A stretch of DNA of 64,000 bases. Source: Gammaproteobacteria bacterium HGW-Gammaproteobacteria-1. GTDB taxonomy: Bacteria > Pseudomonadota > Gammaproteobacteria > Thiohalomonadales > Thiohalomonadaceae. The notes beneath the pieces are model-generated. The model was not told the origin of the DNA. It made no database searches and saw only the letters and a program-made list of their open reading frames with translations. The position numbers were made by a program, and so were the translations under genes. Positions 1-64,000 of this stretch are shown here, one piece after another. Location: assembly GCA_002840095.1 (NCBI GenBank), contig PGZL01000012.1, positions 1 to 64,000 on the forward strand, in the 5' to 3' direction. How positions within the stretch are numbered: position 1 is the stretch's first letter; each line of letters opens with the position of its first letter.

Positions 1-598
1 ACGCGACAGGCTTGGCAACAGGCTTGGCCGCCGGAGCAGGCTTGGCCGCCGGGGCAGGCAACTCGGCCGGGGCGGCGGCCGCCTGCTGTGCCGGCAGAGC
101 GACCGGCGTCGTGGTCAGCGCGGCCAGCACCGCCAGCCGGGGTGACTGCGTCCCGCCGTCGAGACGCAGAGCCTTGGCATAGGAGCTGCGTGCCATCTCC
201 ACATAGATGGCACTGAGGTTTTCATATACGGTGGCGTAACGCTCGTCGGTGCGCAGGGCGCGCTCCAGCAGCTCCTTGGCCTCGGCCAGCTGCCCCTGCC
301 GCGCCCGCAGGGCCGCCAGGTTGTTGTAGGCCTCGGGCAGGCCGGGATGCTCGGCGATCAGGCGCTCCAGCAGCAGCGCCGCCTCGTCCAGGCGGCCGCT
401 GCCGGCCAGGGCCGAGGCGCGCAGAAAGAGCGCCGAGGCATCGTCGGCCGCGCTGACCTTGTCGAGGGACGCGAGGGCGGCGCCGTAGTCCCCCGCCGCC
501 ACCTGATCGGCCGCCCGGGACAGCATGTCGGCGGCGATCGCCGGGCCGCCTGCCATCAACATAAGCCCCAGCACCGCCTTAAGCCCAACCCGCATCAT
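1..598 (-). CDS. TPR-repeat exported protein (3' end outside window)
   Basis: The reading frame is open from the ATG-ATG at 598/595 to the window edge, so the C-terminus is missing. An AAGGA stands a few bases before the start. The protein begins with a signal peptide (about residues 1-24, ending AIAA). Helical TPR-like repeats follow, with the typical pattern of a residue pair such as 'LPEAYNNLAAL' and 'GQLAEAKELLERAL'. From about residue 165 it runs into a proline/alanine/lysine-rich linker (repeats of APAAKP). TPR proteins are scaffolds, so no catalytic role can be assigned. The linker suggests a second domain beyond the window, perhaps periplasmic or peptidoglycan-associated. The gene is divergent from the HD-GYP gene at 774. 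Confidence 0.8.
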   Translation of the reverse strand, partial: MMRVGLKAVLGLMLMAGGPAIAADMLSRAADQVAAGDYGAALASLDKVSAADDASALFLRASALAGSGRLDEAALLLERLIAEHPGLPEAYNNLAALRARQGQLAEAKELLERALRTDERYATVYENLSAIYVEMARSSYAKALRLDGGTQSPRLAVLAALTTTPVALPAQQAAAAPAELPAPAAKPAPAAKPVAKPVA

Positions 599-613
599 CT
601 ATCCTTATCGTTG

Positions 614-668
614 ACCCGAAAATCCCCCAGGCGACGCGCCCTCACATCGCCTGGGGGATTTTTCGGGT
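614..668. repeat. Long inverted repeat in divergent intergenic region
   Basis: Arms at 614-634 and 647-668 are complementary over 21 positions with one bulged base. They enclose a 12-base loop, and the core of the arm is TCCCCCAGGCGA. The hairpin lies between two divergently transcribed genes (starts at 598 and 774). It would therefore appear in the 5' leader of one or both transcripts, or act as a transcription barrier. The flanking A and T runs give it the form of a bidirectional terminator, which is an odd place for one. Confidence 0.75.
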
Positions 669-773
669 TGAGTAGGTAACCGGCAGCGATTATATCAGTC
701 TGGCGCTCCGTGTCATGAACACGTCAGAATCGGGGATACAATGGCGGTGCAAAGCCATGACAGGACGAAAGAC

Positions 774-2381
774 ATGGGCGAGACAGAGCACCTGCTCGAG
801 CGCATCGAGAAACTCATCGACATCGGCATCGCCCTCTCGGCGGAAAGCAGCATCGCCCGCCTGCTGGAGAAGATCCTGCTCGGCGCCAAGGAAATCACCA
901 ATGCCGACGGCGGCACCCTGTACTCGGTGCAGGAAAACCAGTCGGTGAAGATGGAAATCCTGCGCACCGACTCGCTCAATTTCGCCATGGGCGGCACCAC
1001 CGATGCCGACATCCCCTTCGCGCCCATTCCGCTGTACGGCAGCGACGGCCGTCCCAACCACCGCAACGTGGTGACCCACGCGGTGCTCAACGACTGCACC
1101 ATCAACATCCCCGACGCCTACGGCGCGGAGGGGTTCGATTTCGCCGGCACGCGCGAATTCGACCGCACCACCGGCTACCGCTCCACCTCCTTCCTCACCG
1201 TGCCGCTGAAGAACCACGAGGGCGACATCATCGGCGTACTGCAACTGCTCAACGCCCAGGACGATGCCGGCAAGGTGGTGCCGTTCAGCGCCGAGGCGCA
1301 GCGCATGACCGAGGCCCTGGCCTCGCAGGCGGCGGTGGCCCTCACCAACCGGCGCCTGATCGCCGACCTGCAACAACTGTTCGAGTCCTTCATCAAGCTC
1401 ATCGCCGACGCCATCGACGAAAAGTCGCCCTACACCGGCGGCCACTGCCGCCGCGTGCCGGTGATCACCATGCTGCTGGCCGATGCGGTGGCCAAGGTTA
1501 CCGACGGCCCGCTGCGCGACTTCAGCATGAGCGAGGCCGACCGCTACGAGCTGGAGGTGGCGGCCTGGCTGCACGACTGCGGCAAGGTCACCACGCCGGA
1601 ATACGTGGTCGACAAGTCCACCAAGCTGGAAACCATTTACGACCGCGTGCACGAGGTGGACGCCCGCTTCGAAATCCTGCGCCGCGACGCCGAAATCGCC
1701 CTGCTGCGCCGCCGCCTGGACAACCCGGCCCAGGCCGACCAGTTGCTCAAGGAATACCAGGACACGGTGCGCCAGTTGGAGGACGATCGCGACTTCATCC
1801 ACCGTTCCAACCAGGGCGGCGAATTCATGCGTCCCGAGGATCAGGCCCGGGTCGAAGCCGTGGGCCGGCGCACCTGGATCGACGCCGCCGGCGCCGTGAA
1901 GCCCCTGCTCACCGACAACGAAATCCGCAACCTCAACATCGCCAAGGGCACCCTCACCGACGACGAGCGCCAGGTGATCAACAATCACATCGTCGCCACC
2001 ATCAACATGCTGGAGGCGTTGTCCTTCCCCAAGCACCTCAAGCGCGTGCCGGAATTCGCCGGCGGCCACCACGAACGCAGCGACGGCCACGGCTACCCGC
2101 GCGGCCTCAGCCGCGAGCAGATGTCGGTGCAGGCGCGCATCATGGCCATCGCCGACGTGTTCGAGGCGCTCACCGCCCGCGACCGCCCCTACAAGCCGGG
2201 CAAGAAACTGTCCGACACCCTGCGCATCATGGCCCACATGAAACTGGACGGGCACCTCGACCCCGACCTGTTCGACGTCTTCATCCGCGAAGGGGTCTAC
2301 CAGCAGTACGCCAGCCAGTACCTCGATCCGGAGCAGATCGATCACGTCGATATCACACAGTTGCCGGGATTTGGCGGCTAG
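774..2381 (+). CDS. GAF-HD-GYP cyclic-di-GMP phosphodiesterase-like protein
   Basis: An N-terminal GAF domain (about residues 15-190) is followed by an HD-GYP domain (about 205-520). The HD pair is at residues 267-268 (LHDCGK). The HHE motif starts at about 432 and runs into the DGHGYP signature. HD-GYP enzymes hydrolyse c-di-GMP at a binuclear or trinuclear metal centre, so this is expected to be a cytosolic, ligand-controlled phosphodiesterase. A frame-matched ATG also exists at 741, but the ATG at 774 has a better ribosome site (AGGACG) and gives the usual start just before the GAF domain. The stretch between HD and HHE is longer than in the other HD-GYP proteins here and contains charged helices. 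It lies head-to-tail with the next HD-GYP gene, 141 bp downstream. There is no transmembrane segment. Confidence 0.9.
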   Translation: MGETEHLLERIEKLIDIGIALSAESSIARLLEKILLGAKEITNADGGTLYSVQENQSVKMEILRTDSLNFAMGGTTDADIPFAPIPLYGSDGRPNHRNVVTHAVLNDCTINIPDAYGAEGFDFAGTREFDRTTGYRSTSFLTVPLKNHEGDIIGVLQLLNAQDDAGKVVPFSAEAQRMTEALASQAAVALTNRRLIADLQQLFESFIKLIADAIDEKSPYTGGHCRRVPVITMLLADAVAKVTDGPLRDFSMSEADRYELEVAAWLHDCGKVTTPEYVVDKSTKLETIYDRVHEVDARFEILRRDAEIALLRRRLDNPAQADQLLKEYQDTVRQLEDDRDFIHRSNQGGEFMRPEDQARVEAVGRRTWIDAAGAVKPLLTDNEIRNLNIAKGTLTDDERQVINNHIVATINMLEALSFPKHLKRVPEFAGGHHERSDGHGYPRGLSREQMSVQARIMAIADVFEALTARDRPYKPGKKLSDTLRIMAHMKLDGHLDPDLFDVFIREGVYQQYASQYLDPEQIDHVDITQLPGFGG

Positions 2382-2522
2382 GCGAAGAGGCGCGGCACCG
2401 GTTAAGTTACGCCTGCCACCCGCGTCCGCGCCGGCTTTTACCCCTACTGTTTATGCTGTATTGTGTGGCGGCATAAATGTCCGCTGCAGGCGGGCGTACA
2501 ACGATAAATCCGGCAGGCGACG

Positions 2523-4871
2523 ATGAACGATTTTTCCAACCGCCCGGTCACTGCGGTGATGAACCGCGACGTGGCCCGGGTCGAACCGCACACCCCGCTG
2601 CGGCAGGCGCTGGAGCTGATGAGTTCACGCCGCATCAGCTCCATGATCGTCGCCACCGACGGGATTCCCGTCGGCATCCTCACCGAACGCGATCTGCTCG
2701 GCGCCCTGGCCACCCTGCAACAGCAACTGGACGCCCCCTGCCACCACCTCATGCACGGCCCGGTGCTCACCATCACCGGCGATGCCGGTTATCTCGACGC
2801 CTACCACCGCATGCTGGAACACGACATCCGCCACCTCGTCGTGCTCGACGAACACGGCCATATCGCCGGCATGGTCAGCGAAAGCGACATCGTGCGCGAG
2901 CTGGGGCCGGAATATTTCATCCAGTTCAAGAATGTGGGCAGCGTCATGTCGGCGCACCTGTGCAACTTGGCGCCGACCGCCTCCGTGGCCGACGCTGCCG
3001 CACGCATGGCCCAGGAGGGTCACGGCTGCATCCTGGTCACCGACGCGCAACAGCGCCCCATCGGCATCCTCACCGAACGCGACGTCGTCGGCATCGGCCT
3101 GGCCCATACCGACCCGCACATGCTGACGCTGGAACAGGTCATGACCCGTCCGGTGCTTACCATCACGGCCGACGTTCCGCTGCACATGGCCATGGAACGC
3201 ATGACCAAGGGCGGCACCCGCCGCCTGGTGGTGGTGGACGATGCGGGCCGCGTCTGCGGCCTGCTCGGCCACCGCGACGTGACGCGCGGCCTGGAGGGAC
3301 GCTACGCCGCCTTCCTGCGCCGCGTCATCGACCGCCAGAACGAGGCCCTGCAGCAGCAGCGTTTCCGCACCATCTTCAACTCGGTCAACGACGCCATCTT
3401 CGTGCACGACGCCGACAGCGGCGCCATCGTCGACGCCAACCACCGCGTCAGCGAAATGTTCGGCTATCCGGTCGAGCAGATCTGCACCCTCAACGTCGAG
3501 CAGATGTCCTCCGGCGCCCCCCCCTACACCCAGCAGGCAGCGGCGCACTACCTGCAACGCGCCGCCGCCGGCGAGCCGCAGACCTTCGAGTGGCAGGCGC
3601 GCCACCGCAACGGCCGCGTGTTCTGGGTCGAGGTCAACATGCGCGCCGCCACCGTCGACGGCAAGAGCCGCATCCTGGTGTCGGCCCGCGACATCGGCGA
3701 GCGCAAGAAGAACGAGGAGAAGATGCGCCGCCTCAACTGGGCGCTGTCGGCGCTGAGCCGCGGCAACGCCGCACTGGTGCACGCCGCCACCATCCAGGAA
3801 CTGTACGACACCGCCTGCGACGCCATCACCGATCAGGATGCCTACGCCCTGGCCTATGTGGGCATGCCGCAGCACGACGCCGACAAATCCATGGAGATCG
3901 TCGCATCCGCCGGCAGCGCGCTCGGCTACCTGGACGGGTTCCAGGTTTCCTGGGGCGACGGCCCGCTGGGTCGCGGCCCGGTGGGAACCGCCCTGCGCGA
4001 CAACACCACCGTGGTCTACAACGACATGCTGCACGAGCCGCATTTCAAGCCGTGGCATGAGCGGGCCGGCAAACACGGCCTGGCCTCCATCATCGCCGTG
4101 CCCCTGCGCAGCCGCGGCACGGTGATCGGCGCGCTCGCCGTCTACGCCAACGTCACCGAGGCCTTCGGCCCCGAGGAAGTGCGTCTGTTCGAGGAACTGG
4201 CCGACGACATCGGCTTCGGACTCGAAAGCCGCCGCACCCAGGAGGCCTACGAACAGTCGCTGCGGGAACGCGAGCGCCAGGCCGAAAAATTGCAGGCCAC
4301 CCTGGAACAGGCCATCGGCGCCCTGGCCGCCACCCTGGAAAAGCGCGATCCCTACACCGCCGGCCACGAACGCCGCGTCGCCGATCTCGCCGTCGCCGTC
4401 GGCCGCCGCCTCGGCCTTGATGAACACCGCCTGCACGGCCTGCGCCTGGCCGGTTACATTCACGACATCGGCAAGGTGCAGATTCCCTCCGAGCTGCTGA
4501 GCAAGCCGTCCAAACTGAGCCCGGTGGAGTTCGAGCTGATCAAGGTCCACGCCGAAGCCGGTCACGACATCCTCAAGGACATCGACTTTCCCTGGCCCAT
4601 CGCCGACATGGTGTGGCAGCACCACGAATGCCTCGACGGCAGCGGCTATCCGCGCGGACTCAAGGCCGACGATCTGCTGCTCGAATCGAAGATCCTCGCC
4701 GTCGCCGATATCGTCGAGGCCATGTCCTCGCACCGACCCTACCGTCCCGCCCTCGGTGCGGAACCTGCGCTGGCACAGATCCAGAAGCTGCGCGGAATCA
4801 AGCTCGACCCGGATGCGGTGGACGCCTGCATGTACGTCTTCCGCGAGGAAGGCTATCAGTTTCCGGAATAG
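2523..4871 (+). CDS. CBS-PAS-GAF-HD-GYP phosphodiesterase-like protein
   Basis: The 782 residues read as two CBS pairs (about 8-125 and 135-260), a PAS domain (about 275-395), a GAF domain (about 410-565) and a C-terminal HD-GYP domain (about 590-782). HD lies at 647-648 (HDIGK), HHE at 700-702, and DGSGYP follows, so the catalytic residues are complete. CBS pairs bind adenine nucleotides, which suggests that this soluble enzyme couples c-di-GMP breakdown to energy state as well as to the PAS and GAF ligands. The start is the ATG at 2523 following GGCGACG. It probably forms a transcription unit with the preceding GAF-HD-GYP gene, and the small cupin gene begins 47 bp after its stop. Confidence 0.92.
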
Positions 4872-4918
4872 CGAACGGACGGCGCGCCACGCGCCGCCAC
4901 GGAGTCAAGGGAAAGGCC

Positions 4919-5335
4919 ATGAAATATTTCGCTGCTGCGCTGTGTCTTGCCGCATTGTTCTCCACCACCGTCCATGCCGAAAGCGGCACCGTCACGGTCG
5001 GCACCCTCGCTCAATCCACCCGGAGCTGGAACGGCACGACGCTGCCCGCCTACCCCGCGGCCCCACCGGAGATCAGCGTACTGCGCATCGAAGTCGCGCC
5101 CGGCGCGCAGCTGCCGCTGCACCGGCATCCGGTCATCAATGCCGGCTACATGATCAGCGGCGAGCTGACCGTGATCACGGAGCAGAATGAAACCCTGCAT
5201 CTCAAGGCAGGCGACGCCGTGGTCGAGGTGGTGAACACGTGGCACCAGGGCAGGAACGAAGGCCGGGAGCCAGCTGTGATTGTTGTGTTTTATGCGGGGG
5301 TGGTGGGGGTGCCGCTTAGCGAACGCAAGAATTGA
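4919..5335 (+). CDS. Exported single-domain cupin protein
   Basis: This is a 138-residue protein with a clear signal peptide (about residues 1-20, cut after VHA) and one cupin barrel. Metal-binding motif 1 shows the spaced histidines of [13 protein letters not shown] and the later glutamate region (GELTV). Motif 2 contains VVNTWHQG. Small periplasmic cupins of this type bind a metal ion, but their substrates vary widely, so no reaction can be named. The start was placed at ATG 4919 because it gives the signal peptide and follows GGGAAAGG. The same frame is open further upstream but there overlaps the HD-GYP gene. It may be co-transcribed with that gene. Confidence 0.82.
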
Positions 5336-5392
5336 GCCGCGAGTATTGTGCTCACTGATTTGAACGGGTGAACTCCTCCACTTACATCGGAT

Positions 5393-6093
5393 TGTTTGTG
5401 CGCTGTCGCGCGCTTATTTAAACGGGGGATTCCGTCCCCCTGCGCCGGGTTACTTTCTTTTGTCTCGCCAAAAGAAACTAACGAAAGAAAAGGCGACCCG
5501 ATTGCCGCGCCCTGCGGGTTCCCTGCGCTTCTCGCCCAAATCGGCGCTCGCCTACGCGCCATCCTGGCGCGAAGGCGAGGACCCGCCATCCCTGGCGGGT
5601 CCCCTTCGGGCTTAATCCGATTCGGGCTGCGATGCTCGGCGCGGCAGACGGGGGGAAAGCGGAAAGTCAAAATCAAAACCTCTCCGTTTCCCGTAGGGTG
5701 CGCACCGCGCACCGTATCTTTCGTTTGGCGCAACATTGGTGCGCAATGCGCACCCTACATTTCCTGTGTGCGCGAAGCGCACACCCTCCAGCGCGATGCC
5801 GTCAGGCGAGCCTGCCTTTGACTTTCAAACCCCTCTGTCTCGCCGAGCAACGCAGCCCGGGGCGGAATTGCCCGCAGGGGGCGCGCCATGGATGGCGCGC
5901 ATTCTTCCGTCGGCACATGGATGTGCCGTCGGAAGAACCCGCCCCGGGCGAGTAGCGCAGGGAACCGCGATAGCGGCGAGACATCGGGGCGGCCTTTCTT
6001 TTCGTTAGTTTTCTTTGGCCGAACAAAGAAAAGTAACCCGGCGTAGGGGGACGGAATCCCCCGTAAAAACACACCGCGCGTAGCGCACAAACA
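5393..6093. repeat. ~700-bp inverted-repeat element (two diverged copies back to back)
   Basis: The 848 bp between the cupin gene and the ATPase gene holds no convincing gene. Instead its two halves are homologous in opposite orientation. Both ends carry TGTTTGTGCGCT, then CGGGGGATTCCGTCCCCC, then GGGTTACTTT with a run of AAAGAAA, then GGTTCCCTGCGCT. Further in, both have a CTGCGGGC or CTTCGGGC block and GGGCTGCG-TGCTCGGCG. At the centre (5693-5758) sits a copy of the GTAGGGTGCGCAC palindrome that recurs elsewhere in the window. Open frames inside, on either strand, are translations of this repeat and have no start signals. It resembles non-autonomous repeat families scattered in proteobacterial genomes, but no transposase is present. 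Confidence 0.75.
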
Positions 6094-6183
6094 CACCACC
6101 TTGATCTGAATAACATTTTAAGCGTTAATCTAGAAGAATCTATCTAACGAACGCCACTTGACCATGCGTCGCGGGGACAGGAA

Positions 6184-7947
6184 ATGATACTCAACGGATT
6201 TGGGTTCTCTGGTTATCGAAGCTTCGGAAACGAATTGTCAAAAATTGCACCGTTGCGCAAGGTGAATCTAATTATTGGGCAGAACAATACAGGCAAGTCG
6301 AACATCGTAAATTTCTTACATCAGCAATACGCATACTTTACATCTATGGCCAGAGACCCACGCTCAACCAGAAGAGAGGCCTGCCCATTCAAGGAGATCG
6401 ATAAACACATATCAAACGAACGAGTTTTTCACAAAATAGCATTCCCAATTCAAAACGCTGAACTAGAGAAATATATCAAGCTTAAGTTGCAAAATAACAG
6501 CGAAAACAAACAATTAATCTCATTCGCGCAAAACGTCATCAAATCCCTACATCATCAAGATAGTGACCATACATGGTTCGTATATCAATCCAACTCGCCA
6601 GCCGGCGAGTATTCTCTTGTGCTCAACACCGAAGAATACGCCAACATACTACACCCAAATGAATGGCAGAGCCTTTGGCGCAGCATAACCGCCCAAGGAG
6701 GTGGCGACTTAAAACACCATTGGATCCCAGAAACCATAAAAGCGCTCGCCTATATTCCAGAAACATCTCCACCCATCGTCGTCATACCAGCAATCAGGAA
6801 AATTGGAGCATCGGGTAGCGAAGCCAATGACTTTAGCGGCGAAGGCATAATCGAGAGACTCGCAAAGATACAAAATCCGCCACTACAAAAACAAAGTGAT
6901 AAAGATAAATTCTTATCTATCAATAAATTTGTACAGAATGTACTCGAAAATGAAACCGCAATACTTGAAATTCCGTACGGACGGGACATGATTCTCGTCC
7001 ATATGGATGGAAAGACTCTTCCGCTGGAGTCCCTTGGAACAGGTGTTCATGAAGTAATAATTTTAGGTGCGGCCGCAACACTTCTCGAAAACACGGTCAT
7101 CTGTGTTGAGGAACCAGAACTCCACCTTCATCCCCTGCTGCAAAAGAAGTTAATCAAATACCTTTCCGAGAAAACCAACAACCAGTATTTTTTAACAACC
7201 CATTCCGCACATTTACTGGACTCTACAGAGGCCGAAATATTTCATGTCACGATGACTGATCGCGCATCCCATGTGGATGCCATATTCAGCACAAAGCAAA
7301 AATCCAGCATATGCAATGACCTTGGATATAGGGCATCTGATATTTTGCAGGCAAACTGCATCATTTGGGTTGAGGGCCCATCCGATCGCATATATCTAAA
7401 CCATTGGATTAGAGGTAGGAAACCTGACTTAACCGAAGGTATACATTACTCAATAATGTTCTACGGCGGCCGTCTTTTCAGCCACCTAACTGCATTAGAC
7501 GAAGACGAGACAACAGAAAGAGTTGACGATTTTGTTTCCGTGCGGAAATTAAACCGAAATACAGTAATCATGTTTGATAGTGACAAGTCGACTTCACACG
7601 CCAGACTCTCTGCAACAAAGAGTCGCCTTAAAGCGGAATTCAATGATGGACCAGGATTTGCTTGGATAACTAGCGGCAGGGAAATTGAAAACTATCTGGA
7701 TATGGATAAAGTCGAAGAAGCAGTTATTCAGACACATCCATCAGCTGACAAACTTGTTCGTAAATCCCAGTGGGATAATCTTCTGGAGTACTCGAAGAAG
7801 CGCACTGGCGAGATTCGGGTCGCGAACAAAGTAAAAGTGGCTCAGTTTTATACTGACACCAATCCCGCCGACTATGGCGTCCTCGATCTAGGAAAACGGG
7901 TAGATGAACTATTGCAATTCATCTTAGTATCCAATGGCCACAACTAA
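6184..7947 (+). CDS. OLD-family ATPase with TOPRIM nuclease domain (candidate defence gene)
   Basis: The 587 residues begin with an ABC/SMC-like ATPase. Walker A is GQNNTGKSN (residues 32-40). A late Walker B region reads CVEEPELHLHP, followed by TTHSAHLLD. The C-terminal part has TOPRIM features: an acidic motif in WVEGPSDR, a DSD motif in VIMFDSDKS, and EIENYL. This is the architecture of OLD-family overcoming-lysogenization nucleases, several of which act against phage. Class 2 OLD proteins such as GajA work with a helicase. None is encoded next door, so this looks like a stand-alone class 1 type. The gene is visibly AT-rich with codon use unlike its GC-rich neighbours, which together with the adjacent repeat element suggests transfer. 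GGGGACAGGAA precedes the ATG. Confidence 0.88.
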   Translation: MILNGFGFSGYRSFGNELSKIAPLRKVNLIIGQNNTGKSNIVNFLHQQYAYFTSMARDPRSTRREACPFKEIDKHISNERVFHKIAFPIQNAELEKYIKLKLQNNSENKQLISFAQNVIKSLHHQDSDHTWFVYQSNSPAGEYSLVLNTEEYANILHPNEWQSLWRSITAQGGGDLKHHWIPETIKALAYIPETSPPIVVIPAIRKIGASGSEANDFSGEGIIERLAKIQNPPLQKQSDKDKFLSINKFVQNVLENETAILEIPYGRDMILVHMDGKTLPLESLGTGVHEVIILGAAATLLENTVICVEEPELHLHPLLQKKLIKYLSEKTNNQYFLTTHSAHLLDSTEAEIFHVTMTDRASHVDAIFSTKQKSSICNDLGYRASDILQANCIIWVEGPSDRIYLNHWIRGRKPDLTEGIHYSIMFYGGRLFSHLTALDEDETTERVDDFVSVRKLNRNTVIMFDSDKSTSHARLSATKSRLKAEFNDGPGFAWITSGREIENYLDMDKVEEAVIQTHPSADKLVRKSQWDNLLEYSKKRTGEIRVANKVKVAQFYTDTNPADYGVLDLGKRVDELLQFILVSNGHN

Positions 7948-8068
7948 CTGATGGATTTAGTTCAGAACGATACTTAACGAAATCTTGCGGGTAGCACGCT
8001 CGCGAATTTTCCATGCAGAATATTCCTAAAGAATGCATAGCCGGGGCTATGCCACCCCTGAAGATAAC

Positions 8069-8098
8069 CGGCGCCTGATTGAGCACAATCAGGCGCCG
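8069..8098. terminator. Bidirectional stem-loop between convergent genes
   Basis: A perfect 12-bp stem (CGGCGCCTGATT at 8069-8080 and its complement at 8087-8098) closes a 6-base loop. It sits between the convergent ATPase and coiled-coil genes and could end transcription from both sides, although the following U-tract is weak in both directions. Confidence 0.7.
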
Positions 8099-8119
8099 AT
8101 TCATTTGAAGCAGCGCTGA

Positions 8120-8890
8120 TCAGCGCTTGCCCTTGGTGCCGGTCTTCTTCTCTTCCTCTGCATCCACCTTCTCGATACCTTCCAGCATCACGGTGTTCAG
8201 CGGCGGCACGGCGGCGAGGCTCTTGGCGTCTTCCACCAGCGGCTTGAGCTGGGCGTGCAGATCGGTGCACACGGCGTGCAGCTCGCGGTATTGCGCGGCG
8301 AGCTTGGCGGCGTTGTCCTGCGCGGCCTGCATGTCCTTGATGCGCTGTTCCAGCTTCTGCATGTCCTTGCGCAGGGCGGCGTTGGCGGCGACGACTTCCT
8401 TGCGCGCGTCGGCCTCGTCCATCTTTTCCTTCTTCAGCGCCTTCATCTTCTTGAGCACGTTTTCCGGCGTGTCGGCGAGGGCGGCGTTGATCGCCTTGAG
8501 GGCGCGCTCGGATTCGGCCATGCGCTCCTTGACCTTCTTCACCTCGTTGGCGGTGTTGACGCGCTCGGCGGCGATCTGCTGCTCAATTTTCTGCTGCTGG
8601 GCCAGGGTCTCGGCGCGGGCGGCTTCGGCGATATTGCGCGCCTTTTCGCTGTCGGCCACTTTCTTTTCCATGGTGGAGATGGCCACCTTGGCCTGTTCCT
8701 GTGCCTTGCTGACGCTGATGTCGGCGTCGATGTAACGCTTGATGGCGTTATCGAGCGCGCTCTTGAGTTCTTCCTGGGAACAATTCGGGTCCAGCTTGAG
8801 GGCGTCGGTCGCGGCCCGCATCAATACCTGCTTGCTGATCGCAAGGTCTTTCCAAACTTTTAACTGCAGTTCCATTTCTGTTTCGGACAC
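8120..8890 (-). CDS. Coiled-coil protein of unknown function
   Basis: The protein has 256 residues and no signal peptide or membrane segment. Residues about 55-225 are almost continuously heptad-like, rich in A, E, K and Q (for example runs such as AEAARAETLAQQQKIEQQ), and predict one long coiled coil. A short lysine-rich tail (TGTKGKR) ends it. No enzyme motif is present. The C-terminal segment has two leucine-rich helices separated by a cysteine-histidine pair. The start follows GGAGAACC. It is transcribed alone, convergent with the OLD-family gene. A structural or filament-like role is possible but cannot be shown from sequence. Confidence 0.8.
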   Translation of the reverse strand: MSETEMELQLKVWKDLAISKQVLMRAATDALKLDPNCSQEELKSALDNAIKRYIDADISVSKAQEQAKVAISTMEKKVADSEKARNIAEAARAETLAQQQKIEQQIAAERVNTANEVKKVKERMAESERALKAINAALADTPENVLKKMKALKKEKMDEADARKEVVAANAALRKDMQKLEQRIKDMQAAQDNAAKLAAQYRELHAVCTDLHAQLKPLVEDAKSLAAVPPLNTVMLEGIEKVDAEEEKKTGTKGKR

Positions 8891-9211
8891 ATGGTTCTCC
8901 TTGGGGAGCCTTGATTTACTGGGGGGAGATAATTTTTGAGGGGGGAGATATTAGTCGAATTCGCGACAAAATGCTGATATTTCCGTGGCCTACGGGGCGC
9001 CGGCCGCGGGCGGCCGGGGCCCGCGGGGGGCGGGAACGGGTCGCGCCGGCCCGGCGGGGGCGCCTCGCCTGAAGGATTATTCTTTTTATATCAACATGAT
9101 ACGCAACACCCGGGACCTCGCATCGGCAGGAGCGCAAGGCCGTGCCGCCGCGGGAGCGCCCTCCCCGCGGGGTGGGGTGGGAGCTCCCCTTGAGGGGCGG
9201 CGGGAGGGGAA
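8891..9211. other. GC-rich intergenic region with possible transposase remnant
   Basis: These 321 bp hold no intact gene. About 8990-9065 is very GC-rich with overlapping short palindromes of CGGCCG and CCCGCGGG type. On the minus strand 9093-9137 translates to RCEVPGVAYHV, which resembles the N-terminal motif of REP-associated tyrosine transposases, but the frame has no further homology. Two GGGGGAGATA repeats (about 8921-8950) lie next to the coiled-coil gene start. Confidence 0.4.
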
Positions 9212-10432
9212 TCAGGCGAACCGATACCCCTTGGGCACCACCACGATGCCCTGTTCGCTCACCGTGAAGCGCTCGCGGTCGCGCTTGCTGTCGTAGCCGA
9301 TCTGCTCGCGCGGCGGAATTTCCACCCCCTTGTCGACGATGCAGCGGCGCAGGCGCGCGCCGGCGCCGACGCTGACGCCCTGGAACAGGATGGCGTCCTC
9401 GACGAAGGCGCCGTCGTCGATGAAGGCCTGGGGAAACAGGATGGAGTGCTGCACGCTGCCGCCGGCGATGACCACGCCGCCGGCGACGATGGAGTTGATG
9501 AAGATGCCCTCGGTGCCGGAGGTGCCGGGCACGGTGCGGGCCGGCGGGGTCTGCATCTGGTAGGAGCGGATGGGCCAGTCCTCCTGGTACAGGTCCAGGG
9601 GTGGCACCGGCTTGAGCAGGTCCATGTTGGCCTGGTAGTAGGCGTCGATGGTGCCCACGTCGCGCCAGTAGCGGTCGGGGGTGACGCGGCCGGTGTCGCC
9701 GCCGAAGCGGTAGGCCATCACCTTCTTGCTGCCGATGAGGCGCGGCAGGATGTCCTTGCCGAAGTCGTGGCTGGAGGAGGCGTCGGCGTGGTCGGCCTCC
9801 AGCTCGTCCAGCAGCAGGCGGCTGGAGAAGACGTAGATGCCCATGGACGCCAGCGCCTGATCCGGCTGGCCCGGTATGGGCTGCGGCTGCTCCGGCTTCT
9901 CCTCGAAGCCGGTGATGCGATCGCTGCCGTCCACCGCCATCACGCCGAAGGCGCGTGCCTCGGCCAGGGGCACTTCCATGGCCGCCACGGTGACGTCGGC
10001 GCCGTTTTCCTTGTGGGCGGTGAGCATGGCCTCGTAGTCCATGCGGTAGATGTGGTCGGCGGAGAGGATCAGCACCGCCTCGGCCTCGCTACGTTCCACC
10101 AGGTACAGGTTCTGGTAGATGGCGTCGGCGGTGCCCTGGTACCAGCGCTCGCCGGTGCGCATCTGCGGCGGCACCGGGGTGATGTACTCGCCCAGTTCCG
10201 GATTGAAGATGGACCAGCCGTCGCGCAGGTGTTTCTGCAACGAGTGCGACTTGTACTGGGTCAGCACCAGCACCCGGCGCAGGCCGGAGTGCAGGCAGTT
10301 GGCCAGCACGAAATCGATGATGCGGTACTTGCCACCGAAGGGCACGGCCGGCTTGGCGCGATCGGCCGTGAGCGGCTTGAGCCGGGTGCCGGTGCCGCCG
10401 GCAAGAACTACGGCTAGGGTCTGGTCCAGCAT
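9212..10432 (-). CDS. glgC: Glucose-1-phosphate adenylyltransferase
   Basis: GlgC makes ADP-glucose from ATP and glucose-1-phosphate, the committed step of bacterial glycogen synthesis, in the cytosol. The N-terminal nucleotidyltransferase fold shows [13 protein letters not shown], the [11 protein letters not shown] region and DHIYRMDY. The C-terminal part has the left-handed beta-helix sequence (hexapeptide-like [10 protein letters not shown]). At 406 residues from ATG 10432 it is of normal family length. The ATG has a GAGGTG site about ten bases upstream, whereas a GTG three codons earlier does not. No other glycogen gene is next to it, so it is probably a separate unit. Allosteric control by glycolytic metabolites is known for the family but not visible here. 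Confidence 0.96.
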
Positions 10433-10569
10433 GATGCACACACCTCTACGGGGTTGGTTTAGTCCCCATGGAGCAAGAAGCGCACCAGGACGAGGCAGGT
10501 GGTGTCCGAGGGGTGTTGTGGTCTGTGGCTTGTGTCAATTTGGTGCATGCCGCGGGGCAGGTGCACCAG

Positions 10570-10646
10570 CAAGTTGCAAGTGACAAGTTTCAAGTGGCAA
10601 GAAAAGGCTTTTCCACTTGTAGCTTGCAACTTGGAACTTGGAACTT
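10570..10646. repeat. 7-bp periodic inverted repeat (CAAGTTN type)
   Basis: The left half (10570-10601) repeats CAAGTNN every seven bases. The right half (about 10614-10646) repeats its complement, CTTGNAA, so the two can fold back. The right end overlaps the stop codon of the minus-strand HD-GYP gene (10645-10647). Confidence 0.75.
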
Positions 10647-13600
10647 ATTTACCATGCCAGGCGAAACCCTTTTCGCGGAACAGCCGCAGGCAGGCGTCCA
10701 CCACCACCGGGTCGAAGCGGGTGCCGCGGTGACGCTCGATCTCCCCCAGCGCGTCTTCCAGCGGCAGGGCCGCGCGGTAGGGCCGGTGCGAGGCCATGGC
10801 CTCGACCACGTCGGCGACGGAGAGGATGCGCGCCTCCAGGAGGATTTCATCGTCCTTGAGGCCCTTGGGATAGCCCGAGCCGTCCAGGCGCTCGTGGTGC
10901 TGTACCACCATGTCGGCCACGGGCCAGGGGAATTCGATACCCTTGACGATGTCGTTGCCCATCACCGGGTGGGACTGGATGATTTCGAACTCGGTGTCGC
11001 TGAGGTGGCCGGGGCGGTTGAGGAATTCGGCCGGCACGTAGATCTTGCCGATGTCGTGGATCAGGGCGCCCAGGCGCAGTCCTTCGGTACGGTCCTCGCC
11101 CAGACCCATTTCGGCGCCGATGGCCGTGGCCAGTTCCGCCACGCGCTGCTGGTGGCCGGCGGTGTAGGGGTCGCGCTTTTCGATGGTGATGGCGATGGCC
11201 TGGATGGTCTGCACCAGGGCGTGCTGCAGGCGCGCGCCGATGTGCTTGCGCTCTTCGTCCACCAGTTTGCGCGCGGTGATGTCGGTCAGGCTGGAACGGC
11301 TCTCCACCACCGTGCCCTGGTCGTCGAGCACCGGCTCCACTGACAGGCTGACCCAGATCACCTGGCCGTCCTTGCGCTGCATCTGCAGCTCGGCACCGTG
11401 CACCTTTCCGCCCAGGCGGAACTGCTCGAACACCTCCTGCGCCCGCGGCCGGCCGTCGGCGGTGTCGGCGTAGAACTGGAACACCTTCATCTGCGCCAGC
11501 TCCTCGCGGTCGTAGCCGAGCAGGCGCACCATGCCCTCGTTGAACTGCACCACGGCGCCGTCCTCGGCGCGCACCGAGCAATAGGCGGTGGGCGCGTATT
11601 CGTACAGCTGGTGATAGCGTTCCTCGCTGCGGGCCAGGTCCTGCTCCGCCCGCTCGCGCCGCAGGCGGCTGCGCTGGCTGACGATGCCGAAGGCGAGGTC
11701 GTTGGACAGCTCGGTGAGCAGGGCCACTTCTTCCTTGTCGAAGGCATCGGGATCGGCGGCGTCGATGGTGAGCACGCCGACGGCCTCGCTGCCGTGGCGC
11801 AGCGGCAGGGCGATGAGCGAGGCATAGCCGCGCTTGCGTGCCTCCTCGCGCCAGGGCGTGTAGGCGGGCTCGGTGAGCAGGTCGTGGGCGATGAAGATTT
11901 CGCCGCTGCGCTGCGCGGTGCCGGTGGGGCCGCTGCCCCATTCGTCCTCGCCCCAGCCGAAGCGCATGGTTTCCAGGTAACCGGCGTCGTGGCCGGCCCA
12001 GGCCACGGGCAGGATGCTCTTTTCCGCGTCCTGCTGCGGATAGCCCACCCAGGCCAGGCGATGGCCGCCCACCTCCACCAGCACGGTGCAGATGTCCTGC
12101 ACCAGTTGCTCCTCGCTCTCGGCACGCACCAGGGTTTCGTTGCCGCGGCTCAGGGTGCGCAGGGCGCGGTTGAGGCGCTGCAGCTCGCGCTCCGCGCGGC
12201 GCGTCTCGGTGACGTCCTGTACGGTGCCGATCATGCGCTGCGGCTTGCGCTGCGCATCGAACACCACCTGCCCCTTCTCGTGCACCACCTTCACCACCTC
12301 GTCCGGCAGCACGATGCGGTGATCGATTTCGTAGGGCGCCTCTTCGCGCAGCGTGGCGTTTACCGCGTCCTGCACCGCCTGCCGATCGTCGGGATGGACA
12401 TAACCCAGGAAGGCCTCGTAGGTGGCGCCGAAGGCCTGCGGCTCGACGCCGAAGATGCGGTAGATTTCGTCGGACCAGTACAGCGAGCCGGCCACGATGT
12501 CCCAGTCCCAGTTGCCCAGGCGCGCGATCTGCTGCGCCTCCTTCAGGCGCGCCTCGCTGCGCCGCACCCGCTCCTCGGCCAGCAGGCGCTTAAGGGCGTT
12601 GCTGATGATCTCGCCCGCGGCGCGCAGCATGCGCACATCCTCTTTCGCCCAGCTGCGCGGCTGCTTCACCACGTCGAAACCGATGTAGCCCTGGGTGTGA
12701 TCGCCGAAGGCCATGGGCACCACCAGCAGCGAACGGATGCCCTCGGCCAGGAACTCGTCGCGCTCCGCCGCCGCCTCGGGCGGCAGGGCCATGACGTCGG
12801 CGACGGATACCAGTTCGTTGTGCAGCAGCCGTTCCTGCAACCAGGGCAGCGCCTGCATCGACAGGGTGGCCAGGCGCCCGGCCTGCGGCACCACGCCGTC
12901 GGCGCACCATTCGTGGATCTCGCCCAGGCGCCCGGTGTCCGGGTCGAGGCTGAAGATGTAGGCGCGATCGGCGCCGACGAACTGCCCAATCAGCTGCAGG
13001 GCCTTGCGGATCTCGCGGCCGATGGAGCCGCTGTCGGCGGTGATGAAATGGCCGGCGATGCCGCCCACCACCGACTCGAAGGCGAGGCGGTACTTGAGCG
13101 CCTCTTCCGCCTCCTTCACCGAGCTCAGGTCCATCAGGGTGAAAACGTAGCCGGTGTGTTCGTTGCGATCGTTGCGCAGGGCGCTGGCGGTGAGGAACAC
13201 CGGCAGCTGCCGCCCGTTGCGCGCCGTCAGCACCGACTCGCCCATCCAGCCCTCGGGTTTGATGGCGTGGGTGAAGACGGCCTCCACCGGGGCGTGCTGG
13301 GCGGGTGCGAACAGCTCGAACATGGAGCGCCCCTCCAGTTCCGCGTGACTGGTGCCGAGCAGGCCGCACAGGGCGGGATTGCAGTAGGTGATGACGCGCC
13401 CGGTGTCGATGACCAGGATGCCCTCGCCGGCCTGGGCCACGGCATGGCTCAGGGTGCGGCGCTGGGCCTCGGCCTGCCGCTCGGCGGTGACGTCCTCCAT
13501 GATGTGGATGGCATGGCGGATGCTGCCGTCGATGTGGCGGATTCCGAAGGATTGCGACACGAAGATTTCGCCCGAGGGCAGCACCACTTCGTCGCCGTGG

Positions 13601-14928
13601 GCCTGCAGGCGATCGGGGAACTGGCGGCAGGCGGGCAGCGGCCCGTCGCTGCGCGGAAACACCTCCCAGTAGCGCTTGCCGATGATCTGCGATGCATCCA
13701 TCCCGGCCCGCGCGATATAGGCGGGATTGCCGTGCACGATGTGCATGTCCTTGTCGTGGATGAAGATGGGATGGGGGATGGCGTCGAAGGCATCGTGCCA
13801 GTCACGCTGGCTCAGCTCGACCCGGCGCCGGCTGTCGTCCAGGTCGCCGAGGGCGCGGCGCAGTTCGGCGGTGCGCTCCGCCACCCGTTGTTCCAGTTCG
13901 TCGCGCGCACGGCACAGATCGGCGTCGGTCACGCGCAGGCGGCGGTTGATGCGGCCGATATAGATCAGACCGCCCAGCAGCAGCACCACCACCAGCGCCC
14001 CGGCCAGCAGCCAGTACCAATACTGGCGCAAGACGTCCTCCAGCCGCACCTTGCCCAGATCGGCGTAGGGGCCGAGGTGCAGTTCGCGCAGCAGGTCGTG
14101 TACCGGCTGGTAGTCGGCCGGGATGGTCCAGCCGGCGGTATTGCCCCGCAACGCCGCCTCGCTGTCGGGCGGCATCTGCATCAGGGCCAGCGCCACGCTA
14201 TGGCCCAGGGCCTGGGGCGTATGCCTCACCCGCGCCATGGGCCACTCCGGGTACAGCCGGGTGCTGCTCAGAAACACGAACTCGGGATGGCTGGCAGGCT
14301 GGATGACGCGATAGTCGTTGAGATTGATCTTGCCTTCCTTGGCCATGCGTTCGAGGGTGTCGCTGCGCACGGTGCCGGCGTCCACGGTGCCGTCGCGCAC
14401 GGCGTAGACCACCGCATCGTGGGTGCCGCCGAAACGCATGGGCCGGAAATCGCGGTAGGGGTCGATGCCGGCCTGCTTCAGTTCGCGCCAGGCGGCATGA
14501 AACCCGCCGAGGGAAAGCTCGTCCACCGCCATGAAGGACTGGCCGACAAGGTCGGTGAATTCGCGCAAATCGTCGCGCCCGGCGCGGGCGAAAACCACGC
14601 CGCCGAAGTGGGTATAGGCCTGCCCCTCGTCGCGGTTGCGCAGGGTGGCGATGCGGCTGGCGCCGTAGCGCAGCTCCATCTCCACGTAATAGGACGAGTT
14701 GGCCAGGACGAAATCCACGCTGCCGTCGCGCACCGCCGGCAGCAACTCGTCGAAATCCAGGGGCACGATGACGAAGTGGTAACCCGGAATGTGGCGGGTC
14801 AGGTGCGCGGCGGTGGCCGACCACATGCGCATGGTCTGCTCCGGGCCGCGCCACGCCAGCACGCCGATCTCCACCTCCACCGGGGCGGCGGCCACGGCGC
14901 TGCCCAGCCACAACAGCAGCGCGAGCAC
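10645..14928 (-). CDS. PhnD-like sensor, multi-PAS/GAF HD-GYP phosphodiesterase
   Basis: This very large signalling protein has 1427 residues. It contains a signal-like N-terminus (LLLWLGSAVAAAP), a periplasmic PhnD/TauA-type ligand-binding domain (about 20-290) and one membrane helix (about 305-328). A short coiled coil, two PAS domains (about 370-620), GAF (about 630-790), PAS (about 805-910), GAF (about 925-1085), PAS (about 1105-1225) and HD-GYP (about 1235-1427) follow. The HD pair is near 1291, HHE near 1344, then DGSGYP, so the catalytic set is intact. A periplasmic oxyanion or phosphonate-like ligand probably controls c-di-GMP hydrolysis inside. The GTG at 14928 gives no positive N-region, so the true start may be slightly upstream. 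It follows the GGDEF gene on the same strand by 126 bp. Confidence 0.9.
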   Translation of the reverse strand: MLALLLWLGSAVAAAPVEVEIGVLAWRGPEQTMRMWSATAAHLTRHIPGYHFVIVPLDFDELLPAVRDGSVDFVLANSSYYVEMELRYGASRIATLRNRDEGQAYTHFGGVVFARAGRDDLREFTDLVGQSFMAVDELSLGGFHAAWRELKQAGIDPYRDFRPMRFGGTHDAVVYAVRDGTVDAGTVRSDTLERMAKEGKINLNDYRVIQPASHPEFVFLSSTRLYPEWPMARVRHTPQALGHSVALALMQMPPDSEAALRGNTAGWTIPADYQPVHDLLRELHLGPYADLGKVRLEDVLRQYWYWLLAGALVVVLLLGGLIYIGRINRRLRVTDADLCRARDELEQRVAERTAELRRALGDLDDSRRRVELSQRDWHDAFDAIPHPIFIHDKDMHIVHGNPAYIARAGMDASQIIGKRYWEVFPRSDGPLPACRQFPDRLQAHGDEVVLPSGEIFVSQSFGIRHIDGSIRHAIHIMEDVTAERQAEAQRRTLSHAVAQAGEGILVIDTGRVITYCNPALCGLLGTSHAELEGRSMFELFAPAQHAPVEAVFTHAIKPEGWMGESVLTARNGRQLPVFLTASALRNDRNEHTGYVFTLMDLSSVKEAEEALKYRLAFESVVGGIAGHFITADSGSIGREIRKALQLIGQFVGADRAYIFSLDPDTGRLGEIHEWCADGVVPQAGRLATLSMQALPWLQERLLHNELVSVADVMALPPEAAAERDEFLAEGIRSLLVVPMAFGDHTQGYIGFDVVKQPRSWAKEDVRMLRAAGEIISNALKRLLAEERVRRSEARLKEAQQIARLGNWDWDIVAGSLYWSDEIYRIFGVEPQAFGATYEAFLGYVHPDDRQAVQDAVNATLREEAPYEIDHRIVLPDEVVKVVHEKGQVVFDAQRKPQRMIGTVQDVTETRRAERELQRLNRALRTLSRGNETLVRAESEEQLVQDICTVLVEVGGHRLAWVGYPQQDAEKSILPVAWAGHDAGYLETMRFGWGEDEWGSGPTGTAQRSGEIFIAHDLLTEPAYTPWREEARKRGYASLIALPLRHGSEAVGVLTIDAADPDAFDKEEVALLTELSNDLAFGIVSQRSRLRRERAEQDLARSEERYHQLYEYAPTAYCSVRAEDGAVVQFNEGMVRLLGYDREELAQMKVFQFYADTADGRPRAQEVFEQFRLGGKVHGAELQMQRKDGQVIWVSLSVEPVLDDQGTVVESRSSLTDITARKLVDEERKHIGARLQHALVQTIQAIAITIEKRDPYTAGHQQRVAELATAIGAEMGLGEDRTEGLRLGALIHDIGKIYVPAEFLNRPGHLSDTEFEIIQSHPVMGNDIVKGIEFPWPVADMVVQHHERLDGSGYPKGLKDDEILLEARILSVADVVEAMASHRPYRAALPLEDALGEIERHRGTRFDPVVVDACLRLFREKGFAWHGK

Positions 14929-15054
14929 CGCCAGGCCGCGTCGAGCGGCAGGGGGTACGACACGAATTGGCGGTCTGGACTGGTACAGCGCGGCGACCCT
15001 CTTTGCTTATTCGTTAGTGTAGGTGTCCACGCAGAACGCGCAAAAAAGCATACG

Positions 15055-17124
15055 TTAATCGTGGTCTTTATAGAAGCAGTAGCGGTTGCGTCCGCTCGCC
15101 TTGGCGCGGTACATCGCCCCGTCGGCGTGCTGCAACAGGGCATCGATGGTATCGCCATCCGCGGGATAGAGCACGATGCCGATGGAAGCCGACAGGATCA
15201 CCTCGCGCTCCTGTATTTCGAACGGTTGCTGCAGTACGTGCAGCACCTTCTGCGCGACGATGCCGGCGCCGTCCAGGCCGTGGACCTGCGCCAGCACCAT
15301 GGCGAATTCGTCGCCGCCGAGGCGGGCCACGGTATCACTGTCGCGCATGCAGCCCAGCAGCCGTTGCGCCGCCTGCTGCAGCAATTCGTCACCGGCGGCA
15401 TGGCCCAGGCTGTCGTTGACCTGCTTGAAGCCGTCGAGGTCGATGTACAGCAGTCCGGCCTCGCGCCCACCGGCATCGGCCAGGTTCAGCGCCTGCTCCA
15501 GGCGCACGGCGAACAGGTCGCGGTTGGGCAGACCGGTGAGGCCGTCGTAGTGGGCCTGGCGCCAGATGGCTTCCTCCTGCGCCTTGCGTTCGGTGATGTC
15601 CTCCTTCACCGCCACGAAGTGGGTGACCCGGCCCTGTTCGTCCTTGATGGGCGATATCTGCGCGCTCTCCCAGAACAGGTGCCCGTCCTTGGCCTTGTTC
15701 AGCACCTCGCCGTGCCACACCTCGCCGCCCTTGATGGTGGCCCACAGCCGTTCGTAGGTCTTGAGCGGCGTGGTGCCCGACTGCCACATACGCGGATTTT
15801 CACCTATCACCTCTTCGGGCTGGTAGCCGGTCATCTCGACGAAACGCGGATTGACGTACTCGATGGTGCCCTCGCTGTCGGTGATGATGGCCGAGGCCGG
15901 GCTGTGCTCCACGGCGGAGGACAGCTTGCGCAGCTGCGCCTCGGCCTGTTTGCGCGCGGTGATGTCGCTGAAGGTGAGCACGGCGCCGAGCAGCTGGCCG
16001 TCGGTGTGCAGCGGGTGGGAACGGTACTCCACCGGGAAGCTGCTGCCGTCGGCGCGCCAGAACACGTCAGCATCGTCGTGCACCACGCGACCGTCGCGCA
16101 GGGTGGTGTGCAGCGCGCATTCGGCCAGGGGACGGGGCTGGCCGTCGGCATAGCTGTGGTGGATCAGTTCGTGCACCGGCAGGCCCAGCAGCTGCTCCGG
16201 GCGCTCCAGTCCCAGCAGGCGCAGCGCCTCGGGATTGACCAGGGTGCAGGTGCCCTCCAGGTTCATGCCGACGATGCCCTCGCCCGAGGACTCGATGAAC
16301 AGGCGCAGCTGCGCCTCCGCCTGGCGGCGTTCCGCCACTTCGTCCCGCAGCTCGGCGGTGCGTTGCTGCACCAGCACCTCGGTCTGCGCCCGGGCTCCTT
16401 CCAGCGCCAGCATCTGGCGGCGGAAGCGCGACAGGGCGAACAGGGTCAGGCCGGACAGCAGCAGCCACACCGCCAGGTGGGTCAGGGCGACGTTGCGCAG
16501 CTGCACCGCCTCCGGGGCCAGCAGCGGCGCCGCGGCGAAGGAAACGCTCACCCCGCCGCGGATGTCGCCCAGCTTGTAGCCCTGGTGCAGGTGGCATTTC
16601 AGGCAAGGCTGCTGCACCCGTAGCGGCGCGATGAAGCGGAACACGGCGTCGCCGCCCTGATCCACCAGTTCGCTCACCTCGCCCGTCCCCTGCTCGAAGC
16701 GCTCCAGCTGGGTGCGCTCCCAGGGGTCCGGGGCATTGTGGGGATTGAGCGGCTTGAGGCTGGTGAGGTGCAGGCGCAGCTGGCTCAGCTCCATCACCAC
16801 GTCGGTGAGCTGGCGCGTCATATAGGCCGGGTTGATCATGGTGAGATGGGTGCCCGAGGGCGTGGTGATCTCGCGGTCCGGCACTTCCAGGTAGGGATTG
16901 GGCCGGGTGTACTCGTCGATGGGGGCATAGACGCCGCCGTGGCGCGCGTTCCACAGGCGTACCGACTCCACCATCTTGAACACGAACTGGGCCCGATCAT
17001 TGGCCAACTGGTAGGCCTTGCGCTCCATTTCGGCCTGGTTCCACAGAAACGAGGCCAGCACCACGAGGGTCCAGATCAGGATCGGCAGCGGCCAGTAGCG
17101 GTATTGGAGTATGACTTTGCTCAT
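15055..17124 (-). CDS. DUF3365 haem-motif PAS-GGDEF diguanylate cyclase
   Basis: Residues 12-28 form a membrane helix. A periplasmic DUF3365/Tll0287-like domain (about 30-205) carries a CLKCH c-type haem motif at 174-178. A second helix lies near 215-235. A coiled coil, two PAS domains (about 260-505) and a GGDEF domain (about 515-689) follow. The catalytic GGDEF is at 603-607. An inhibitory-site RxxD (RDSD, 594-597) stands exactly five residues before it, so the enzyme should make c-di-GMP and be product-inhibited. No EAL domain is present. The haem suggests redox or gas sensing. The gene precedes the large HD-GYP gene on the same strand, pairing synthesis and breakdown of c-di-GMP in one probable operon. 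Confidence 0.92.
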   Translation of the reverse strand: MSKVILQYRYWPLPILIWTLVVLASFLWNQAEMERKAYQLANDRAQFVFKMVESVRLWNARHGGVYAPIDEYTRPNPYLEVPDREITTPSGTHLTMINPAYMTRQLTDVVMELSQLRLHLTSLKPLNPHNAPDPWERTQLERFEQGTGEVSELVDQGGDAVFRFIAPLRVQQPCLKCHLHQGYKLGDIRGGVSVSFAAAPLLAPEAVQLRNVALTHLAVWLLLSGLTLFALSRFRRQMLALEGARAQTEVLVQQRTAELRDEVAERRQAEAQLRLFIESSGEGIVGMNLEGTCTLVNPEALRLLGLERPEQLLGLPVHELIHHSYADGQPRPLAECALHTTLRDGRVVHDDADVFWRADGSSFPVEYRSHPLHTDGQLLGAVLTFSDITARKQAEAQLRKLSSAVEHSPASAIITDSEGTIEYVNPRFVEMTGYQPEEVIGENPRMWQSGTTPLKTYERLWATIKGGEVWHGEVLNKAKDGHLFWESAQISPIKDEQGRVTHFVAVKEDITERKAQEEAIWRQAHYDGLTGLPNRDLFAVRLEQALNLADAGGREAGLLYIDLDGFKQVNDSLGHAAGDELLQQAAQRLLGCMRDSDTVARLGGDEFAMVLAQVHGLDGAGIVAQKVLHVLQQPFEIQEREVILSASIGIVLYPADGDTIDALLQHADGAMYRAKASGRNRYCFYKDHD

Positions 17125-17350
17125 CGGACACCCAGCTTAGGAATAGCGCCTTCCGATGGCCCGGACGCGGCGTGTGGCGCGTCATGAATAGTAGGGATGG
17201 AGGCCGGCCCCTGCGTGACCGGGTTCACATTATGGGTGGAGCCGCAGGGAATAGGCAAATGGGCGCCGCCGACCCCGGCCAACGGCCCGTCCGGCGCCTT
17301 GGCATGCCGCTTGCTGAACAACCATGGATTTCAGTCTGGATAGATAGACC

Positions 17351-17950
17351 ATGCCGCAGCAGGACCCCAAGCCCGGATTACGCGTGTTGCTGTGCGACGA
17401 GGACCGCGGCCGGGCGGCGCTCCTGGAACAGGCCCTGGCCGACGCCGGCTACAGCGTCATCGCCCGGCTGGCGGGCGCGGAGAACCTCAGCGCCGAGGTG
17501 GCGCGCCACCAGCCCGACGTGATCATCATCGATCTCGACTCCCCCGACCGCGACACCCTGGAGCAGATGCGCAGCATCAGCCGCGAACAGCCGCGGCCCA
17601 TCGTCATGTTCGCCGAGGACGACGACAGCGGCACCATCAACCAGGCCATCAAGGCCGGGGTCAGTGCCTACGTGGTCGACGGCCTGAGCGGCAAGCGGGT
17701 GCGGCCGGTGATGGAAGTGGCCATTGCCCGCTTCCGCGAATACCAGGCCCTGCGCGAGGAACTGGCGCGCACCCGCAGCTCGCTGGAGGAGCGCAAGATC
17801 ATCGACCAGGCCAAGGGCCTGCTGATGCAGCACCGCAAGATGAACGAAAATGAGGCCTACCAGGCCCTGCGCAAGCTGGCCATGGACCAGGGCAAGAAAC
17901 TGCCCGAAGTGGCGCGCAACGTCATTGCCATCATGCAGTTGCTTGGATAA
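17351..17950 (+). CDS. nasT: NasT-type ANTAR antitermination regulator
   Basis: The protein has 199 residues. An N-terminal receiver-like fold (about 10-125) contains the acidic CDED and the IIDLDSPD phospho-acceptor region. A coiled-coil linker and a C-terminal ANTAR RNA-binding domain (about 140-198) follow, reading RKIIDQAKGLLMQ then NEAYQALRKLAMD. ANTAR proteins bind twin hexaloop hairpins in nascent RNA and stop terminator formation. In NasST systems NasS holds NasT inactive without nitrate. Such a leader lies between this gene and nrtA (18325-18460), and a NasS-like gene lies downstream (22107). The ribosome site is weak. It is transcribed toward the nrt genes but has its own 3' region with repeats. 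Confidence 0.93.
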   Translation: MPQQDPKPGLRVLLCDEDRGRAALLEQALADAGYSVIARLAGAENLSAEVARHQPDVIIIDLDSPDRDTLEQMRSISREQPRPIVMFAEDDDSGTINQAIKAGVSAYVVDGLSGKRVRPVMEVAIARFREYQALREELARTRSSLEERKIIDQAKGLLMQHRKMNENEAYQALRKLAMDQGKKLPEVARNVIAIMQLLG

Positions 17951-17956
17951 AGGCAG

Positions 17957-18015
17957 ATGCAAGATGCAAGTTACAAGATACAAGTGAATGTACTCGCTGC
18001 GCTCGTGTTGTTTTG
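17957..18015. repeat. 7-bp periodic repeat after nasT
   Basis: Starting six bases after the nasT stop, GCAAGAT/ACAAGAT units repeat every seven bases (17957-17986). They are followed by a segment complementary to one near 29430 (ACGAGCGCAGCGAG). It is one half of the element found whole at 29358-29481. A separate GTCGGGCTTCAGCCCGAC palindrome lies at 18100-18117. Confidence 0.65.
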
Positions 18016-18293
18016 AATCGAAACTAATGGTGCGCGCAGCGCATCCACCGGCCGCACACCGGTCGCGAATGCGATTCGCTCCTACCCGGTACATCGTGGG
18101 TCGGGCTTCAGCCCGACAACGGTGGTGAGCGGTCGCAATTGCCGAACCGACGCCCGCCCCGCATCGATGCACCGTAAACAGGCAACATGCCTCGCCTTGG
18201 TGCAGCGCAACCCTCGCGCACCAGCCCCGTCACAGCGCATCGCGCACCCTGATTCCTTATTACTGCTGGCCTCCCGGGCCGGTGCACCACCTC

Positions 18294-18309
18294 TGGCACG
18301 ACGGTTGCA
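18294..18309 (+). promoter_or_regulatory. Sigma-54 promoter of the nitrate assimilation operon
   Basis: TGGCACG-N4-TTGCA matches the -24/-12 consensus for RpoN holoenzyme with no mismatch. Transcription would begin near 18320, just before the first ANTAR hairpin. A nitrogen-responsive activator such as NtrC would be expected to drive it. GGTGC/GCACC motifs lie at about 18198-18288, but no clean NtrC site could be fixed. Confidence 0.85.
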
Positions 18310-18324
18310 AAACACCTGACAAGC

Positions 18325-18374
18325 ACCGGCAACGAAGCCGGTCTCACCCGAACGCACAGTGCCCAATGGCGGGC
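18325..18374 (+). ncRNA. Two-hexaloop ANTAR target in the nrtA leader
   Basis: Hairpin 1 (18325-18342) has the 6-bp stem ACCGGC/GCCGGT and the loop AACGAA. Hairpin 2 (18361-18374) has the stem GCCC/GGGC and the loop AATGGC. Both loops have six bases with A at position 1 and G at position 4, the recognition rule known for ANTAR proteins. The 18-base linker is on the long side. The pair sits between the predicted start of transcription and an intrinsic terminator, and the ANTAR gene nasT is immediately upstream. Confidence 0.75.
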
Positions 18375-18408
18375 CCGCGGCGGGTGACGGCAACAGGCTG
18401 AACAGGAC

Positions 18409-18460
18409 AAAGGCGTCCATGCGTGTGGATTTCGATCCGCACGGATGGACGCCTTTTTTA
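18409..18460 (+). terminator. Leader terminator (attenuator) before nrtA
   Basis: A 22-bp stem with one mismatch and one G-U pair (18409-18430 with 18435-18458) closes a TTCG tetraloop and ends in a run of seven Ts. It stands 35 bp before the nrtA ATG and downstream of the promoter, so it must be read through for the operon to be expressed. This is the expected target of NasT antitermination. Confidence 0.88.
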
Positions 18461-18494
18461 TTTCCCGAAATTCCGCAACCAGGGGAGAGAGGCA

Positions 18495-19886
18495 ATGACG
18501 CAACACCGACACACCAAGGGCAACACGCGCCGCGATTTCATCAGGCACTCGGCACTGGCGCTGGCCGCCACGCTGCTGCTGGGCGGCGCCGCGCAGGCGG
18601 CGAAGCTGGAAAAGGAGGAGCTGAAGTTCGGCTTCATCAAGCTCACCGACATGGCGCCGCTGGCGGTCGCCTACGAAAAGCGTTACTTCGAGGATGAAGG
18701 GCTGTACGTCACCCTGGAGGCCCAGGCCAACTGGAAGGTGCTGCTGGATCGCGTCATCACCGGCGAACTGGACGGCGCGCACATGCTGGCCGGCCAGCCG
18801 CTGGGCGCCACCATCGGCTTCGGCACCCAGGCCCACATCATCACCGCCTTCTCCATGGATCTGAACGGCAACGGCATCACCGTCTCCAACGCCGTGTGGG
18901 AAGAGATGAAGCAGTACATCCCCAAGGACAAGGACGGCAAGCTGATCCACCCGATCAAGGCCGACGCACTCAAACCGGTGATCGAGAAATACAAGAAGGC
19001 CGGTAAGCCCTTCAACATGGGCATGGTGTTCCCGGTCTCCACCCACAACTACGAGCTGCGCTACTGGCTCGCCGCCGGCGGCATCAATCCCGGCTACTAC
19101 GCGCCGCACAAGGGCGACACCTCGGGCCAGATCAAGGCCGACGCCCTGCTCTCCGTGACGCCGCCGCCGCAGATGCCGTCGACGCTGGAAGCCGGCACCA
19201 TCTACGGCTACTGCGTGGGCGAACCGTGGAACCAACAGGCCGTGTTCAAGGGCATCGGCGTGCCGGTGATCACCGACTATGAAATCTGGAAGAACAACCC
19301 GGAGAAGGTGTTCGGCGTTTCCGCCGCCTGGGCCGAGAAGAACCCCAACACCCACAAGGCCGTGGTGAAGGCGCTGATCCGCGCCGCCAAGTGGCTGGAC
19401 GAAAACGACAACGCCAACCGCGCCGAGGCCGTCAGCATCCTGGCCAAGCCGCAATACGTCGGCGCCGACGCCAAGGTCATCGCCAACTCCATGACCGGCA
19501 CCTTCGAATACGAAAAGGGCGACAAGCGTGCGGTACCGGACTTCAACGTCTTCTTCCGCTATCACGCCACCTACCCCTACTACTCCGACGCCGTCTGGTA
19601 CCTGACCCAGATGCGCCGCTGGGGCCAGATCAGCGAGGCAAAGCCGGACAGCTGGTACATGGACACGGCGAAGAAGGTATACCGCCCGGACATTTACGCC
19701 GCCGCCGCCGCCGAACTGATTGCCGAAGGCAAGATGAAGGCCGAAGAGTTCCCCGACTTCGCCAAGGAGAGCGGCTTCCGCGCACCGCAAAGCGAGTTCA
19801 TCGACGGCGTCACCTACGACGGCCGCACGCCCAACGCCTACCTGAAGCAATTCAAGATCGGCCTGAAGGACAAGGAGCAAATCTGA
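18495..19886 (+). CDS. nrtA: Nitrate ABC transporter substrate-binding protein
   Basis: NrtA/CmpA-family periplasmic protein of 463 residues that captures nitrate (or nitrite) for import. The N-terminus has a twin-arginine signal (TRRDFIRHS then a hydrophobic run ending AQA), so it is probably exported folded by Tat. Family blocks include [36 protein letters not shown] and [11 protein letters not shown]. The ATG at 18495 follows GGGGAGAGAGG, 35 bp after the leader terminator. The same frame is open a little further upstream but crosses the terminator, so that start is not credible. It is the first gene of nrtABD-nasS-nirBD-nasA. Confidence 0.95.
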
Positions 19887-19950
19887 CGCGCCGGCCGCCG
19901 CGGCAGCAATGCCGCGGCGGCCGCCCCCGACACAGCGCAAGGGTGTGACC

Positions 19951-20973
19951 ATGAACGCATATATCACCGCCACCAAGAACCTGCTCAATCCCGCCACGCT
20001 GGCACGCCTGCGCGGCGCCCTGAGCTGGCAGCTGCTGCCGAAGCTGACCACCGCCATTGCCCGCAGCCTGCTGGTGCCGCTGCTCGCAATCGCACTGTTC
20101 CTCGGCCTGTGGGCGGCCACGGCAAAAAACATCCAGACCTCCCTCGGCGATCTGCCCGGCCCGGTGCAGGTCTGGGGCCAGGCGATATCGCTGGTGCAGG
20201 AACATCGGACCGAACGCCGCAAGGCGGACGAATTCTATGCCCGCCAGGAACAGCGCAATGCGGAAAAGCTGGCGGAAGATCCCACGGCCGAGGTGAAGAT
20301 CCGCCCCTATACCGGCAAGCCGACCTTCATCGATCAGATCGGCACCAGCCTGCTCACCGTGGCCACCGGCTTCATCATCGCCTCGCTCATCGCCATCCCC
20401 ATCGGCATCGTCTGCGGCATGAGCGCCACGCTGTACACCGCACTCAATCCGTTGATCCAGATCTTCAAGCCGGTGTCGCCGCTGGCCTGGCTGCCGCTGG
20501 TGACCATGGTGGTGAGCGCGCTCTACGTCAGCGACGACCCGCTGTTCGCCAAGTCCTTCGTCACCTCGGCCATCACCGTCACTCTGTGCTGCCTGTGGCC
20601 GACCATCATCAACACCACCGTGGGCGTGTCCTCGGTGAGCAAGGATTTGCTCAACGTCAGCCGCGTGCTGCGCCTGGGCTGGTTCACCAAGACCATGAAG
20701 ATCGTGCTGCCCTCCGCCATCCCGATGATGTTCACCGGCATGCGCCTGTCGCTCGGCATCGGCTGGATGGTGCTCATCGCCGCCGAGATGCTGGCGCAGA
20801 ACCCAGGCCTCGGCAAATTCGTCTGGGACGAGTTCCAGAACGGCAGCTCCAATTCACTGGCCCGCATCATGGTCGCCGTGTTCACCATCGGCCTGGTCGG
20901 CTTCGCCCTCGACCGCGGCATGCTGCTGCTGCAACGCCGCGTGAGCTGGGACAAGAACGCCGTACTGCGCTGA
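19951..20973 (+). CDS. nrtB: Nitrate ABC transporter permease
   Basis: Integral membrane permease of the NrtB/SsuC family, 340 residues with about six or seven membrane helices. The first is near residues 35-55, followed by a charged periplasmic loop (RTERRKADEFYARQEQRN) that is longer than in SsuC. The binding-protein-dependent transport signature contains EMLAQNPGLGKFVWDEFQ near residue 285. It forms the channel through which NrtA delivers nitrate. The ATG at 19951 follows AAGGGTG, 64 bp after nrtA. An 8-bp periodic repeat begins 17 bp after its stop. Confidence 0.94.
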   Translation: MNAYITATKNLLNPATLARLRGALSWQLLPKLTTAIARSLLVPLLAIALFLGLWAATAKNIQTSLGDLPGPVQVWGQAISLVQEHRTERRKADEFYARQEQRNAEKLAEDPTAEVKIRPYTGKPTFIDQIGTSLLTVATGFIIASLIAIPIGIVCGMSATLYTALNPLIQIFKPVSPLAWLPLVTMVVSALYVSDDPLFAKSFVTSAITVTLCCLWPTIINTTVGVSSVSKDLLNVSRVLRLGWFTKTMKIVLPSAIPMMFTGMRLSLGIGWMVLIAAEMLAQNPGLGKFVWDEFQNGSSNSLARIMVAVFTIGLVGFALDRGMLLLQRRVSWDKNAVLR

Positions 20974-20990
20974 ATTTGGCAACAACCTGT

Positions 20991-21117
20991 CGCAGAGACG
21001 CAGAGACGCAGAGACGCAGAGACGCAGAGAAATGAATGGCGAAACACTTTATTATCAATGCAGCACGACAACAGCGATCGTGCCGGAGCATTCGAAACTC
21101 TGCGTCTCCGCGCCTGG
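20991..21117. repeat. 8-bp periodic inverted repeat (CGCAGAGA type)
   Basis: Five near-perfect CGCAGAGA units occupy 20991-21030. The inverted half, CTCTGCGTCTCCGCG, is at 21098-21117. It lies between nrtB and nrtD inside the operon and could form a long hairpin in the message. Confidence 0.85.
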
Positions 21118-21194
21118 GAAATATGTTCCAGACATTTCCAACCGATTACATCCCTGTAATCGTCTGCGACAGATTGTTTTATAGGAGCTACCCC

Positions 21195-22034
21195 ATGACT
21201 TACCTGAGCCTGGAAAACCTGAGCATCACCTTCAATACCGACAACGGCCCGCTCAACGTGCTGAACGACGTGTCGGTGAAGATGGACAAGGGCGAATTCG
21301 TCTCCCTCATCGGCCATTCCGGCTGCGGCAAGTCGACGGTGCTCAACATCGTCGCCGGCCTGCTCAAGGCCAGTAAGGGCGGCGTGCTGCTGGAGAACCG
21401 CGAAGTGGACGAGCCCGGCCCCGACCGCGCCGTGGTGTTCCAGAACCACTCGCTGCTGCCCTGGCTCAGCGTGTACGACAACGTGCGCCTCGCTGTGGAC
21501 ACCGTGTTCAAGCACAGCAAAAGCAAACAGCAGCGGCATGATTGGACCCTGCACAACCTGGAACTGGTGCACATGTCCCACGCCCTGGACCGCCGTCCCG
21601 ATGAAATCTCCGGCGGCATGAAGCAGCGCGTCGGCATCGCCCGCGCCCTGGCCATGGAGCCCAAGGTGCTGCTGATGGACGAACCCTTCGGTGCGCTGGA
21701 TTCGCTCACCCGCACCCACATGCAGGATTCGCTGATGGAGATTCAGGCGCGGCTCAACAACACCGTAATCATGATCACCCACGACGTCGACGAGGCCGTG
21801 TTGCTGTCCGATCGCATCGTGATGATGAGCAACGGCCCCAGCGCCACCGTGGGCGAGATCCTGCACATCGATCTGCCGCGCCCGCGCCACCGCCTGAGCC
21901 TGGCCGACGACCCGAAGTACAACCACTACCGCGCCGCCGTGCTCAAGTTCCTGCACGAGCGGCACGCGCAGCCCGACGTCCCCGTTACCACGACAGCGGC
22001 GGAAAAGACGCCGCGGCTGCGGGCGGTGGGATAA
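21195..22034 (+). CDS. nrtD: Nitrate ABC transporter ATP-binding protein
   Basis: ABC ATPase of 279 residues that powers nitrate uptake. Walker A is GHSGCGKST (near residues 39-47), the Q-loop is in VVFQNHSLLPW, the signature is ISGGMKQR, Walker B is VLLMDEPFGALD, and the switch histidine is in ITHDVDEA. It has a single ABC domain without the NrtA-like C-terminal extension of cyanobacterial NrtC, so it corresponds to NrtD. The ATG at 21195 with AGGAG eleven bases upstream is chosen over an earlier in-frame start that would translate the intergenic repeat. A GAGTTTC repeat starts three bases after the stop. Confidence 0.95.
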   Translation: MTYLSLENLSITFNTDNGPLNVLNDVSVKMDKGEFVSLIGHSGCGKSTVLNIVAGLLKASKGGVLLENREVDEPGPDRAVVFQNHSLLPWLSVYDNVRLAVDTVFKHSKSKQQRHDWTLHNLELVHMSHALDRRPDEISGGMKQRVGIARALAMEPKVLLMDEPFGALDSLTRTHMQDSLMEIQARLNNTVIMITHDVDEAVLLSDRIVMMSNGPSATVGEILHIDLPRPRHRLSLADDPKYNHYRAAVLKFLHERHAQPDVPVTTTAAEKTPRLRAVG

Positions 22035-22036
22035 AT

Positions 22037-22071
22037 AGTTTCGAGTTTCGAGTTTCGAGTTTCGAGTTTCG
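22037..22071. repeat. 7-bp tandem repeat (GAGTTTC)
   Basis: About five GTTTCGA units follow the nrtD stop by three bases. No inverted half is nearby. The unit is the same as in the longer array at 59751-59927. Confidence 0.9.
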
Positions 22072-22106
22072 GAAAATCAAATTGCAGGTTTGTTGGGAGT
22101 CAAGAC

Positions 22107-23423
22107 ATGTCGAGTAACCTGGAAAAAACCGCCATCACCCTGGGCTTCATTCCGCTCACTGACTGCGCGCCGCTGGTGGTGGCGAAGGAGCACGGGCTGT
22201 TCGCCAAACACGGCCTGGACGTCACCCTGTCCAAGGAAACTTCCTGGGCCAATATCCGCGACAAGGTCGCCCTCGGCATCCTCGACGGCGCGCAGATGCT
22301 GGCGCCGATGCCGCTGGCCATGAGCCTGGGCATCGGTCCCATCCACAAGCCCATGGTGACCGCCTTCACCATGGACCTGAACGGCAACGCCATCACCGTC
22401 TCCAACAGTCTTTACGAGCGCATGCAGCGCGCCGATGCCGCGGCCATGGCCGAACGTCCCCTCGGCGCCCGCGCCCTCAAGGCGGTACTCGATGCCGATC
22501 GCAAGGCGGGCCGGCCGCCGCTCACCTTCGCCATGGTATTCCCGGAGTCCACCCACAACTACGAACTGCGCTACTGGATGGCGGCGGCGGGCATCGACCC
22601 CGAGCGCGACGTGCGCCTGGTGGTGGTGCCGCCGCCGCAGATGGTGGGCCAGCTGGAACGCGGCAGCATCGACGGCTATTGCGTCGGCGAGCCGTGGAAC
22701 GCGCAGGCGGTGCAGGCCGGCATCGGCCGCACCCTGATCACCAAGTACGAAATCTGGAACAACAGTCCGGAGAAGGTGCTCGGCGTGACCCAGGAATGGG
22801 CCGAGCAGTATCCCAACACCCATCACGCCCTGCTGCTGGCGCTGCTGGAGGCCGGCCGCTGGCTGGACGAACCGGATCACCGCATCGAAGCGGCGGCGCT
22901 GATCGCGCGCAGCGTGTACGTCAACGCGCCGGAACACGTGGTGCGCATGTCCATGACCGGGACCTTCCAATACGCCGCCGACGAAATGCCGCGCGCCCTG
23001 CCCGATTTCAACGTGTTCCACCGCTACGCCGCCAACTTTCCCTGGCGCTCCCACGCCCTGTGGTTCATCAGCCAGATGATCCGCTGGGGCCAGCTGGGGC
23101 ATGCAGTCGACATGCAGGCGGTGGCGGAAGAAGTCTACCGGCCGGACCTCTATCGCCGCGCCGCCGCGGAACTGTCCCTGCCCTGCCCCGGCATCGACTA
23201 CAAAACTGAAGGCAAGCACGACGCCGGCTGGAAGCTGTACGAAGGCGACACCAGCCTACTCATGGGCGCCGATCGCTTCCTCGACGGCCGCCTGTTCGAT
23301 CCTTCGCAGCCGCTGGAGTATTTGCGCGGCTTCGCAGTGCAACACATGAAGGCCGACGCGGCGGAACTCGCCGCCCTCAACCCAGCCGACGATGCCCGGT
23401 TGTTGGAAGGCAAAACCCATTAA
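22107..23423 (+). CDS. nasS: NasS-like cytosolic nitrate sensor (NrtA family, no signal peptide)
   Basis: The protein has 438 residues and is homologous over its length to the NrtA of this operon (shared blocks [47 protein letters not shown]). It lacks any export signal and starts directly at the binding fold. Cytosolic NrtA-like proteins are the NasS sensors that sequester NasT until nitrate binds, so this is the likely partner of the nasT gene at 17351. An alternative is a cytosolic subunit of the transporter. The usual gene order is nasS-nasT. Here nasS lies inside the regulated operon while nasT is upstream, which would create negative feedback. TTGGGAGTCAAG precedes the ATG. Confidence 0.8.
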   Translation: MSSNLEKTAITLGFIPLTDCAPLVVAKEHGLFAKHGLDVTLSKETSWANIRDKVALGILDGAQMLAPMPLAMSLGIGPIHKPMVTAFTMDLNGNAITVSNSLYERMQRADAAAMAERPLGARALKAVLDADRKAGRPPLTFAMVFPESTHNYELRYWMAAAGIDPERDVRLVVVPPPQMVGQLERGSIDGYCVGEPWNAQAVQAGIGRTLITKYEIWNNSPEKVLGVTQEWAEQYPNTHHALLLALLEAGRWLDEPDHRIEAAALIARSVYVNAPEHVVRMSMTGTFQYAADEMPRALPDFNVFHRYAANFPWRSHALWFISQMIRWGQLGHAVDMQAVAEEVYRPDLYRRAAAELSLPCPGIDYKTEGKHDAGWKLYEGDTSLLMGADRFLDGRLFDPSQPLEYLRGFAVQHMKADAAELAALNPADDARLLEGKTH

Positions 23424-23424
23424 A

Positions 23425-23551
23425 CGCAAAGACGCAAAGGCCGCAAAGATCGCAAAGGTGTTGATATGAGGACATGCACTGTCATCACTATCGTCACTCC
23501 AAAAGGCACAGATATCCTTTGCGCCCTTTGCGTACTTTGCGCCTTTGCGTT
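23425..23551. repeat. 8/9-bp periodic inverted repeat (CGCAAAGA type)
   Basis: CGCAAAGN units begin one base after the nasS stop (23425-23459). Their complement, CCTTTGCGN, is at 23516-23551, and the two halves enclose about 56 bp. Confidence 0.85.
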
Positions 23552-23584
23552 GAAGTCTTTTGACTCTTAACGGAGATCGCCCCC

Positions 23585-26041
23585 ATGAAAGAAAAACTGG
23601 TACTGATCGGCAACGGCATGGCCGGCATGCGCACCATCGAGGAACTGCTCAAGCTGGGCAGCGACCTCTATGACATCACTGTGTTCGGCGCCGAGCCCCA
23701 CGGCAACTACAACCGCATCATGCTTTCGCCGGTACTCTCCGGCGAGACGCAGTTCGACGATATCGTGCTTAACAAGCGCGAGTGGTATGCCGAGCACGGC
23801 ATTACGCTGCATGCCGGAAGGAAGATCGGCAAGATTGATCGCGTGCGCCGCCAGGTCGTTGCCGAGGACGGCACCACGGCGCCCTACGATCGCCTGCTCA
23901 TCGCCACCGGGTCCCGGCCGTTCATCCTGCCGGTGCCGGGCCACGAACTGCCTGGTGTGGTCGGCTTTCGCGACATCGCCGACGTCCAGACCATGCTCGA
24001 CACCGCCGGCAGCCATCGCCACGCGGTGGTGATCGGTGGTGGCCTGCTCGGCCTGGAGGCGGCGGTGGGCCTGGCCAAGCGCGGCATGAAGGTGCGCGTG
24101 GTGCACCTGTCCGACACGCTGATGGATCGCCAGCTGGATGCCGCTGCCGGCGCCCTGCTGCGCCAGGAGCTGGAAGGGCGCGGCGTCGAGTTCCTGATGG
24201 GCGCCAAAACCAAAGAGATCATCGGTCGCCAGCGCGTGCAGGGCGTGCTGTTCGAGGACGGTCGCGAGATCAGCGCCGACCTGGTGGTGATGGCCGCCGG
24301 CATCCGGCCGGACATGGAACTGGCCAGGAGCGCGGGCATCCACTGCGAGCGCGGCATCGTGGTCAACGACACCATGCAAACCTACGACCCGCGCATCTAC
24401 GCGGTGGGCGAATGCGTGCAGCATCGGGGCCAGACCTACGGCCTGGTGGCGCCGCTGTTCGAACAGGCCAAGGTGTGCGCCAACCACCTCGCCAAATTCG
24501 GCATCGGCCGTTATCAGGGGTCGGTGACCTCCACCAAACTCAAGGTAAGCGGCGTCGACGTTTTCTCCGCCGGCGACTTCCTCGGCGGGCCGGAGAGCGA
24601 GCAGATCGTCTATCGCGATCCGGGCGCCGGCATCTATAAGAAGGTGGTACTGAAGGACAACCGCATTCAGGGCGCGGTGCTGTACGGCAACACCCTGGAC
24701 GGCGCCTGGTACTTCCAGCTGATGCGCGACGGCGCCGACGTTTCCGCCTTCCGCGATCAACTGCTGTTCGGCCAGGCCCATCTGGGCGACGCCGGCCACG
24801 GCGGCAATTCGCCGGTGGCGATGATGGCCGACAGCGCCGAGGTGTGCGGCTGCAACGGCATCACCAAGGGCGCCATCGTCGAGGCCATCCGGGCCAAGGG
24901 ACTGTTCACCCTGGACGAGGTGCGCGCCCACACCAAGGCCTCGGCCTCCTGCGGCGGCTGCACCGGCCTGGTGGAACAGATCCTCGCCTCGGTGGTGGGC
25001 TCCGATGCCTCGCAGGGTGAGCGCACCCGCCCCATGTGTCCGTGCACCGAACATTCCCACGACGAGGTACGCGAGGCCATACGCGCGCGCCACCTCACCT
25101 CGATGGAACAGACCATGCACGAGCTGGACTGGCATACACCCGACGGCTGCCCCAGCTGCCGGCCGGCGCTCAATTTCTACCTGCTCAGCACCTGGCCGAC
25201 AGAGACGAAAGATGATTCCGCCTCCCGCTTCGTCAACGAACGCCTGCACGCCAACATCCAGAAGGACCGCAGCTACACCGTGGTGCCGCGCATCTGGGGC
25301 GGCGTGACCACTCCGGCGGAGCTGCGCGCCATCGCCGACGCGGCGGAAAAGTACAACGTGCCCATGGTGAAGATCACCGGCGGCCAGCGCATCGACCTGG
25401 TGGGCGTGCAGAAGGAACAGCTGCCGGCCATGTGGGCCGACCTCAACGCCGCCGGCATGGTCTCGGGCCATGCCTACGGCAAGGCGCTGCGCACGGTGAA
25501 GACCTGCATCGGCAGCCAGTTCTGCCGCTTCGGCACCCAGGACTCGGTGCAGATGGGCATCGACCTGGAGAAATTCAGCTGGGGCTCGTGGACGCCGCAC
25601 AAATTCAAGATGGCCGTGTCCGGCTGCCCGCGCAACTGTGCCGAGGCCACCATCAAGGACTTCGGTGTGGTGGCGGTGGACTCCGGTTGGGAACTGCACG
25701 TCGGCGGCAACGGCGGCGTCAAGGTGCGCGTCACCGACCTGCTGTGCCGGGTGAACACGTCCGCCGAGGTGCTGGAATACTGCGGTGCCTTCATGCAGCT
25801 CTACCGCGAACAGGCCCACTACCTGGAACGCACCGCACCGTGGATCGAGCGCGTCGGCCTCGACTACGTGAAGAAGCAGATGGTCGACGACGACGCCAAC
25901 CGCACGGCGCTGTATCAGCGTTTCGTCGAGTCGCAGCGCATCGCGCAGAACGATCCCTGGGCCGAACGCACCGGTGAAGCGCGGCGCGCCGAGTTCATGC
26001 CGCTGACCGTAACCAACGTAGGTCGGGTTAGCGCAGCGTAA
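23585..26041 (+). CDS. nirB: Assimilatory nitrite reductase [NAD(P)H], large subunit
   Basis: NirB reduces nitrite to ammonium with NAD(P)H in the cytosol. The 818 residues show an FAD/NAD(P)H oxidoreductase module (VLIGNGMAGMRT at 6-17; second Rossmann motif VVIGGGLLGLEAA). A BFD-type [2Fe-2S] domain follows (CGCNGITKG...CGGC, about residues 421-465). The sirohaem-[4Fe-4S] reductase part has cluster cysteines in KTCIGSQFC and SGCPRNC. Length is normal. The last seven residues (VGRVSAA) and the stop are encoded by a palindromic intergenic repeat (26018-26090), so the C-terminus appears to have been altered by repeat insertion. It precedes nirD. Confidence 0.96.
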   Translation: MKEKLVLIGNGMAGMRTIEELLKLGSDLYDITVFGAEPHGNYNRIMLSPVLSGETQFDDIVLNKREWYAEHGITLHAGRKIGKIDRVRRQVVAEDGTTAPYDRLLIATGSRPFILPVPGHELPGVVGFRDIADVQTMLDTAGSHRHAVVIGGGLLGLEAAVGLAKRGMKVRVVHLSDTLMDRQLDAAAGALLRQELEGRGVEFLMGAKTKEIIGRQRVQGVLFEDGREISADLVVMAAGIRPDMELARSAGIHCERGIVVNDTMQTYDPRIYAVGECVQHRGQTYGLVAPLFEQAKVCANHLAKFGIGRYQGSVTSTKLKVSGVDVFSAGDFLGGPESEQIVYRDPGAGIYKKVVLKDNRIQGAVLYGNTLDGAWYFQLMRDGADVSAFRDQLLFGQAHLGDAGHGGNSPVAMMADSAEVCGCNGITKGAIVEAIRAKGLFTLDEVRAHTKASASCGGCTGLVEQILASVVGSDASQGERTRPMCPCTEHSHDEVREAIRARHLTSMEQTMHELDWHTPDGCPSCRPALNFYLLSTWPTETKDDSASRFVNERLHANIQKDRSYTVVPRIWGGVTTPAELRAIADAAEKYNVPMVKITGGQRIDLVGVQKEQLPAMWADLNAAGMVSGHAYGKALRTVKTCIGSQFCRFGTQDSVQMGIDLEKFSWGSWTPHKFKMAVSGCPRNCAEATIKDFGVVAVDSGWELHVGGNGGVKVRVTDLLCRVNTSAEVLEYCGAFMQLYREQAHYLERTAPWIERVGLDYVKKQMVDDDANRTALYQRFVESQRIAQNDPWAERTGEARRAEFMPLTVTNVGRVSAA

Positions 26042-26090
26042 CCCGACAGAGCTGTGTCGGGTTACGCCCTAACGGGCTAACCCGACCTAC
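26018..26090. repeat. Palindromic element (GTAGGTCGGGTTAGC) at the nirB stop
   Basis: The ends are 15-bp perfect inverted copies (GTAGGTCGGGTTAGC and its complement). The inner part is also self-complementary around AACCCGACA and TGTCGGGTT. The nirB stop TAA lies inside it. It could work as a hairpin between nirB and nirD. Confidence 0.85.
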
Positions 26091-26120
26091 GACTCACCAC
26101 CGAATAACGAGGAACCGACC

Positions 26121-26435
26121 ATGAACGACTGGATCACCATAGGAAAACTGGAAGACATTCCGCCTCAGGGCGCACGCGTGGTTCAGACCGCGGCCGGAGA
26201 GATCGCCGTCTTTCGCGCCAGGAGCGATGCGGTGTTCGCCCTGGCCAACCGCTGTCCGCACAAGGGCGGACCGCTGTCCGAGGGCATCGTGTTCGACCAC
26301 CACGTCGCCTGCCCGCTGCACAACTGGAAGATCAGCCTGGAAAGCGGCGAGGCCATGGCGCCGGACCAGGGCTGCGCGCGACGCTACGCAGTACGTGTCG
26401 AGTCCGGGACCGTGCAGTTGAACCTTAACATCTAA
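26121..26435 (+). CDS. nirD: Assimilatory nitrite reductase, small subunit
   Basis: Rieske-type [2Fe-2S] protein of 104 residues that partners NirB. The two ligand motifs are CPHKGG (near residue 47) and CPLHNW (near residue 66), each giving one cysteine and one histidine. It lacks a signal peptide, as expected for a cytosolic enzyme. ATG 26121 follows GAGGAACCGACC, 79 bp after nirB. The stop TAA is directly continuous with the CGCAGAGA repeat at 26434. Confidence 0.95.
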   Translation: MNDWITIGKLEDIPPQGARVVQTAAGEIAVFRARSDAVFALANRCPHKGGPLSEGIVFDHHVACPLHNWKISLESGEAMAPDQGCARRYAVRVESGTVQLNLNI

Positions 26436-26516
26436 CGCAGAGACGCAGAGACGCGGAGGTCGCAGAGAATACAGTTGCGCGACTTTGTGTTCTCTGCGCC
26501 TCTGTGCCTCTGCGTT
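26434..26516. repeat. 8-bp periodic inverted repeat directly at the nirD stop
   Basis: Starting within the nirD stop codon, CGCAGAGA/CGCGGAGG units run to 26468. The complementary half (CTCTGCGCCTCTGTGCCTC) is at about 26491-26516. It separates nirD from nasA. Confidence 0.85.
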
Positions 26517-26560
26517 GGGTGTTGTCCTTTCTTGCATCTTTGCGTTGAAGACTTTTGACG

Positions 26561-29200
26561 ATGACCATCAAAACCACCTGTCCCTACTGCGGCACCGGTT
26601 GCGGCCTCATCGCCGAGGTCGGCGCCGACGGCGTCGCATCGATCAAGGGCGATATCGAGCATCCGGCCAACTACGGCCGCCTGTGCTCCAAGGGTGCCGC
26701 TCTGGGAGAGACACTCGATCTGGAAGGCCGCCTGCTGCAACCGCAGATCAACGGCGCGGAGGCCGGCTGGAGCGACGCCCTCGATACCGTCGCCGTCGGA
26801 CTGCGCGATACCATCGAGCAGCACGGCCCCGATGCAGTGGCCTTTTACGTCTCCGGGCAGTTGCTCACCGAAGACTATTACGTCGCCAACAAGCTGATGA
26901 AGGGCTTCCTCGGCAGCGCCAACATCGACACCAATTCGCGCCTGTGCATGGCCTCCAGCGTGGCCGGGCACAAACGCGCCTTCGGCAGCGACAGCGTGCC
27001 GTGCAGCTACGAGGACCTGGAGCGGGCCAAGCTGATCGTACTGGTGGGCTCCAACGCCGCCTGGTGCCACCCGGTGCTGTACCAGCGCATTGCGCAGGCG
27101 CGGCGCGACCATCCCGATCTGCAACTGGTGGTGATCGATCCGCGCCGCACCGCCAGCTGCGAAGGCGCCGACATGCACCTGCCGCTGGCGCCGGGCTCGG
27201 ACGCCGTGCTGTTCAACGGACTGCTGGCCTACCTGCACGCGCAGGGCGAGCAGAACCAGCTGTTCACCACCCATCACACCCAGGGCCTGGATGCCGCCCT
27301 CGCCGCCGCACACGCCGGCAGCGCCGACATCGCCGCCGTCGCCGCGGCCTGTGATCTGGCGCCGGAAACGGTGCGCGCGTTCTACAGCCTGTTCGCCCGT
27401 ACCGAACGCGTCGTCACTGTCTACTCGCAGGGCGTCAACCAATCGTCCAGCGGCACCGACAAGGTCAACGCCATCATCAACTGCCATCTCTACACCGGCC
27501 GCATCGGCCGTCCCGGCATGGGCCCGTTCTCCTTCACCGGCCAGCCCAACGCCATGGGCGGGCGCGAAGTGGGCGGCCTGGCCAACCAGCTCGCGGCGCA
27601 CATGAACATAGAGGATGACGGGCAGCGGGCACTGGTGCAGGACTTCTGGAATGCGCCGCACATGGCGAGCCGCGCCGGACGCAAGGCCGTGGATCTGTTT
27701 CAGGCCATCGCCGCCGGCGAGGTGAAGGCCGTATGGATCATGGGCACCAATCCGGTGGTCAGCCTGCCCGACGCCGACCGCGCCCGCGCCGCACTGCAAA
27801 ACTGTCCGCTGGTGATCGTCTCCGACTGCATGGCCGACACCGACACCATGCGCCTCGCCCACATCCGCCTGCCGGCGCTCGCCTGGGGCGAAAAGGACGG
27901 CACCGTCACCAACTCCGAGCGGCGCATCTCGCGCCAACGTGCCTTTCTTCCCGCGCCCGGCGCGGCACGGCCGGACTGGTGGATCGTCGCCCAGGTGGCG
28001 CAGCGCCTTGGCCATGGCGCCGCCTTCGCCTGGAACACGCCCGCCGCCATCTTCCGCGAACACGCCGCGCTGTCCGGCCTTGCCAACGACGGCCGCCGCG
28101 GCTTCGATATCGGCGCCCTGCACGACATCGACGACGACACCTACGCCCGACTCAAGCCGGTGCAATGGCCGGTCACGGCGAGTGCACCCAACGGCACGGC
28201 GCGTCTGTTCGGCGACGGCCGCTTCCACACCGCCGACGGCCGTGCCCGTTTCATCGCCGTCACGCCGCAGGCGCCCAAAGCCGCCGTCGATGCCGACTTC
28301 CCGCTGCGCCTCAACACCGGCCGCCTGCGCGATCAGTGGCACACCATGACCCGCACGGGGAAATCCATCCGCCTCTCCAGCCACGACCCGGAACCCTGCG
28401 CGACGCTGCATCCGCTCGATGCCGCCGACCTCGGCATTGCCGACGGCGCCCTGGTGCGCGTCGCCAGCCCCTTGGGCGAGGTGATCATGCGCGCCGCGCT
28501 GAGTGACGCGCAGCGCCGGGGCGACGTGTTCGCGCCCATGCACTGGAACGATCGCTACAGCGCACGGGGTCGCATCAACACCCTGGTGGCCGCCCACACC
28601 GATCCCCATTCCGGCCAGCCCGAATCCAAACACGCCGTCGCCGCGGTGACGCCGTTTGCCGCCGCCTGGCACGGCCTGTTGCTCACCCGCCGCCGCCTCG
28701 CCCCCGGCACCGATTACTGGAGCTGCGCGCGCAGCGCCGGAGCCTGGCGCTACCGGCTGGCCGGCGCGGCCGTGCCGGATGAATGGGCGACGCAGGCGCG
28801 CGCCCTGCTCTGCGCACCGGACCACGACGTAGGCTGGATCGAATACCTGGACAGCGCCGGCGGACGCTACCGCGCCGCACGCCTGGTCAACGGCCGGATC
28901 GAAAGCTGCCTGTTCGTCGCGCCGACCGGGGAACTGCCCGACAGCGACTGGCTGGAGACCCTGTTCGCGGAACCGTTCCTGAGTCCGCAGCAGCGGCAAA
29001 ACCTGCTGACCGGGCGTGCGCCGCAGGGCGGCGATCACGGCGGCGGCATCGTCTGCGCCTGCCACGGCGTGCGCGCCGGAGCCATCCGCGACGCCATCGC
29101 CGCCGGCGCCGCGACGGTGGACGCCATCGGCGCCGCTTCGAAGGCCGGCACCGGCTGCGGCTCCTGCGTGCCGGAGATTCGGCAGATGTTGCACGGGTAA
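26561..29200 (+). CDS. nasA: Assimilatory nitrate reductase catalytic subunit
   Basis: Molybdopterin oxidoreductase of 879 residues that reduces nitrate to nitrite in the cytosol. The N-terminal [4Fe-4S] motif is CPYCGTGCGL followed by LCSKG. Mo-bis-MGD blocks include DTNSRLCMAS and GRPGMGPFSFTGQPNAMGGREVGG. The molydopterin-dinucleotide-binding domain contains LNTGRLRDQWHTMTR (about residues 585-690). A C-terminal BFD [2Fe-2S] domain (CACHGVRAGAIRDA...CGSC) is present, as in the Klebsiella-type enzyme. There is no Tat signal. ATG 26561 puts the first cysteine at residue 7, as usual. No dedicated NasB/NasC electron-transfer subunit follows, so the electron donor is not encoded here. Confidence 0.96.
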   Translation: MTIKTTCPYCGTGCGLIAEVGADGVASIKGDIEHPANYGRLCSKGAALGETLDLEGRLLQPQINGAEAGWSDALDTVAVGLRDTIEQHGPDAVAFYVSGQLLTEDYYVANKLMKGFLGSANIDTNSRLCMASSVAGHKRAFGSDSVPCSYEDLERAKLIVLVGSNAAWCHPVLYQRIAQARRDHPDLQLVVIDPRRTASCEGADMHLPLAPGSDAVLFNGLLAYLHAQGEQNQLFTTHHTQGLDAALAAAHAGSADIAAVAAACDLAPETVRAFYSLFARTERVVTVYSQGVNQSSSGTDKVNAIINCHLYTGRIGRPGMGPFSFTGQPNAMGGREVGGLANQLAAHMNIEDDGQRALVQDFWNAPHMASRAGRKAVDLFQAIAAGEVKAVWIMGTNPVVSLPDADRARAALQNCPLVIVSDCMADTDTMRLAHIRLPALAWGEKDGTVTNSERRISRQRAFLPAPGAARPDWWIVAQVAQRLGHGAAFAWNTPAAIFREHAALSGLANDGRRGFDIGALHDIDDDTYARLKPVQWPVTASAPNGTARLFGDGRFHTADGRARFIAVTPQAPKAAVDADFPLRLNTGRLRDQWHTMTRTGKSIRLSSHDPEPCATLHPLDAADLGIADGALVRVASPLGEVIMRAALSDAQRRGDVFAPMHWNDRYSARGRINTLVAAHTDPHSGQPESKHAVAAVTPFAAAWHGLLLTRRRLAPGTDYWSCARSAGAWRYRLAGAAVPDEWATQARALLCAPDHDVGWIEYLDSAGGRYRAARLVNGRIESCLFVAPTGELPDSDWLETLFAEPFLSPQQRQNLLTGRAPQGGDHGGGIVCACHGVRAGAIRDAIAAGAATVDAIGAASKAGTGCGSCVPEIRQMLHG

Positions 29201-29208
29201 GCGTTTCT

Positions 29209-29275
29209 GGTGCGCAGTGCGCACCCTACGATACTTGCCCTTGCCGGCGTATTTGTAGGGTGCGCACCGCGCACC
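29209..29275. repeat. TGCGCAC palindromic element
   Basis: GGTGCGCAGTGCGCACCCTA (from 29209) and its inverted partner, GTAGGGTGCGCACCGCGCAC (from 29255), flank 25 bp. The same pair occurs at 5693, 34825, 34941 and 51678. It begins nine bases after the nasA stop. Confidence 0.85.
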
Positions 29276-29357
29276 ATGCCGGAGCCACCGCTGACGGACG
29301 ATGCCCGTGTCCGTAGGCCCGATATAGCGATAGCGGTATCGGGCAACTACAAACGCA

Positions 29358-29481
29358 GATACAAGAGCAAAGAGACAAGATACAAGGGGATGAGTGCGCT
29401 GGGCGCACGGTTGTTTATATCGCAACAAACACGAGCGCAGCGAGCTCGTTCCCTTGCATCTTTCCTCTTGTATCTTTCCTC
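29358..29481. repeat. 7-bp periodic inverted repeat (ACAAGAN type)
   Basis: The left half (about 29358-29387) repeats ACAAGAN or GCAAAGAN. The right half (about 29450-29481) repeats the complement, CTTGTAT/CTTTCCT. The centre carries ACGAGCGCAGCGAG, shared with 18000. Together with the element at 29209 this accounts for the 306 bp before the glycosyltransferase gene. Confidence 0.7.
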
Positions 29482-29506
29482 TGCTTCCGGCCGTTATCAT
29501 GCGCTC

Positions 29507-30526
29507 ATGTCCGCCACCCCGCCCCTCGTCTCCGTCCTGCTGCCGTTCTACAACGCCGCGGCCACGCTGGACGAAACCCTGCACTCGATCCGGCAACAGA
29601 CCTTCACTGCATTCGAACTGATCGCCGTCGACGACGGCAGCGACGACGACTCGGCGGCGATCGTGCGGCATCACGCCCGTGACGACGGGCGCATCCGCCT
29701 GTTGCAACCGGGCCGGCAGGGCGTGGTGGGCGCCATGAACAGCGCGCTGGCGGCGGCGCGCGCGGCCATCGCCGCACGCATGGACGCCGACGACCTGATG
29801 GCGCCCGAACGGCTGGAGCTGCAATACCGCCTGCTGTGCGACCAGCCGCAGCTGGCCGCCGTGGGCAGCCAGGTGCAATTGTTTCCCGAAGAACAGGTGC
29901 AGGGCGGCTTCCACGAATACATCCGCTGGCAGAACGCCTGCATAAGCGCACACGACATCGCCGACGAGATCTACGTCGAACTGCCCATCGCCAATCCCTC
30001 GCTGATGTTCCGCCGCGAAGTCGTGCTGGCCCTGGGCGGCTACCGTGACGGCCCCTTTCCCGAGGACTACGACATGCTGCTGCGCCTGCACCACGCCGGC
30101 CACGCCATGGCCAAGGTGGCGCAGGTGCTGCTGCACTGGCGCGAAAGCGCGGACCGCCTCACCCGCACCGATCCGCGCTACAGCCGCGAGGCCTTCGCCC
30201 GCCTGCGCAGCGACTACCTGGCGCGCGATCCGCGCCTGCATTCGGGCCGCCCGCTGGTCATCTGCGGCGCCGGCCGCCGCACGCGGCAGCGGGCGCAGCT
30301 GCTGCTGGAGCATGGCTTCCGCCCCGTCGCCTGGATCGACATCGATCCGCGCAAGATCGGCAACACCGTGCACGGCGTGCCGGTGCACGCGCCGCAATGG
30401 CTCGACCAGGAGGACAAACCCTTCGTGCTGAGTTACGTGACCAACCACGGCGCCCGCGACGTCATCGCGGCGCAGTTGCAAGGCATGGGATACGTGCGGG
30501 GACGGGACTATCTGATGGTGGGATGA
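29507..30526 (+). CDS. Family 2 glycosyltransferase with C-terminal Rossmann-like domain
   Basis: The protein has 339 residues. A GT-A domain spans residues 1-230 with SVLLPFYNAAATLDETL, the nucleotide-sugar motif AVDDGSDDDS, the DxD-like ARMDADDL and a catalytic-base region in FPEDYDMLLR. After about residue 240 a second domain begins VICGAGRRTRQRA and reads AWIDIDPRKIG. This resembles the small Rossmann domain found at the start of sialic-acid O-acetyltransferase-like enzymes. The acceptor cannot be predicted, but surface polysaccharide synthesis is likely. The ATG at 29507 was chosen since earlier in-frame starts would translate repeats. It appears to be a single gene unrelated to the nitrate operon upstream. 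Confidence 0.87.
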   Translation: MSATPPLVSVLLPFYNAAATLDETLHSIRQQTFTAFELIAVDDGSDDDSAAIVRHHARDDGRIRLLQPGRQGVVGAMNSALAAARAAIAARMDADDLMAPERLELQYRLLCDQPQLAAVGSQVQLFPEEQVQGGFHEYIRWQNACISAHDIADEIYVELPIANPSLMFRREVVLALGGYRDGPFPEDYDMLLRLHHAGHAMAKVAQVLLHWRESADRLTRTDPRYSREAFARLRSDYLARDPRLHSGRPLVICGAGRRTRQRAQLLLEHGFRPVAWIDIDPRKIGNTVHGVPVHAPQWLDQEDKPFVLSYVTNHGARDVIAAQLQGMGYVRGRDYLMVG

Positions 30527-30603
30527 GAGTGCCGCGGAAGGCGGTATCAATGTGCCATGGAGACGGTCTTGAACAAAGACTCTTGCCAAGAGATCAAGTG
30601 TTG

Positions 30604-33600
30604 CTACGCGTCGGAAGGCTCGGCCCACACGAAGCCCTGCTCGCGGAACAGACGCAGACAGACTTCCACCACCGACGGGTCGTAGCGATCACCCTGGTGC
30701 TGCTCGATTTCGTTCAGCGCCAACTTCAACGGCAATGCGGCACGATAGGGACGGTGCGAGGCCATGGCCTCCACCACGTCGGCTACGGCGAGGATGCGTG
30801 CCTCCAGGCAGATGTCGTTGCCGTGCAGCCCCTGGGGATAGCCCGAACCATCCAGGCGCTCGTGGTGCTGCAGGATCATGTCGGCCACCGGCCAGGGAAA
30901 GGAGATGCCGCGAACTATGTCATAGCCCACCTGGGGATGGGTCTTGATCAGATCGAACTCCACGCCGGACAGCTTGCCCGGACGATTGAGGATTTCCGCC
31001 GGGATGTAGATCTTGCCGATGTCGTGGATCAGCGACCCCATCTGCAAGCCGGTGAGACGGCCTTCCGGCAATCCCAGCTCGCGGCCGATGGCCACCGCCA
31101 GACCGGCCACCCGCTGCATGTGACCGGCAGTATAGGGATCGCGCTTTTCCACCGTGAGCGCAATGACGCTCACCGTCTTGATCAGCAGCGAGGACAGTTC
31201 GGCCTGGGCCCAGTCACGCTCCCCCGCGGTACGGCGCATGCGGATGCCGTAGGCCAGGTCATCGGCCAGCTCCTGCAACAATTCCACTTCCGCCGGGGTG
31301 AACGGCTCCGCCTGTTGCGCACAGACGTACAGCACGCCCAGGGCCGAATCGTTATCCGGCAACGGCAATGCGATGACGCTGGCCGCACCCTGGCGGCCCG
31401 AACACATCGGACAGACATCGCTCTCCGCCAACATGCCGCGTTGTATTTCACACCGTTCCAGCGCGGTACACACGATTTGACTGACGATGTCATTGTCGCG
31501 GCAGGCGATATTCCCCATTCCGTCCGCGACTTCACCACAGTGGGCAACGGTGTGCAGGTCCCCCCCTTCATCGCGATGGCCGATCCAGGAGGCTCGATAA
31601 CCCGCCTCGCGCACCAGCACGTCGCAAATTTCCTGCTCGAACTCCGCCTCGCTGTGGGCATAGACCAGGGCGCGGTTGCTCAGGCTGAGCGTACGCAGCA
31701 CGCGGTTCAGCCGCGCCAGGGTCTGCTGGCTCAGCCGCAGCACGATGATCTGTCCCAGCTGGTCGGCCACCGCCTCGATCAAGGCGCGCTCCTCCCGGAG
31801 GAACGGCCCCTCGTCCTGCTGCGGGCGATCGGCGGTATAGAACACCTCCACACCGCCCATTTCCGCGCCGTCCACCTGGATCAGCGCCGCCTGTGTGTGG
31901 CGGCCCTCGCTGAATTGCGGTGACACGTACGCCTGGCCTTGATAGCGGATACGCGCCGTCGCCACTTCGGGATACTGCCAGGCTTCCGGCAGAAGATTCG
32001 CCGCCCGTTGCAGCAGCAGCGACAGCGATGCGTCCTTTTCCTCGGCCAGCTGGGCCACGCGGTACATGCACTGGCTCTCCTTCAGCCGCTTCTGCAACTG
32101 GTGGGCCAGGGTTTTCGCCCGCTCCTCCGCCTCGCGCCGCACGGTGACATCCTCGTGCGTGCCCACCAGGCGCGCCGGCTTGCCGGCCGCGTTGCGCACC
32201 ACATGGCCGCGACTCTGGATCCACACCCAGTGCCCGGCCTTGTGGCGCATGCGAAACTCCATCTGCAGCTGCTCGTCCGTCCCCGTCATCACCGTATCCA
32301 GCTCCACCAGTGCCGCGGGCAGGTCGTCGGGATGGACACGGTTCTGCCATTCGTCGAGGCTGTCGCCGACCTCATCCTCGCCAAGACCAAGCAACGACTT
32401 CCAGCGCGGTGAGTAATACACCTTGCCGGCGGCCACGTCCCAGTCCCACAGGCCGTCGTCGCTGCCCTGCAAGGCCAGGGCCAGCTGTTCCTCGCGCGAG
32501 CGCAGCGCCGCTTCCATGGCGCGGCGCGCGGTGGTGTCGTGGAACATGCCGAGCAGGCATGGCCGGCCGTCCAACTGGATCTGCACGGAGTTCACGTCGG
32601 CGTAGAACACGCTGCCGTCACGGCGCTGCAAGGGAAGGTCGCGTGCCAGGGTGAACTCGCCGCGCGCCTGGCGCGCGAACTGGTCACGCACGTGGTCCAG
32701 CCCCTCCTTGGGATGAATGTCGTCGACACCGAGCCAGTACAGCTCGGCCTCGCTGTATTGCAGCATCTCCGCCATGGCGCGGTTGGCCAACACGAATTTG
32801 TGGTCGGAGAGGTCGGCGACGAGGATGCCGTCACTCGCGGCATCGAACACGCTTTGCAGACGCAGCTGCGATTCGCGCAGCGCCTGCTCCAGCCGGTGCC
32901 GTTCGGTGATGTCCATGCCCGACGACAGGGTGCCGGTGACTTCGCCCGCAGCGTTGCGCAGCACGGTGTTGTGCCAGGCGATGAGGCGGCGCTCGCCGCT
33001 GCGCGGCACGATCCAGTTTTCCGCATACTCCATCGGGCGGCCCGCAATGTGTGCGGCGAACAGTTCCTGCACCTCGCCCCGGCTGCTCGGCGGAATGAAA
33101 CGCTCCAGCCAGTTCTGCCCCAGCAGCTCCTCCTCGCTGTAGCCGAGGATCTCGCAGCCTTTGCGGTTGATCATCTCGATGCGGCCGTCGGCATCCAGCG
33201 CCAGCAGCATGACCGCGGCGATGTCCAGATAGCGCCGGGCACGCTGCTGCTCGTCCTGCAACTTCTGCTCAACCTCGCGCTGCTGCGTTACGTCGCGCAG
33301 GATGTGGATCGAATAGCGATAGTTGCCGGCGTCGTCGCGGATGGCGAAAAAGCGGGAGGCGTAGGCGTGGCCGTCGGCGCCGGCGATCTCCTCCTCATCC
33401 ATGCGCCGTTCCTGCCGCGCCAGCACGCAGGCGGCAGTGGGACCGGGGCCGGGCGGAAACATCTCCCAGTAATGCCGGCCGATGATGTCGGCGTAGTCGA
33501 CCCCGGCGCAGGCGGCATAGGCACGGTTGGCGCGCATTACGCGACCGTCGGCGTCATGGAGGAAGATCGGATCGGACACCGCATCGAAGGCGTCCATCCA

Positions 33601-34674
33601 TTCGCGGTGGGCATGCTCGATGAGTTCCCGGCTCGCCGCCAGGGCGCGGTTCGCCTGTTCCAGATGCCCCGCCCGCCGCGACGAGCTGTACAGGTGGTAG
33701 CTCACCAGCAAGGTGATCAGGATGCCCAGGGCCAGGGCCGCCCAGGCGGTCCAGTCGTGATGCCTGGCCAGAAACTGCCGCGTGGGCGTGAATACCACCC
33801 GCCACGCGCGTCCGGGCAGAAACACCTTGCCTTCCCAGGTGAGGGTGGATTCAGCAGCCTGTTGCAGCGAACGGAACAGCGGCTGGCCGTCGGCGGCGTC
33901 GAACAGTTCAAAGGTGATCTGCTCGGCGCCGGCTATGCGCTGGGTCGAGGCCACCAGCTCGGCAATGCGAAACACGCCGATGGCATGGCCGCGCAGCTGC
34001 TCGCGCCGGGCGCCGGTGTCCGGCGGGATGTCCATGTACTGATAGACGGGACGGAAGAGGAGAAAGCCCAGCCGCCCGCCCTGGGGCCGCAACAGGGTGA
34101 CCGCGCCGCTGGCGGTCATTCCGCCGCTGTCGCGGGCCAGTTCCATGGCCGCACGCCGCACCGGGTTCGCGGCGAGGTCGACGCCGAGAACCGGCCGGTT
34201 GGCAGCCAGCGGCGCGACGAAGTGCACCGGGAAGTACTCCGCCCGCGGCTCCGCCGGCTGTACGCTGCCGTCGGGACCAACCGCGGTGATGGCATAGTCC
34301 GCCAGGCCCTCCGCCCGTACCGCTGCCTCATAACCATCACGCTCCGCCGCCTTGACCCGCGGCAGCCAGGCCAGGGCCTGGACCTCGCCGTGGCGATCCA
34401 GCTGCGCATCCGCAAAGCGCTGGAACTCGCTGCGGCCCACATTCGTCGACGCGTCGTACAGCGCCCCCAGGCTGTCCACCAGTTCCCCCGCCAAATCCAT
34501 CTGGCGTTGCATGCTCTCCAGCAGGCTGGCGGAATGGTGCTGAAAATCGTAGACCGCCTGCTGCCCCTCATACCGGTACAGCAGGCCGAACAGGGATGCA
34601 GACAGCAAGGCCCCCAGCAGCAGGGTCAACAGGACGGAACGTGGCACTAAGCGCTCACCTTGCAGCACGGACAT
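30604..34674 (-). CDS. CHASE-multi-PAS-GAF-HD-GYP phosphodiesterase-like sensor
   Basis: The protein has 1356 residues. A membrane helix (about 14-35) is followed by a periplasmic CHASE domain (about 40-290, including PVHFVAPL and GVDLAANP) and a second helix (about 300-322). PAS domains in series (about 335-860), GAF domains (about 880-1150) and a C-terminal HD-GYP domain (about 1160-1340) follow. HD is near 1217 (HDIGK), HHE near 1270, then DGSGYP. CHASE domains bind small extracellular ligands. The output should be c-di-GMP hydrolysis. A cysteine-rich patch in the GAF region (ERCEIQ then CPMCSGR) may bind metal. The start at ATG 34674 has GGGAAGATCC upstream. The 26 extra codons of the longer frame lack a ribosome site. 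Confidence 0.9.
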   Translation of the reverse strand: MSVLQGERLVPRSVLLTLLLGALLSASLFGLLYRYEGQQAVYDFQHHSASLLESMQRQMDLAGELVDSLGALYDASTNVGRSEFQRFADAQLDRHGEVQALAWLPRVKAAERDGYEAAVRAEGLADYAITAVGPDGSVQPAEPRAEYFPVHFVAPLAANRPVLGVDLAANPVRRAAMELARDSGGMTASGAVTLLRPQGGRLGFLLFRPVYQYMDIPPDTGARREQLRGHAIGVFRIAELVASTQRIAGAEQITFELFDAADGQPLFRSLQQAAESTLTWEGKVFLPGRAWRVVFTPTRQFLARHHDWTAWAALALGILITLLVSYHLYSSSRRAGHLEQANRALAASRELIEHAHREWMDAFDAVSDPIFLHDADGRVMRANRAYAACAGVDYADIIGRHYWEMFPPGPGPTAACVLARQERRMDEEEIAGADGHAYASRFFAIRDDAGNYRYSIHILRDVTQQREVEQKLQDEQQRARRYLDIAAVMLLALDADGRIEMINRKGCEILGYSEEELLGQNWLERFIPPSSRGEVQELFAAHIAGRPMEYAENWIVPRSGERRLIAWHNTVLRNAAGEVTGTLSSGMDITERHRLEQALRESQLRLQSVFDAASDGILVADLSDHKFVLANRAMAEMLQYSEAELYWLGVDDIHPKEGLDHVRDQFARQARGEFTLARDLPLQRRDGSVFYADVNSVQIQLDGRPCLLGMFHDTTARRAMEAALRSREEQLALALQGSDDGLWDWDVAAGKVYYSPRWKSLLGLGEDEVGDSLDEWQNRVHPDDLPAALVELDTVMTGTDEQLQMEFRMRHKAGHWVWIQSRGHVVRNAAGKPARLVGTHEDVTVRREAEERAKTLAHQLQKRLKESQCMYRVAQLAEEKDASLSLLLQRAANLLPEAWQYPEVATARIRYQGQAYVSPQFSEGRHTQAALIQVDGAEMGGVEVFYTADRPQQDEGPFLREERALIEAVADQLGQIIVLRLSQQTLARLNRVLRTLSLSNRALVYAHSEAEFEQEICDVLVREAGYRASWIGHRDEGGDLHTVAHCGEVADGMGNIACRDNDIVSQIVCTALERCEIQRGMLAESDVCPMCSGRQGAASVIALPLPDNDSALGVLYVCAQQAEPFTPAEVELLQELADDLAYGIRMRRTAGERDWAQAELSSLLIKTVSVIALTVEKRDPYTAGHMQRVAGLAVAIGRELGLPEGRLTGLQMGSLIHDIGKIYIPAEILNRPGKLSGVEFDLIKTHPQVGYDIVRGISFPWPVADMILQHHERLDGSGYPQGLHGNDICLEARILAVADVVEAMASHRPYRAALPLKLALNEIEQHQGDRYDPSVVEVCLRLFREQGFVWAEPSDA

Positions 34675-34824
34675 GGATCTTCCCTGACATAGGTGTTTTT
34701 CCCATGTGTCAGTGTAGACAGTAAATGACCATGGCAAGTTGTACCCCGGCAAGGCCGCCGGCGAATATAGGCTTGTTACTTACTTTTGCACCGGGCATTT
34801 CCTGATGCCGGCAGGGACCCGGAC

Positions 34825-35003
34825 GTAGGGTGCGCACCGCGCACCATTGCCCACGCCCAACCCGGCCGGTGCGCAGTGCGCACCCTACCACGCCGGATTT
34901 TGCGGCGGCGGGTTTTGCGCCCGCCGCACTCAGGTAGGACGTAGGGTGCGCACCGCGCACCATTGCCCGCGCCCAACCCGGCCGGTGCGCAGTGCGCACC
35001 CTG
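34825..35003. repeat. Tandem pair of TGCGCAC palindromic elements
   Basis: Two copies of the GTAGGGTGCGCAC...GTGCGCACCCTAC element start at 34825 and 34941, a period of 116 bp. They are joined by the same GCCGGATTTTGCGGCGGCGGGT spacer type. The near-identity of the copies suggests a recent duplication. They fill most of the 367 bp between the CHASE-HD-GYP gene and the CLC gene. Confidence 0.88.
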
Positions 35004-35041
35004 CCAGTGCCGGATTTTGCGGCGGCGGGTGCTTGCTGCGC

Positions 35042-36781
35042 TCAGCGGTAGCGGTAGTTCTCCTCCACTGCCTCGCGGGTCAGCACCCCGTAGATGCGGT
35101 TGATCAGCGGCGCGGTGGGACGCTGCACGTAAAGCACCTCGGCGTGGCTGCTCTGCAGGGTCTCCAGCGCTTCCTGCAGGGTGGCCTGGAGATGGATGGG
35201 CGCCAGGTCCCGGCGTCGCGCCGGGATGGCCAGCAAATCGAATTCGCCCGCCTCGCTCTCGCTCAAGGCCCGCGCCAGATCGGCGGCGGGCAGCAGGGTG
35301 AGCGGCGGGCCGTCGTCGCGCACCAGCAGCCAGTGCGGGTTCTCCGCCAGCAGCTGCTCGGCCGCGGCACGCTCCAGGCGCGATGGACACTCGATGTAAC
35401 GGCGGTCCATCACCGCCGCCACGCCGACGCGGCGCAGCGACTGGGCCACCGGGTCGTTGCGATAGTCGAGGCCGCGGGCGCGCATCAGTGCCAGATATAC
35501 AGATTCCTGTTTGAACACCTCGCGCGCCACCATGTTGGCGATGACCACCACCAGCATGCCGGGCAGGATGATGTTGGGGTTGCCGGTCAGCTCCAGCAGG
35601 GCCATCAGCGCCGCCAGCGGCGCCTGCAGGGTGGCGCTCATCATCGCCCCCATGCCCACCATGGCGTAAAAACCCGGCGAGGAGGCGTGCTGCGGATTGA
35701 GCATGCCGCCCAGCACGCCGAGCGCGCCGCCGGCCGCCGCACCGATCACCAGGGTCGGGCCGATGAGCCCGCCGGGCAGGCCGAGCCCCAGCCCTACCGT
35801 CGTCGCCAGCAGCTTGAACACGGCGATGGCCAGCAGCAGCCCCAGCCCCACCTGGCCCAGCAGCACGCCGCTCACCGTGTCGTAGCCCACCCCCATGATC
35901 TGCGGCACCACCATGGCCAGCAGGCCGACAAGAGCGCCGGCCAGGGTGGTGCGCAGCCACAGCGGCACCCTGGGCAGCGCGGCGGAACTGAGGCGCAGCA
36001 GACGGATGAACGCCGCCGACAGCGCGCCCAGCACCAGGCCGATAAGCACCAGCCAGGGCAGGTCCCACAGCGACTGCATCTCCAGCGCCGGCACGCTGAA
36101 GGCGGTGTCGGCGCCGAACACCGCGCGGGTCAGCACCGCACCGCTCACCGCGGCGAGGATCACCGGCGTGAACCCGGTGATGGTGTATTCCATCATCACC
36201 ACTTCCATGGCGAAGATGACGCCGGCGATGGGCGTGTTGAACGAGGCGGCAATGGCCGCCGCCGTGCCGCAGGCCACCAGGGTGCGAATGCTGTTGTTGG
36301 GCAGGCCCAGGCGCTGGCCCACCTGGCTGCCGCTGGCCGCGCCCAGGTGGATGCTCGGCCCCTCGCGTCCCACCGAATGGCCGCTGATCAGGCAGATCGC
36401 CGCACCCGCGAACTGCACCAGCAGGTTGCGCAGCGGCAGGTGGCCCTGGTGATAGGTGAGCCGCTCCATCACGTGCACCACGCCGACCAGGCGCTGCGCC
36501 GGCGGCAAGGCCTGCAACAGCAGTCCCACCAGCAGTCCGCCCGCCGTGGCGACGGCCAGGCGCAGCCACGGCGCCAGCGATTCGAATGCATCCGGCTGCG
36601 CCTCCGGCAGCCAGGCCCGCTGCCCCAGATCGATGACCAGACGGAACGCGACAATCACCGCCCCGGCCAGCAGGCCGCTGATCATGCCGAGCACGGCGAG
36701 CTGCGGCAGCGCCTCCATGGCGGCGAGGCGTTCGGTGAGGTGATCGAGACGGGCGCGGAGATCGCTGCGGAAATTTTTCAT
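35042..36781 (-). CDS. CLC chloride channel/transporter with CBS pair
   Basis: The 579 residues show the CLC membrane fold (about 25-430) with the anion-selectivity motif GREGPSIHLG and its gating glutamate. A second conserved loop is in GFTPVILAAVSGAV, and a third in GLPGGLIGPTLVIGAAAGG. The cytoplasmic C-terminus holds a CBS pair (about 445-575, including VMDRRYIE). The second CBS ends at the stop with no truncation. Bacterial CLC proteins exchange chloride for protons or conduct chloride, and the sequence alone does not decide which. The gene is followed upstream on the same strand by the GT-B-like gene with a 7-bp gap, so the two are probably co-transcribed. Confidence 0.93.
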   Translation of the reverse strand: MKNFRSDLRARLDHLTERLAAMEALPQLAVLGMISGLLAGAVIVAFRLVIDLGQRAWLPEAQPDAFESLAPWLRLAVATAGGLLVGLLLQALPPAQRLVGVVHVMERLTYHQGHLPLRNLLVQFAGAAICLISGHSVGREGPSIHLGAASGSQVGQRLGLPNNSIRTLVACGTAAAIAASFNTPIAGVIFAMEVVMMEYTITGFTPVILAAVSGAVLTRAVFGADTAFSVPALEMQSLWDLPWLVLIGLVLGALSAAFIRLLRLSSAALPRVPLWLRTTLAGALVGLLAMVVPQIMGVGYDTVSGVLLGQVGLGLLLAIAVFKLLATTVGLGLGLPGGLIGPTLVIGAAAGGALGVLGGMLNPQHASSPGFYAMVGMGAMMSATLQAPLAALMALLELTGNPNIILPGMLVVVIANMVAREVFKQESVYLALMRARGLDYRNDPVAQSLRRVGVAAVMDRRYIECPSRLERAAAEQLLAENPHWLLVRDDGPPLTLLPAADLARALSESEAGEFDLLAIPARRRDLAPIHLQATLQEALETLQSSHAEVLYVQRPTAPLINRIYGVLTREAVEENYRYR

Positions 36782-36788
36782 CCCGCGA

Positions 36789-37862
36789 TTATGCCAGACG
36801 CGCCAGGAGCGCAGTCACCGCCTGCGCCACGCCCTCCGCCGCACGGGGCGCCGGCTTCGGCGCCTGCCACAGGGTGTGCAGGCGCGGCAGAAAGCCGCCC
36901 TGTGCCAATTCATCGCGCGGCACCGCGGCACAGGGCAACTGCCGCTCCAGCCAGCGCACCAGCCACGGCTCCTCCGGCCAGTCCACCCGCGGCACGTACA
37001 ACAGCGGCACCCCGGCGCAGGCCGCCTCGGCAAAGGTGCCGTAGCCCGGCTTGGTCAACACCGCATCGCAGGAGGCGAGCACGTCGGAAAACGATATGTC
37101 CATACCCTCCAGCACCAGCGTATCGCTCCGCGCCGCATGCCAGTCGCGTTGCATCACGTAGCGCACGCCGGGCACCACGGGCCAGTTCTCCAGCGGCGGC
37201 CGGAAGGCGATGCCGCCCATGGCCACCAGCACCAGCCGCTCGCCCGCGGCGAGGTGCATGCGTTCGTCGATGGCCGCGCGCTGCGAGCGCCCCACCATGG
37301 CCAGCGGCCCGATGTCCTGCGCGTTGTCCAGATCCGCCATGGGCATCGCCGGTTCGCTGCGCAGAAACACCTGCGCACCGTTGTAGGCCGCGAGCATGTC
37401 GTCCTGGATGCGCGCAGCCTCCGGCAATGCGCCGCAAAAATAGCGGTAGATGTCCGCCCAGTTGAGACAGCACATGGCCACGGCGGGAATACCCACGCGC
37501 GCCGCCGCAGCCAGGGTGAGGTAGGGAATGTCGGCCAGGATCACATCCGGCGCCGTCCGCTCCAGCTCCCGCGCCACGCCGTCGACACGCCGCGCCCAAT
37601 CGGCATGAAACGCCCCGTAGCGCGCCGCGCTCCCCGCCGTGTCCACCTCCAGCGCGCTGTGCATCACCATGCCGAAATCGTCCGCCACCGCCTGGTGCAC
37701 GAACGGCTCCGCGATGCGCCGCGCCAGCACCTCGCGCGGCAGGCCGCAGCGCACGGTGAGTTGCAGATCGGGTATGTGCTCACGCAAGACGTTCAGTACC
37801 GGCGCGGTTTGCGCCAGGTGGCCGTAACCGTGGGCGGAGATGGCGGCGAGGAGATGAGGCAT
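36789..37862 (-). CDS. GT-B-fold glycosyltransferase-like protein
   Basis: This 357-residue protein resembles MGT/MurG-like GT-B enzymes. It has an N-terminal AISAHGYGHLAQTAPVL motif (glycine-rich acceptor loop) and a mid-domain ILADIPYLTLAAA. The C-terminal donor half contains VAMGGIAFRP and the sugar-nucleotide region LTKPGYGTFAEAACAGVPLLYVPR. The KPGYGTFAEA block is typical of the donor-binding helix. The substrate is unknown. No signal or membrane helix is seen. ATG 37862 with AGGAACCC upstream is preferred to a start nine codons earlier. It is next to the CLC gene. Confidence 0.75.
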   Translation of the reverse strand: MPHLLAAISAHGYGHLAQTAPVLNVLREHIPDLQLTVRCGLPREVLARRIAEPFVHQAVADDFGMVMHSALEVDTAGSAARYGAFHADWARRVDGVARELERTAPDVILADIPYLTLAAAARVGIPAVAMCCLNWADIYRYFCGALPEAARIQDDMLAAYNGAQVFLRSEPAMPMADLDNAQDIGPLAMVGRSQRAAIDERMHLAAGERLVLVAMGGIAFRPPLENWPVVPGVRYVMQRDWHAARSDTLVLEGMDISFSDVLASCDAVLTKPGYGTFAEAACAGVPLLYVPRVDWPEEPWLVRWLERQLPCAAVPRDELAQGGFLPRLHTLWQAPKPAPRAAEGVAQAVTALLARLA

Positions 37863-37895
37863 GGGTTCCTGTTGTAATGGGTGCGGCAACCAGCG

Positions 37896-38519
37896 TCAGG
37901 CGCCGACGATGAGAACGACGCCGACGGCGAACATCACGCCGGCAGCCAGCACGTTGAGCGCCCGCCCGGCAACGGCGGAAGTCCGGCGGCCCAGGCGAGC
38001 CGCGAGACAGGCGTAGACCAGTTTGACACCGCCGACAGCCAGTACCGCAATGAGTATTACATGGACGGCATCGGCATAGGTTACCAGCGCCAGGTTGATG
38101 AAGGCCGGCAGGAAGCCGAGGTAGAAAGCCACCGCCTTTTGATCGCCCAGCGTGATGAGCAGCCCGGTCGTGAAGCTGGAAAACAACGATCCGCTGTCCG
38201 CTTCCCGGGCGGCGGCGGCGACGCTGCCCTGGCGCCACAGGGCAACGCCCAGCCAGATCAGATACACGCCGCCGAGATACCTTGCCAGGAAGAACAGGTC
38301 GCCCATCGCCTCGACAAGCAGCGCCAGCCCGAACAGGGCCAGCAGGATGAACAGCACGTCCCCCGCCACCACGCCCAGGGCCGTGCAGGCGCCGTGGACA
38401 AATCCGGACGACGCCGCGCGGGCGGTAACCGCCAGCACGCTGACGCTCGGCACCGCGGCCAATACCGCCATGGCGCCGAAGAGGGCCGCGGCATCAACAA
38501 AGGTCAGGCTTGTTTCCAT
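37896..38519 (-). CDS. LysE/RhtB-family amino-acid exporter
   Basis: The protein has 207 residues with about six membrane helices. The family signature near the N-terminus, AVPSVSVLAVTARAASSGFVHGACTALGVVAGD, corresponds to the conserved P-G-P...G region of LysE/RhtB, although the first PGP is replaced by PSV. The central block YLGGVYLIWLGVALWR is typical. Members export amino acids or similar metabolites, and the substrate is not predictable. The start is ATG 38519 after a weak GGATCGGATATTTCC leader. It has the same orientation as the glycosyltransferase-like gene, 33 bp upstream of it. Confidence 0.85.
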   Translation of the reverse strand: METSLTFVDAAALFGAMAVLAAVPSVSVLAVTARAASSGFVHGACTALGVVAGDVLFILLALFGLALLVEAMGDLFFLARYLGGVYLIWLGVALWRQGSVAAAAREADSGSLFSSFTTGLLITLGDQKAVAFYLGFLPAFINLALVTYADAVHVILIAVLAVGGVKLVYACLAARLGRRTSAVAGRALNVLAAGVMFAVGVVLIVGA

Positions 38520-38583
38520 GGAAATATCCGATCCGGCGGGATCGCAGCGCACGTGGTACGGCTGCACGCCCGGCGTGCTTCTG

Positions 38584-39006
38584 CTATACCCGTCCCCGCT
38601 TCGTCATGAGCTTGGCGTCGAACCGCTCCCGCACGATGACGAAGCGCTCATGCCGCCCCCGGGAAATGATCTCCACGCCGTCATGGGCCTCCACCGCAAA
38701 CACCAGCTTTCGCCCGCTCACCTCGATGAGCTCGACCTTAGCCGTCACCTCCAGCCCGGGCGGCGTCGCCGCCTCATGGCTGACGTCGACATGCGTGCCC
38801 ACCGTCTGCTCCGCCGGCCAGTCCAGATACGGATTGATGGCCTTGATGCAGGCCCATTCCAGAAAGCCGACCAGGAAGCCGGTGGCGAACACCTCCGGCA
38901 TCGCCAGGAATTCCTCCGCCTCCGGGTACAGGGCGGGCACGGTCTTGGATGAAGGCACCACAAAACGGTGCTCGTAGGTGATGCCGGGCCTGAGGGTGTC
39001 TTTCAC
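38584..39006 (-). CDS. FlK-like hotdog thioesterase
   Basis: The 140-residue single hotdog-fold protein carries the FlK-type signature: MPEVFATGFLVGFLEWACI (glutamate in the central helix) and VGTHVDVSHEAATPPG (histidine of the catalytic set, then the substrate loop). Relatives hydrolyse short acyl-CoA esters, and FlK itself acts on fluoroacetyl-CoA. The true substrate here is unknown. No signal is present. It is likely in a loose run of same-strand metabolic genes (38519-40291). Confidence 0.86.
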   Translation of the reverse strand: MKDTLRPGITYEHRFVVPSSKTVPALYPEAEEFLAMPEVFATGFLVGFLEWACIKAINPYLDWPAEQTVGTHVDVSHEAATPPGLEVTAKVELIEVSGRKLVFAVEAHDGVEIISRGRHERFVIVRERFDAKLMTKRGRV

Positions 39007-39057
39007 GATTGATTCCCAGTCGATTTCAATGCTCTTGCTCCGGTCGCAGGCGCCTGT

Positions 39058-39606
39058 CTACTCCCGCCAATGCCGGGGATCATTCAAGGTGTCGGCGCAC
39101 TGCACCGTGCCGCGCACCCGACCGATGACGCCCGGCTTCAACTCCATCACCATCCAGGCGTCATCATGCCCGGCGGGGATCGCATACGGCGCATCAAATC
39201 CCAGCGCCCGCGCCGGCCTGAACCCGAAGCGTGAATAGTAGTCAGGATACCCAAGGACAAAGACCAGATCGACACCCGCCGCCGCAAGCTGTCGCATCCC
39301 TTCATTGATCAGGGCACTGCCTATGCCCTTGCCCTGCAGCCCCGGCAAGACCGCCAGCGGCGCCAGGATCTGCGCGGCAATGCCCTGCCCTTCGGGTTGA
39401 ATCTGTACCGCGGTGAAAAGTACATGTCCCACGACCCTGCCGTCCATCTCCGCCGCCATTGAGTACAGCGGCCTGGCACTCGCGTCGGCGAGCAAGCCCG
39501 CCACCAGGCCGACGATCTCCGGCCCCTGTGTGCTGCCGAAGGCTCCCTCATGGACCGCCGCAATGGCCGCCCGGTCCTCCGGCGTATCGAATCTGACCTT
39601 CACCAT
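39058..39606 (-). CDS. GNAT N-acetyltransferase (YhbS-like)
   Basis: The 182-residue GNAT fold has the acetyl-CoA pyrophosphate loop in VLPGLQGKGIGSALINEG (Q-x-x-G-x-G pattern). The YhbS-type block VLGYPDYYSRFGFRPA follows. The start is ATG 39606 (MVKVRFDTPED), because the longer frame overlaps the preceding reductase-like gene. The acceptor is unknown. It follows the DHFR-like gene by 16 bp, which suggests coupling. Confidence 0.88.
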   Translation of the reverse strand: MVKVRFDTPEDRAAIAAVHEGAFGSTQGPEIVGLVAGLLADASARPLYSMAAEMDGRVVGHVLFTAVQIQPEGQGIAAQILAPLAVLPGLQGKGIGSALINEGMRQLAAAGVDLVFVLGYPDYYSRFGFRPARALGFDAPYAIPAGHDDAWMVMELKPGVIGRVRGTVQCADTLNDPRHWRE

Positions 39607-39622
39607 AGTTTGGTGTGGAGAA

Positions 39623-40291
39623 TCACCACTTCTCATTCGCCATCCTTTGACGCCGGGCCAACTCCTTTTCACTCGGCTCGACACTCGCGAATGAACCGGG
39701 CCGGACATCGCCACCTGGTACATAGGTACTCATCACAACGCCGGTGGTCGAAACCTGGGAATGAACGAGCCGCAGTGCGAATGGCTTGACGGCGTCGTCA
39801 AAGAGGCGCTTACCCCGCCCAAGCACCACCGGGAACGTCCATACGTTGTACTCATCCACCAGCGAGGCGGCCTGCAGCGTCTGAATCAAATTGCCGCTGC
39901 CTATCACTTGCAGGTCAGGGCCCGGCTGGGCCTTGAGAGCGCTGACTGCCGGGCCCACATCGTCCTGGAGCAAGGTCGAATTGTTCCAGTGAAGCGCCGT
40001 CAAGGTGCGCGAAGCGACATGCTTCTTCACTGCATTGAGCGTCCTCGCAATCGGGTCGTCTTCGGGCTGGTATGGCCAGTAGGCCTCGAATATTTCATAG
40101 GTCCTGCGACCGAGCACCAGCTCCCGCCCCTTGCCGTCGAAACCCGCCACCGAGATGTCCATGGTTTCGTCCCAGTAGTTGAACGTCCAGCCGCCAAGGG
40201 TAAAGCCGCCGGTCGGGTCTTCTTCCGGTCCGCCGGGGGCTTGCATGATGCCGTCCAGCGACACAAACGTCGATACGATGAGCCTTCTCAT
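39623..40291 (-). CDS. Dihydrofolate-reductase-like (RibD C-terminal family) protein
   Basis: The 223 residues begin MRRLIVSTFVSLDGIMQAPGG, the hallmark of the RibD-C/YyaP-like reductase family, with GGWTFNYW and the NADPH-region VIGSGNLIQTL further on. True folate reductase activity is doubtful for this family, so an NADPH-dependent reductase of unknown substrate is the safest call. ATG 40291 has AGGAGTG upstream. Seventy earlier in-frame codons lack family similarity and are excluded. Confidence 0.87.
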   Translation of the reverse strand: MRRLIVSTFVSLDGIMQAPGGPEEDPTGGFTLGGWTFNYWDETMDISVAGFDGKGRELVLGRRTYEIFEAYWPYQPEDDPIARTLNAVKKHVASRTLTALHWNNSTLLQDDVGPAVSALKAQPGPDLQVIGSGNLIQTLQAASLVDEYNVWTFPVVLGRGKRLFDDAVKPFALRLVHSQVSTTGVVMSTYVPGGDVRPGSFASVEPSEKELARRQRMANEKW

Positions 40292-40415
40292 GGCAACACT
40301 CCTGTAGTGCGGTCCTGCGCCGCGGCAGCCATGGAAAAATATAGATGCAACCTTGTCCGAGAACACCCTGTCGGCAAAGCGTCTTTCAGGAGCGTTGTCG
40401 ACACCACCAGTGGTT

Positions 40416-41105
40416 TCAGTTGCCCTCTGCGTCGCTTTTCTGCTTTGCCGCTCTGCGCCGCCACCAGGCATGCAGCATTTTGAGCAATGCCGGGACCGCA
40501 AGCAGCAGACCGACCAGTAGCACGGTTGTCATCGCGCCGCCCAGTTCGGTCAGCGCCAGTTCGCCGCCGAAGTGGGCCAGCAGGAAGCTGGCAGGTATCA
40601 GCCCGAACAGGGTGGCCAGGGCGAAGCGCCAGGTCTTCAACGGCGTCAGGCCGGCACCGTAACTCACCAGATCGAAGGAGACGAACGGCAACAGGCGGGA
40701 AACGAACACCATCCAGGTGAGGGCGTTCTGCGACCCCAGCCAACCCAGCGTGACGCGTTCGCCGAACAGCTTGCGCAGCAGTTCATGCCCGAACAGGCGG
40801 GCAATACCGAAGGCAATGAGCGCGCCGATCTCCGCGCCGATGATGATGTAGAGAGTGCCCCATGCGTGGCCGTACACGGCCCCGGCAGCGAGGGCGATGG
40901 GGGCGCTGGGAAGGGGGTTGAGCACGATGGCCAGCGTCATCAGGCCGATGATCAGCAACGGCCCCCAGGCGCCGAGCGCCAGTGCCTGCCGCCGCAGCCA
41001 GTGCACGTCCATGACCTGTTCCAGGACGCCGCGGGCATCCAGCAGCACATAGGCCGCGATCAGGGCGGCCAGGATGAGCAGCGCAAGCAGCCAGCGCCGG
41101 GGCAT
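40416..41105 (-). CDS. TVP38/TMEM64 (DedA-like) membrane protein
   Basis: The protein has about 229 residues and five or six membrane helices. The family core reads NPLPSAPIALAAGAVYGHAWGTLY, then the conserved RLLPFVSFDLVSYGAGLTPL segment, in which the SNARE-associated family has F-P-x-D-x-x-x-Y-x-x-G. Family members are proposed lipid or ion transporters of the inner membrane. The C-terminus is highly basic (RRRAAKQK). The start is uncertain: ATG 41105 or one of the GTG codons near 41129, which would overlap the stop of the CopZ-like gene and imply translational coupling. Confidence 0.85.
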   Translation of the reverse strand: MPRRWLLALLILAALIAAYVLLDARGVLEQVMDVHWLRRQALALGAWGPLLIIGLMTLAIVLNPLPSAPIALAAGAVYGHAWGTLYIIIGAEIGALIAFGIARLFGHELLRKLFGERVTLGWLGSQNALTWMVFVSRLLPFVSFDLVSYGAGLTPLKTWRFALATLFGLIPASFLLAHFGGELALTELGGAMTTVLLVGLLLAVPALLKMLHAWWRRRAAKQKSDAEGN

Positions 41106-41112
41106 GGGATGG

Positions 41113-41541
41113 TCAGCGCCGGTCACCACGGGGAAAGTCTTTCAGGCAGCACCGCCCTGAGGGATTGCGCGTTTCGCAGGAACACAGGCCCAGCCGCGTC
41201 TTCTCAACCACGAATTCCCGCAGCGACGGCTCCGCCGCAGCGTCCTGCCGCGAGATGCCGAAGCAATAGCAGAGGGGAGCATCCGGCGAAGGGGCCTTGA
41301 TACCGACCGTGCCGCGCAGATCGTCCCGCAGGAGGGTCGAACCATCCTCACCGAAATAAACCACCTCGCAGGCCGGGTCGTCGCAGAAATAGTAGCGCTG
41401 CATGCCCTCCTTCCACTCCCAGGGGCGCCGGAGGTGATGGAGGATGGTTTGTACCGGGACTTCCGCATACTCGATGCCGTTGCGGGGGCATCGATGCCGG
41501 CGCGGTGTCGTCTCCCCCCGGGATGAGCAGCAATCTGACAT
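41113..41541 (-). CDS. CopZ-like zinc/[2Fe-2S] domain protein
   Basis: This 142-residue cysteine-rich protein is similar to the N-terminal zinc- and [2Fe-2S]-binding domain of archaeal CopZ. It has an N-terminal CC pair (MSDCCSS) and a CPRNG motif where relatives have a second cysteine. The block RYYFCDDPACEVVYFGEDG follows, then CYCFG and a C-terminal CSCETRNP...CC. It lacks the heavy-metal-associated domain of full CopZ. A role in copper delivery or reduction is plausible but unproven. GGAAGGAG lies ten bases before ATG 41541. The TVP38 gene follows within eight bases, so the two are probably one operon. Confidence 0.8.
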   Translation of the reverse strand: MSDCCSSRGETTPRRHRCPRNGIEYAEVPVQTILHHLRRPWEWKEGMQRYYFCDDPACEVVYFGEDGSTLLRDDLRGTVGIKAPSPDAPLCYCFGISRQDAAAEPSLREFVVEKTRLGLCSCETRNPSGRCCLKDFPRGDRR

Positions 41542-41885
41542 GGTGGGCAATACTCCTTCCAAGCTGCCGCCCTGACCCGTATGCCGGACAGCGTCTGCTG
41601 CATTGTAAGGCCGGGCATCACCACGGGCCTGATACCCGCCACGCATGAACTAGTGAGCTGAAACAGTTACGTCAAATGCCAATTGTCAAAATTCTCACGT
41701 GAATCGTAGTGGAACTTGCATATTTGCACTTCGTCCGTTAGTTCTTCTATGGCTGATCTGAACAAGTCTATGCTGGAATTCCCGGATCACACATATCACT
41801 GTGCCGCGGAGTCCTGAATTTCAGAGCGTGCCCCACCCTGCACCGCACAGCGTGAAACCCTATAAGAATAGTGGAGGAGTTAACA
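41542..41885. other. Intergenic region, no feature recognised
   Basis: These 344 bp separate the divergent CopZ-like and pentapeptide genes. The middle (about 41660-41770) is AT-rich and probably holds both promoters, but no clear -10/-35 pair or operator could be fixed. Confidence 0.5.
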
Positions 41886-42407
41886 ATGGCGATAAACCAC
41901 ACCCTAGGCGCCGCTGCAATCTGCGGCCTGCTCGCGCTGGCCTGCATGACACCGGCAGCCGCGTGGAGCGACAAGCTCGACGATACGCCCATGAACACCA
42001 CCTGCAAGCCGGAACCCCTGGCCCAGTGCTCCTGGGCCCGCATGCAGGGCGCAAAATGGGCCGGCGTGGACATTAGCGATGGCGCCCTGCAGGCAATACG
42101 GCTTGACGGTGCCGATCTGAGCCGCGCCAACCTGGCCCGCGCCAATTTTCAGATCGCCAACCTGGCCGGTGCCAACCTGATGGCGTCCAATCTTGAAGAC
42201 GCGCACCTGCACGCAGCCAACCTGCAAAACGCCAACCTCATGCTGGCCAACATGACGGGCGTCAATCTGCTGGACGCCGATTTGCGCGGCGCAAACCTGC
42301 GCGGCGCCAAACTGCAGCGGGCGATTCTGATCGCCGCCAAGCTGGAGGGCGCAACCTGGGTAGACGGTCACGTGTGTGCCGCGGGTTCGGTAGGTGAGTG
42401 CCGTTAG
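41886..42407 (+). CDS. Exported pentapeptide-repeat protein
   Basis: The protein has 173 residues with a signal peptide (about 1-24, ending AAA) and a cysteine pair just after it (CKPEPLAQC). From residue 70 to 155 it is a run of A(D/N)LXX pentapeptides (for example GADLSRANLARANFQ), which fold as a right-handed quadrilateral beta-helix. Such proteins are mostly binding or structural modules, so no function can be assigned. GGAGGAG precedes ATG 41886. It stands alone, just left of the cassette-like region. Confidence 0.87.
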   Translation: MAINHTLGAAAICGLLALACMTPAAAWSDKLDDTPMNTTCKPEPLAQCSWARMQGAKWAGVDISDGALQAIRLDGADLSRANLARANFQIANLAGANLMASNLEDAHLHAANLQNANLMLANMTGVNLLDADLRGANLRGAKLQRAILIAAKLEGATWVDGHVCAAGSVGECR

Positions 42408-42519
42408 ACCTCTCTGCCATCCCCGGCGGAAAACTCACCGGGAGGAACGGCTCTTGTCCTTTTGCCGGCAAAGGCAAGACCCGCTATCCTCACTACGGCC
42501 TTCAATCAGTGCCGTTCGC

Positions 42520-43035
42520 TCAGCCCGTATCGTATCGACTCATACACCATCTGCAACCGTTATAGCCCTGGTGCCTTATGGCTTCTTCAACTTCTGCAAT
42601 AGAATCCAGCTTGATTTTGTGACTTTCCAATATCGCGTCAAAGTGACATGCGGGCTGGAGATTTCTTGTGTCATGGATTTCAAGCGAATTGGTATTGCAC
42701 ACATAACGGCCACGATCACTCGTAACTGAACTTGGATTCGCAGCAGGCAGCGTTGGCTCCGGTTGTTGTAGATCCGCCTCGGGTGTTTGCGTTTTCTTCG
42801 TGAAATAAGCAATCCCGGCAAGGCCAGCGGAAGCAATGCCGACGACTGCACCTATAAGAACACCAACATTGCCCCCTAGGGCTCCCCCTACGGAGTTGCC
42901 GATCTGCTGACCAACTACAGCAGCAAGGGCGACTCCTACCACGATCGCTAATCCAGGAATGAAGATTGCCGCGATAACAGCCAACACTTTTTTTACGATC
43001 GGCTTCCACTCAAGCTTCTTTGCCTTCCATGCCAT
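42520..43035 (-). CDS. Membrane protein with glycine-rich helices and Cys-rich tail, unknown function
   Basis: The 171 residues hold a basic N-terminus (KAKKLEWKPIVKK), then two glycine/alanine-rich membrane helices (about 20-78, GGALGGNVGVLIGAVVG). A polar linker rich in P and Q follows, then a C-terminal domain of about 55 residues. It contains VCNTNSLEIHD, PACHFDAI and YNGCRWCM, a C/H arrangement seen in small metal-binding domains. AGGAGG precedes ATG 43035. Composition is less GC-rich than the core genes. It may be a cassette gene, but no attC-like site was recognised at its 3' end. Confidence 0.7.
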   Translation of the reverse strand: MAWKAKKLEWKPIVKKVLAVIAAIFIPGLAIVVGVALAAVVGQQIGNSVGGALGGNVGVLIGAVVGIASAGLAGIAYFTKKTQTPEADLQQPEPTLPAANPSSVTSDRGRYVCNTNSLEIHDTRNLQPACHFDAILESHKIKLDSIAEVEEAIRHQGYNGCRWCMSRYDTG

Positions 43036-43111
43036 GATGACCTCCTGACTTCGAAAAAGCGCACCAGGGTGACTCCGCCTCCTGCTCCCCGAAGGCACGG
43101 TTAACGCCCGG

Positions 43112-43216
43112 GGATATTTGGCGATATTTGGGATATTTGGGGGCAGAGTAAAAAACCATGACTTCAAATATCTTCGAGTTTTTACTCTGACCCTAAATAT
43201 CCCTAAATATCCTGCC
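43112..43216. repeat. Inverted repeat with GGGATATTTGGG/CAGAGTAAAAA arms
   Basis: The left arm (43112-43154) has GGGATATTTGGGGGCAGAGT then AAAAA. The right arm (43179-43216) is its imperfect complement (TTTTTACTCTGACCC then TAAATATCC). The GGGTCAGAGTAAAAA type end is common in REP/RAYT-related repeats, but no transposase is here. Confidence 0.75.
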
Positions 43217-43305
43217 AAAAGCATCAGCAAAGCAGAATTCCAGAGCCCCCAAATCCTTTTGTTAAGTGCGATTTCCAATCTTTCCACGAAGTTCTCCGCC
43301 CTTGC

Positions 43306-43399
43306 AGCTAACGTAGAGCCAACCGGCGCTGCGCCGCTTTATGGCGCGGCGTCCCGCGACCGAAGGAACTATCGAGTCCGGTTGAAAACATAGTTAAGG
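43306..43399 (-). other. Candidate attC site (degenerate)
   Basis: Core-like heptamers CCTTAAC and GTTAGCT (minus strand) bound 94 bp. Inside are the perfectly paired CAACCGG/CCGGTTG and GCCGC/GCGGC stems. It lies 3' of the lipoprotein gene, in the position an attC would occupy for that cassette. Confidence 0.4.
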
Positions 43400-43435
43400 T
43401 GTCTGTGTGAACTGTTTTTAGGCAATCTTCGACAT

Positions 43436-43909
43436 TCACTCAAAGCTAACACGAAAATATTTTTGGTTGACGCCCTTAAGGCCTAGCGTCATGCCATATT
43501 CGGGATTCTCGCCCAAGTCCTTTTCTGACACGCGGAATCTGTTCCCTTCAACATGAAACTGCGCTTCGTAAACGTGGCGCGGCTTCATTCCTGTAACTGT
43601 AAACTCTGTTTCTCCTTGTCGATACGAAGAGACGCTATCGTGGATGCTGAGTCTAATCTTAAATTTGTGATCTCCAGGAACAACCCTGACCCAAATGGGA
43701 CATCCAACCTCCCAGCAACTCGTCTCTTTCCCATCAACGCTTAAAATCTGCCCGTTAGCACTACCCACGAATCCAGCGGTAGAAAAGACCGCCGTGTCTG
43801 AAAGTGGACGCGAGGAGTCCGAGTACATCACATATGGCTTTGTATGAAAGGTGCTCATACACGCCGATGTGCTAAGCATAAGCATCACAACAAGTAATAG
43901 GCGTTTCAC
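43436..43909 (-). CDS. Lipoprotein of unknown function (probable cassette gene)
   Basis: The 157 residues begin MKRLLLVVMLMLSTSAC, a lipoprotein signal with lipid attachment at Cys17. The rest is a beta-rich domain with two cysteines (SCWEVGC) likely to form a disulphide. The start codon is GTG 43909 with AGGAG nine bases upstream. The core heptamer GTTAGGG of the neighbouring attC-like site (43927-43993) lies about 20 bp before it, as expected at the start of an integron cassette. AT content is higher than in the chromosomal core. No family could be named. Confidence 0.75.
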   Translation of the reverse strand: MKRLLLVVMLMLSTSACMSTFHTKPYVMYSDSSRPLSDTAVFSTAGFVGSANGQILSVDGKETSCWEVGCPIWVRVVPGDHKFKIRLSIHDSVSSYRQGETEFTVTGMKPRHVYEAQFHVEGNRFRVSEKDLGENPEYGMTLGLKGVNQKYFRVSFE

Positions 43910-43926
43910 TTTTTTCTCCTAATTGA

Positions 43927-43993
43927 CCCTAACGTCTGAATTTGCCGGACTGCGCGGCTTTTCGCGCAGGTCCGGTGGAATGATGGGTTGGGC
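43927..43993 (-). other. attC-like recombination site (best candidate)
   Basis: The 67-bp site is bounded by CCCTAAC and GTTGGGC, matching RYYYAAC and GTTRRRY with one mismatch in total. The centre pairs CCGGACTGCGCG with CGCGCA-G-GTCCGG, a 12-bp stem with one unpaired G, the typical extrahelical base of attC. It starts seven bases from the stop codon of the minus-strand gene at 44000. Confidence 0.6.
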
Positions 43994-43999
43994 GGCTTG

Positions 44000-44482
44000 T
44001 CATTGGCGCCCCCGTAGGTTGTAAAGCATGCCTCCTGGCGGAGCGGCCTCGTCGGCGGCCCCCTCTCGAAGGGTTATATGGATAGCTTGCGTTCCGACAG
44101 ACTGCGTGTGTGCGCTGACCTTGGCGGACTTTGCGCTCAGATACTCGACGGTCAGTGAATTGGATGATGGCCAGCTAAGGTTTGCGCCATAGGCGTGTTG
44201 ATTTCGAGCAGCACCATATAGCGAAACTGCGGGCGAGCCTGAAGGTTGAGCCCCGTGTTCTACGACGTAGACTTCATACCCGAATGAAGTTGTAGCTCCG
44301 CCGTTGGTCTCGAAAAGTACGGCATCAACCTCTCCGGACGGCGACACGATACGAGCAACTTCGTCTTTGCTCGACTCACCAACCAGCCCGGAGAAAAACC
44401 AAGCCATCAGCAGCACTGCGCCGACTGCTAAGGACGCAAGGGCGCCAACAATCCAGAGAATCCATTTCAGCGATCGCGGCAT
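44000..44482 (-). CDS. Single-pass membrane protein, unknown function (probable cassette gene)
   Basis: The 160-residue protein has one N-terminal membrane helix (about 8-32) after a basic start (MPRSLKW). The extracytoplasmic domain contains GGATTSFGYEVYVVEHG, a motif reminiscent of small DUF-type proteins common in gene cassettes. ATG 44482 is preceded by GGAAG. Its stop lies seven bases from the best attC-like site. No enzymatic motif is visible. Confidence 0.7.
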   Translation of the reverse strand: MPRSLKWILWIVGALASLAVGAVLLMAWFFSGLVGESSKDEVARIVSPSGEVDAVLFETNGGATTSFGYEVYVVEHGAQPSGSPAVSLYGAARNQHAYGANLSWPSSNSLTVEYLSAKSAKVSAHTQSVGTQAIHITLREGAADEAAPPGGMLYNLRGRQ

Positions 44483-44516
44483 TAGCATGACTTCCAACCA
44501 ACCAATGAGTAAATAA

Positions 44517-44631
44517 AAGGGGACGGAGGAATTAAACTATAACCAACTACGACTGCTGGTCACTTTTTAATCCCTCCGTCCCCTTTTTCTCGACTGCTGG
44601 TCACTTTTTAATCCCTCCGTCCCCTTTTTCT
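44517..44631. repeat. GGGGACGGAGG repeat with perfect 41-bp tandem duplication
   Basis: An inverted end AAAGGGGACGGAGG (44517-44530) faces two identical 41-bp direct copies (44550-44590 and 44591-44631). Each copy ends TTTTTAATCCCTCCGTCCCC then TTTTT. The exact identity of the copies points to a recent slip or unequal exchange. Confidence 0.9.
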
Positions 44632-44673
44632 ACCCTTTTTCTAGGGCACGGGTAGGCAGGTAACTTGGCTTGG

Positions 44674-44703
44674 GGGAAGCTCTGAACAGGTTCAGAGCTT
44701 CCC
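44674..44703. terminator. Perfect 13-bp stem-loop
   Basis: GGGAAGCTCTGAA (44674-44686) and its exact complement (44691-44703) close a CAGG loop. It lies 3' of the minus-strand gene at 44756. No T-run follows on either strand, so a terminator role is uncertain. It may belong to a decayed attC or another repeat. Confidence 0.5.
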
Positions 44704-44755
44704 GGTGCGGGGATACTCGTGATGACCTTCTTGCAAGGTGTGGGCGATGGGATAT

Positions 44756-45034
44756 TCATTCTTCGCTCATCAATTCATGCATATGCTCAAGGCAAAGACA
44801 CTTGGCGTGTTCCAGGGTATCGACCAAAATACCTGAATGCTGCTCGCTCCAGAATGCCTCGCCCACGATATCCCAATCAGACGTGTCCCAGAAATCGGTA
44901 CGGACACGATAGATCCCATCCATGCCGATGGAGATAACGCACCGCAGCTGCTTAGAACGAGCGTATACCACCTCAACTACAGACTGACCGAGGATGGTTG
45001 GCACATGGGAAGTATCTGGCTTTGGAGCTTCCAT
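44756..45034 (-). CDS. Hypothetical protein (probable cassette gene)
   Basis: The 92-residue soluble protein starts MEAPKPDTSHVP. The body has a beta-rich pattern (IGMDGIYRVRTDFWDTSDWD) and a C-terminal helix with CLCLEHMHELMSEE. It lacks any signal peptide. The ATG at 45034 lies six bases after a core-like heptamer GTTAGAG (45041-45047 on the other strand), as in cassettes with a short leader. A longer frame would translate the attC-like site. No family is recognised. Confidence 0.6.
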   Translation of the reverse strand: MEAPKPDTSHVPTILGQSVVEVVYARSKQLRCVISIGMDGIYRVRTDFWDTSDWDIVGEAFWSEQHSGILVDTLEHAKCLCLEHMHELMSEE

Positions 45035-45040
45035 TGGGTG

Positions 45041-45115
45041 CTCTAACGTAAAGGTGAGGGGCGCTGAACTGAGGTGGCGCCGTTTGCGGAGCGTCTCTCT
45101 CGACCGCCATGCCAA
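45041..45115 (-). other. Candidate attC site (one end decayed)
   Basis: One core, CTCTAAC/GTTAGAG, is clear. The inner arms GAGGGGCGCT and AGCGTCTCTC pair with two mismatches, and CTCGACCG follows, as in the decayed site at 43306. The second core is not recognisable. Confidence 0.3.
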
Positions 45116-45130
45116 GCGCGTGCGAAGGCA

Positions 45131-45262
45131 TTACTCGTGTGCCGCACCTGAATCGAAGAGGCCCAAATCCACCGATCCAGCGGACGAAGGCGCCGTGGCC
45201 CTCAATACCCGGCCGAAGTTCGTCGTATCCAGGACGCTCATCTCCTTATCTCTCAAGCGCAT
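45131..45262 (-). CDS. Possible 43-residue cassette ORF
   Basis: The frame runs from ATG 45262 to TAA 45131 and encodes MRLRDKEMSVLDTTNFG onward to GAAHE. It begins inside the GTTATGC core of the attC-like site at 45259-45352 and ends just before the decayed site at 45041. A cassette ORF would occupy this position. There is no ribosome site before the first ATG, although AAGGAG adjoins an internal ATG. It may be a truncated gene or non-coding. Confidence 0.25.
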   Translation of the reverse strand: MRLRDKEMSVLDTTNFGRVLRATAPSSAGSVDLGLFDSGAAHE

Positions 45263-45352
45263 AACGCTGCAGATCGGGAGCCGTCAGGGTCAGAACACAG
45301 ATGTCGCTAATATTTGAGGAATCCATGTTCTGACCCCGGCTTCATGTTAGCC
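45259..45352 (-). other. Candidate attC site with palindrome in its loop
   Basis: Cores GCATAAC and GTTAGCC bound 94 bp. AGCCG/CGGCT form an inner stem. The centre is a separate palindrome with GGGTCAGAACA and TGTTCTGACCC arms. It lies 3' of the minus-strand gene at 45367. Confidence 0.4.
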
Positions 45353-45366
45353 ACAAACACTAAAAG

Positions 45367-45603
45367 CTATATAAAGGAACTAGTACAGGTAGTATCGACA
45401 GGAGACTTAACGTCAACCAATGAGTTAAACAAGCCAACATCTTTTTTGTCAGTGAACTTACCAGACCCCGTAGTAACCCAAGCAGTTTTTCGCCGCCATT
45501 GACACTGTTCAGATGTTGCAACATCTATGCGGATCTTTTTAGAATTTGTCCCATACCATGACGCAACCTTCTTCCATTTATTGGCCTTGAGTTGAATAGA
45601 CAT
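45367..45603 (-). CDS. Hypothetical small protein (probable cassette gene)
   Basis: The 78-residue basic protein starts MSIQLKANKWKKVASWYG and contains WRRKTAWVTTGSGKF. It ends with two cysteines close together (TTCTSSF). GAGGGAG lies eight bases before ATG 45603. The gene is AT-rich compared with the core genome. Attachment-like sites flank it on both sides (45259 and 45761). No similarity to a known family is apparent. Confidence 0.6.
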   Translation of the reverse strand: MSIQLKANKWKKVASWYGTNSKKIRIDVATSEQCQWRRKTAWVTTGSGKFTDKKDVGLFNSLVDVKSPVDTTCTSSFI

Positions 45604-45760
45604 ATCGATCTCCCTCTCTTGTTAACATCATGTTCAAATTTCCTACATACCTTCCATACATTTCTAGAGCATTAAATCTAAAATTTTGACATCTAGAAAT
45701 TTATTCATTTTTGAACCCACATCTCCAACGCCAGAAATCTTATGCTCCGATTAGTTAATC

Positions 45761-45838
45761 GTTTAACCAGCCCGCGCCGCTGCCGCTGTTTGAAACGGCG
45801 CAAGCGTTTCCGGTGTCGGGCTCAGCGACTGGTTAGCG
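45761..45838 (-). other. attC-like recombination site
   Basis: Cores GTTTAAC (perfect RYYYAAC) and GTTAGCG bound 78 bp. AACCAG/CTGGTT and CCCG/CGGG pair across the site, with a GCCG/CGGC inner hairpin. The stop codon TAA of the gene at 45833 falls inside the outer core, which is common in integron cassettes. Confidence 0.55.
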
Positions 45839-46150
45839 GCTTTTCTGTATCCAGTGCCACAGAGCGTATTTGAGCTCATCCTGATTCCAACCCGACTGAA
45901 GAATTTCGCCTTGTTCAGATACAGGCGAAAAGTTAAAACTTTCTTCCACATCTTCGTAGTACATAACTTCCGTTCCATTCTTCGCGACAACGAACACCTC
46001 TTCGGACTTTCTGCACCTTTGAATTGGCGCCTTATACGGCGCCACGCGAAAGCGCTCAAATATCTCCTTTTGTTCCTCGCTGAACCCAGTCAATTCTGCT
46101 TGGATAAGTCGTTCGAGCGAGGATTGTGAAATAGGATGCCACTCTTCCAT
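45833..46150 (-). CDS. Hypothetical protein (probable first visible cassette gene)
   Basis: The 105-residue acidic protein starts MEEWHPISQSSLERLIQ. It has a helical N-terminus, a central beta segment (VFVVAKNGTEVMYYEDVEE) and a helical C-terminus rich in tryptophan (DELKYALWHWIQ). A core-like GTTAGCG heptamer lies about 10 bp before ATG 46150, and the stop overlaps the attC-like site at 45761. No signal or membrane segment is present. The length and pattern suggest a small immunity-like or SMI1-like protein, but the evidence is too thin to name it. Confidence 0.65.
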   Translation of the reverse strand: MEEWHPISQSSLERLIQAELTGFSEEQKEIFERFRVAPYKAPIQRCRKSEEVFVVAKNGTEVMYYEDVEESFNFSPVSEQGEILQSGWNQDELKYALWHWIQKSR

Positions 46151-46458
46151 CTTCAGTACCGCTAACAGCTATTTCGGCTTACGCCGTCGTAATGGTAATA
46201 GTACCGCTGCGGCCTACCACATTTGTCACCGCATGGCCGAGAGTGATGTTTCTATCGATGAACCAGCAAGCTGCCGTCATGTCCTCGGTCCCGCCTCATC
46301 CATTAGTACGGATACTGCCAAAAGGACGGGCCGACTGTCTGTAGGTGGATGCCTACAGCCCGCCTCCCGATCTCCCCCACTGTCGTGGGGAGGAAATCCC
46401 CCTCCCCGCCCCTGGGCCACATACTCCCGGCGTGGGGACGGAGTTAGACGGAGAGAGG
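46151..46458. other. Intergenic boundary of the cassette-like region
   Basis: No gene is seen in these 308 bp. The left end (46152-46200) has a core-like CGCTAAC and short hairpins (CGGC-TTAC-GCCG) that may be a decayed attC or an attI remnant. The right part has TGTAGG/CCTACA (about 46340-46357) and CCCCAC-TGTC-GTGGGG (46375-46390) hairpins. The latter could end transcription of the sigma-54 activator gene. Confidence 0.4.
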
Positions 46459-47784
46459 CTATTTTTCGCGCAGTTCGCGCAGCTTGCGGTAGAGGGTGCG
46501 TTCGGAGAGGCCGAGCTGGTCGGCGAGGGCGCGCTTGTCGCCCTGGAAGCGGGCGAGCGCCCAGAGCAGATAGCGCTGTTCCACTTCTTCCAGAGGGATC
46601 ACTTCGCCGAACAGGGCGCCGCGCAGAGGGCGGGCTTCGCCGTCGAGGCAGCATTCGTCGGGCAGGTGCTCGGGCAGGATGACTTTGCCGTCGCAAAGCA
46701 GGGCGGCGCGTTCGAGGATGTTGCGCAGTTCGCGGATGTTGCCGGGAAAGCTGTAGGCGCGCAGGCAGGCCAGGGCCGCGTCGCTCAGGCGCAGGCGGCG
46801 TTCGCCCGAGACGCGTTGCAGCATGCTCTCGGCGAGGAGCGGCAGGTCTTCGCTGCGTTCGCGCAGTGCGGGCAGCAGCACGGGAAAGGCGTTGATGCGG
46901 TAATAGAGATCGCGGCGGAAGGTGCCGGCGTCGACCATGGCCTTGAGGTCGCGGTGGGTGGCGCAGACCAGGCGGAAGTCGGCCTTTTGCGGCTCGATGC
47001 CGCCGACGCGGCGGAAGGTGGCGCTTTCCAGCAGGCGCAGCAGCTTGACCTGTTGCGCCAGGGGGATCTCGCCGATTTCGTCGAGGAACAGGGTGCCGCC
47101 GCGCGCCGCTTCCACCAAGCCGAACTTGCGTGTCTGCGCGCCGGTGAACGAGCCCTTTTCATGGCCGAACAGCTCGCTTTCGAACAGGGTTTCGGTGAGG
47201 CCGGTGCAGTCCACCGGGACGAAGGGGCCGTTGCGGCGCAGACTGGCCTCGTGCACCGCCTGGGCGATGAGTTCCTTGCCGGTGCCCGACTCGCCCAGCA
47301 GCAGGACGGTGCTTTCGCTGGCGGCCACTCGCTGCACCAGCTCCAGCACCTTGTTGAAGGCAGGCGAGCGCCCTACCAGTCCGCCGGCCTTGGGAATGGG
47401 GCTGGCCAGCCGGCTGACGCGCATGCGCTCCAGCAGGAAGCGGATGTTGCCGGCGGCGTCGTGGACGGGGGTCATTTCCACATCCACGTGTTCCTCGCCG
47501 TTGGGGGTGTGATGCAGGTGCAGCACGCGCTGCGGCGAATTGCTTTCCAGTGCATTCCGGAGCGGGCAGTTTTCGCCGGCCTGGTCGCAGGGGATGGTGT
47601 AGTGGTGCGAGACCTCGTAGCAGAAACGCGTCTTGAGGGAGTTGCCGTCGCCGTAGGTGCGGCGGTAGGCGTGATTGGTGGCGAGGATGCGGTAGTCGGC
47701 CCCGAGCAGGGAGGCCGGCTCGGTGAATACGTCGATGAGCGACAACAACTCAACCGGGATATCGGGCAGGGCAGTATTGGGCAT
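46459..47784 (-). CDS. PAS sigma-54-dependent activator (bacterial enhancer-binding protein)
   Basis: The 441 residues hold a PAS domain (about 10-125), an AAA+ domain (about 135-370) and a Fis-type helix-turn-helix (about 400-438, [19 protein letters not shown]). Walker A is GESGTGKE. The sigma-54 contact loop reads GSFTGA instead of the usual GAFTGA. Walker B is LFLDEIGE. The PAS domain contains C55, H60/H61, C66 and C73, which could bind a metal, an Fe-S cluster or haem and so sense redox state. It is divergent from cydP-cydABX. A sigma-54 promoter and a palindrome lie in the shared intergenic region, so it most likely controls that operon. GGAGATTTCC precedes ATG 47784. Confidence 0.92.
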
Positions 47785-47847
47785 GGAAATCTCCGCCAGC
47801 TACGTCAATTGACCCGCTAAATATGCCATATACGACAGATATTCCCA

Positions 47848-47865
47848 TTGATTTAGCGCAATCAA
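47848..47865. promoter_or_regulatory. Candidate enhancer site, TTGATT-N6-AATCAA palindrome
   Basis: Six-base perfect arms flank TAGCGC. The centre is about 130 bp before the predicted cyd start, a normal distance for a sigma-54 activator site, and 72 bp from the activator ATG, so autoregulation is also possible. A second perfect palindrome, GTCAATTGAC, lies at 47804-47813. Confidence 0.5.
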
Positions 47866-47899
47866 AGGCAATTAATTCACATATTGTCAGTGTTGTTAT

Positions 47900-47913
47900 T
47901 TGAGTTATATCAA
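47900..47913 (+). promoter_or_regulatory. FNR/Anr-like box before cydP
   Basis: TTGAG-TTAT-ATCAA matches the TTGAT-N4-ATCAA consensus at nine of ten positions. A gene for an FNR-like regulator is in the window (56229). Confidence 0.65.
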
Positions 47914-47960
47914 TGAAATTCCGCGTATTCCGGTCGGTGTCGTCATTCATCCCCTGTCGG

Positions 47961-47976
47961 TGGCATGGCCGTTGCT
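47961..47976 (+). promoter_or_regulatory. Sigma-54 promoter of the cyd operon
   Basis: TGGCATG-N4-TTGCT matches the -24/-12 RpoN consensus, including the invariant GG and GC. Transcription would begin near 47987, about 35 bp before the cydP ATG. Confidence 0.75.
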
Positions 47977-48021
47977 CTGTTGTCTTCCTGCAATGTGACA
48001 CGAACCGGGGAGTGCCGGGCC

Positions 48022-48201
48022 ATGTTTTCCAATCCAATGGTACGCGAGATCGCCGTGGTCCTGGCGATCAAGCTGGTGTTCATCTACGCGCTGTGGTTTG
48101 CCTTCTTCCGCGGGGGAGAAACGCATATTCCGGTGGGGGAGGAACTCGGTTCCGCATTGCTGTTTTCCGGCGCGCCGGAACCGATGAGGCCTCAACCCTG
48201 A
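48022..48201 (+). CDS. cydP: Cytochrome bd small subunit/assembly protein CydP
   Basis: The 59-residue single-helix membrane protein contains [26 protein letters not shown], split here as the CydP signature [12 protein letters not shown] and the helix end LWFAFF. CydP proteins accompany bd-type oxidases in many gammaproteobacteria and beta relatives and are thought to be accessory subunits. ATG 48022 follows GGGGAG. Earlier in-frame codons cross the promoter and are excluded. It is the first gene of the cyd operon, 13 bp before cydA. Confidence 0.85.
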
Positions 48202-48214
48202 AAGGAGATACGGC

Positions 48215-49828
48215 ATGATTGCTGACAGTGTCGTCGACCTGTCGCGGCTGCAATTCGCCGCCACCGCGATGTACCACTTTTTGTTCGTCCCCCTGACGCT
48301 GGGACTTGCCTGGCTGCTGGTGGTCATGGAGTCGGTCTATGTGATGACCGACAAGCCGATCTACCGCGACATGACCAAGTTCTGGGGCAAGCTGTTCGGC
48401 ATCAATTTCGCCCTCGGCGTCACCACCGGCATCACCATGGAATTTCAGTTCGGCACCAACTGGGCCTACTACTCCCACTATGTCGGCGACATCTTCGGCG
48501 CGCCGCTGGCCATCGAGGGTCTGATGGCCTTCTTCCTCGAATCCACCTTCATCGGCCTGTTCTTCTTCGGCTGGGATCGTCTCTCCAAGCGCCAGCACCT
48601 GCTGGTCACCTTCCTCACCGCCTTCGGCTCCAGCATGTCGGCCCTGTGGATCCTGGTGGCCAACGGCTGGATGCAGAACCCGGTGGGCGCCGATTTCAGT
48701 TACGAAACCATGCGCATGGAGATGACCTCCTTCGCCGAGCTGCTGCTCAATCCGGTGGCGCAGGTGAAGTTCGTGCACACGGTGTCCGCCGGCTACGTCA
48801 CCGGCGCCATGTTCGTGCTGGCCATCTCCGCCTGGTACATGCTGAAGGGGCGCGACCTGGAATTTGCCCGCCGTTCCTTCGCCATCGCCGCCGCCTTCGG
48901 CCTCGCCTCCTCCATCTCAGTGGTGATCCTGGGCGACGAGTCCGGCTACGAGCTGGGCGACGTGCAGAAGGTGAAGCTGGCCGCCATCGAAGCGGAATGG
49001 GAAACCCACCCGGCGCCCGCCGCCTTCACCCTGTTCGGCTTTCCCGATCAGGCAAATGAAACCACCCACGCCGCGGTAAAGATCCCCTGGGCCCTGGGCC
49101 TCATCGCCACCCGCTCCACCTCGGAGGAGGTGAAGGGCATCCGCGATCTCAAGGCGGATCATGAGGTGCGCATCCGCAACGGCATGGTGGCCTACGACCT
49201 GCTCACCAGGCTGCGTGCCGGCCAGACCGACGACGCCACCAAGGCGGCCTTCGAGGAGGTGAAAAAGGATCTCGGCTACGGCCTGCTGCTGAAGAAGTAC
49301 ACGGCGGCCGTGGTGGACGCCAGCGACGAGCAGATCCGCATGGCGGTGGACGACACCATTCCGCAGGTGGCGCCGTTGTTCTGGACCTTCCGCGTCATGG
49401 TGCTGCTCGGTTTCTGGTTCATCGTGCTGTTCAGCCTCGCCTTCTGGTACTGCGCCAAACGCACTGCCGGGCAGAAGCCCTGGCTGCTGCGGGCGGCGCT
49501 GTGGTCGCTGCCGCTGCCGTGGATCGCCAGCGAGGTCGGCTGGTTCGTCGCCGAATACGGCCGCCAGCCCTGGTCCATCGGCGAAGTCCTGCCCACGCGC
49601 CTGTCCACCTCGGTCCTGGGTCAGGGTGACCTGTGGTTCTCCCTCGCCGGCTTCATCGGCTTCTACACCCTGCTGCTGGTGGTGGAGATGTACCTGATGT
49701 TCAAGTACGCGCGCCTCGGCCCGTCCAGCCTCGGCACCGGGCGCTATCACCATGAAGATAACGGCCAGGATCCAACGCAGAGACGCAGAGGCGCGGAGAA
49801 CGCAGAGAAGGCACCTTCATTGGCTTGA
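48215..49828 (+). CDS. cydA: Cytochrome bd ubiquinol oxidase subunit I
   Basis: CydA carries the haems b558, b595 and d that reduce oxygen to water with quinol. The 537-residue membrane protein shows the ligand histidine in [10 protein letters not shown] (His21), the GRQPW block near residue 450 and the conserved [16 protein letters not shown]. The second ligand histidine is in [12 protein letters not shown] quinol-binding loop lies at about 250-385. The C-terminus is unusual: about the last 19 residues (from [14 protein letters not shown]) are encoded by a CGCAGAGA-type intergenic repeat that starts inside the gene. The natural end was probably near residue 518. AAAGGAG precedes ATG 48215. 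Confidence 0.97.
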
Positions 49829-49890
49829 TACCGCGGACGTGCAAGACATGGATTCCTCTGCGACCTCTGTGTCTCTGCGCCTCTGCGTTG
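49775..49890. repeat. 8-bp periodic inverted repeat overlapping the cydA 3' end
   Basis: Left half CGCAGAGACGCAGAGGCGCG (49775-49809 region), right half CTCTGCGNCCTCTGTG type (49855-49890). It overlaps about 55 bp of cydA. Its right end runs into the AAAGGGG ribosome site of cydB. Confidence 0.87.
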
Positions 49891-49905
49891 AAAGGGGTTC
49901 ATAAA

Positions 49906-51048
49906 ATGATCTTGGATTACGAAACATTGAAACTGGTTTGGTGGCTGCTGGTGGGTGTACTTCTCATCGGCTTCGCAGTCACCGATGGCTTCGACATGGG
50001 CGTGGGCGCACTGCTGCCCTTTCTCGGCAAGACCGACGAGGAGCGGCGCGTGATCATCAACACCGTCGGCCCGCACTGGGACGGCAACCAGGTGTGGTTC
50101 ATCACTGCCGGCGGCGCCATCTTCGCCGCCTGGCCGGCAGTGTACGCAGCGGCCTTCTCCGGCTTCTACATCGCCATGCTGCTGGTGCTGTTCGCGCTGT
50201 TCTTCCGCCCGGTGGGCTTCGACTACCGCAGCAAGGTGGCCGACCCGCGCTGGCGCAACACCTGGGACTGGGGCCTGTTCGTCGGCGGCGCGGTGCCGGC
50301 GCTGCTGTTCGGCGTCGCCTTCGGCAACGTGATCCTCGGCGTACCGTTCCAGCTCGATGAGTTCCTGCGTCCCAGCTACACCGGCAATTTCTTCGGCCTG
50401 CTGCGTCCCTTCGCCCTGCTGGCCGGCGTGGTGTCGCTGTCCATGCTGGTGATGCACGGCGCGGTGTGGTTGCAGATGCGCACCGCCGATCCCATCGAGT
50501 CCCGCGCCCGCCGTGCGGCGCAGCTCGCCGGTATCGTGATGATCGCCGCCTTCGCCGCTGCCGGACTGTGGCTCGCCGCCGGCGTGGACGGCTTCCGCAT
50601 CGTCACCATGCCGGCCACCGACGCCCTGCCCAACCCGCTGGCCAAGACGGTGGAGATCGTCTCCGGCGCCTGGCTGGAAAACTACGGCAGGTATCCCTGG
50701 ATGATGGCCGCGCCGGCCCTCGGCCTGGGCGGTGCGCTGCTCACCATCCTGCTGGTCACGGCGCGGCGTCCCGGCTTCGCCTTCGTCACCAGTTCGCTGG
50801 CCATGGCCGGCGTGATCCTCACCGCAGGCTTTTCCATGTTCCCGTTCGTGATGCCGTCCAACACCGTGCCCAATGCCTCGCTCACCGTGTGGGACGCGCC
50901 GTCCAGCCACCTGACACTGACGGTGATGTTCTGGGCCGCGATGATCTTCGTGCCGATCATCCTCGCCTATACGACGTGGACCTACAAATCCATGTGGGGC
51001 AAGTTGACGGTGGAATACGTCCGCGCGCACGACCACGAGGCGTATTGA
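49906..51048 (+). CDS. cydB: Cytochrome bd ubiquinol oxidase subunit II
   Basis: The 380-residue polytopic partner of CydA has the family start LVWWLLVGVLLIGFAVTDGFDMGVG, here recognised by the GFDMGVGALLPFLG motif at about residues 25-38. The loop GPHWDGNQVWFI follows, near residues 55-66. It stabilises the haem-bearing subunit in the inner membrane. ATG 49906 with AAAGGGG was chosen because the longer frame translates the preceding repeat. Length is normal for the family. Confidence 0.97.
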   Translation: MILDYETLKLVWWLLVGVLLIGFAVTDGFDMGVGALLPFLGKTDEERRVIINTVGPHWDGNQVWFITAGGAIFAAWPAVYAAAFSGFYIAMLLVLFALFFRPVGFDYRSKVADPRWRNTWDWGLFVGGAVPALLFGVAFGNVILGVPFQLDEFLRPSYTGNFFGLLRPFALLAGVVSLSMLVMHGAVWLQMRTADPIESRARRAAQLAGIVMIAAFAAAGLWLAAGVDGFRIVTMPATDALPNPLAKTVEIVSGAWLENYGRYPWMMAAPALGLGGALLTILLVTARRPGFAFVTSSLAMAGVILTAGFSMFPFVMPSNTVPNASLTVWDAPSSHLTLTVMFWAAMIFVPIILAYTTWTYKSMWGKLTVEYVRAHDHEAY

Positions 51049-51070
51049 GCGGCATGAACTACAAAACCTG

Positions 51071-51138
51071 CCGCGGAGACGCAGAGTCGCAGAGCAATGC
51101 GCACTTGTTCTTCTCTGCGACTCTGCGCCTCCGCAGCG
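51071..51138. repeat. 8-bp periodic inverted repeat between cydB and cydX
   Basis: CGCGGAGACGCAGAGTCGCAG on the left and CTCTGCGACTCTGCGCCTCC on the right enclose about 15 bp. It should form a strong hairpin between the two cistrons. Confidence 0.87.
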
Positions 51139-51168
51139 GATTAATGGCCTTTAGAAGGAGATACGACG

Positions 51169-51285
51169 ATGTGGTACTTCACCTGGATCTTGGGCGTGTT
51201 GCTGGCATGTGCCTTCGGCGTGATTAACGTGATGTGGCTGGAATCCGAAGCAGGCACGGAACAGCGCGACACGCCGCGCCCCTAG
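51169..51285 (+). CDS. cydX: Cytochrome bd small subunit CydX
   Basis: The 38-residue protein starts MWYFTWILGVLLACAFGVIN and continues VMWLES, the typical CydX helix with the N-terminal MWYF(A/T)WILG signature. CydX stabilises haem binding in the bd oxidase complex. AGAAGGAG lies eight bases before the ATG. It follows the repeat after cydB by 30 bp and is in the same transcription unit. Confidence 0.95.
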   Translation: MWYFTWILGVLLACAFGVINVMWLESEAGTEQRDTPRP

Positions 51286-51298
51286 GATCAACGGCACC

Positions 51299-51580
51299 GT
51301 GCACGTTCCCTACCCGCATCCCCTGCCGGCGCGACTGCTGTCCCTGACGCTGGCCGTGACACTGGCGATGTTGATCCTGATCTATCCCAGGGCCATCGCC
51401 GTGTCCATCGGCGACGTGCGTCACGGCTTGCTGACCTTGCTGATGTGGGGCATGGCGGCGGGGTTTGTACACGGTGTCGGCTTCGTGCCGCGGCTGTGGC
51501 CCTGGCGGCTGCTGTTCAACCCGCTGCTGGGCTGGCTGCTGATGGGCTACGGTACGTGGTGGATAGTGGTTAACGGCTGA
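51299..51580 (+). CDS. ybgE: Cyd-operon protein YbgE family
   Basis: The 93-residue membrane protein has about three helices. It has the YbgE-type RLLSLTLAVTLAMLILIYPRA followed by GMAAGFVHGVGFVPR and LLFNPLLGWLLMGYGTWW. The family is linked to bd oxidase operons, and its function is not established. It starts with GTG 51299, 13 bp after cydX, with AGGATC upstream. It is the last gene of the operon. Confidence 0.85.
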   Translation: MHVPYPHPLPARLLSLTLAVTLAMLILIYPRAIAVSIGDVRHGLLTLLMWGMAAGFVHGVGFVPRLWPWRLLFNPLLGWLLMGYGTWWIVVNG

Positions 51581-51677
51581 CTGCCGTTGGTCGCAGGGAC
51601 TGACGTAACCCGATGTGTGTCGCGGCGAAGATCAGGCTCCGCAGGCTCGTGCGTTCCGTGAGATGGATTGCGGTTGG

Positions 51678-51739
51678 GTAGGGTGTGCATTGCGCACCAT
51701 GCATGTAACAGACGATTTGGTGCGCGGTGCGCACCCTGC
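51678..51739. repeat. TGCGCAC palindromic element
   Basis: GTAGGGTGTGCATTGCGCAC (from 51678) and GGTGCGCGGTGCGCACCCTG (from 51719) are diverged arms of the element also seen at 5693, 29209 and 34825. Confidence 0.85.
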
Positions 51740-51782
51740 ATTGAACAGGTTCTCTCCCCTGGTGGGTCTACCGCCAACCCTT

Positions 51783-51804
51783 GGTCCAAGGATGGACCTT
51801 TTTT
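51783..51804 (+). terminator. Intrinsic terminator after the cyd operon
   Basis: GGTCC-AAGGAT-GGACC followed by six Ts. The stem is short but the form is standard, and it lies between the convergent cyd operon and TonB-receptor gene. Confidence 0.6.
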
Positions 51805-51841
51805 AGAGGTGGCACGTCCCTGTGCCCGTTCCCCTCCCTGA

Positions 51842-53905
51842 TCAATCCAGCTTGATGCTGGCCTTTACCCAGTAGTTGCGGCCGGGTTCGTTGACGCGGG
51901 TGGTCTGCTCGTATCCGGCGATCATCGAGCCGGAGCGGCTGATGTGCTCGGCATAGGTTTCGTCGAGCAGGTTGTCGACGCCGGCGGCCAGCACCACACC
52001 CTTCTTCGGCTTCCAGGAGCCGTTGATGGAGAACACGGTGAAGCCGTCGGTTTCGCCGATGTCCTGGCCGACGATGTTGCCGGAGCCGATGTCCACGCGA
52101 TCCTGCTTCGCCACGATGCGGACCAGGCCGCCGACGGACCAGACGCCGGTGGCGTACTCAGCCCCAAGACGTGTTTCCAGCGGCGGCAGCTGTGCCAGCG
52201 GCGCACCGTCGGTGGTGTTGTCGCCCTTTACGTAGGCGATGGAGCCGTCGAGGTTCCAGCGACCTGACTTCCAGCCGAGGCCGGCCTCGGCGCCCCAGGT
52301 CTCGGCGTCGACATTGCGTACGATGCTCACCGTGCGGGGATCGGCGCCCGTGAGAGAGCCTGTCTTCAGCACGTTGTTCTGCACCAGGATGAAATCGTCG
52401 ATGCGGTTGATGAAACCGGCGACCGACAGGTGCCACGGGCCGGCGTTGCGGATCACGCCGACATCCAGCTGGGTGGTGTTCTCCGGCTTGGTATTGAACG
52501 CACTGGCAGTGGTCTCGCTTTCCTTGCTGGCGGAAATCAGCTCCCAGTAATCGGGGAAGCGCTGGCTGTGGCCGAAACCGGTGTACAGCGTCGTCGTTTC
52601 GCCGAAATCATGTTCGTGACGCATGAAACCGCTGGTCAGCACCTTGTCGCGGCTCTCGCCCGAGGTCGGATTCGCCACCGTATAGGCACCGGTGCCGGTC
52701 TTGGTGATCACGGCGCCGCGCTTGTCCTCCGCCGTCCAGCTGTCGGCACGCAGGCCGGCGATGACGCGATCGTAGTCGCCCATCAGGTGCTCCACCTCGC
52801 CGAACACGCCGATGTTGCTGAAGGTGGCGTCCTCGACCCGCGGCTTGGATTCGATATCGGGCACGGTCATGCCGCTGGCGCTGCGTAGGGTGTGGATATT
52901 GCGCTGCTGATCGATGCCGACGGTGGCACGGGTATCCGGCGAGGTGCGCAGCACTGCCGCCAGGCGCATGCCGGTTGTTTCCCGATCCGGATTGCTGATC
53001 ATGAACATGCTCGCCGTCTTGGTGCGCAGCGTGTAGTTGTCCATCACGTGATCGACGTAGTTGTAGTAGGCGTTGGCCTCCACCTTCTCCACCAGATCGG
53101 AAATGTTGCGCCGCTCGAACTTCACGCCCCAGTTGGAACGATCGAACTTGACGCCGTCCATGGTGCGATCGGCATAGGCCGCCTCGCCGTCGCTGCGCAC
53201 GGTGGACAGTTCCAGCGTGGTGTTGGCGTCCGGCGTCCAGCCCACCGCGAGGTCATTGCTCCAGCGGGTGTACTTGGAGTGCACGTCCTTGCCATCGCCG
53301 TCCTGGTAGTCGTCCATGTCGGAACGCGTGGCGCCGCCACGCACATAGAACGATTCGCTGCCGCCGCTGGCGCCGAGCACCTGGTCGTTGCGGCCGAAAC
53401 TGCCGAACAGGACGCTGCCGTACGCGTTCCAGCCGGGCTCCGCGAAGCGGATGGGGTCCCGATCAAACAGCACGGTACCGGCGGAGCCGACCGGGCCGTA
53501 CAGCACGGTCTGCGGCCCCTTGATGACGGTCACCTTGTCGAAGGATTCGGGATAGATATAGGCGGTGGGCGGGTCCATGCGGTTGCCGCAGCCGCCGAGG
53601 ATCAGTTCACCGTCCTGCAGGATGGAAATGCGTGAGGCGGCCATGCCGCGCAGCACCGGGTCGCCGTCGGTGCCGCCCTTGCGGATGACGCTGAAGCCGG
53701 GGATGGTCTTCAGGTAGTCCGCGCCGTCATGGGCGGGCAGGGGCTGGCGCGGCGCCTTGGGATCGGTAACGACGGTGAGCGGCTCTTCCATGGCCGGGGC
53801 CGTCACCACCATGCTGCCGAGGTTGGCGGAATCTGCCTCGTCCTGGGCCAGGGCGTTTTGATGGATGGCGCAAAGTATCGCCACGGTGAGCAAGCGACGC
53901 TGCAT
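51842..53905 (-). CDS. oprC: TonB-dependent copper receptor (OprC/NosA type)
   Basis: The 687-residue outer-membrane protein has a signal peptide (about 1-20, ending ALA), a plug domain (about 40-165) and a 22-strand barrel. The OprC/NosA-type plug motif GGCGNRMDPPTAY is clear, followed by the FDKVTVIKGPQTVLYGP segment. The C-terminal beta strand ends YWVKASIKLD. Relatives bind copper ions or support copper loading of N2O reductase. Start ATG 53905 with AAAGGGG. An in-frame upstream extension lacks a signal peptide and is rejected. It is the last gene of a same-strand run starting at the FNR-like regulator. Confidence 0.9.
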   Translation of the reverse strand: MQRRLLTVAILCAIHQNALAQDEADSANLGSMVVTAPAMEEPLTVVTDPKAPRQPLPAHDGADYLKTIPGFSVIRKGGTDGDPVLRGMAASRISILQDGELILGGCGNRMDPPTAYIYPESFDKVTVIKGPQTVLYGPVGSAGTVLFDRDPIRFAEPGWNAYGSVLFGSFGRNDQVLGASGGSESFYVRGGATRSDMDDYQDGDGKDVHSKYTRWSNDLAVGWTPDANTTLELSTVRSDGEAAYADRTMDGVKFDRSNWGVKFERRNISDLVEKVEANAYYNYVDHVMDNYTLRTKTASMFMISNPDRETTGMRLAAVLRTSPDTRATVGIDQQRNIHTLRSASGMTVPDIESKPRVEDATFSNIGVFGEVEHLMGDYDRVIAGLRADSWTAEDKRGAVITKTGTGAYTVANPTSGESRDKVLTSGFMRHEHDFGETTTLYTGFGHSQRFPDYWELISASKESETTASAFNTKPENTTQLDVGVIRNAGPWHLSVAGFINRIDDFILVQNNVLKTGSLTGADPRTVSIVRNVDAETWGAEAGLGWKSGRWNLDGSIAYVKGDNTTDGAPLAQLPPLETRLGAEYATGVWSVGGLVRIVAKQDRVDIGSGNIVGQDIGETDGFTVFSINGSWKPKKGVVLAAGVDNLLDETYAEHISRSGSMIAGYEQTTRVNEPGRNYWVKASIKLD

Positions 53906-54017
53906 GTTTTCCCCTTTTCTTTGGTTATGGATATTGACCAAACAGGGGCAAGAACAATGCCAGACGGCAAGCCGTTGTATTGCTGGAGATTCGCTGCCGT
54001 GACGTGCCGCATCGGCG

Positions 54018-54049
54018 TGGCATATGCCGCGTCGATACGGCATATGCCA
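54018..54049. promoter_or_regulatory. 32-bp palindrome (TGGCATATGCCG-N8-complement)
   Basis: Two 12-base perfect inverted arms flank CGTCGATA. Each arm is itself built on the palindrome GGCATATGCC. It lies 113 bp upstream of the copper-receptor start, in a 286-bp gap, and is a strong candidate operator for a dimeric or tetrameric regulator, possibly copper-responsive. Confidence 0.6.
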
Positions 54050-54191
54050 CACCTTTCACAGGAAGACGTTGTCTGCCGGACGGGCAATACACCCTTAGAT
54101 AATGAGACTTTTCAATGTGATGTGAACACCGGCATCAACCACTGCGCCGGAGCGGCGGCACGTTGCAAATCGCGCGCCGCTCCCTGCGCCC

Positions 54192-54560
54192 TCAATGGTG
54201 ATGGTCATGCTGGTGGCCGGCCATCCGCTCCGGGTCGACCGGCGGCAGATGTCCCTCGGCATAGGCCTGCACCGCGGCCAGCGGGTCTTCCACCTGGGTT
54301 ACCGCCACGCGGATACCGCGCCCGGCAAGGCGGCGGGCGAAACCGGCGCCGCAACTGCCGGTGATGATCGCGTCCACACCGTCCACCGGGTGGGCGCCGT
54401 CACCATGAAATTCGTGGAACGACATTTCCTTGGGCAGATCGATACGCTCCACCTCGGCCGGCGCCGCACCGGCGGCGGCCTCGAATACCAGGAAGCGGCG
54501 TGACTTGCCGGCATGGCCGGTGACGGTACGGAAGTTCTGACTGGTGACTGCAATACGCAT
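54192..54560 (-). CDS. NifX/NifB-type dinitrogenase cofactor-domain protein
   Basis: The 122-residue single-domain protein begins MRIAVTSQNFRTVTGHAGKS, the start of the dinitrogenase iron-molybdenum cofactor-binding fold. It continues with AIITGSCGAGFARRLAGRGI and a histidine-rich tail (GHQHDHHH) likely to bind metal. Homologues carry Fe-S/metal clusters, but most outside nitrogen fixation are uncharacterised. No nif genes are present. GAGGTAAACGCG precedes ATG 54560. The gene follows the hypothetical gene at 54963 by 10 bp. Confidence 0.85.
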   Translation of the reverse strand: MRIAVTSQNFRTVTGHAGKSRRFLVFEAAAGAAPAEVERIDLPKEMSFHEFHGDGAHPVDGVDAIITGSCGAGFARRLAGRGIRVAVTQVEDPLAAVQAYAEGHLPPVDPERMAGHQHDHHH

Positions 54561-54570
54561 CGCGTTTACC

Positions 54571-54963
54571 TCACTTGTTTTTGAGCGCCTTGGCCCAGCT
54601 CTCCATGGCATTGTTGGCGCGCGGCATGGGCGCCTCCATGAAGGTGATGATGAATTTGTCCGCCAGTTCCACCACGCCGATGGAGCGCGGCCGCACGGCC
54701 AGCACGCCGGGCGTGGGGATCTTGACGCCGAAGCAGAAGATCAGGTTTTTGGCATCGAGGATCTCCGGCGCAATCTCACCCTCGGGCAGCGACTTGGTGT
54801 GCGCATAGTGATCGAACACGGCGATGAATTTCGCATCGTGGTTTTCGTCGATGCGCGCCTTGAAGTACTCGATGATGGCATCCACGGAGGTGCCGGAGGT
54901 TTCGTCCTTGTTCAGCTCCAGGGTGAACACGGGATACTTTTCCTGAAAGAGCGACTGTTTCAT
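54571..54963 (-). CDS. Conserved hypothetical protein
   Basis: The 130-residue soluble alpha/beta protein starts MKQSLFQEKYPVFTLELNK. It contains KFIAVFDHYAHTKSLPEG, NLIFCFGVKIPTPGVLAVRPRSIG and a C-terminal helix. Two cysteine/histidine positions (FDHYAH, FCFG) are the only possible metal ligands. I cannot name a function. It lies between the TDT-type transporter and the NifX-like gene and is probably co-transcribed with both. Confidence 0.8.
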   Translation of the reverse strand: MKQSLFQEKYPVFTLELNKDETSGTSVDAIIEYFKARIDENHDAKFIAVFDHYAHTKSLPEGEIAPEILDAKNLIFCFGVKIPTPGVLAVRPRSIGVVELADKFIITFMEAPMPRANNAMESWAKALKNK

Positions 54964-55011
54964 CGTTACCTGCCTGTCATTGAATTGAACTTCGCCCGCT
55001 GCAGCGGGCGC

Positions 55012-55968
55012 CTACTCTTCTTCCACACATATCTCGCGCCGCATCACGGCCCTGGCCGTGCGTACCAGCAGCATTCCGATGACCAGGGTCAGCACCGCGA
55101 GCAGCACCAGGCCGAGGCCGCGAAAGAATTCATGGCCCAGTTGCTGGTACATCACCAGGGTGGCGATGGTAATGGCCGCCAGCGGAAAGGAATATGCCCA
55201 CCAGGACAGAAAGAACTTCAGGCGGGCGAAACGGTGCAATTGGGTGAACAACAGCAGCGTGACGAAGAGTCCCGAGTAGTAAAGCAGCCGCGCGAACACG
55301 TCGACGCCGCCGGTCAGCTTTACATAGGCGATGAACCCAACAGCCGGCGGCGCGATGAGGATGAACAGCGTCGGCACCAGCTTGCCCGGCAGCGGGGCGT
55401 GGAAAATGATGCGATAGAACACGATGGTGAGCAGCACCAGCCAGTACAGCAGGCCGATACTGAAAAAGAACCAGGACACTTCCACATAACCGTGGGCCAC
55501 GCCGGCAATGGGCACCAGGATGTTGCCCACCACCGGGATGAACCAGGCCGGGTTCATGTGCTGGATCTGGAAATGTTCATGATTGATCCAGGCGCCAAGC
55601 ACATACAGGGTGAACAGCAGATGCAGCGCACTGCCGCCCATCCACAGCGCCGCCGACAGGCCATGATTTATCTCCAGCGTGGCGATGGACAACAACACCA
55701 GGCTGATGGACACCGTGGGAAAGAAACTGAGCCGCACCGGATGATGCAATTCCTTCAGCACCTCGGCCCGGTGCACCGTGAGCTTGCTGCCGTAGGCCAG
55801 CAGCAGCACGGCGAACACCAGCGTGGTGATCGCGAGCGCCACGGAGGCGACGCCCGACAGCCCCGTCATGGATTGTGCCTTTTCCCAGGCGATGGTGAAG
55901 CCCGACAGACCCATGACCGTGGCAAAGACTGAAACCGGCAAGAATTTGATGCGTGATTCCTGGCTCAT
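55012..55968 (-). CDS. TDT/SLAC1-family transporter
   Basis: The 318-residue protein has about ten membrane helices in the TehA/SLAC1 pattern. Its start is KFLPVSVFATVMGLSGFTIAW, with the family block HMNPAWFIPVVGNILVPIAG in the middle and the helix LPGKLVPTLFILIAPPAVGF. Family members conduct or exchange small anions such as nitrite, sulphite, malate and chloride, and the substrate cannot be told here. CGGAGGAACTGC precedes ATG 55968. An FNR-like box lies 67-80 bp upstream, which suggests induction at low oxygen. Confidence 0.88.
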   Translation of the reverse strand: MSQESRIKFLPVSVFATVMGLSGFTIAWEKAQSMTGLSGVASVALAITTLVFAVLLLAYGSKLTVHRAEVLKELHHPVRLSFFPTVSISLVLLSIATLEINHGLSAALWMGGSALHLLFTLYVLGAWINHEHFQIQHMNPAWFIPVVGNILVPIAGVAHGYVEVSWFFFSIGLLYWLVLLTIVFYRIIFHAPLPGKLVPTLFILIAPPAVGFIAYVKLTGGVDVFARLLYYSGLFVTLLLFTQLHRFARLKFFLSWWAYSFPLAAITIATLVMYQQLGHEFFRGLGLVLLAVLTLVIGMLLVRTARAVMRREICVEEE

Positions 55969-56034
55969 GCAGTTCCTCCGCAGGATAAAGCCAATACTTG
56001 AGTTGGATGGTAAAGCTCCACTATGTGGGTTGCA

Positions 56035-56048
56035 TTGATATATCGCAA
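56035..56048 (-). promoter_or_regulatory. FNR-like box before the TDT transporter
   Basis: On the minus strand TTGCG-ATAT-ATCAA matches the FNR half-sites at eight of ten positions. It lies between the FNR-like regulator and the transporter gene. Confidence 0.5.
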
Positions 56049-56228
56049 TACTCCGCGCGGCGCCGCGCATTTTGTGCAACACCTCTCACACCGGTGTGCG
56101 GATGCCACGTCCGTTTCGTCGTTTTTGAAAAGGTGATCGTTGCCGGAAGGCATGAGGTTCGCCTGCGCGGTTGAACGCGGGGGACAAAGAGAACTATTTG
56201 AATGCGACGGCTTGCGGGAGAGAGGGCC

Positions 56229-56930
56229 TCACTCCGCGGCGATACGTTCCAGGGCGGTGCGATCGCAATGGAAACTGCCGGTGCGCTCGCTCAGGGCACC
56301 GGCGCGCTTCAGTTCGGCCACCACACGGCTGGCGGACTCGGTGGTGATGCCGAGCATGGCGCCCATGTCCTTGCGGCTGAACATGCTGCACAGGCCGTTG
56401 CCCGCCTCGTCGGCGAGACGCAGCAACAGGCGCGCCACGCGCTGCCGTGCGCTGCCGGTGCCCAGTTCGGTGAGCCAGGCGTCGGCCTCGGACAGCGCCT
56501 GCTGCCAGCGCCGCATCAGCTCACGGTACAGCTGCGGGCTCTCCAGTTCCAGGCGCCGCACCACGTCCACCGGGATGCGGCAAATCACGCTGTCCTGCTC
56601 CACTACCGCGTCGTGCTGATAGGACTGGCCCAGCAGCGCCTCCAGGCCGGTGACATCGGTGGCGCGCACCAGGCGCACGATGCGCTCGCTGCCGTCAGGC
56701 AGGTACTGCACCAGTTTTACCAGGCCTTGGCGCACGGTGAAAATGGCGCGGCCCGCGTCGCCCATGTGGTACAGGGAGTCGCCGCGCACCAGCTTCTGCT
56801 CGTCGATGGAATGCTGGATGCGGCCCAGCAATGCCGGATCGATACCGGCAAACAGGACCGAGGCACGCATGGTGCATAAACTGCAGTCCGCTGTCTCGCA
56901 CCAGGTAGTCATCACAGGTTGTTGTTTCAT
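56229..56930 (-). CDS. FNR-like (Crp/Fnr) oxygen-responsive regulator
   Basis: The 233 residues hold a cyclic-nucleotide-type beta-roll (about 25-145), a dimer helix and a C-terminal helix-turn-helix (about 185-215). Three N-terminal cysteines (C11, C16, C19 in CETADCSLC) plus a central cysteine in DSVICRIP give the four ligands expected for an FNR-type [4Fe-4S] cluster. The spacing CX4CX2C differs from E. coli FNR. The recognition helix contains the E-x-x-S-R pattern (TTESASRVV), typical of factors that bind TTGAT half-sites. It is the first gene of a run to the TDT transporter and copper receptor, and FNR-like boxes occur at 47900 and 56035. Confidence 0.9.
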   Translation of the reverse strand: MKQQPVMTTWCETADCSLCTMRASVLFAGIDPALLGRIQHSIDEQKLVRGDSLYHMGDAGRAIFTVRQGLVKLVQYLPDGSERIVRLVRATDVTGLEALLGQSYQHDAVVEQDSVICRIPVDVVRRLELESPQLYRELMRRWQQALSEADAWLTELGTGSARQRVARLLLRLADEAGNGLCSMFSRKDMGAMLGITTESASRVVAELKRAGALSERTGSFHCDRTALERIAAE

Positions 56931-56943
56931 GGTGTACCGCGTT

Positions 56944-57723
<780 letters not shown>

Positions 57724-57765
57724 TTAGTCTATCTTTATAGTAAGGATTTTCAGGAGACGAGCATC

Positions 57766-59169
57766 ATGGAACCGAGCCGCCATATTGAAGCCTACCTGAA
57801 CGCGCAGGGCGTGCCGTTCCGCATCATTGCGCACGCCCCCACCCGCACCCTGATCGAGGCCGCCCGGTCGGCGAAAATCGACTATCGCCGTGTGGTGCGC
57901 GCCATCATGCTGGAGGACAGCCAGGGCATGCTCATGGCCATCCTGCCCGCCAGCCACATGCTCGATTTCGAAAGCCTGTGCCAGCAGCTGGGCCGTACCC
58001 TGCAGCCCGTGCCGCAGGAACGGCTGGGCGGCACCTTCCCGGACTGCGAACCGGGTTCCATCCCTCCCCTGGCGCAGCCTTACGGGCTGCCGGCCATCAT
58101 CGACGAACAGGTCATGGTGATGCCGCAGGTCTGTTTCGAGGCGGGCACCCACAATGCACTGGTAGTCATGGCGGGCTCCGAATTCCAGAAGCTGCATGCG
58201 GTGTCGCGCCGACTGACCTTCTCCCGGCCCGCGGCCACCCTGGCGGGACGGGACGAATTTGAATTCGTGTCCGCCGAGCAGCCCTCGACCATCAAGGGCC
58301 TGCACCCCATGGCGGATCTGCAGCAACGTATCCAGAACATCTCCAAGTTGCCGCCGCTGCCCGACTCGACCCGGCGCCTGCTCCTGCTGCGCAACAATTC
58401 CAAGGCCACCATCGCCGATCTGGCGGCCATCGTCTCTACCGATCCGATCCTCGCGGCCCAGGTGATCCGCTACGCCCGCTCCGCCTATTACGGTTACCGC
58501 GGCCGGGTGGAGTCCCTGCAGGACGCCATCACCCAGGTGCTGGGCTTCGACATGGTGCTGCACATGGCCCTGGGCCTGAGCGCCTCGCGCGCCCTGCGCA
58601 TGCCGGCGGACGGCCCGCTGGGCATGCGCGCCTTCTGGCGCCACTCGGTCTACACCGCCGGGCTGGCCCAGGCCCTCAACACCCTGCTGCCCCCGGCCAC
58701 TCGCGGCAAGCCCGGCCTGGTCTACCTCGCCGGCCTGCTGCACGACATCGGCTTCGCCGTGCTCGGCCACCTGTTCCAGGCCGAGTTCTACCTGCTCAAC
58801 AAGGCCGTGGCCACCAATCCGCGCGTGCCCGTCAGCCTGATCGAAAAGCGCGTGCTCGGCATCGAGCACACCCAGATCGGCAGCTGGCTGATGGGTGGCT
58901 GGGACATGCCCGCCGAGGTCGTCACCTCCGCCCTGGAGCACCACAATGAGTACTACAGCGGCGAGCACGCCGCCTACGCCAACCTGGTGCTGCTGGCCGA
59001 TCACCTGCTCAAGGGGCACCAACCCAGCGACGCCGCCGGCGACGAGCCGCCGCCGGTCATCCTCACCGCCCTCGGCCTGGACCTCGAACGGGTCATGGAA
59101 GTCACCCGCAAGGTGCTGGAAGAGTCCCGCCCGGGACTGGACGAAATGGCCGGCATCATGGCGGCCTGA
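57766..59169 (+). CDS. YbaK/ProX-like domain fused to HDOD domain
   Basis: Residues 1-155 are a YbaK/aminoacyl-tRNA-deacylase-like fold (HIEAYLNAQGVPF, RAIMLEDSQG, and the final AGSEFQKLHAVS). Residues about 180-420 form an HDOD domain (LPPLPDSTRRLLLL, VSTDPILAAQVIRYARSAYYG, GLLHDIGFAVLGHL, EHHNEYY). HDOD proteins are signalling relatives of HD hydrolases, often without catalysis. The fusion suggests that an amino-acid- or tRNA-derived ligand may feed a regulatory output. Catalytic competence of the first domain is uncertain. CAGGAG lies before ATG 57766. It lies divergent from murU. Confidence 0.88.
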   Translation: MEPSRHIEAYLNAQGVPFRIIAHAPTRTLIEAARSAKIDYRRVVRAIMLEDSQGMLMAILPASHMLDFESLCQQLGRTLQPVPQERLGGTFPDCEPGSIPPLAQPYGLPAIIDEQVMVMPQVCFEAGTHNALVVMAGSEFQKLHAVSRRLTFSRPAATLAGRDEFEFVSAEQPSTIKGLHPMADLQQRIQNISKLPPLPDSTRRLLLLRNNSKATIADLAAIVSTDPILAAQVIRYARSAYYGYRGRVESLQDAITQVLGFDMVLHMALGLSASRALRMPADGPLGMRAFWRHSVYTAGLAQALNTLLPPATRGKPGLVYLAGLLHDIGFAVLGHLFQAEFYLLNKAVATNPRVPVSLIEKRVLGIEHTQIGSWLMGGWDMPAEVVTSALEHHNEYYSGEHAAYANLVLLADHLLKGHQPSDAAGDEPPPVILTALGLDLERVMEVTRKVLEESRPGLDEMAGIMAA

Positions 59170-59319
59170 GCGCCGCCCCAGCAGACTTAGGGAAATACGT
59201 CGCGCCGGGTTACCCTAATGGGACCCGGCCGGCGGCTGCCCGAAACGCAATTGTTGACAGCAACAGTCAACATTTGTACGGTAGCGCCACATTCCCGCCC
59301 TTATTACGGAGTTCTCCCG

Positions 59320-59751
59320 ATGAATGCACTGAACAACGCCGACATGGAGCTCGGCAGCGGTATCGCCGCCTTCGAAGGCAAGCACTTCGCCACCGCCATG
59401 CAGCTGCTCTCCCCCCTGGCCGCCGCAGGCAATGCCGAAGCGCAGTACCGCGTCGCCATCATGCAGCAGAACGGCCTGATCGGCAGCCCCAACCTGGCCG
59501 AGGCCGCCCGCTGGATGATGGCCGCGGCCAACCAGGGCCATGCCATGGCGCAGCACGGCGTCGGTTTCATGTACCTGGAAGGGGAAGGCATGGAAAAGAA
59601 CCCGGCCGAGGCGGCCGTCTGGTTCCGCAAGGCCGCCGATCACGGCCTCGCCGGCTCCCTCACCACCCTGGCCATGATGTACGAACAGGGTCTGGGCGTG
59701 CCGCAGGACGCGGAAAAGGCGCAGGAGCTGTACAAGCAGGCGGGGTTTTAG
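59320..59751 (+). CDS. Sel1-repeat protein
   Basis: The 143-residue soluble protein has three Sel1-like helical repeats, with the A-E-A pattern NPAEAAVWFRKAADHG and the following DAEKAQELYKQAGF, plus a shorter leading repeat. Such repeats bind other proteins, so the role is unknown. ATG 59320 follows GGAG. The final base of the stop codon TAG is the first base of the GTTTCGA tandem array. Confidence 0.85.
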   Translation: MNALNNADMELGSGIAAFEGKHFATAMQLLSPLAAAGNAEAQYRVAIMQQNGLIGSPNLAEAARWMMAAANQGHAMAQHGVGFMYLEGEGMEKNPAEAAVWFRKAADHGLAGSLTTLAMMYEQGLGVPQDAEKAQELYKQAGF

Positions 59752-59927
59752 TTTCGAGTTTCGAGTTTCGAGTTTCGAGTTTCGAGTTTCGAGTTTCGAG
59801 TTTCGAGTTTCGAGTTTCGAGTTTCGAGTTTCGAGTTTCGAGTTTTTCGAGTTTCGAGTTTCGAGTTTCGAGTTTCGGCAAGAGTGTGTCGTGGCTGTTC
59901 GAAACTTCAAACTCGAAACTCGAAACT
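59751..59927. repeat. Long 7-bp tandem array (GAGTTTC) with inverted half
   Basis: About seventeen GTTTCGA units run from 59751 to about 59876 with one interruption (an extra TT near 59845). A complementary set (GAAACT-CGAAACT) at 59901-59927 codes the last residues of AmgK. No spacers occur, so it is not a CRISPR array. Confidence 0.95.
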
Positions 59928-60932
59928 ACTTTTTTCTTCCGCCTTCTCCACCATCTCCCCCAGCCCCGCCAGTTCCGGATAACGCCCCGCCACCTCGCGC
60001 ACATAGCCCAGGGTGCGCGGGATGTCCTTGAGGTAGCCGGGCTTGCCGTCGCGGTGGTTGAGGCGGGCGAAGATGCCACTGGCCTTGAGGTGGCGCTGCA
60101 CGCCCATCCAGTCGAACCAGCGCAGGAAGCGTTCTTCGTCGCGCAGGCGCAGGATGCCGCAGTCGATGGCCAGTTCCTGGTAGCCCAGCGCCCAGGCCTC
60201 AACCTGTTCGCGCGGCCAGGCGACGTAGCAGTCGCGCAGCAGTGACACCAGGTCGTAGGTCACCGGGCCGAACACCGCGTCCTGAAAATCCAGGATGCCG
60301 GGGTTGTGCGGCGCCACCATCAGGTTGCGCGAGTGATAGTCGCGGTGCACCGCCACCTGCGGCTGTTCCAGCGCCGACTGCGCCAGGCGGCGGAAGGTCT
60401 CATCCAGCATGCGCTGTTCGCCATCGCTCAGCGCCAGCCCCAGATGGCGCCCCAGGTACCATTCACGGAACAGTTCCATCTCGCGCAGCAGCAGCGCCTC
60501 ATCATAGGGCGGCAGCTCGTCCCCTTGCGGCCCGCAGGCCTGCAAGGTGAGCAATGCCCCCATGGCGTCGCCGTAGAGGCGGCCGACGCTGTCTGCGTTG
60601 AGCGCGGAAAGATATTGCTCGCTGCCCAGATCGGAAAGCAGCAGAAAGCCCTGCGCCAGGTCCTCCGCCAGGATCTGCGGCACGTTGAGGCCGATGCCGT
60701 GCAGCGCGCGGGCGATGCGCACGAAGGGCCGGCTGTCCTCCTTGTCCGGCGGCGCGTCCATGACGATACGGGTCTCGCCGCCGAAACTGATGCGGAAATA
60801 GCGCCGGAAGCTGGCGTCGGACGAGGCCGGGGCGATGTCGTAGCGCGGCAGGCCGAGCGCCTGGCCCAGCCAGTGGTTCAGTTGTTCCAGACGTTGCGGC
60901 ACGGCAGTGCTCTCATGGGAAAAGTGCGGCAT
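59907..60932 (-). CDS. amgK: N-acetylmuramate/N-acetylglucosamine kinase
   Basis: AmgK phosphorylates MurNAc and GlcNAc at the anomeric position in cell-wall recycling, feeding MurU. The 341 residues show the aminoglycoside-phosphotransferase fold with the catalytic loop HRDYHSRNLM and the metal motif LDFQDAVFGPVTYDL. The N-terminus SDASFRRYFRI is the nucleotide-binding loop. The last residues (SFEFRV) are encoded by the GAGTTTC repeat, so the end of the protein has been altered. Start ATG 60932 has a poor ribosome site. A longer frame crosses the lptD start and is excluded. Divergent from lptD. Confidence 0.9.
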   Translation of the reverse strand: MPHFSHESTAVPQRLEQLNHWLGQALGLPRYDIAPASSDASFRRYFRISFGGETRIVMDAPPDKEDSRPFVRIARALHGIGLNVPQILAEDLAQGFLLLSDLGSEQYLSALNADSVGRLYGDAMGALLTLQACGPQGDELPPYDEALLLREMELFREWYLGRHLGLALSDGEQRMLDETFRRLAQSALEQPQVAVHRDYHSRNLMVAPHNPGILDFQDAVFGPVTYDLVSLLRDCYVAWPREQVEAWALGYQELAIDCGILRLRDEERFLRWFDWMGVQRHLKASGIFARLNHRDGKPGYLKDIPRTLGYVREVAGRYPELAGLGEMVEKAEEKSSFEFRV

Positions 60933-61008
60933 TATAGCCGCTTCGCAATTGAAGCCCGCCACGTTCTGTGCCAAGTTAGCGGCCTTTCCCGATTCCTGAC
61001 GCCAAGCC

Positions 61009-63198
61009 GTGAGACCCCGCCGCCCGCCATTGCCGTTGCCGCACCTGGTATTGCTGTTCGCCCTGTCGCCGGCCATGGCACAGGCGGCGGACGGCGAGGG
61101 CCGCTGGGCGCTGTGCCGTCCGTCCAGTGAGGTGATTCCGCTGCCGGAGCTGGGTCCCGCGGACGACCCGGCCCTGCGCGTCTCCGCCGACAGGGTCGAG
61201 GCGGAAGGCGAAGGGCTGAGCCGCTTCAGCGGCGACGTGGTGCTGCTGCGCGGTGGCCGGCGCATCGAGGCGCAGCAGGCGCTGTACGATCAGGGCCGCG
61301 ACACCCTGACCCTCGACGGCGCCGTCAATCTCTATAGCGCCGACATGGCCATGAGCGGCGAACGCGCCCGCCTCGAACTCGGCGCCGAAACCGGCGAGCT
61401 GCACAACGCGCGCTACCATTTCCGCTCCGCCCACGCCTCCGGCAACGCCGACAGCGTCGTCATCCGCGACGCCCACTACACCGAACTGTCCAGCGCCACC
61501 TACACCACCTGCGACCCGGAAAAGGTCGACTGGCTGCTCAGGGCGCGGCGCATCGACCTGGACGAGGCCAGCAACACCGGCGAGGCACGCAACGTCACCG
61601 TGGAATTCAAGGGCGTGCCCTTCCTCTACCTGCCCTACATCAACTTCCCCTTGCAGGGCCGCAAGACCGGCCTGCTGCCGCCCACCGGCGGCACCTCGGA
61701 CAAGACCGGCACCGACATCAGCCTGCCCTGGTACTGGAACATCGCCCCCAATTACGACGCCACCATCACCCCGCGCCAGATGACCGCGCGCGGCACCCAG
61801 CTGCAGGGTGAATTCCGCTATCTCCACCCGCAAGACCACGGCCGGCTCAACCTGGAGGCACTGCCCGGCGACAAACGCTACGACGATCAGGACCGCCTGC
61901 GCGTCGCCTACCAGCACAGCGGTCGCTTCGGCGACGGCTGGAGCAACAGCATCGTCTACAACGAAGTCTCCGACGTGGACTACTTCAACGACCTGGGCAA
62001 CAACCAGGCCAGCGTCAGCACCACCCACCTGGAACGCCGCGCCGACCTCGCCTACCGCGGCGAGGGCTGGGATTTCCTCGGCCGGGTGCAGGGCTACCAG
62101 GCCCTGAGCGGCAGCGAACCCTACCAGCGCCTGCCCCAGCTGCTGCTCAACGCCGCCAGCCCGCGCCGGCGCAACACGCTGCAATACACCCTGGCCAGCG
62201 AGCTGGTGCACTTCGCCCATGCCGATCGCATCCCCACCGGCAGCCGCGTCGACCTGACCCCCGGCGTCAGCCTGCCCCTGGCCGGCGCCGCCTGGTTTCT
62301 CACCCCGCGCCTCGCCCTGCGCCACACCCAGTACCAGTTGCAGGATCACGCACCGGGCGCAACGCCGAGCCGCACCACCCCCATCGTCAGCCTGGACAGC
62401 GGCCTGTTCTTCGAGCGCGACACGTCCATCGGCGAACGCTCATTGCTGCACACCCTGGAGCCGCGCCTCTATTACCTGTACGTGCCCTACCGGGACCAGA
62501 CCGACCTGCCGCGCTTCGACAGCGCCGCCTACGACTTCAGCTTTGCCCAGCTGTTCCGCGACAACCGCTTCAGCGGCGCCGACCGCCAGGGCGACGCCAA
62601 CCAGGTGACCGTCGCCCTCACCAGCCGCCTGCTGGACAGCACCACCGGCGATGAACTGGTGCGCGGCAGCATCGGCCAGATCCACTACTTCGAGGATCGC
62701 CGCGTCACTCTGTCCGGCAGCACGGCGGAGGAGCGACAGAGTTCCGACGTGGTGGCCGAACTGGCGGCGCGGCCCCTGCGTGGCCTGGAGCTGGCCGCCG
62801 CCACGCGCTGGAACCCGCACGACGAGCAGGGCGAGCTGCTCACCGGCCGTGCCCGCTACCGTCCCGACCAGGATCGCCTGCTCAGCCTCGACTACCGCTA
62901 CCGCCGCGACCAAAGCCTGCGCCAGGCCGACCTGGTGGCTTACTGGCCGTTGTACCGCCGCTGGCGCGTCCTCGCCCGCTGGAACTACGACCTCGAACTG
63001 GAGCGCACCCTGGAGACCGTCGGCGGCCTGGCCTGGGAGGACTGCTGCTGGGGCCTTCATCTCACTGTGCGCCGGCGCCTCGATACCGTCACCTTCGACA
63101 CCAGCCACAGCTTCATGCTCACCCTGGAGCTGAAGGGCCTGTCCAGTTTCGGCCGCCGCCTGGAGGACGAACTGGCGGCCTTCCAGACACGCCAATAA
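61009..63198 (+). CDS. lptD: LPS-assembly outer-membrane protein LptD
   Basis: LptD inserts lipopolysaccharide into the outer leaflet. The 729 residues have a signal peptide (about 1-26, ending AQA), a cysteine at residue 36, an N-terminal beta-jellyroll (about 50-170) and a large barrel. Conserved blocks are YLPYINFPLQGRKTGLLPPT, WNIAPNYDATI and the C-terminal WEDCCWGL. The C36 plus the CC pair fit the disulphide pattern needed for LptD folding. The start is GTG 61009. It is followed by surA, the periplasmic chaperone for LptD, as in many gammaproteobacteria. Confidence 0.95.
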   Translation: MRPRRPPLPLPHLVLLFALSPAMAQAADGEGRWALCRPSSEVIPLPELGPADDPALRVSADRVEAEGEGLSRFSGDVVLLRGGRRIEAQQALYDQGRDTLTLDGAVNLYSADMAMSGERARLELGAETGELHNARYHFRSAHASGNADSVVIRDAHYTELSSATYTTCDPEKVDWLLRARRIDLDEASNTGEARNVTVEFKGVPFLYLPYINFPLQGRKTGLLPPTGGTSDKTGTDISLPWYWNIAPNYDATITPRQMTARGTQLQGEFRYLHPQDHGRLNLEALPGDKRYDDQDRLRVAYQHSGRFGDGWSNSIVYNEVSDVDYFNDLGNNQASVSTTHLERRADLAYRGEGWDFLGRVQGYQALSGSEPYQRLPQLLLNAASPRRRNTLQYTLASELVHFAHADRIPTGSRVDLTPGVSLPLAGAAWFLTPRLALRHTQYQLQDHAPGATPSRTTPIVSLDSGLFFERDTSIGERSLLHTLEPRLYYLYVPYRDQTDLPRFDSAAYDFSFAQLFRDNRFSGADRQGDANQVTVALTSRLLDSTTGDELVRGSIGQIHYFEDRRVTLSGSTAEERQSSDVVAELAARPLRGLELAAATRWNPHDEQGELLTGRARYRPDQDRLLSLDYRYRRDQSLRQADLVAYWPLYRRWRVLARWNYDLELERTLETVGGLAWEDCCWGLHLTVRRRLDTVTFDTSHSFMLTLELKGLSSFGRRLEDELAAFQTRQ

Positions 63199-63216
63199 AT
63201 TCAGGTAAACAGTTGA

Positions 63217-63453
63217 GTCCGCCAATGAACGCGAATGGACGCAAATCTAAGGACTTTTACTCTCGCCAAGACGCCAAGCACGCCAAGAAAAAACAATGGC
63301 ACCCAGCGCAATCGGTGGATGCCGGTAGCCATATCCCCCTGCCATCTCTGCCTTGCTTGCGGTTTTCTTCGCGTGCTTGGCGTCTTGGCGAGATTCAATT
63401 GATGTGTTCAGGTTCATCTGTATTCGCGTCCATTGGCGTTCATTTGCGGACTG
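63217..63453. repeat. Composite 8/9-bp periodic inverted repeat (CGCCAAGA type)
   Basis: The left half has GTCCGCCAATGAACGCGAAT then CGCCAAGACGCCAAGCACG (63217-63295). The right half mirrors both parts in reverse order (63353-63453). It occupies most of the 353 bp between lptD and surA. Confidence 0.87.
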
Positions 63454-63551
63454 ATTGAGAATTTCAGGGTAAACCTCCGCGGGCTCGGGCTTCAGCCCGA
63501 CCTGCACTGAGCATGGTATCCTTGCCCCCCTGTGATTTGCGGAATCCCCCA

Positions 63552-64000
63552 ATGAAACGTATCCCTGCCCTCGCCGCCCTGCTGGGCGGCCTGTTGTTGT
63601 CGTTCCCGCCGCTGCACGCCGCCCCCCGGGTGGAGGAGCTGAACCGCATCGTCGCGGTGGTGGACGAGGAAGCCATCACCAGCCTGGAACTGGAAAAGCG
63701 CCTGCAGGCGATCCTCGCCCAGTTGCGCCAGAACGGCACACCGGCCCCGCCGCGGGAGATCCTGCAACGCCAGGTGCTGGAGCGCCTGATCATCGAACGC
63801 CTCCAGCTCACCCTCGCCGCCGACCGCGGCGTGCGCGTCGACGACGAAGCGCTGAACCAGGTGATTACCCGCATCGCCGCCCAGAACAAGCTGACCCTGC
63901 CGCAGTTCCGCGAAACGCTGGAGCGCGACGGCGTGGCCTACGCCGACTTCCGCGAGGAAATACGCGGCGAAATCATCATGAACAACCTGCGCGCCCGCGA
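63552..64000 (+). CDS. surA: Periplasmic chaperone SurA (3' end outside window)
   Basis: The first 149 codons of SurA are present. They encode a signal peptide (about 1-23, ending LHA) and the N-terminal chaperone domain (LNRIVAVVDEEAITSLELE, RQVLERLIIERLQLTLA, then the helix with FRETLERDGV). Parvulin domains would follow beyond the window. SurA carries outer-membrane proteins, including LptD, through the periplasm. ATG 63552 follows a run of Cs with only a weak ribosome site. Confidence 0.92.
   Translation, partial: MKRIPALAALLGGLLLSFPPLHAAPRVEELNRIVAVVDEEAITSLELEKRLQAILAQLRQNGTPAPPREILQRQVLERLIIERLQLTLAADRGVRVDDEALNQVITRIAAQNKLTLPQFRETLERDGVAYADFREEIRGEIIMNNLRAR

Follow-up and report, generated by a model that had tools for sequence, protein, structure and literature searches.

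The window, a stretch of 64,000 nucleotides, carries what is, by its sequence, a real pair of a sensor cyclase and a sensor phosphodiesterase for c-di-GMP, recognizable by its domains and motifs, its predicted folds, the strand that the genes have in common and an adjacency that is conserved even where the gene order is swapped. We hypothesize, with slightly more confidence than doubt, that the two genes work together as a set-point module for c-di-GMP that takes two inputs from the periplasm, one read through a heme domain and the other through a PhnD-type binding domain. The features of the pair are the following.

15055 to 17124, minus strand: sCache_heme diguanylate cyclase gene, 689 aa, P0002 (ORF list, Pfam, motifs)
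16537 to 17022, minus strand: putative periplasmic heme-c sensor domain, PF11845, residues 35-196 (Pfam, model, 5B82 match)
16591 to 16605, minus strand: CLKCH heme-attachment motif, residues 174-178 (motif scan)
15583 to 16284, minus strand: two PAS domains of the cytoplasmic part, residues about 281-514 (Pfam)
15082 to 15555, minus strand: GGDEF domain, residues 524-681, with RxxD I-site (Pfam, motif scan)
10645 to 14928, minus strand: PhnD-sensor HD-GYP gene (P0001), listed at 1427 aa, with a possible start at 14967 (ATT)
14116 to 14868, minus strand: periplasmic PhnD-like domain, PF12974, residues 21-271, TtrS-like (Pfam, NCBIfam, model)
11272 to 13449, minus strand: cytoplasmic PAS/GAF array, residues about 494-1219, with a further PAS ahead of it (Pfam)
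10702 to 11184, minus strand: HD-GYP phosphodiesterase domain, residues 1249-1409 (Pfam HD_5, motifs)

The Pfam matches, together with transmembrane helices placed from the sequence and the model, order the cyclase as a transmembrane helix, a periplasmic Tll0287-like domain (DUF3365, sCache_heme), a second transmembrane helix, two PAS domains and a GGDEF domain. The Tll0287-like domain scored 81.1 bits, above the curated cut-off of 24.1, and contains a CXXCH motif, as members of PF11845 do, and the GGDEF domain scored 168.4 bits (cut-off 23.8). An RDSD motif lies five residues ahead of GGDEF, which is the spacing of an I-site (motif stretch RDSDTVARLGGDEF), and the GGDEF motif, the profile and the RxxD spacing together identify the protein as a diguanylate cyclase. 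The pattern R..D.{5}GG[DE]EF was present in all ten sCache_heme-GGDEF proteins compared. The HD-GYP gene lies downstream on the same minus strand, and its product has a Phosphonate-bd domain (137.7 bits, cut-off 27), a transmembrane helix after it (residues about 307-330, from the sequence and the model) and an HD_5 domain (133.3 bits, cut-off 27.2). The HDIGK, HHERLDGSGYP and N-terminal HxxR motifs are all intact; the HD_5 profile, HDIGK and HHExxDGxGYP mark it as an HD-GYP phosphodiesterase, and the two motifs were present in all nine ORFs checked, a set in which two genes are each counted twice. Pfam gave no match to EAL, FIST, HisKA or HATPase in either protein.

Since all assigned domains far exceed their cut-offs, the assignments are not due to chance, and the intact catalytic motifs in both proteins rule out that these are orphan or broken genes. 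The sequence-only reading had described a DUF3365 protein with CLKCH, GGDEF and an intact RxxD, followed on the same strand by a PhnD-domain HD-GYP protein, and had taken the two for enzymes of opposite action; the first two statements were borne out at 15055-17124 and 10645-14928, and the third agrees with the intact cyclase and HD-GYP motifs, from which the activities are predicted.

To judge from the surrounding letters, translation of the HD-GYP gene probably begins elsewhere than at the GTG of 14928. A start at this codon gives a signal peptide that lacks a charged N-terminal beginning; the frame is open upstream as far as a TAA, and the extension yields a proper signal peptide (IRVVPPAARRGLAVLALLLWLGSAVAA). 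Comparison by eye shows an ATG in the relative G003 at the place of the window's ATT 14967, and an ATG in the relative G002 at the place of its AAG 15003. The non-ATG codon at the expected start may be a rarely used start codon or may contain an erroneous base, and with ATT 14967 as the start the intergenic gap would therefore be 87 nt and not 126.

The heme sensor was modeled with AlphaFold (nine orthologs, pLDDT 84) and the best solved match to the model is Tll0287 (5B82, Z 16.5, rmsd 2.8, 135 aligned), followed by structures with Z values of 11.8 and 10.6, so that the predicted structure has the Tll0287 fold. Among solved structures, the heme-domain sequence alone gave no notable match, and a search with a profile of the domain recovered 5B82 at an E-value of 1e-4 and 3B47 at 1.3. 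The only cysteines of the cyclase before residue 260 are Cys 174 and 177, both within CLKCH, and the protein thus has the signaling output and the lack of an axial cysteine that characterize the sCache_heme signaling cluster. Two other signaling proteins in the same genome (L001, L004) likewise have no sensor cysteine beyond the heme motif; a stand-alone paralog (L002) differs by an additional cysteine, Cys83, in the sensor and by two cysteines in the signal peptide. In the wider set, no extra cysteine was present in the periplasmic part, as cut, of 82 of the 87 sensor domains.

According to passages of a recent preprint, in which DUF3365 is redefined as sCache_heme, stand-alone members have a Cys/His-ligated heme and behave in a redox-like manner, whereas one tested signaling-fused member without the axial cysteine binds NO tightly, is slow to release it and yields no stable complex with O2 (PMC12889525). 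We consider NO the most likely and best-supported ligand of the putative cyclase heme, by analogy with this member, because the cyclase likewise has no axial cysteine and because the genome encodes CcmF and has three cytochrome d1 matches grouped within a single stretch of 10 kb, the pattern that a nirS cluster would give. The cyclase is not strictly linked to NirS, since G005 and G013 carry the cyclase and have no cytochrome d1 match; such matches were found in five of the seven family genomes with the cyclase and in six of the 13 others, a test that covers only cytochrome d1 among NirK and the other sources of NO, and strict co-occurrence with a nirS-type nitrite reductase was rejected for lack of a clear link.

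We also considered the possibility that the heme domain is a sensor of redox state or oxygen and not of NO, which we regard as possible but doubtful. The founding member, Tll0287, is described in passages of the preprint as a redox-type protein, and the tested signaling member autoxidizes fast in air (PMC12889525); furthermore, known heme cyclases such as DgcO sense O2, according to passages of a review (PMC8846402). However, the slow release of NO and the absence of a stable O2 complex were observed in the same tested domain, it is to this axial-Cys-less kind that the sensor in the window belongs, and the nirS-type cluster in the genome also speaks for NO. The earlier suggestion of redox or gas sensing through heme thus gains a predicted heme-sensor fold in addition to CLKCH, with the heme presumably attached there and the input narrowed to probable NO.

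The model of the PhnD domain (pLDDT 90) matches HtxB (Z 26.8, 258 aligned, 2.3 A), and more generally HtxB, ArrX and PtxB at Z values of about 25-27, which are binders of hypophosphite, arsenate/sulfate and phosphite. The profile score and the PhnD-type fold of the predicted structure place the domain in PF12974, and six of its residues (R27, Y81, S139, H170, D171 and R188) are invariant in a 12-sequence alignment. The domain scored 165.3 bits with the TtrS model NF040750, in a match limited to the sensor and the transmembrane helix (residues 18-346), and 64.3 bits with the PhnD transporter model TIGR03431; both scores are below the respective cut-offs of 750 and 261.1, which apply to whole proteins. 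The nearest relatives of the domain elsewhere include PhnD-PAS-histidine kinases next to LuxR-type regulators (for example L084), and, according to passages of PMC5408782, tetrathionate and thiosulfate are the signals for the PhnD-type kinases TtrS and ThsS. Our best single guess for the ligand is an oxyanion of sulfur, for example tetrathionate or thiosulfate.

The competing view, that the domain senses phosphonate, phosphite, phosphate, or the nitrate or nitrite that would fit the adjacent nas cluster, is a serious contender to which we give somewhat less than even weight. It draws on the closest solved folds, which bind hypophosphite, phosphite, arsenate or sulfate, and on the divergent nas genes that adjoin the pair locus in G000-G003, but in sequence the domain is far nearer to TtrS than to the PhnD transporters (165 versus 64 bits) and the HD-GYP gene has no nas neighborhood in G004 and G005. 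We consequently rejected the nitrate assimilation surroundings, absent around the gene in these two genomes, as a clue to the ligand. The periplasmic anion input proposed from the sequence is strengthened by the predicted anion-binder fold, and a sulfur oxyanion remains our preferred candidate for the anion itself.

The family sample comprised 20 genomes, and the order consists in the database of that one family. The HD-GYP gene was identified in six of these genomes, the cyclase gene in seven and both genes in four (G000, G001, G002 and G005), in all of which they are adjacent on one strand. The cyclase gene comes first in G000-G002, with gaps of 126, 183 and 54 nt and a divergent nasT, and in G005 (Chromatiales bacterium SZUA-493) the order is swapped, with the HD-GYP stop codon 2 nt ahead of the cyclase ATG. 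Two of the six genomes with the HD-GYP gene have no cyclase gene (G003, G004), and three of the seven with the cyclase gene have no HD-GYP gene (G013, G014, G019), which rules out an obligate pair. In G004, the HD-GYP gene is also broken into two frames. The cyclase has gone from G003, but its upstream leader and last codons remain ahead of the HD-GYP gene as a scar that reads RSCFYEGPV-stop, where the cyclase in the window ends with RYCFYKDHD-stop; as a result of the deletion, the HD-GYP gene of G003 now follows the upstream region of the cyclase. A deletion in G003 is more likely than a later insertion elsewhere, because G003 groups beside G002 (89/96) in the PhnD tree, which has 27 rows, three of them with very long branches, after two short matches and identical copies were left out.

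The regions between and around the two genes contain the following features.

17351 to 17950, plus strand: response regulator of the NasT type (ANTAR), which opens the divergent cluster for nitrate assimilation (Pfam)
17125 to 17350, no strand: intergenic region from which the cyclase gene and nasT diverge (neighborhood)
14929 to 15054, minus strand: intergenic gap between the cyclase and HD-GYP genes, 126 nt
15016 to 15051, minus strand: conserved two-part element ATGCTT-N-CCTACACT, directly after the cyclase stop codon (alignment, genome scan)
10560 to 10650, minus strand: stem-loop between the HD-GYP gene and glgC (MFE -28.4, z -2.5)
9212 to 10441, minus strand: glgC, downstream neighbor on the same strand (Pfam, NCBIfam)

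No terminator-like site was found in the gap at 14929-15054. The two-part element occurs exactly once per genome in G000-G003, at the cyclase/HD-GYP locus only, and is absent from G004. It is unlike a standard promoter but may provide the HD-GYP gene with a second promoter, or else be a regulator site; its single copy per genome, at one locus in four of the five genus genomes, led us to reject a regulon site. A sigma-70 promoter for the pair was also rejected, since the single match upstream of the cyclase gene (17258-17229) was no better than in shuffled sequences. The NasT-type neighbor is also found beside the pair locus in G001-G003, the glgC neighbor is kept in G001, G003 and G004, and the stem-loop could end the HD-GYP transcript.

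Another explanation is that the two genes are neighbors by descent only, each with its own promoter and feeding into a global c-di-GMP network with no local module. Five of the nine family genomes with at least one of the genes have one only, and the conserved element directly precedes the HD-GYP gene in four of the five genus genomes, including G003, which has no cyclase gene. We nevertheless think this explanation unlikely. The adjacency holds in every family genome that carries both genes, it survives the swap of the order in G005, where 2 nt separate the genes, and a similar pair of neighbors with kinase outputs is found in Tepidiphilus sp. J10 (L159), in which a PhnD hybrid kinase lies 29 nt ahead of an sCache_heme kinase. 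Thus, of the local signaling unit proposed in the sequence-only reading, the conserved association stands, and the single-gene genomes and the element that may be a separate promoter argue against a strict unit. Under the favored hypothesis of a set-point module, the two genes would be co-transcribed, and their products, predicted to be active enzymes, may be in physical contact.

According to this set-point hypothesis, the cyclase would carry a covalently bound heme c in its periplasmic Cache domain, where the absence of an axial cysteine would leave the sixth heme site open or weakly filled and able to bind NO produced by a periplasmic nitrite reductase. The signal would then pass from the heme via the second transmembrane helix and the two PAS domains to GGDEF, the activity of which would also be capped by product bound at RxxD, and NO may lower the synthesis of c-di-GMP, by analogy with H-NOX-linked cyclases. 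The phosphodiesterase would be anchored by the single transmembrane helix that follows its signal peptide, and its TtrS-like PhnD domain would close on a small oxyanion and signal through PAS/GAF to HD-GYP. The products of the neighboring genes could in this manner set a common local pool of c-di-GMP according to the state of anaerobic nitrogen and sulfur respiration. The locality of this pool is an assumption, because the genome has many further c-di-GMP enzymes.

The component parts are already known, and what is new is the combination of a heme cyclase with a PhnD-HD-GYP protein. The closest precedents, as far as passages of the sources describe them, are DgcO-PdeO in logic and NosP-NosK-NosR in the wiring of NO to HD-GYP. 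In the dosCP operon of E. coli (passages of PMC8846402), a sensor cyclase with heme and a sensor phosphodiesterase are encoded together, as in the window, but both DgcO and PdeO are heme O2 sensors (protoglobin and PAS) and the phosphodiesterase is of the EAL type. The window pair resembles this system in its adjacent, same-strand enzymes and differs in the periplasmic location of both sensors, in the PhnD anion binder that serves as the second of them and in HD-GYP, which takes the place of EAL. In NosP-NosK-NosR (PMC12570481), an NO input is wired to an HD-GYP c-di-GMP protein, as we propose here, although NosP is a FIST-domain heme protein that acts via a kinase and phosphotransfer, whereas in the window each enzyme carries its own sensor domain and neither a FIST sensor nor a histidine kinase is part of the pair. 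The TtrS and ThsS sensor kinases have a PhnD-like periplasmic domain similar to that of the HD-GYP protein (passages of PMC5408782), which differs from them by its HD-GYP output instead of a kinase and by a score far below the TtrS equivalog cut-off. The cyclase shares the CXXCH motif, the Tll0287-like fold, a signaling output and the lack of an axial cysteine with sCache_heme cluster 2, but the protein tested from that cluster has a HAMP domain and no cyclase, unlike the GGDEF protein in the window, and the passages found in the preprint describe no HD-GYP or PhnD neighbor of sCache_heme (PMC12889525).

In the literature searched, which left most subscription papers outside, we did not find a periplasmic heme c combined with a PhnD sensor and HD-GYP, nor any paper that brings HD-GYP together with PhnD or phosphonate binding. 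The NO routes into c-di-GMP named in passages of a review are the H-NOX and NosP systems (PMC8846402). If our proposal is correct, the cyclase would read NO in the periplasm, the compartment in which denitrifiers produce it, and the cell would weigh two respiratory cues in a single messenger pool via the cyclase and the adjoining phosphodiesterase. To our knowledge, the heme proteins of the H-NOX and NosP routes are all cytoplasmic. As far as we know, sCache_heme has been described as an NO binder only in the 2026 preprint (PMC12889525), and its wiring to c-di-GMP is therefore testable on both genes.

In a sample of 369 genomes of the class from outside the order, at least one (G266) carries the HD-GYP gene (50%) but lacks a cyclase ortholog; two candidates were scored per genome in this sample, and 3/369 is a lower bound. 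Relatives of sCache_heme in named genomes were scanned with the patterns LWNA[RG]HGG and T[MLK][IV]NPAYM, and the best 80 of 568 loci (1.26 Mb) were retained, a choice of patterns and loci that biases the scan to the sCache_heme subtype of the window. The profiles for HD-GYP and PhnD in these 80 loci were grown from the window's own protein and may miss distant members. Three PhnD genes were identified among the best 80 of 568 loci (L094, which is G002; L100, which is G005; and L159), and all are direct same-strand neighbors of the sCache_heme gene (55, -24 and 29 nt). Among the same loci, 10 of the 11 HD-GYP genes are direct neighbors of the sCache_heme gene: those in L094 and L100, seven that follow GGDEF-less sCache_heme proteins, and one in the planctomycete locus L139, where a hybrid kinase overlaps the HD-GYP gene. 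In the members of the seven that were scanned (L113, L141), a histidine kinase is followed by a DUF3369-HD-GYP protein, and the arrangement of an sCache_heme protein and then an HD-GYP gene was seen in Rhodocyclales-type and Methylococcaceae loci. A bolder and rather doubtful reading is that periplasmic heme-c sensing of NO was wired to HD-GYP several separate times (in the window, SZUA-493, Rhodocyclales-type, Methylococcaceae and planctomycete loci), with the pair in the window acting as a comparator of respiratory state that sets NO against a sulfur or nitrogen oxyanion.

The tree of the sensor domain has 87 rows from 92 matches, L094, L100, L114 and L132 having been left out as duplicates and one of the two L117 proteins being missing through a name clash. 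The adjacent cyclase/HD-GYP pairs sit on separated branches of this tree, and the PhnD pairing needs three changes, all of which are forced by well-supported branches. Either the pairing therefore had more than one origin or it was lost on repeated occasions. The three changes could partly be losses, and the scar in G003 shows that losses of the pair do occur.

Elsewhere, at seven loci around relatives in other genomes (L113, L116, L118, L119, L122, L123 and L141), an HD-GYP gene lies directly 3' of a gene for an sCache_heme protein without a GGDEF domain. The sCache_heme partners are histidine kinases in the members scanned, and at L113 and L141 the HD-GYP partner is a DUF3369-HD-GYP protein. 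These pairs are candidates for two-component systems that would sense NO in the periplasm and feed into the breakdown of c-di-GMP, and they parallel NosK-NosR, the kinase and HD-GYP partners of the NO sensor NosP. In Tepidiphilus sp. J10 (L159:707-5000), a gene for a PhnD-sensor hybrid histidine kinase is followed after 29 nt by one for an sCache_heme histidine kinase; the two sensor types thus adjoin there as in the window, whereas the outputs differ.

In the window, the HD-GYP gene studied has a degenerate start codon (- strand), with ATT at 14967, where G003 has ATG, and AAG at 15003, where G002 has ATG. In the family genome G004 (L074:3898-8042, -) the gene is broken into two overlapping frames of 486 and 934 aa, either through decay or because of a mistake in the assembly. 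In G005, the HD-GYP gene has immediately upstream of it a relative (L075:6266-7468, -) of this window gene:

36789-37889 (-), weakly glycosyltransferase-like gene (best NCBIfam E 1e-4)

The 64-kb window holds three more HD-GYP genes; in the last of them, the HD-GYP domain shares 69% identity with its counterpart in the gene studied:

741-2381 (+), HD-GYP gene with GAF
2523-4871 (+), HD-GYP gene with CBS-PAS-GAF
30604-34752 (-), HD-GYP gene with CHASE-PAS-GAF

A further feature is:

17351-29200 (+), nitrate assimilation cluster

It comprises an ANTAR regulator, a nitrate-type ABC transporter, nirB and a molybdopterin reductase, together with a second binding-protein-like, NasS-like gene without a signal peptide (22107-23423). 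A dispersed intergenic inverted-repeat element resembling AAGTTGCAAGCTACAAGTGG occurs 3' of the HD-GYP gene studied (10613-10632, -) and also 3' of nasT (17968-17987, +). The G+C content falls to 0.44 at 6001-8000 and 0.50-0.53 at 42000-46000, against about 0.65; inside the former stretch lies a gene that was possibly acquired:

6184-7947, AAA_15/AAA_21 ATPase gene

Follow-up and report, generated by a model that had tools for sequence, protein, structure and literature searches.

The minus-strand gene array in the stretch of Gammaproteobacteria bacterium HGW-Gammaproteobacteria-1 DNA that was analysed (64,000 nucleotides, hereafter the window) is headed by an attI-like site of its own, which belongs to a set of such sites dispersed over the genome. 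The array is a CALIN (cluster of attC sites lacking integrase) of about five cassettes, and it probably belongs to what is called here a distributed integron, in which the action of the integrase IntI in trans is inferred. Its features are listed below, with bit scores from the second of the two attC covariance models (R1 and R2) described further on.

46164-46360, minus strand: attI-like head of family A; a hairpin (CTGTAGG..CCTACAG), then a conserved stretch
45833-46150, minus strand: cassette 1 gene, 105 aa, unknown function
45753-45838, minus strand: degenerate attC of cassette 1; gene stop TAA inside the R'' core GCTAAC; 11.3 bits
45367-45603, minus strand: cassette 2 gene, 78 aa, unknown function
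about 45259-45352, minus strand: attC of cassette 2; ends GGCTAAC...GTTATGC; identified by sequence and fold (z -3.6)
before the attC at 45041-45117, minus strand: cassette 3, ORF-poor
45041-45117, minus strand: degenerate attC; R' GTTAGAG intact, R'' lost; 14.0 bits
44756-45034, minus strand: cassette gene, 92 aa, unknown function
44513-44720, minus strand: REP-like repeats between two genes; GGGGACGGAGGGATTAAAAAGTGACCAGCAGTCG twice and a GGAAGCTCTGAAC hairpin
44000-44497, minus strand: cassette gene, 165 aa, unknown function; N-terminal hydrophobic segment
43927-43993, minus strand: best attC, GCCCAAC ... GTTAGGG, 67 bp; supported by R1, R2 and fold
43436-43909, minus strand: cassette gene, 157 aa, unknown function; lipoprotein-like signal LSTSAC (by eye)
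43306-43399, minus strand: attC of OXA-21 type, R'' CCTTAAC ... R' GTTAGCT; blastn homology and 14.2 bits

A preliminary description, made from the sequence alone, had reported five small minus-strand genes with attC-like core heptamers. This observation is real, the genes and heptamers being present where it had placed them, and its reading as an attC cluster without integrase carrying cassette genes can be accepted with little doubt. The cassette genes gave no match to Pfam or PADLOC, and solely weak, meaningless matches far below cut-off to NCBIfam. No relatives of the 43436-43909 protein were found in the viral contigs searched.

The attC sites were evaluated with R1, built from 16 seeds from relatives, other contigs and plasmid pR55 (none from the window), and with R2, a refined model built from 36 sites. 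An unfiltered R1 search of the 64 kb returned one match with E<5, namely 43927-43993 on the minus strand (20.2 bits, E 0.015), which was also the best site of the preliminary description. Single-stranded folding of its bottom strand confirmed the hairpin expected for attC (z -3.5). This site, which scored 19.5 bits with R2, thus satisfies the criteria for attC by both model match and fold, and the remaining sites of the window are weaker. The four R2-scored sites are among the 11 best matches in 128 kb of strand, and they lie on the same strand within 2.6 kb.

The weaker sites are not proven by the model alone. The site at 43306-43399 is backed independently, because its segment 43303-43354 is 86.5% identical (blastn, E 4e-6) to the attC of the clinical blaOXA-21 cassette on plasmid pR55, and 88-92% identical to attCs that the same genome carries on contigs C57 and C59. 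The site at 45041-45117 is degenerate; it has no AAC in R'' and would not stand alone, and its 3' half is similar to attCs of the integron platform in G015, a complete genome of the same genus. At the site reported earlier at 45761-45838, the gene stop codon TAA does lie in the R'' core, and the R2 match to 45753-45838 (E 2.3) is too weak to stand alone. The site at 45259-45352 gave no covariance-model match; its hairpin is replaced or extended by a REP-like palindrome (GGGGTCAGAACA..TGTTCTGACCC).

Such REP-like palindromes occur inside or between cassettes at 45265-45352, at 44513-44720 (GGGGACGGAGGG repeats) and at 43117-43219 (TTTTTACTCTGCCCC), and were found again elsewhere in the genome. 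A similar palindrome adjoins an attC on contig C36 of the genome G014. In addition, a REP-associated tyrosine transposase gene (NF047646, E 3e-57; L102:2189-2716, corresponding to about 109.5-110.0 kb of contig C1) is located immediately 3' of a cassette headed by an attI copy of family B. As attC and REP hairpins can both act as single-stranded DNA, it is conceivable that REP elements target attCs. Separately, long imperfect palindromes of type GCAGAGACGCAGAGGCGC at 26417-26550, 49770-49893 and 23419-23555 mimicked attC in a simple scan and are considered unrelated repeats.

The attI-like head was not part of the preliminary description, which had listed a core heptamer just before the start codon at 46150. 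The GTTAGCG found there is no attC core; it is the end of the head. The head core (46164-46230) ends with GCCGAAATAGCT followed by GTTAGCG, i.e. an L-like GCCGAA, a 6-nt spacer and GTT. The head stops exactly at the G of the GTT of the first cassette, and the sequence after it is unrelated. In an nhmmer comparison with the heads of eight arrays, the window head scored 195.7 bits, with a model that includes the window copy. As an attC, the family A head was rejected (no R2 match, no special fold, z -0.3). As a known RNA, the window head found no support: the Rfam search of the window gave nothing at gathering threshold, and the best match in the vicinity of the head (E 1) was not convincing. 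An attI function of the heads is inferred.

From a comparison of the sequences upstream of 24 attC-bearing loci, three homologous head families (A, B and C) emerged. A search with the window array region had returned fragments on other contigs, and searches with the attI regions of B and C returned further copies. In this genome, 12 loci are headed (four A, seven B, one C), eleven of them outside the window:

family A heads, this genome: C31 (the window), C57, C10, C30
family B heads, this genome: C59, C3, C66, C66 at 362 kb, C67, C1, C24 at 385 kb
family C head, this genome: C24 at 457 kb

The window-type block also lies upstream of arrays in G014, G015 and G017. The heads of families B and C duplicate attI regions adjacent to intI or to its remnant, and they also head arrays elsewhere in the genus. 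The attI next to the intI remnant of C59 belongs to family B and the one next to the intact intI gene in G015 (328.5-328.8 kb) to family C, and their copies at other loci head unrelated cassettes. Family A has no known intI neighbour and shares merely the short L/R layout with an intI-side attI (G016 intI-side end GTCTAAAATACGTTAG).

Exactly at G/TT, identity declines in all three families from 75-99% to 27-32%. For the last 30 bp ahead of the cut, mean pairwise identity amounts to 0.77 (A), 0.75 (B) and 0.99 (C), and for +3..+32 after the cut to 0.29, 0.32 and 0.27, respectively. The ends of families A and B1 read GYCKAA, 5-6 nt, GTT, and that of family C reads GCCGAA-TAGTA-GTT. An attC was present 3' of the head on the same strand, 273-2085 bp away, in 19 of 19 tabulated cases. 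Four head copies were found later: one is followed by an attC, one by a degenerate attC (by eye), one by no detectable cassette and one by the contig end. The heads form separate units, about 185-260 bp long, which occupy many places in the chromosome where intI is missing, and those examined closely lie directly 3' of the stop codon of a gene. G015, a complete genome, has its intI platform at 0.33 Mb and its headed arrays at 1.38 Mb (A), 2.44 Mb and 2.86 Mb (C); therefore, the dispersed heads are not an assembly artefact.

One alternative is that the family A head is a promoter-bearing repeat or a small transposable unit beside which cassettes land, and not an attI. In its favour, the left end of the head carries a hairpin, repeats are abundant in the genome, and no intI was found beside any family A head. 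On the other side, the right end coincides with G/TT at 8 of 8 loci with the L-spacer-GTT layout, and C10 keeps only its last 60-75 bp. Moreover, no Pc-like promoter is conserved in family A and none was found in the window head; among the families, a conserved promoter-like sequence was found in B alone (TTGATA-16-TATATT in B1). This alternative is thus unlikely.

It could also be argued that the array is an ordinary CALIN, formed by off-target insertion by IntI at non-classical genomic sites (attG). CALINs are indeed frequent, cassette insertion at attG has been documented (PMC12901181, PMC12444791), and the arrays on C29, C42 and contig C49 of G017 have no recognisable head. However, published descriptions have attG sites differing in sequence from classical att sites and spread broadly in E. 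coli, whereas here 60-260 bp before the junction are conserved at 12 loci and two families include an attI adjacent to intI. A non-conserved insertion site, as expected for attG, is not what the window array displays, family A having a conserved head of 60-240 bp at eight loci, and this explanation is improbable for it. No recognisable head was found either for arrays at the second C66 site, at 2596k in G015 and on C25 of G014. Two headless arrays carry three attCs each (L077, C29 at 61-62 kb, and L089, C49 of G017); these may represent attG insertions or a further head family.

The distributed integron, which remains the preferred reading, is also supported by attCs that are 81-96% alike across arrays headed by A, B and C; therefore, one cassette pool probably fed these arrays. 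Cassette exchange between arrays was looked for, but at the nucleotide level nothing else is shared apart from one 800-bp segment with an XRE-type regulator gene (85%) common to the C24 and C30 arrays (L078:10830-11600, L055:8548-9345), which lies on the strand opposite to the cassettes. A search of 84,980 species genomes with the family A pattern retrieved only two genomes of this genus, the record of the window possibly being left out. As a control, the region adjoining intI was examined in G016 and in G008, which represents another genus of the family; it is single copy in both of these draft genomes.

The integrase gene was searched for in the whole genome (G000, 4.23 Mb, 70 contigs, rated 100% complete). 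No match above cut-off to the integron-integrase model TIGR02249 was obtained, so that the absence of intI noted earlier for the window extends to the genome, where no full intI was found. The better matches were split at the IntI-specific region, as XerC/XerD would be, or consisted of a 28-aa fragment on C59. Two losses can be traced. C24 is the orthologous locus of the G015 platform, which comprises an intact intI, attI and an array of nine attCs; the two loci are collinear in the left flank, the end of the family C attI and the right flank, with intI cleanly deleted from C24. On C59, a second platform, intI is reduced to about 38 codons. It should be noted that G000, G014, G016 and G017 are drafts, and a further intI could lie in a gap. 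In terms of a complete integron, the window array lacks a functional intI and possesses an attI-like head, the latter by sequence only.

These losses could suggest that every headed array started out as a complete integron whose own intI has since disappeared. The two visible cases (C24 and C59) speak for this very improbable scenario. Against it, the copies of family C found at unrelated loci start only some 60 bp ahead of the intI start codon, no fragment of intI was found next to the other heads, and G015 combines one intI with at least three headed satellites.

Comparison across the genus showed that several heads at orthologous positions carry different cassettes. The window locus is orthologous to one on C78 of G017, with the same upstream sigma-54 regulator gene and a family A head followed by different cassettes, and to 2.63 Mb in G015, where the head is truncated and cassettes are absent. 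C57 is orthologous to the 1.38 Mb locus of G015. This practically rules out that the small genes of the window form a fixed block of the chromosome whose inverted repeats arose by chance, a view for which the degeneracy of some attC sites is the sole argument; the covariance-model match and the homology to the OXA-21 attC oppose it as well. The preliminary description would have been refuted by the lack of a model match at 43927 or 45761 together with genes forming a constant block; the model does match at 43927, and the cassettes differ in G017. Beyond its reach lay the window head, the eleven further headed loci of the genome and the two lost intI genes.

Heads also differ in presence. A family C head follows the same gene in G015 and G014 (in the latter with no detectable cassette) and is absent from the site in G000 and G017. 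At 2.86 Mb in G015, head and cassette occupy a 1.7-kb interval, the equivalent in G000 being about 75 bp. At one position after the same gene (L056, L071, L088), G014 has a family A head where G000 and G017 have one of family B, which looks like an exchange of heads at a preferred site. From orthologous retention, presence/absence and this last locus, it follows that heads are inherited and that they are also gained or lost; they may, in addition, be exchanged as units. The route by which they spread is inferred only.

The following mechanism is proposed for the distributed integron. IntI made from one platform would recombine the attC sites of cassettes with the dispersed heads in trans, and circular cassettes would be inserted at each head after the G of GTT. 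Both traceable intI genes being lost in this genome, the arrays would now be frozen. Several points count against it: no recombination was observed, the likeness of the L/R sequences to attI1 covers a short stretch and was assessed by eye, family A has no known intI neighbour, some arrays lack a recognisable head, and a conserved promoter-like sequence was found in family B alone. With slightly more confidence than doubt, a bolder reading can be offered: in this genus, one IntI serves three or more families of attI platforms that are dispersed over the chromosome. The platforms would be short mobile or duplicated units at vertically inherited positions, each collecting its own cassettes, so that CALINs would be satellites loaded in trans and not just debris.

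By definition, an integron has a single attI located beside intI, and the usual explanation of CALINs is debris or off-target events. The window array resembles CALINs as defined by IntegronFinder in having several attCs of the same orientation, small unknown genes and no intI nearby, and differs by its conserved attI-like head common to other arrays. With sedentary chromosomal integrons (Vibrio, Xanthomonas), it shares attC type, array layout and an intI platform in relatives; those are described with one attI adjacent to intI, while here many attI-like copies are far from intI. Xanthomonas CALINs occupy relatively conserved positions, which the authors contrast with the scatter of attG (PMC12444791); no mention of an attI there was found. 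As with attG, cassettes are inserted away from the main platform, but attG sites are non-classical and diverged, whereas the heads are conserved and those of families B and C homologous to platform attI. The layout of L-box, 6-nt spacer and GTT core recalls the attI1 of class 1 integrons, whose simple site is CCCTAA AACAAA GTT and whose layout the ends of families A and B1 share. Delta-attI units, which form part of unusual cassettes carried by mobile integrons (PMC12901181), also place attI sequence away from its platform, while here the attI-like copy heads a separate array.

In the open-access literature searched, no report of multiple or orphan attI sites heading separate arrays was found. 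Three origins of CALINs have been published, i.e. off-target insertion, intI loss and rearrangement (PMC8618304), and dispersed attI is not among them. The pattern may be commoner and unnoticed, because IntegronFinder does not search for attI outside class 1, such sites being poorly described (PMC9024848). Dispersed attI copies heading arrays at fixed positions provide a testable fourth origin for CALINs and could explain the conserved positions of those in Xanthomonas; if true, a single integrase could deliver cassettes to many genomic neighbourhoods. Compared with known systems, the window array is a further case of the CALIN type, and what is new is the dispersed set of attI-like heads to which it belongs.
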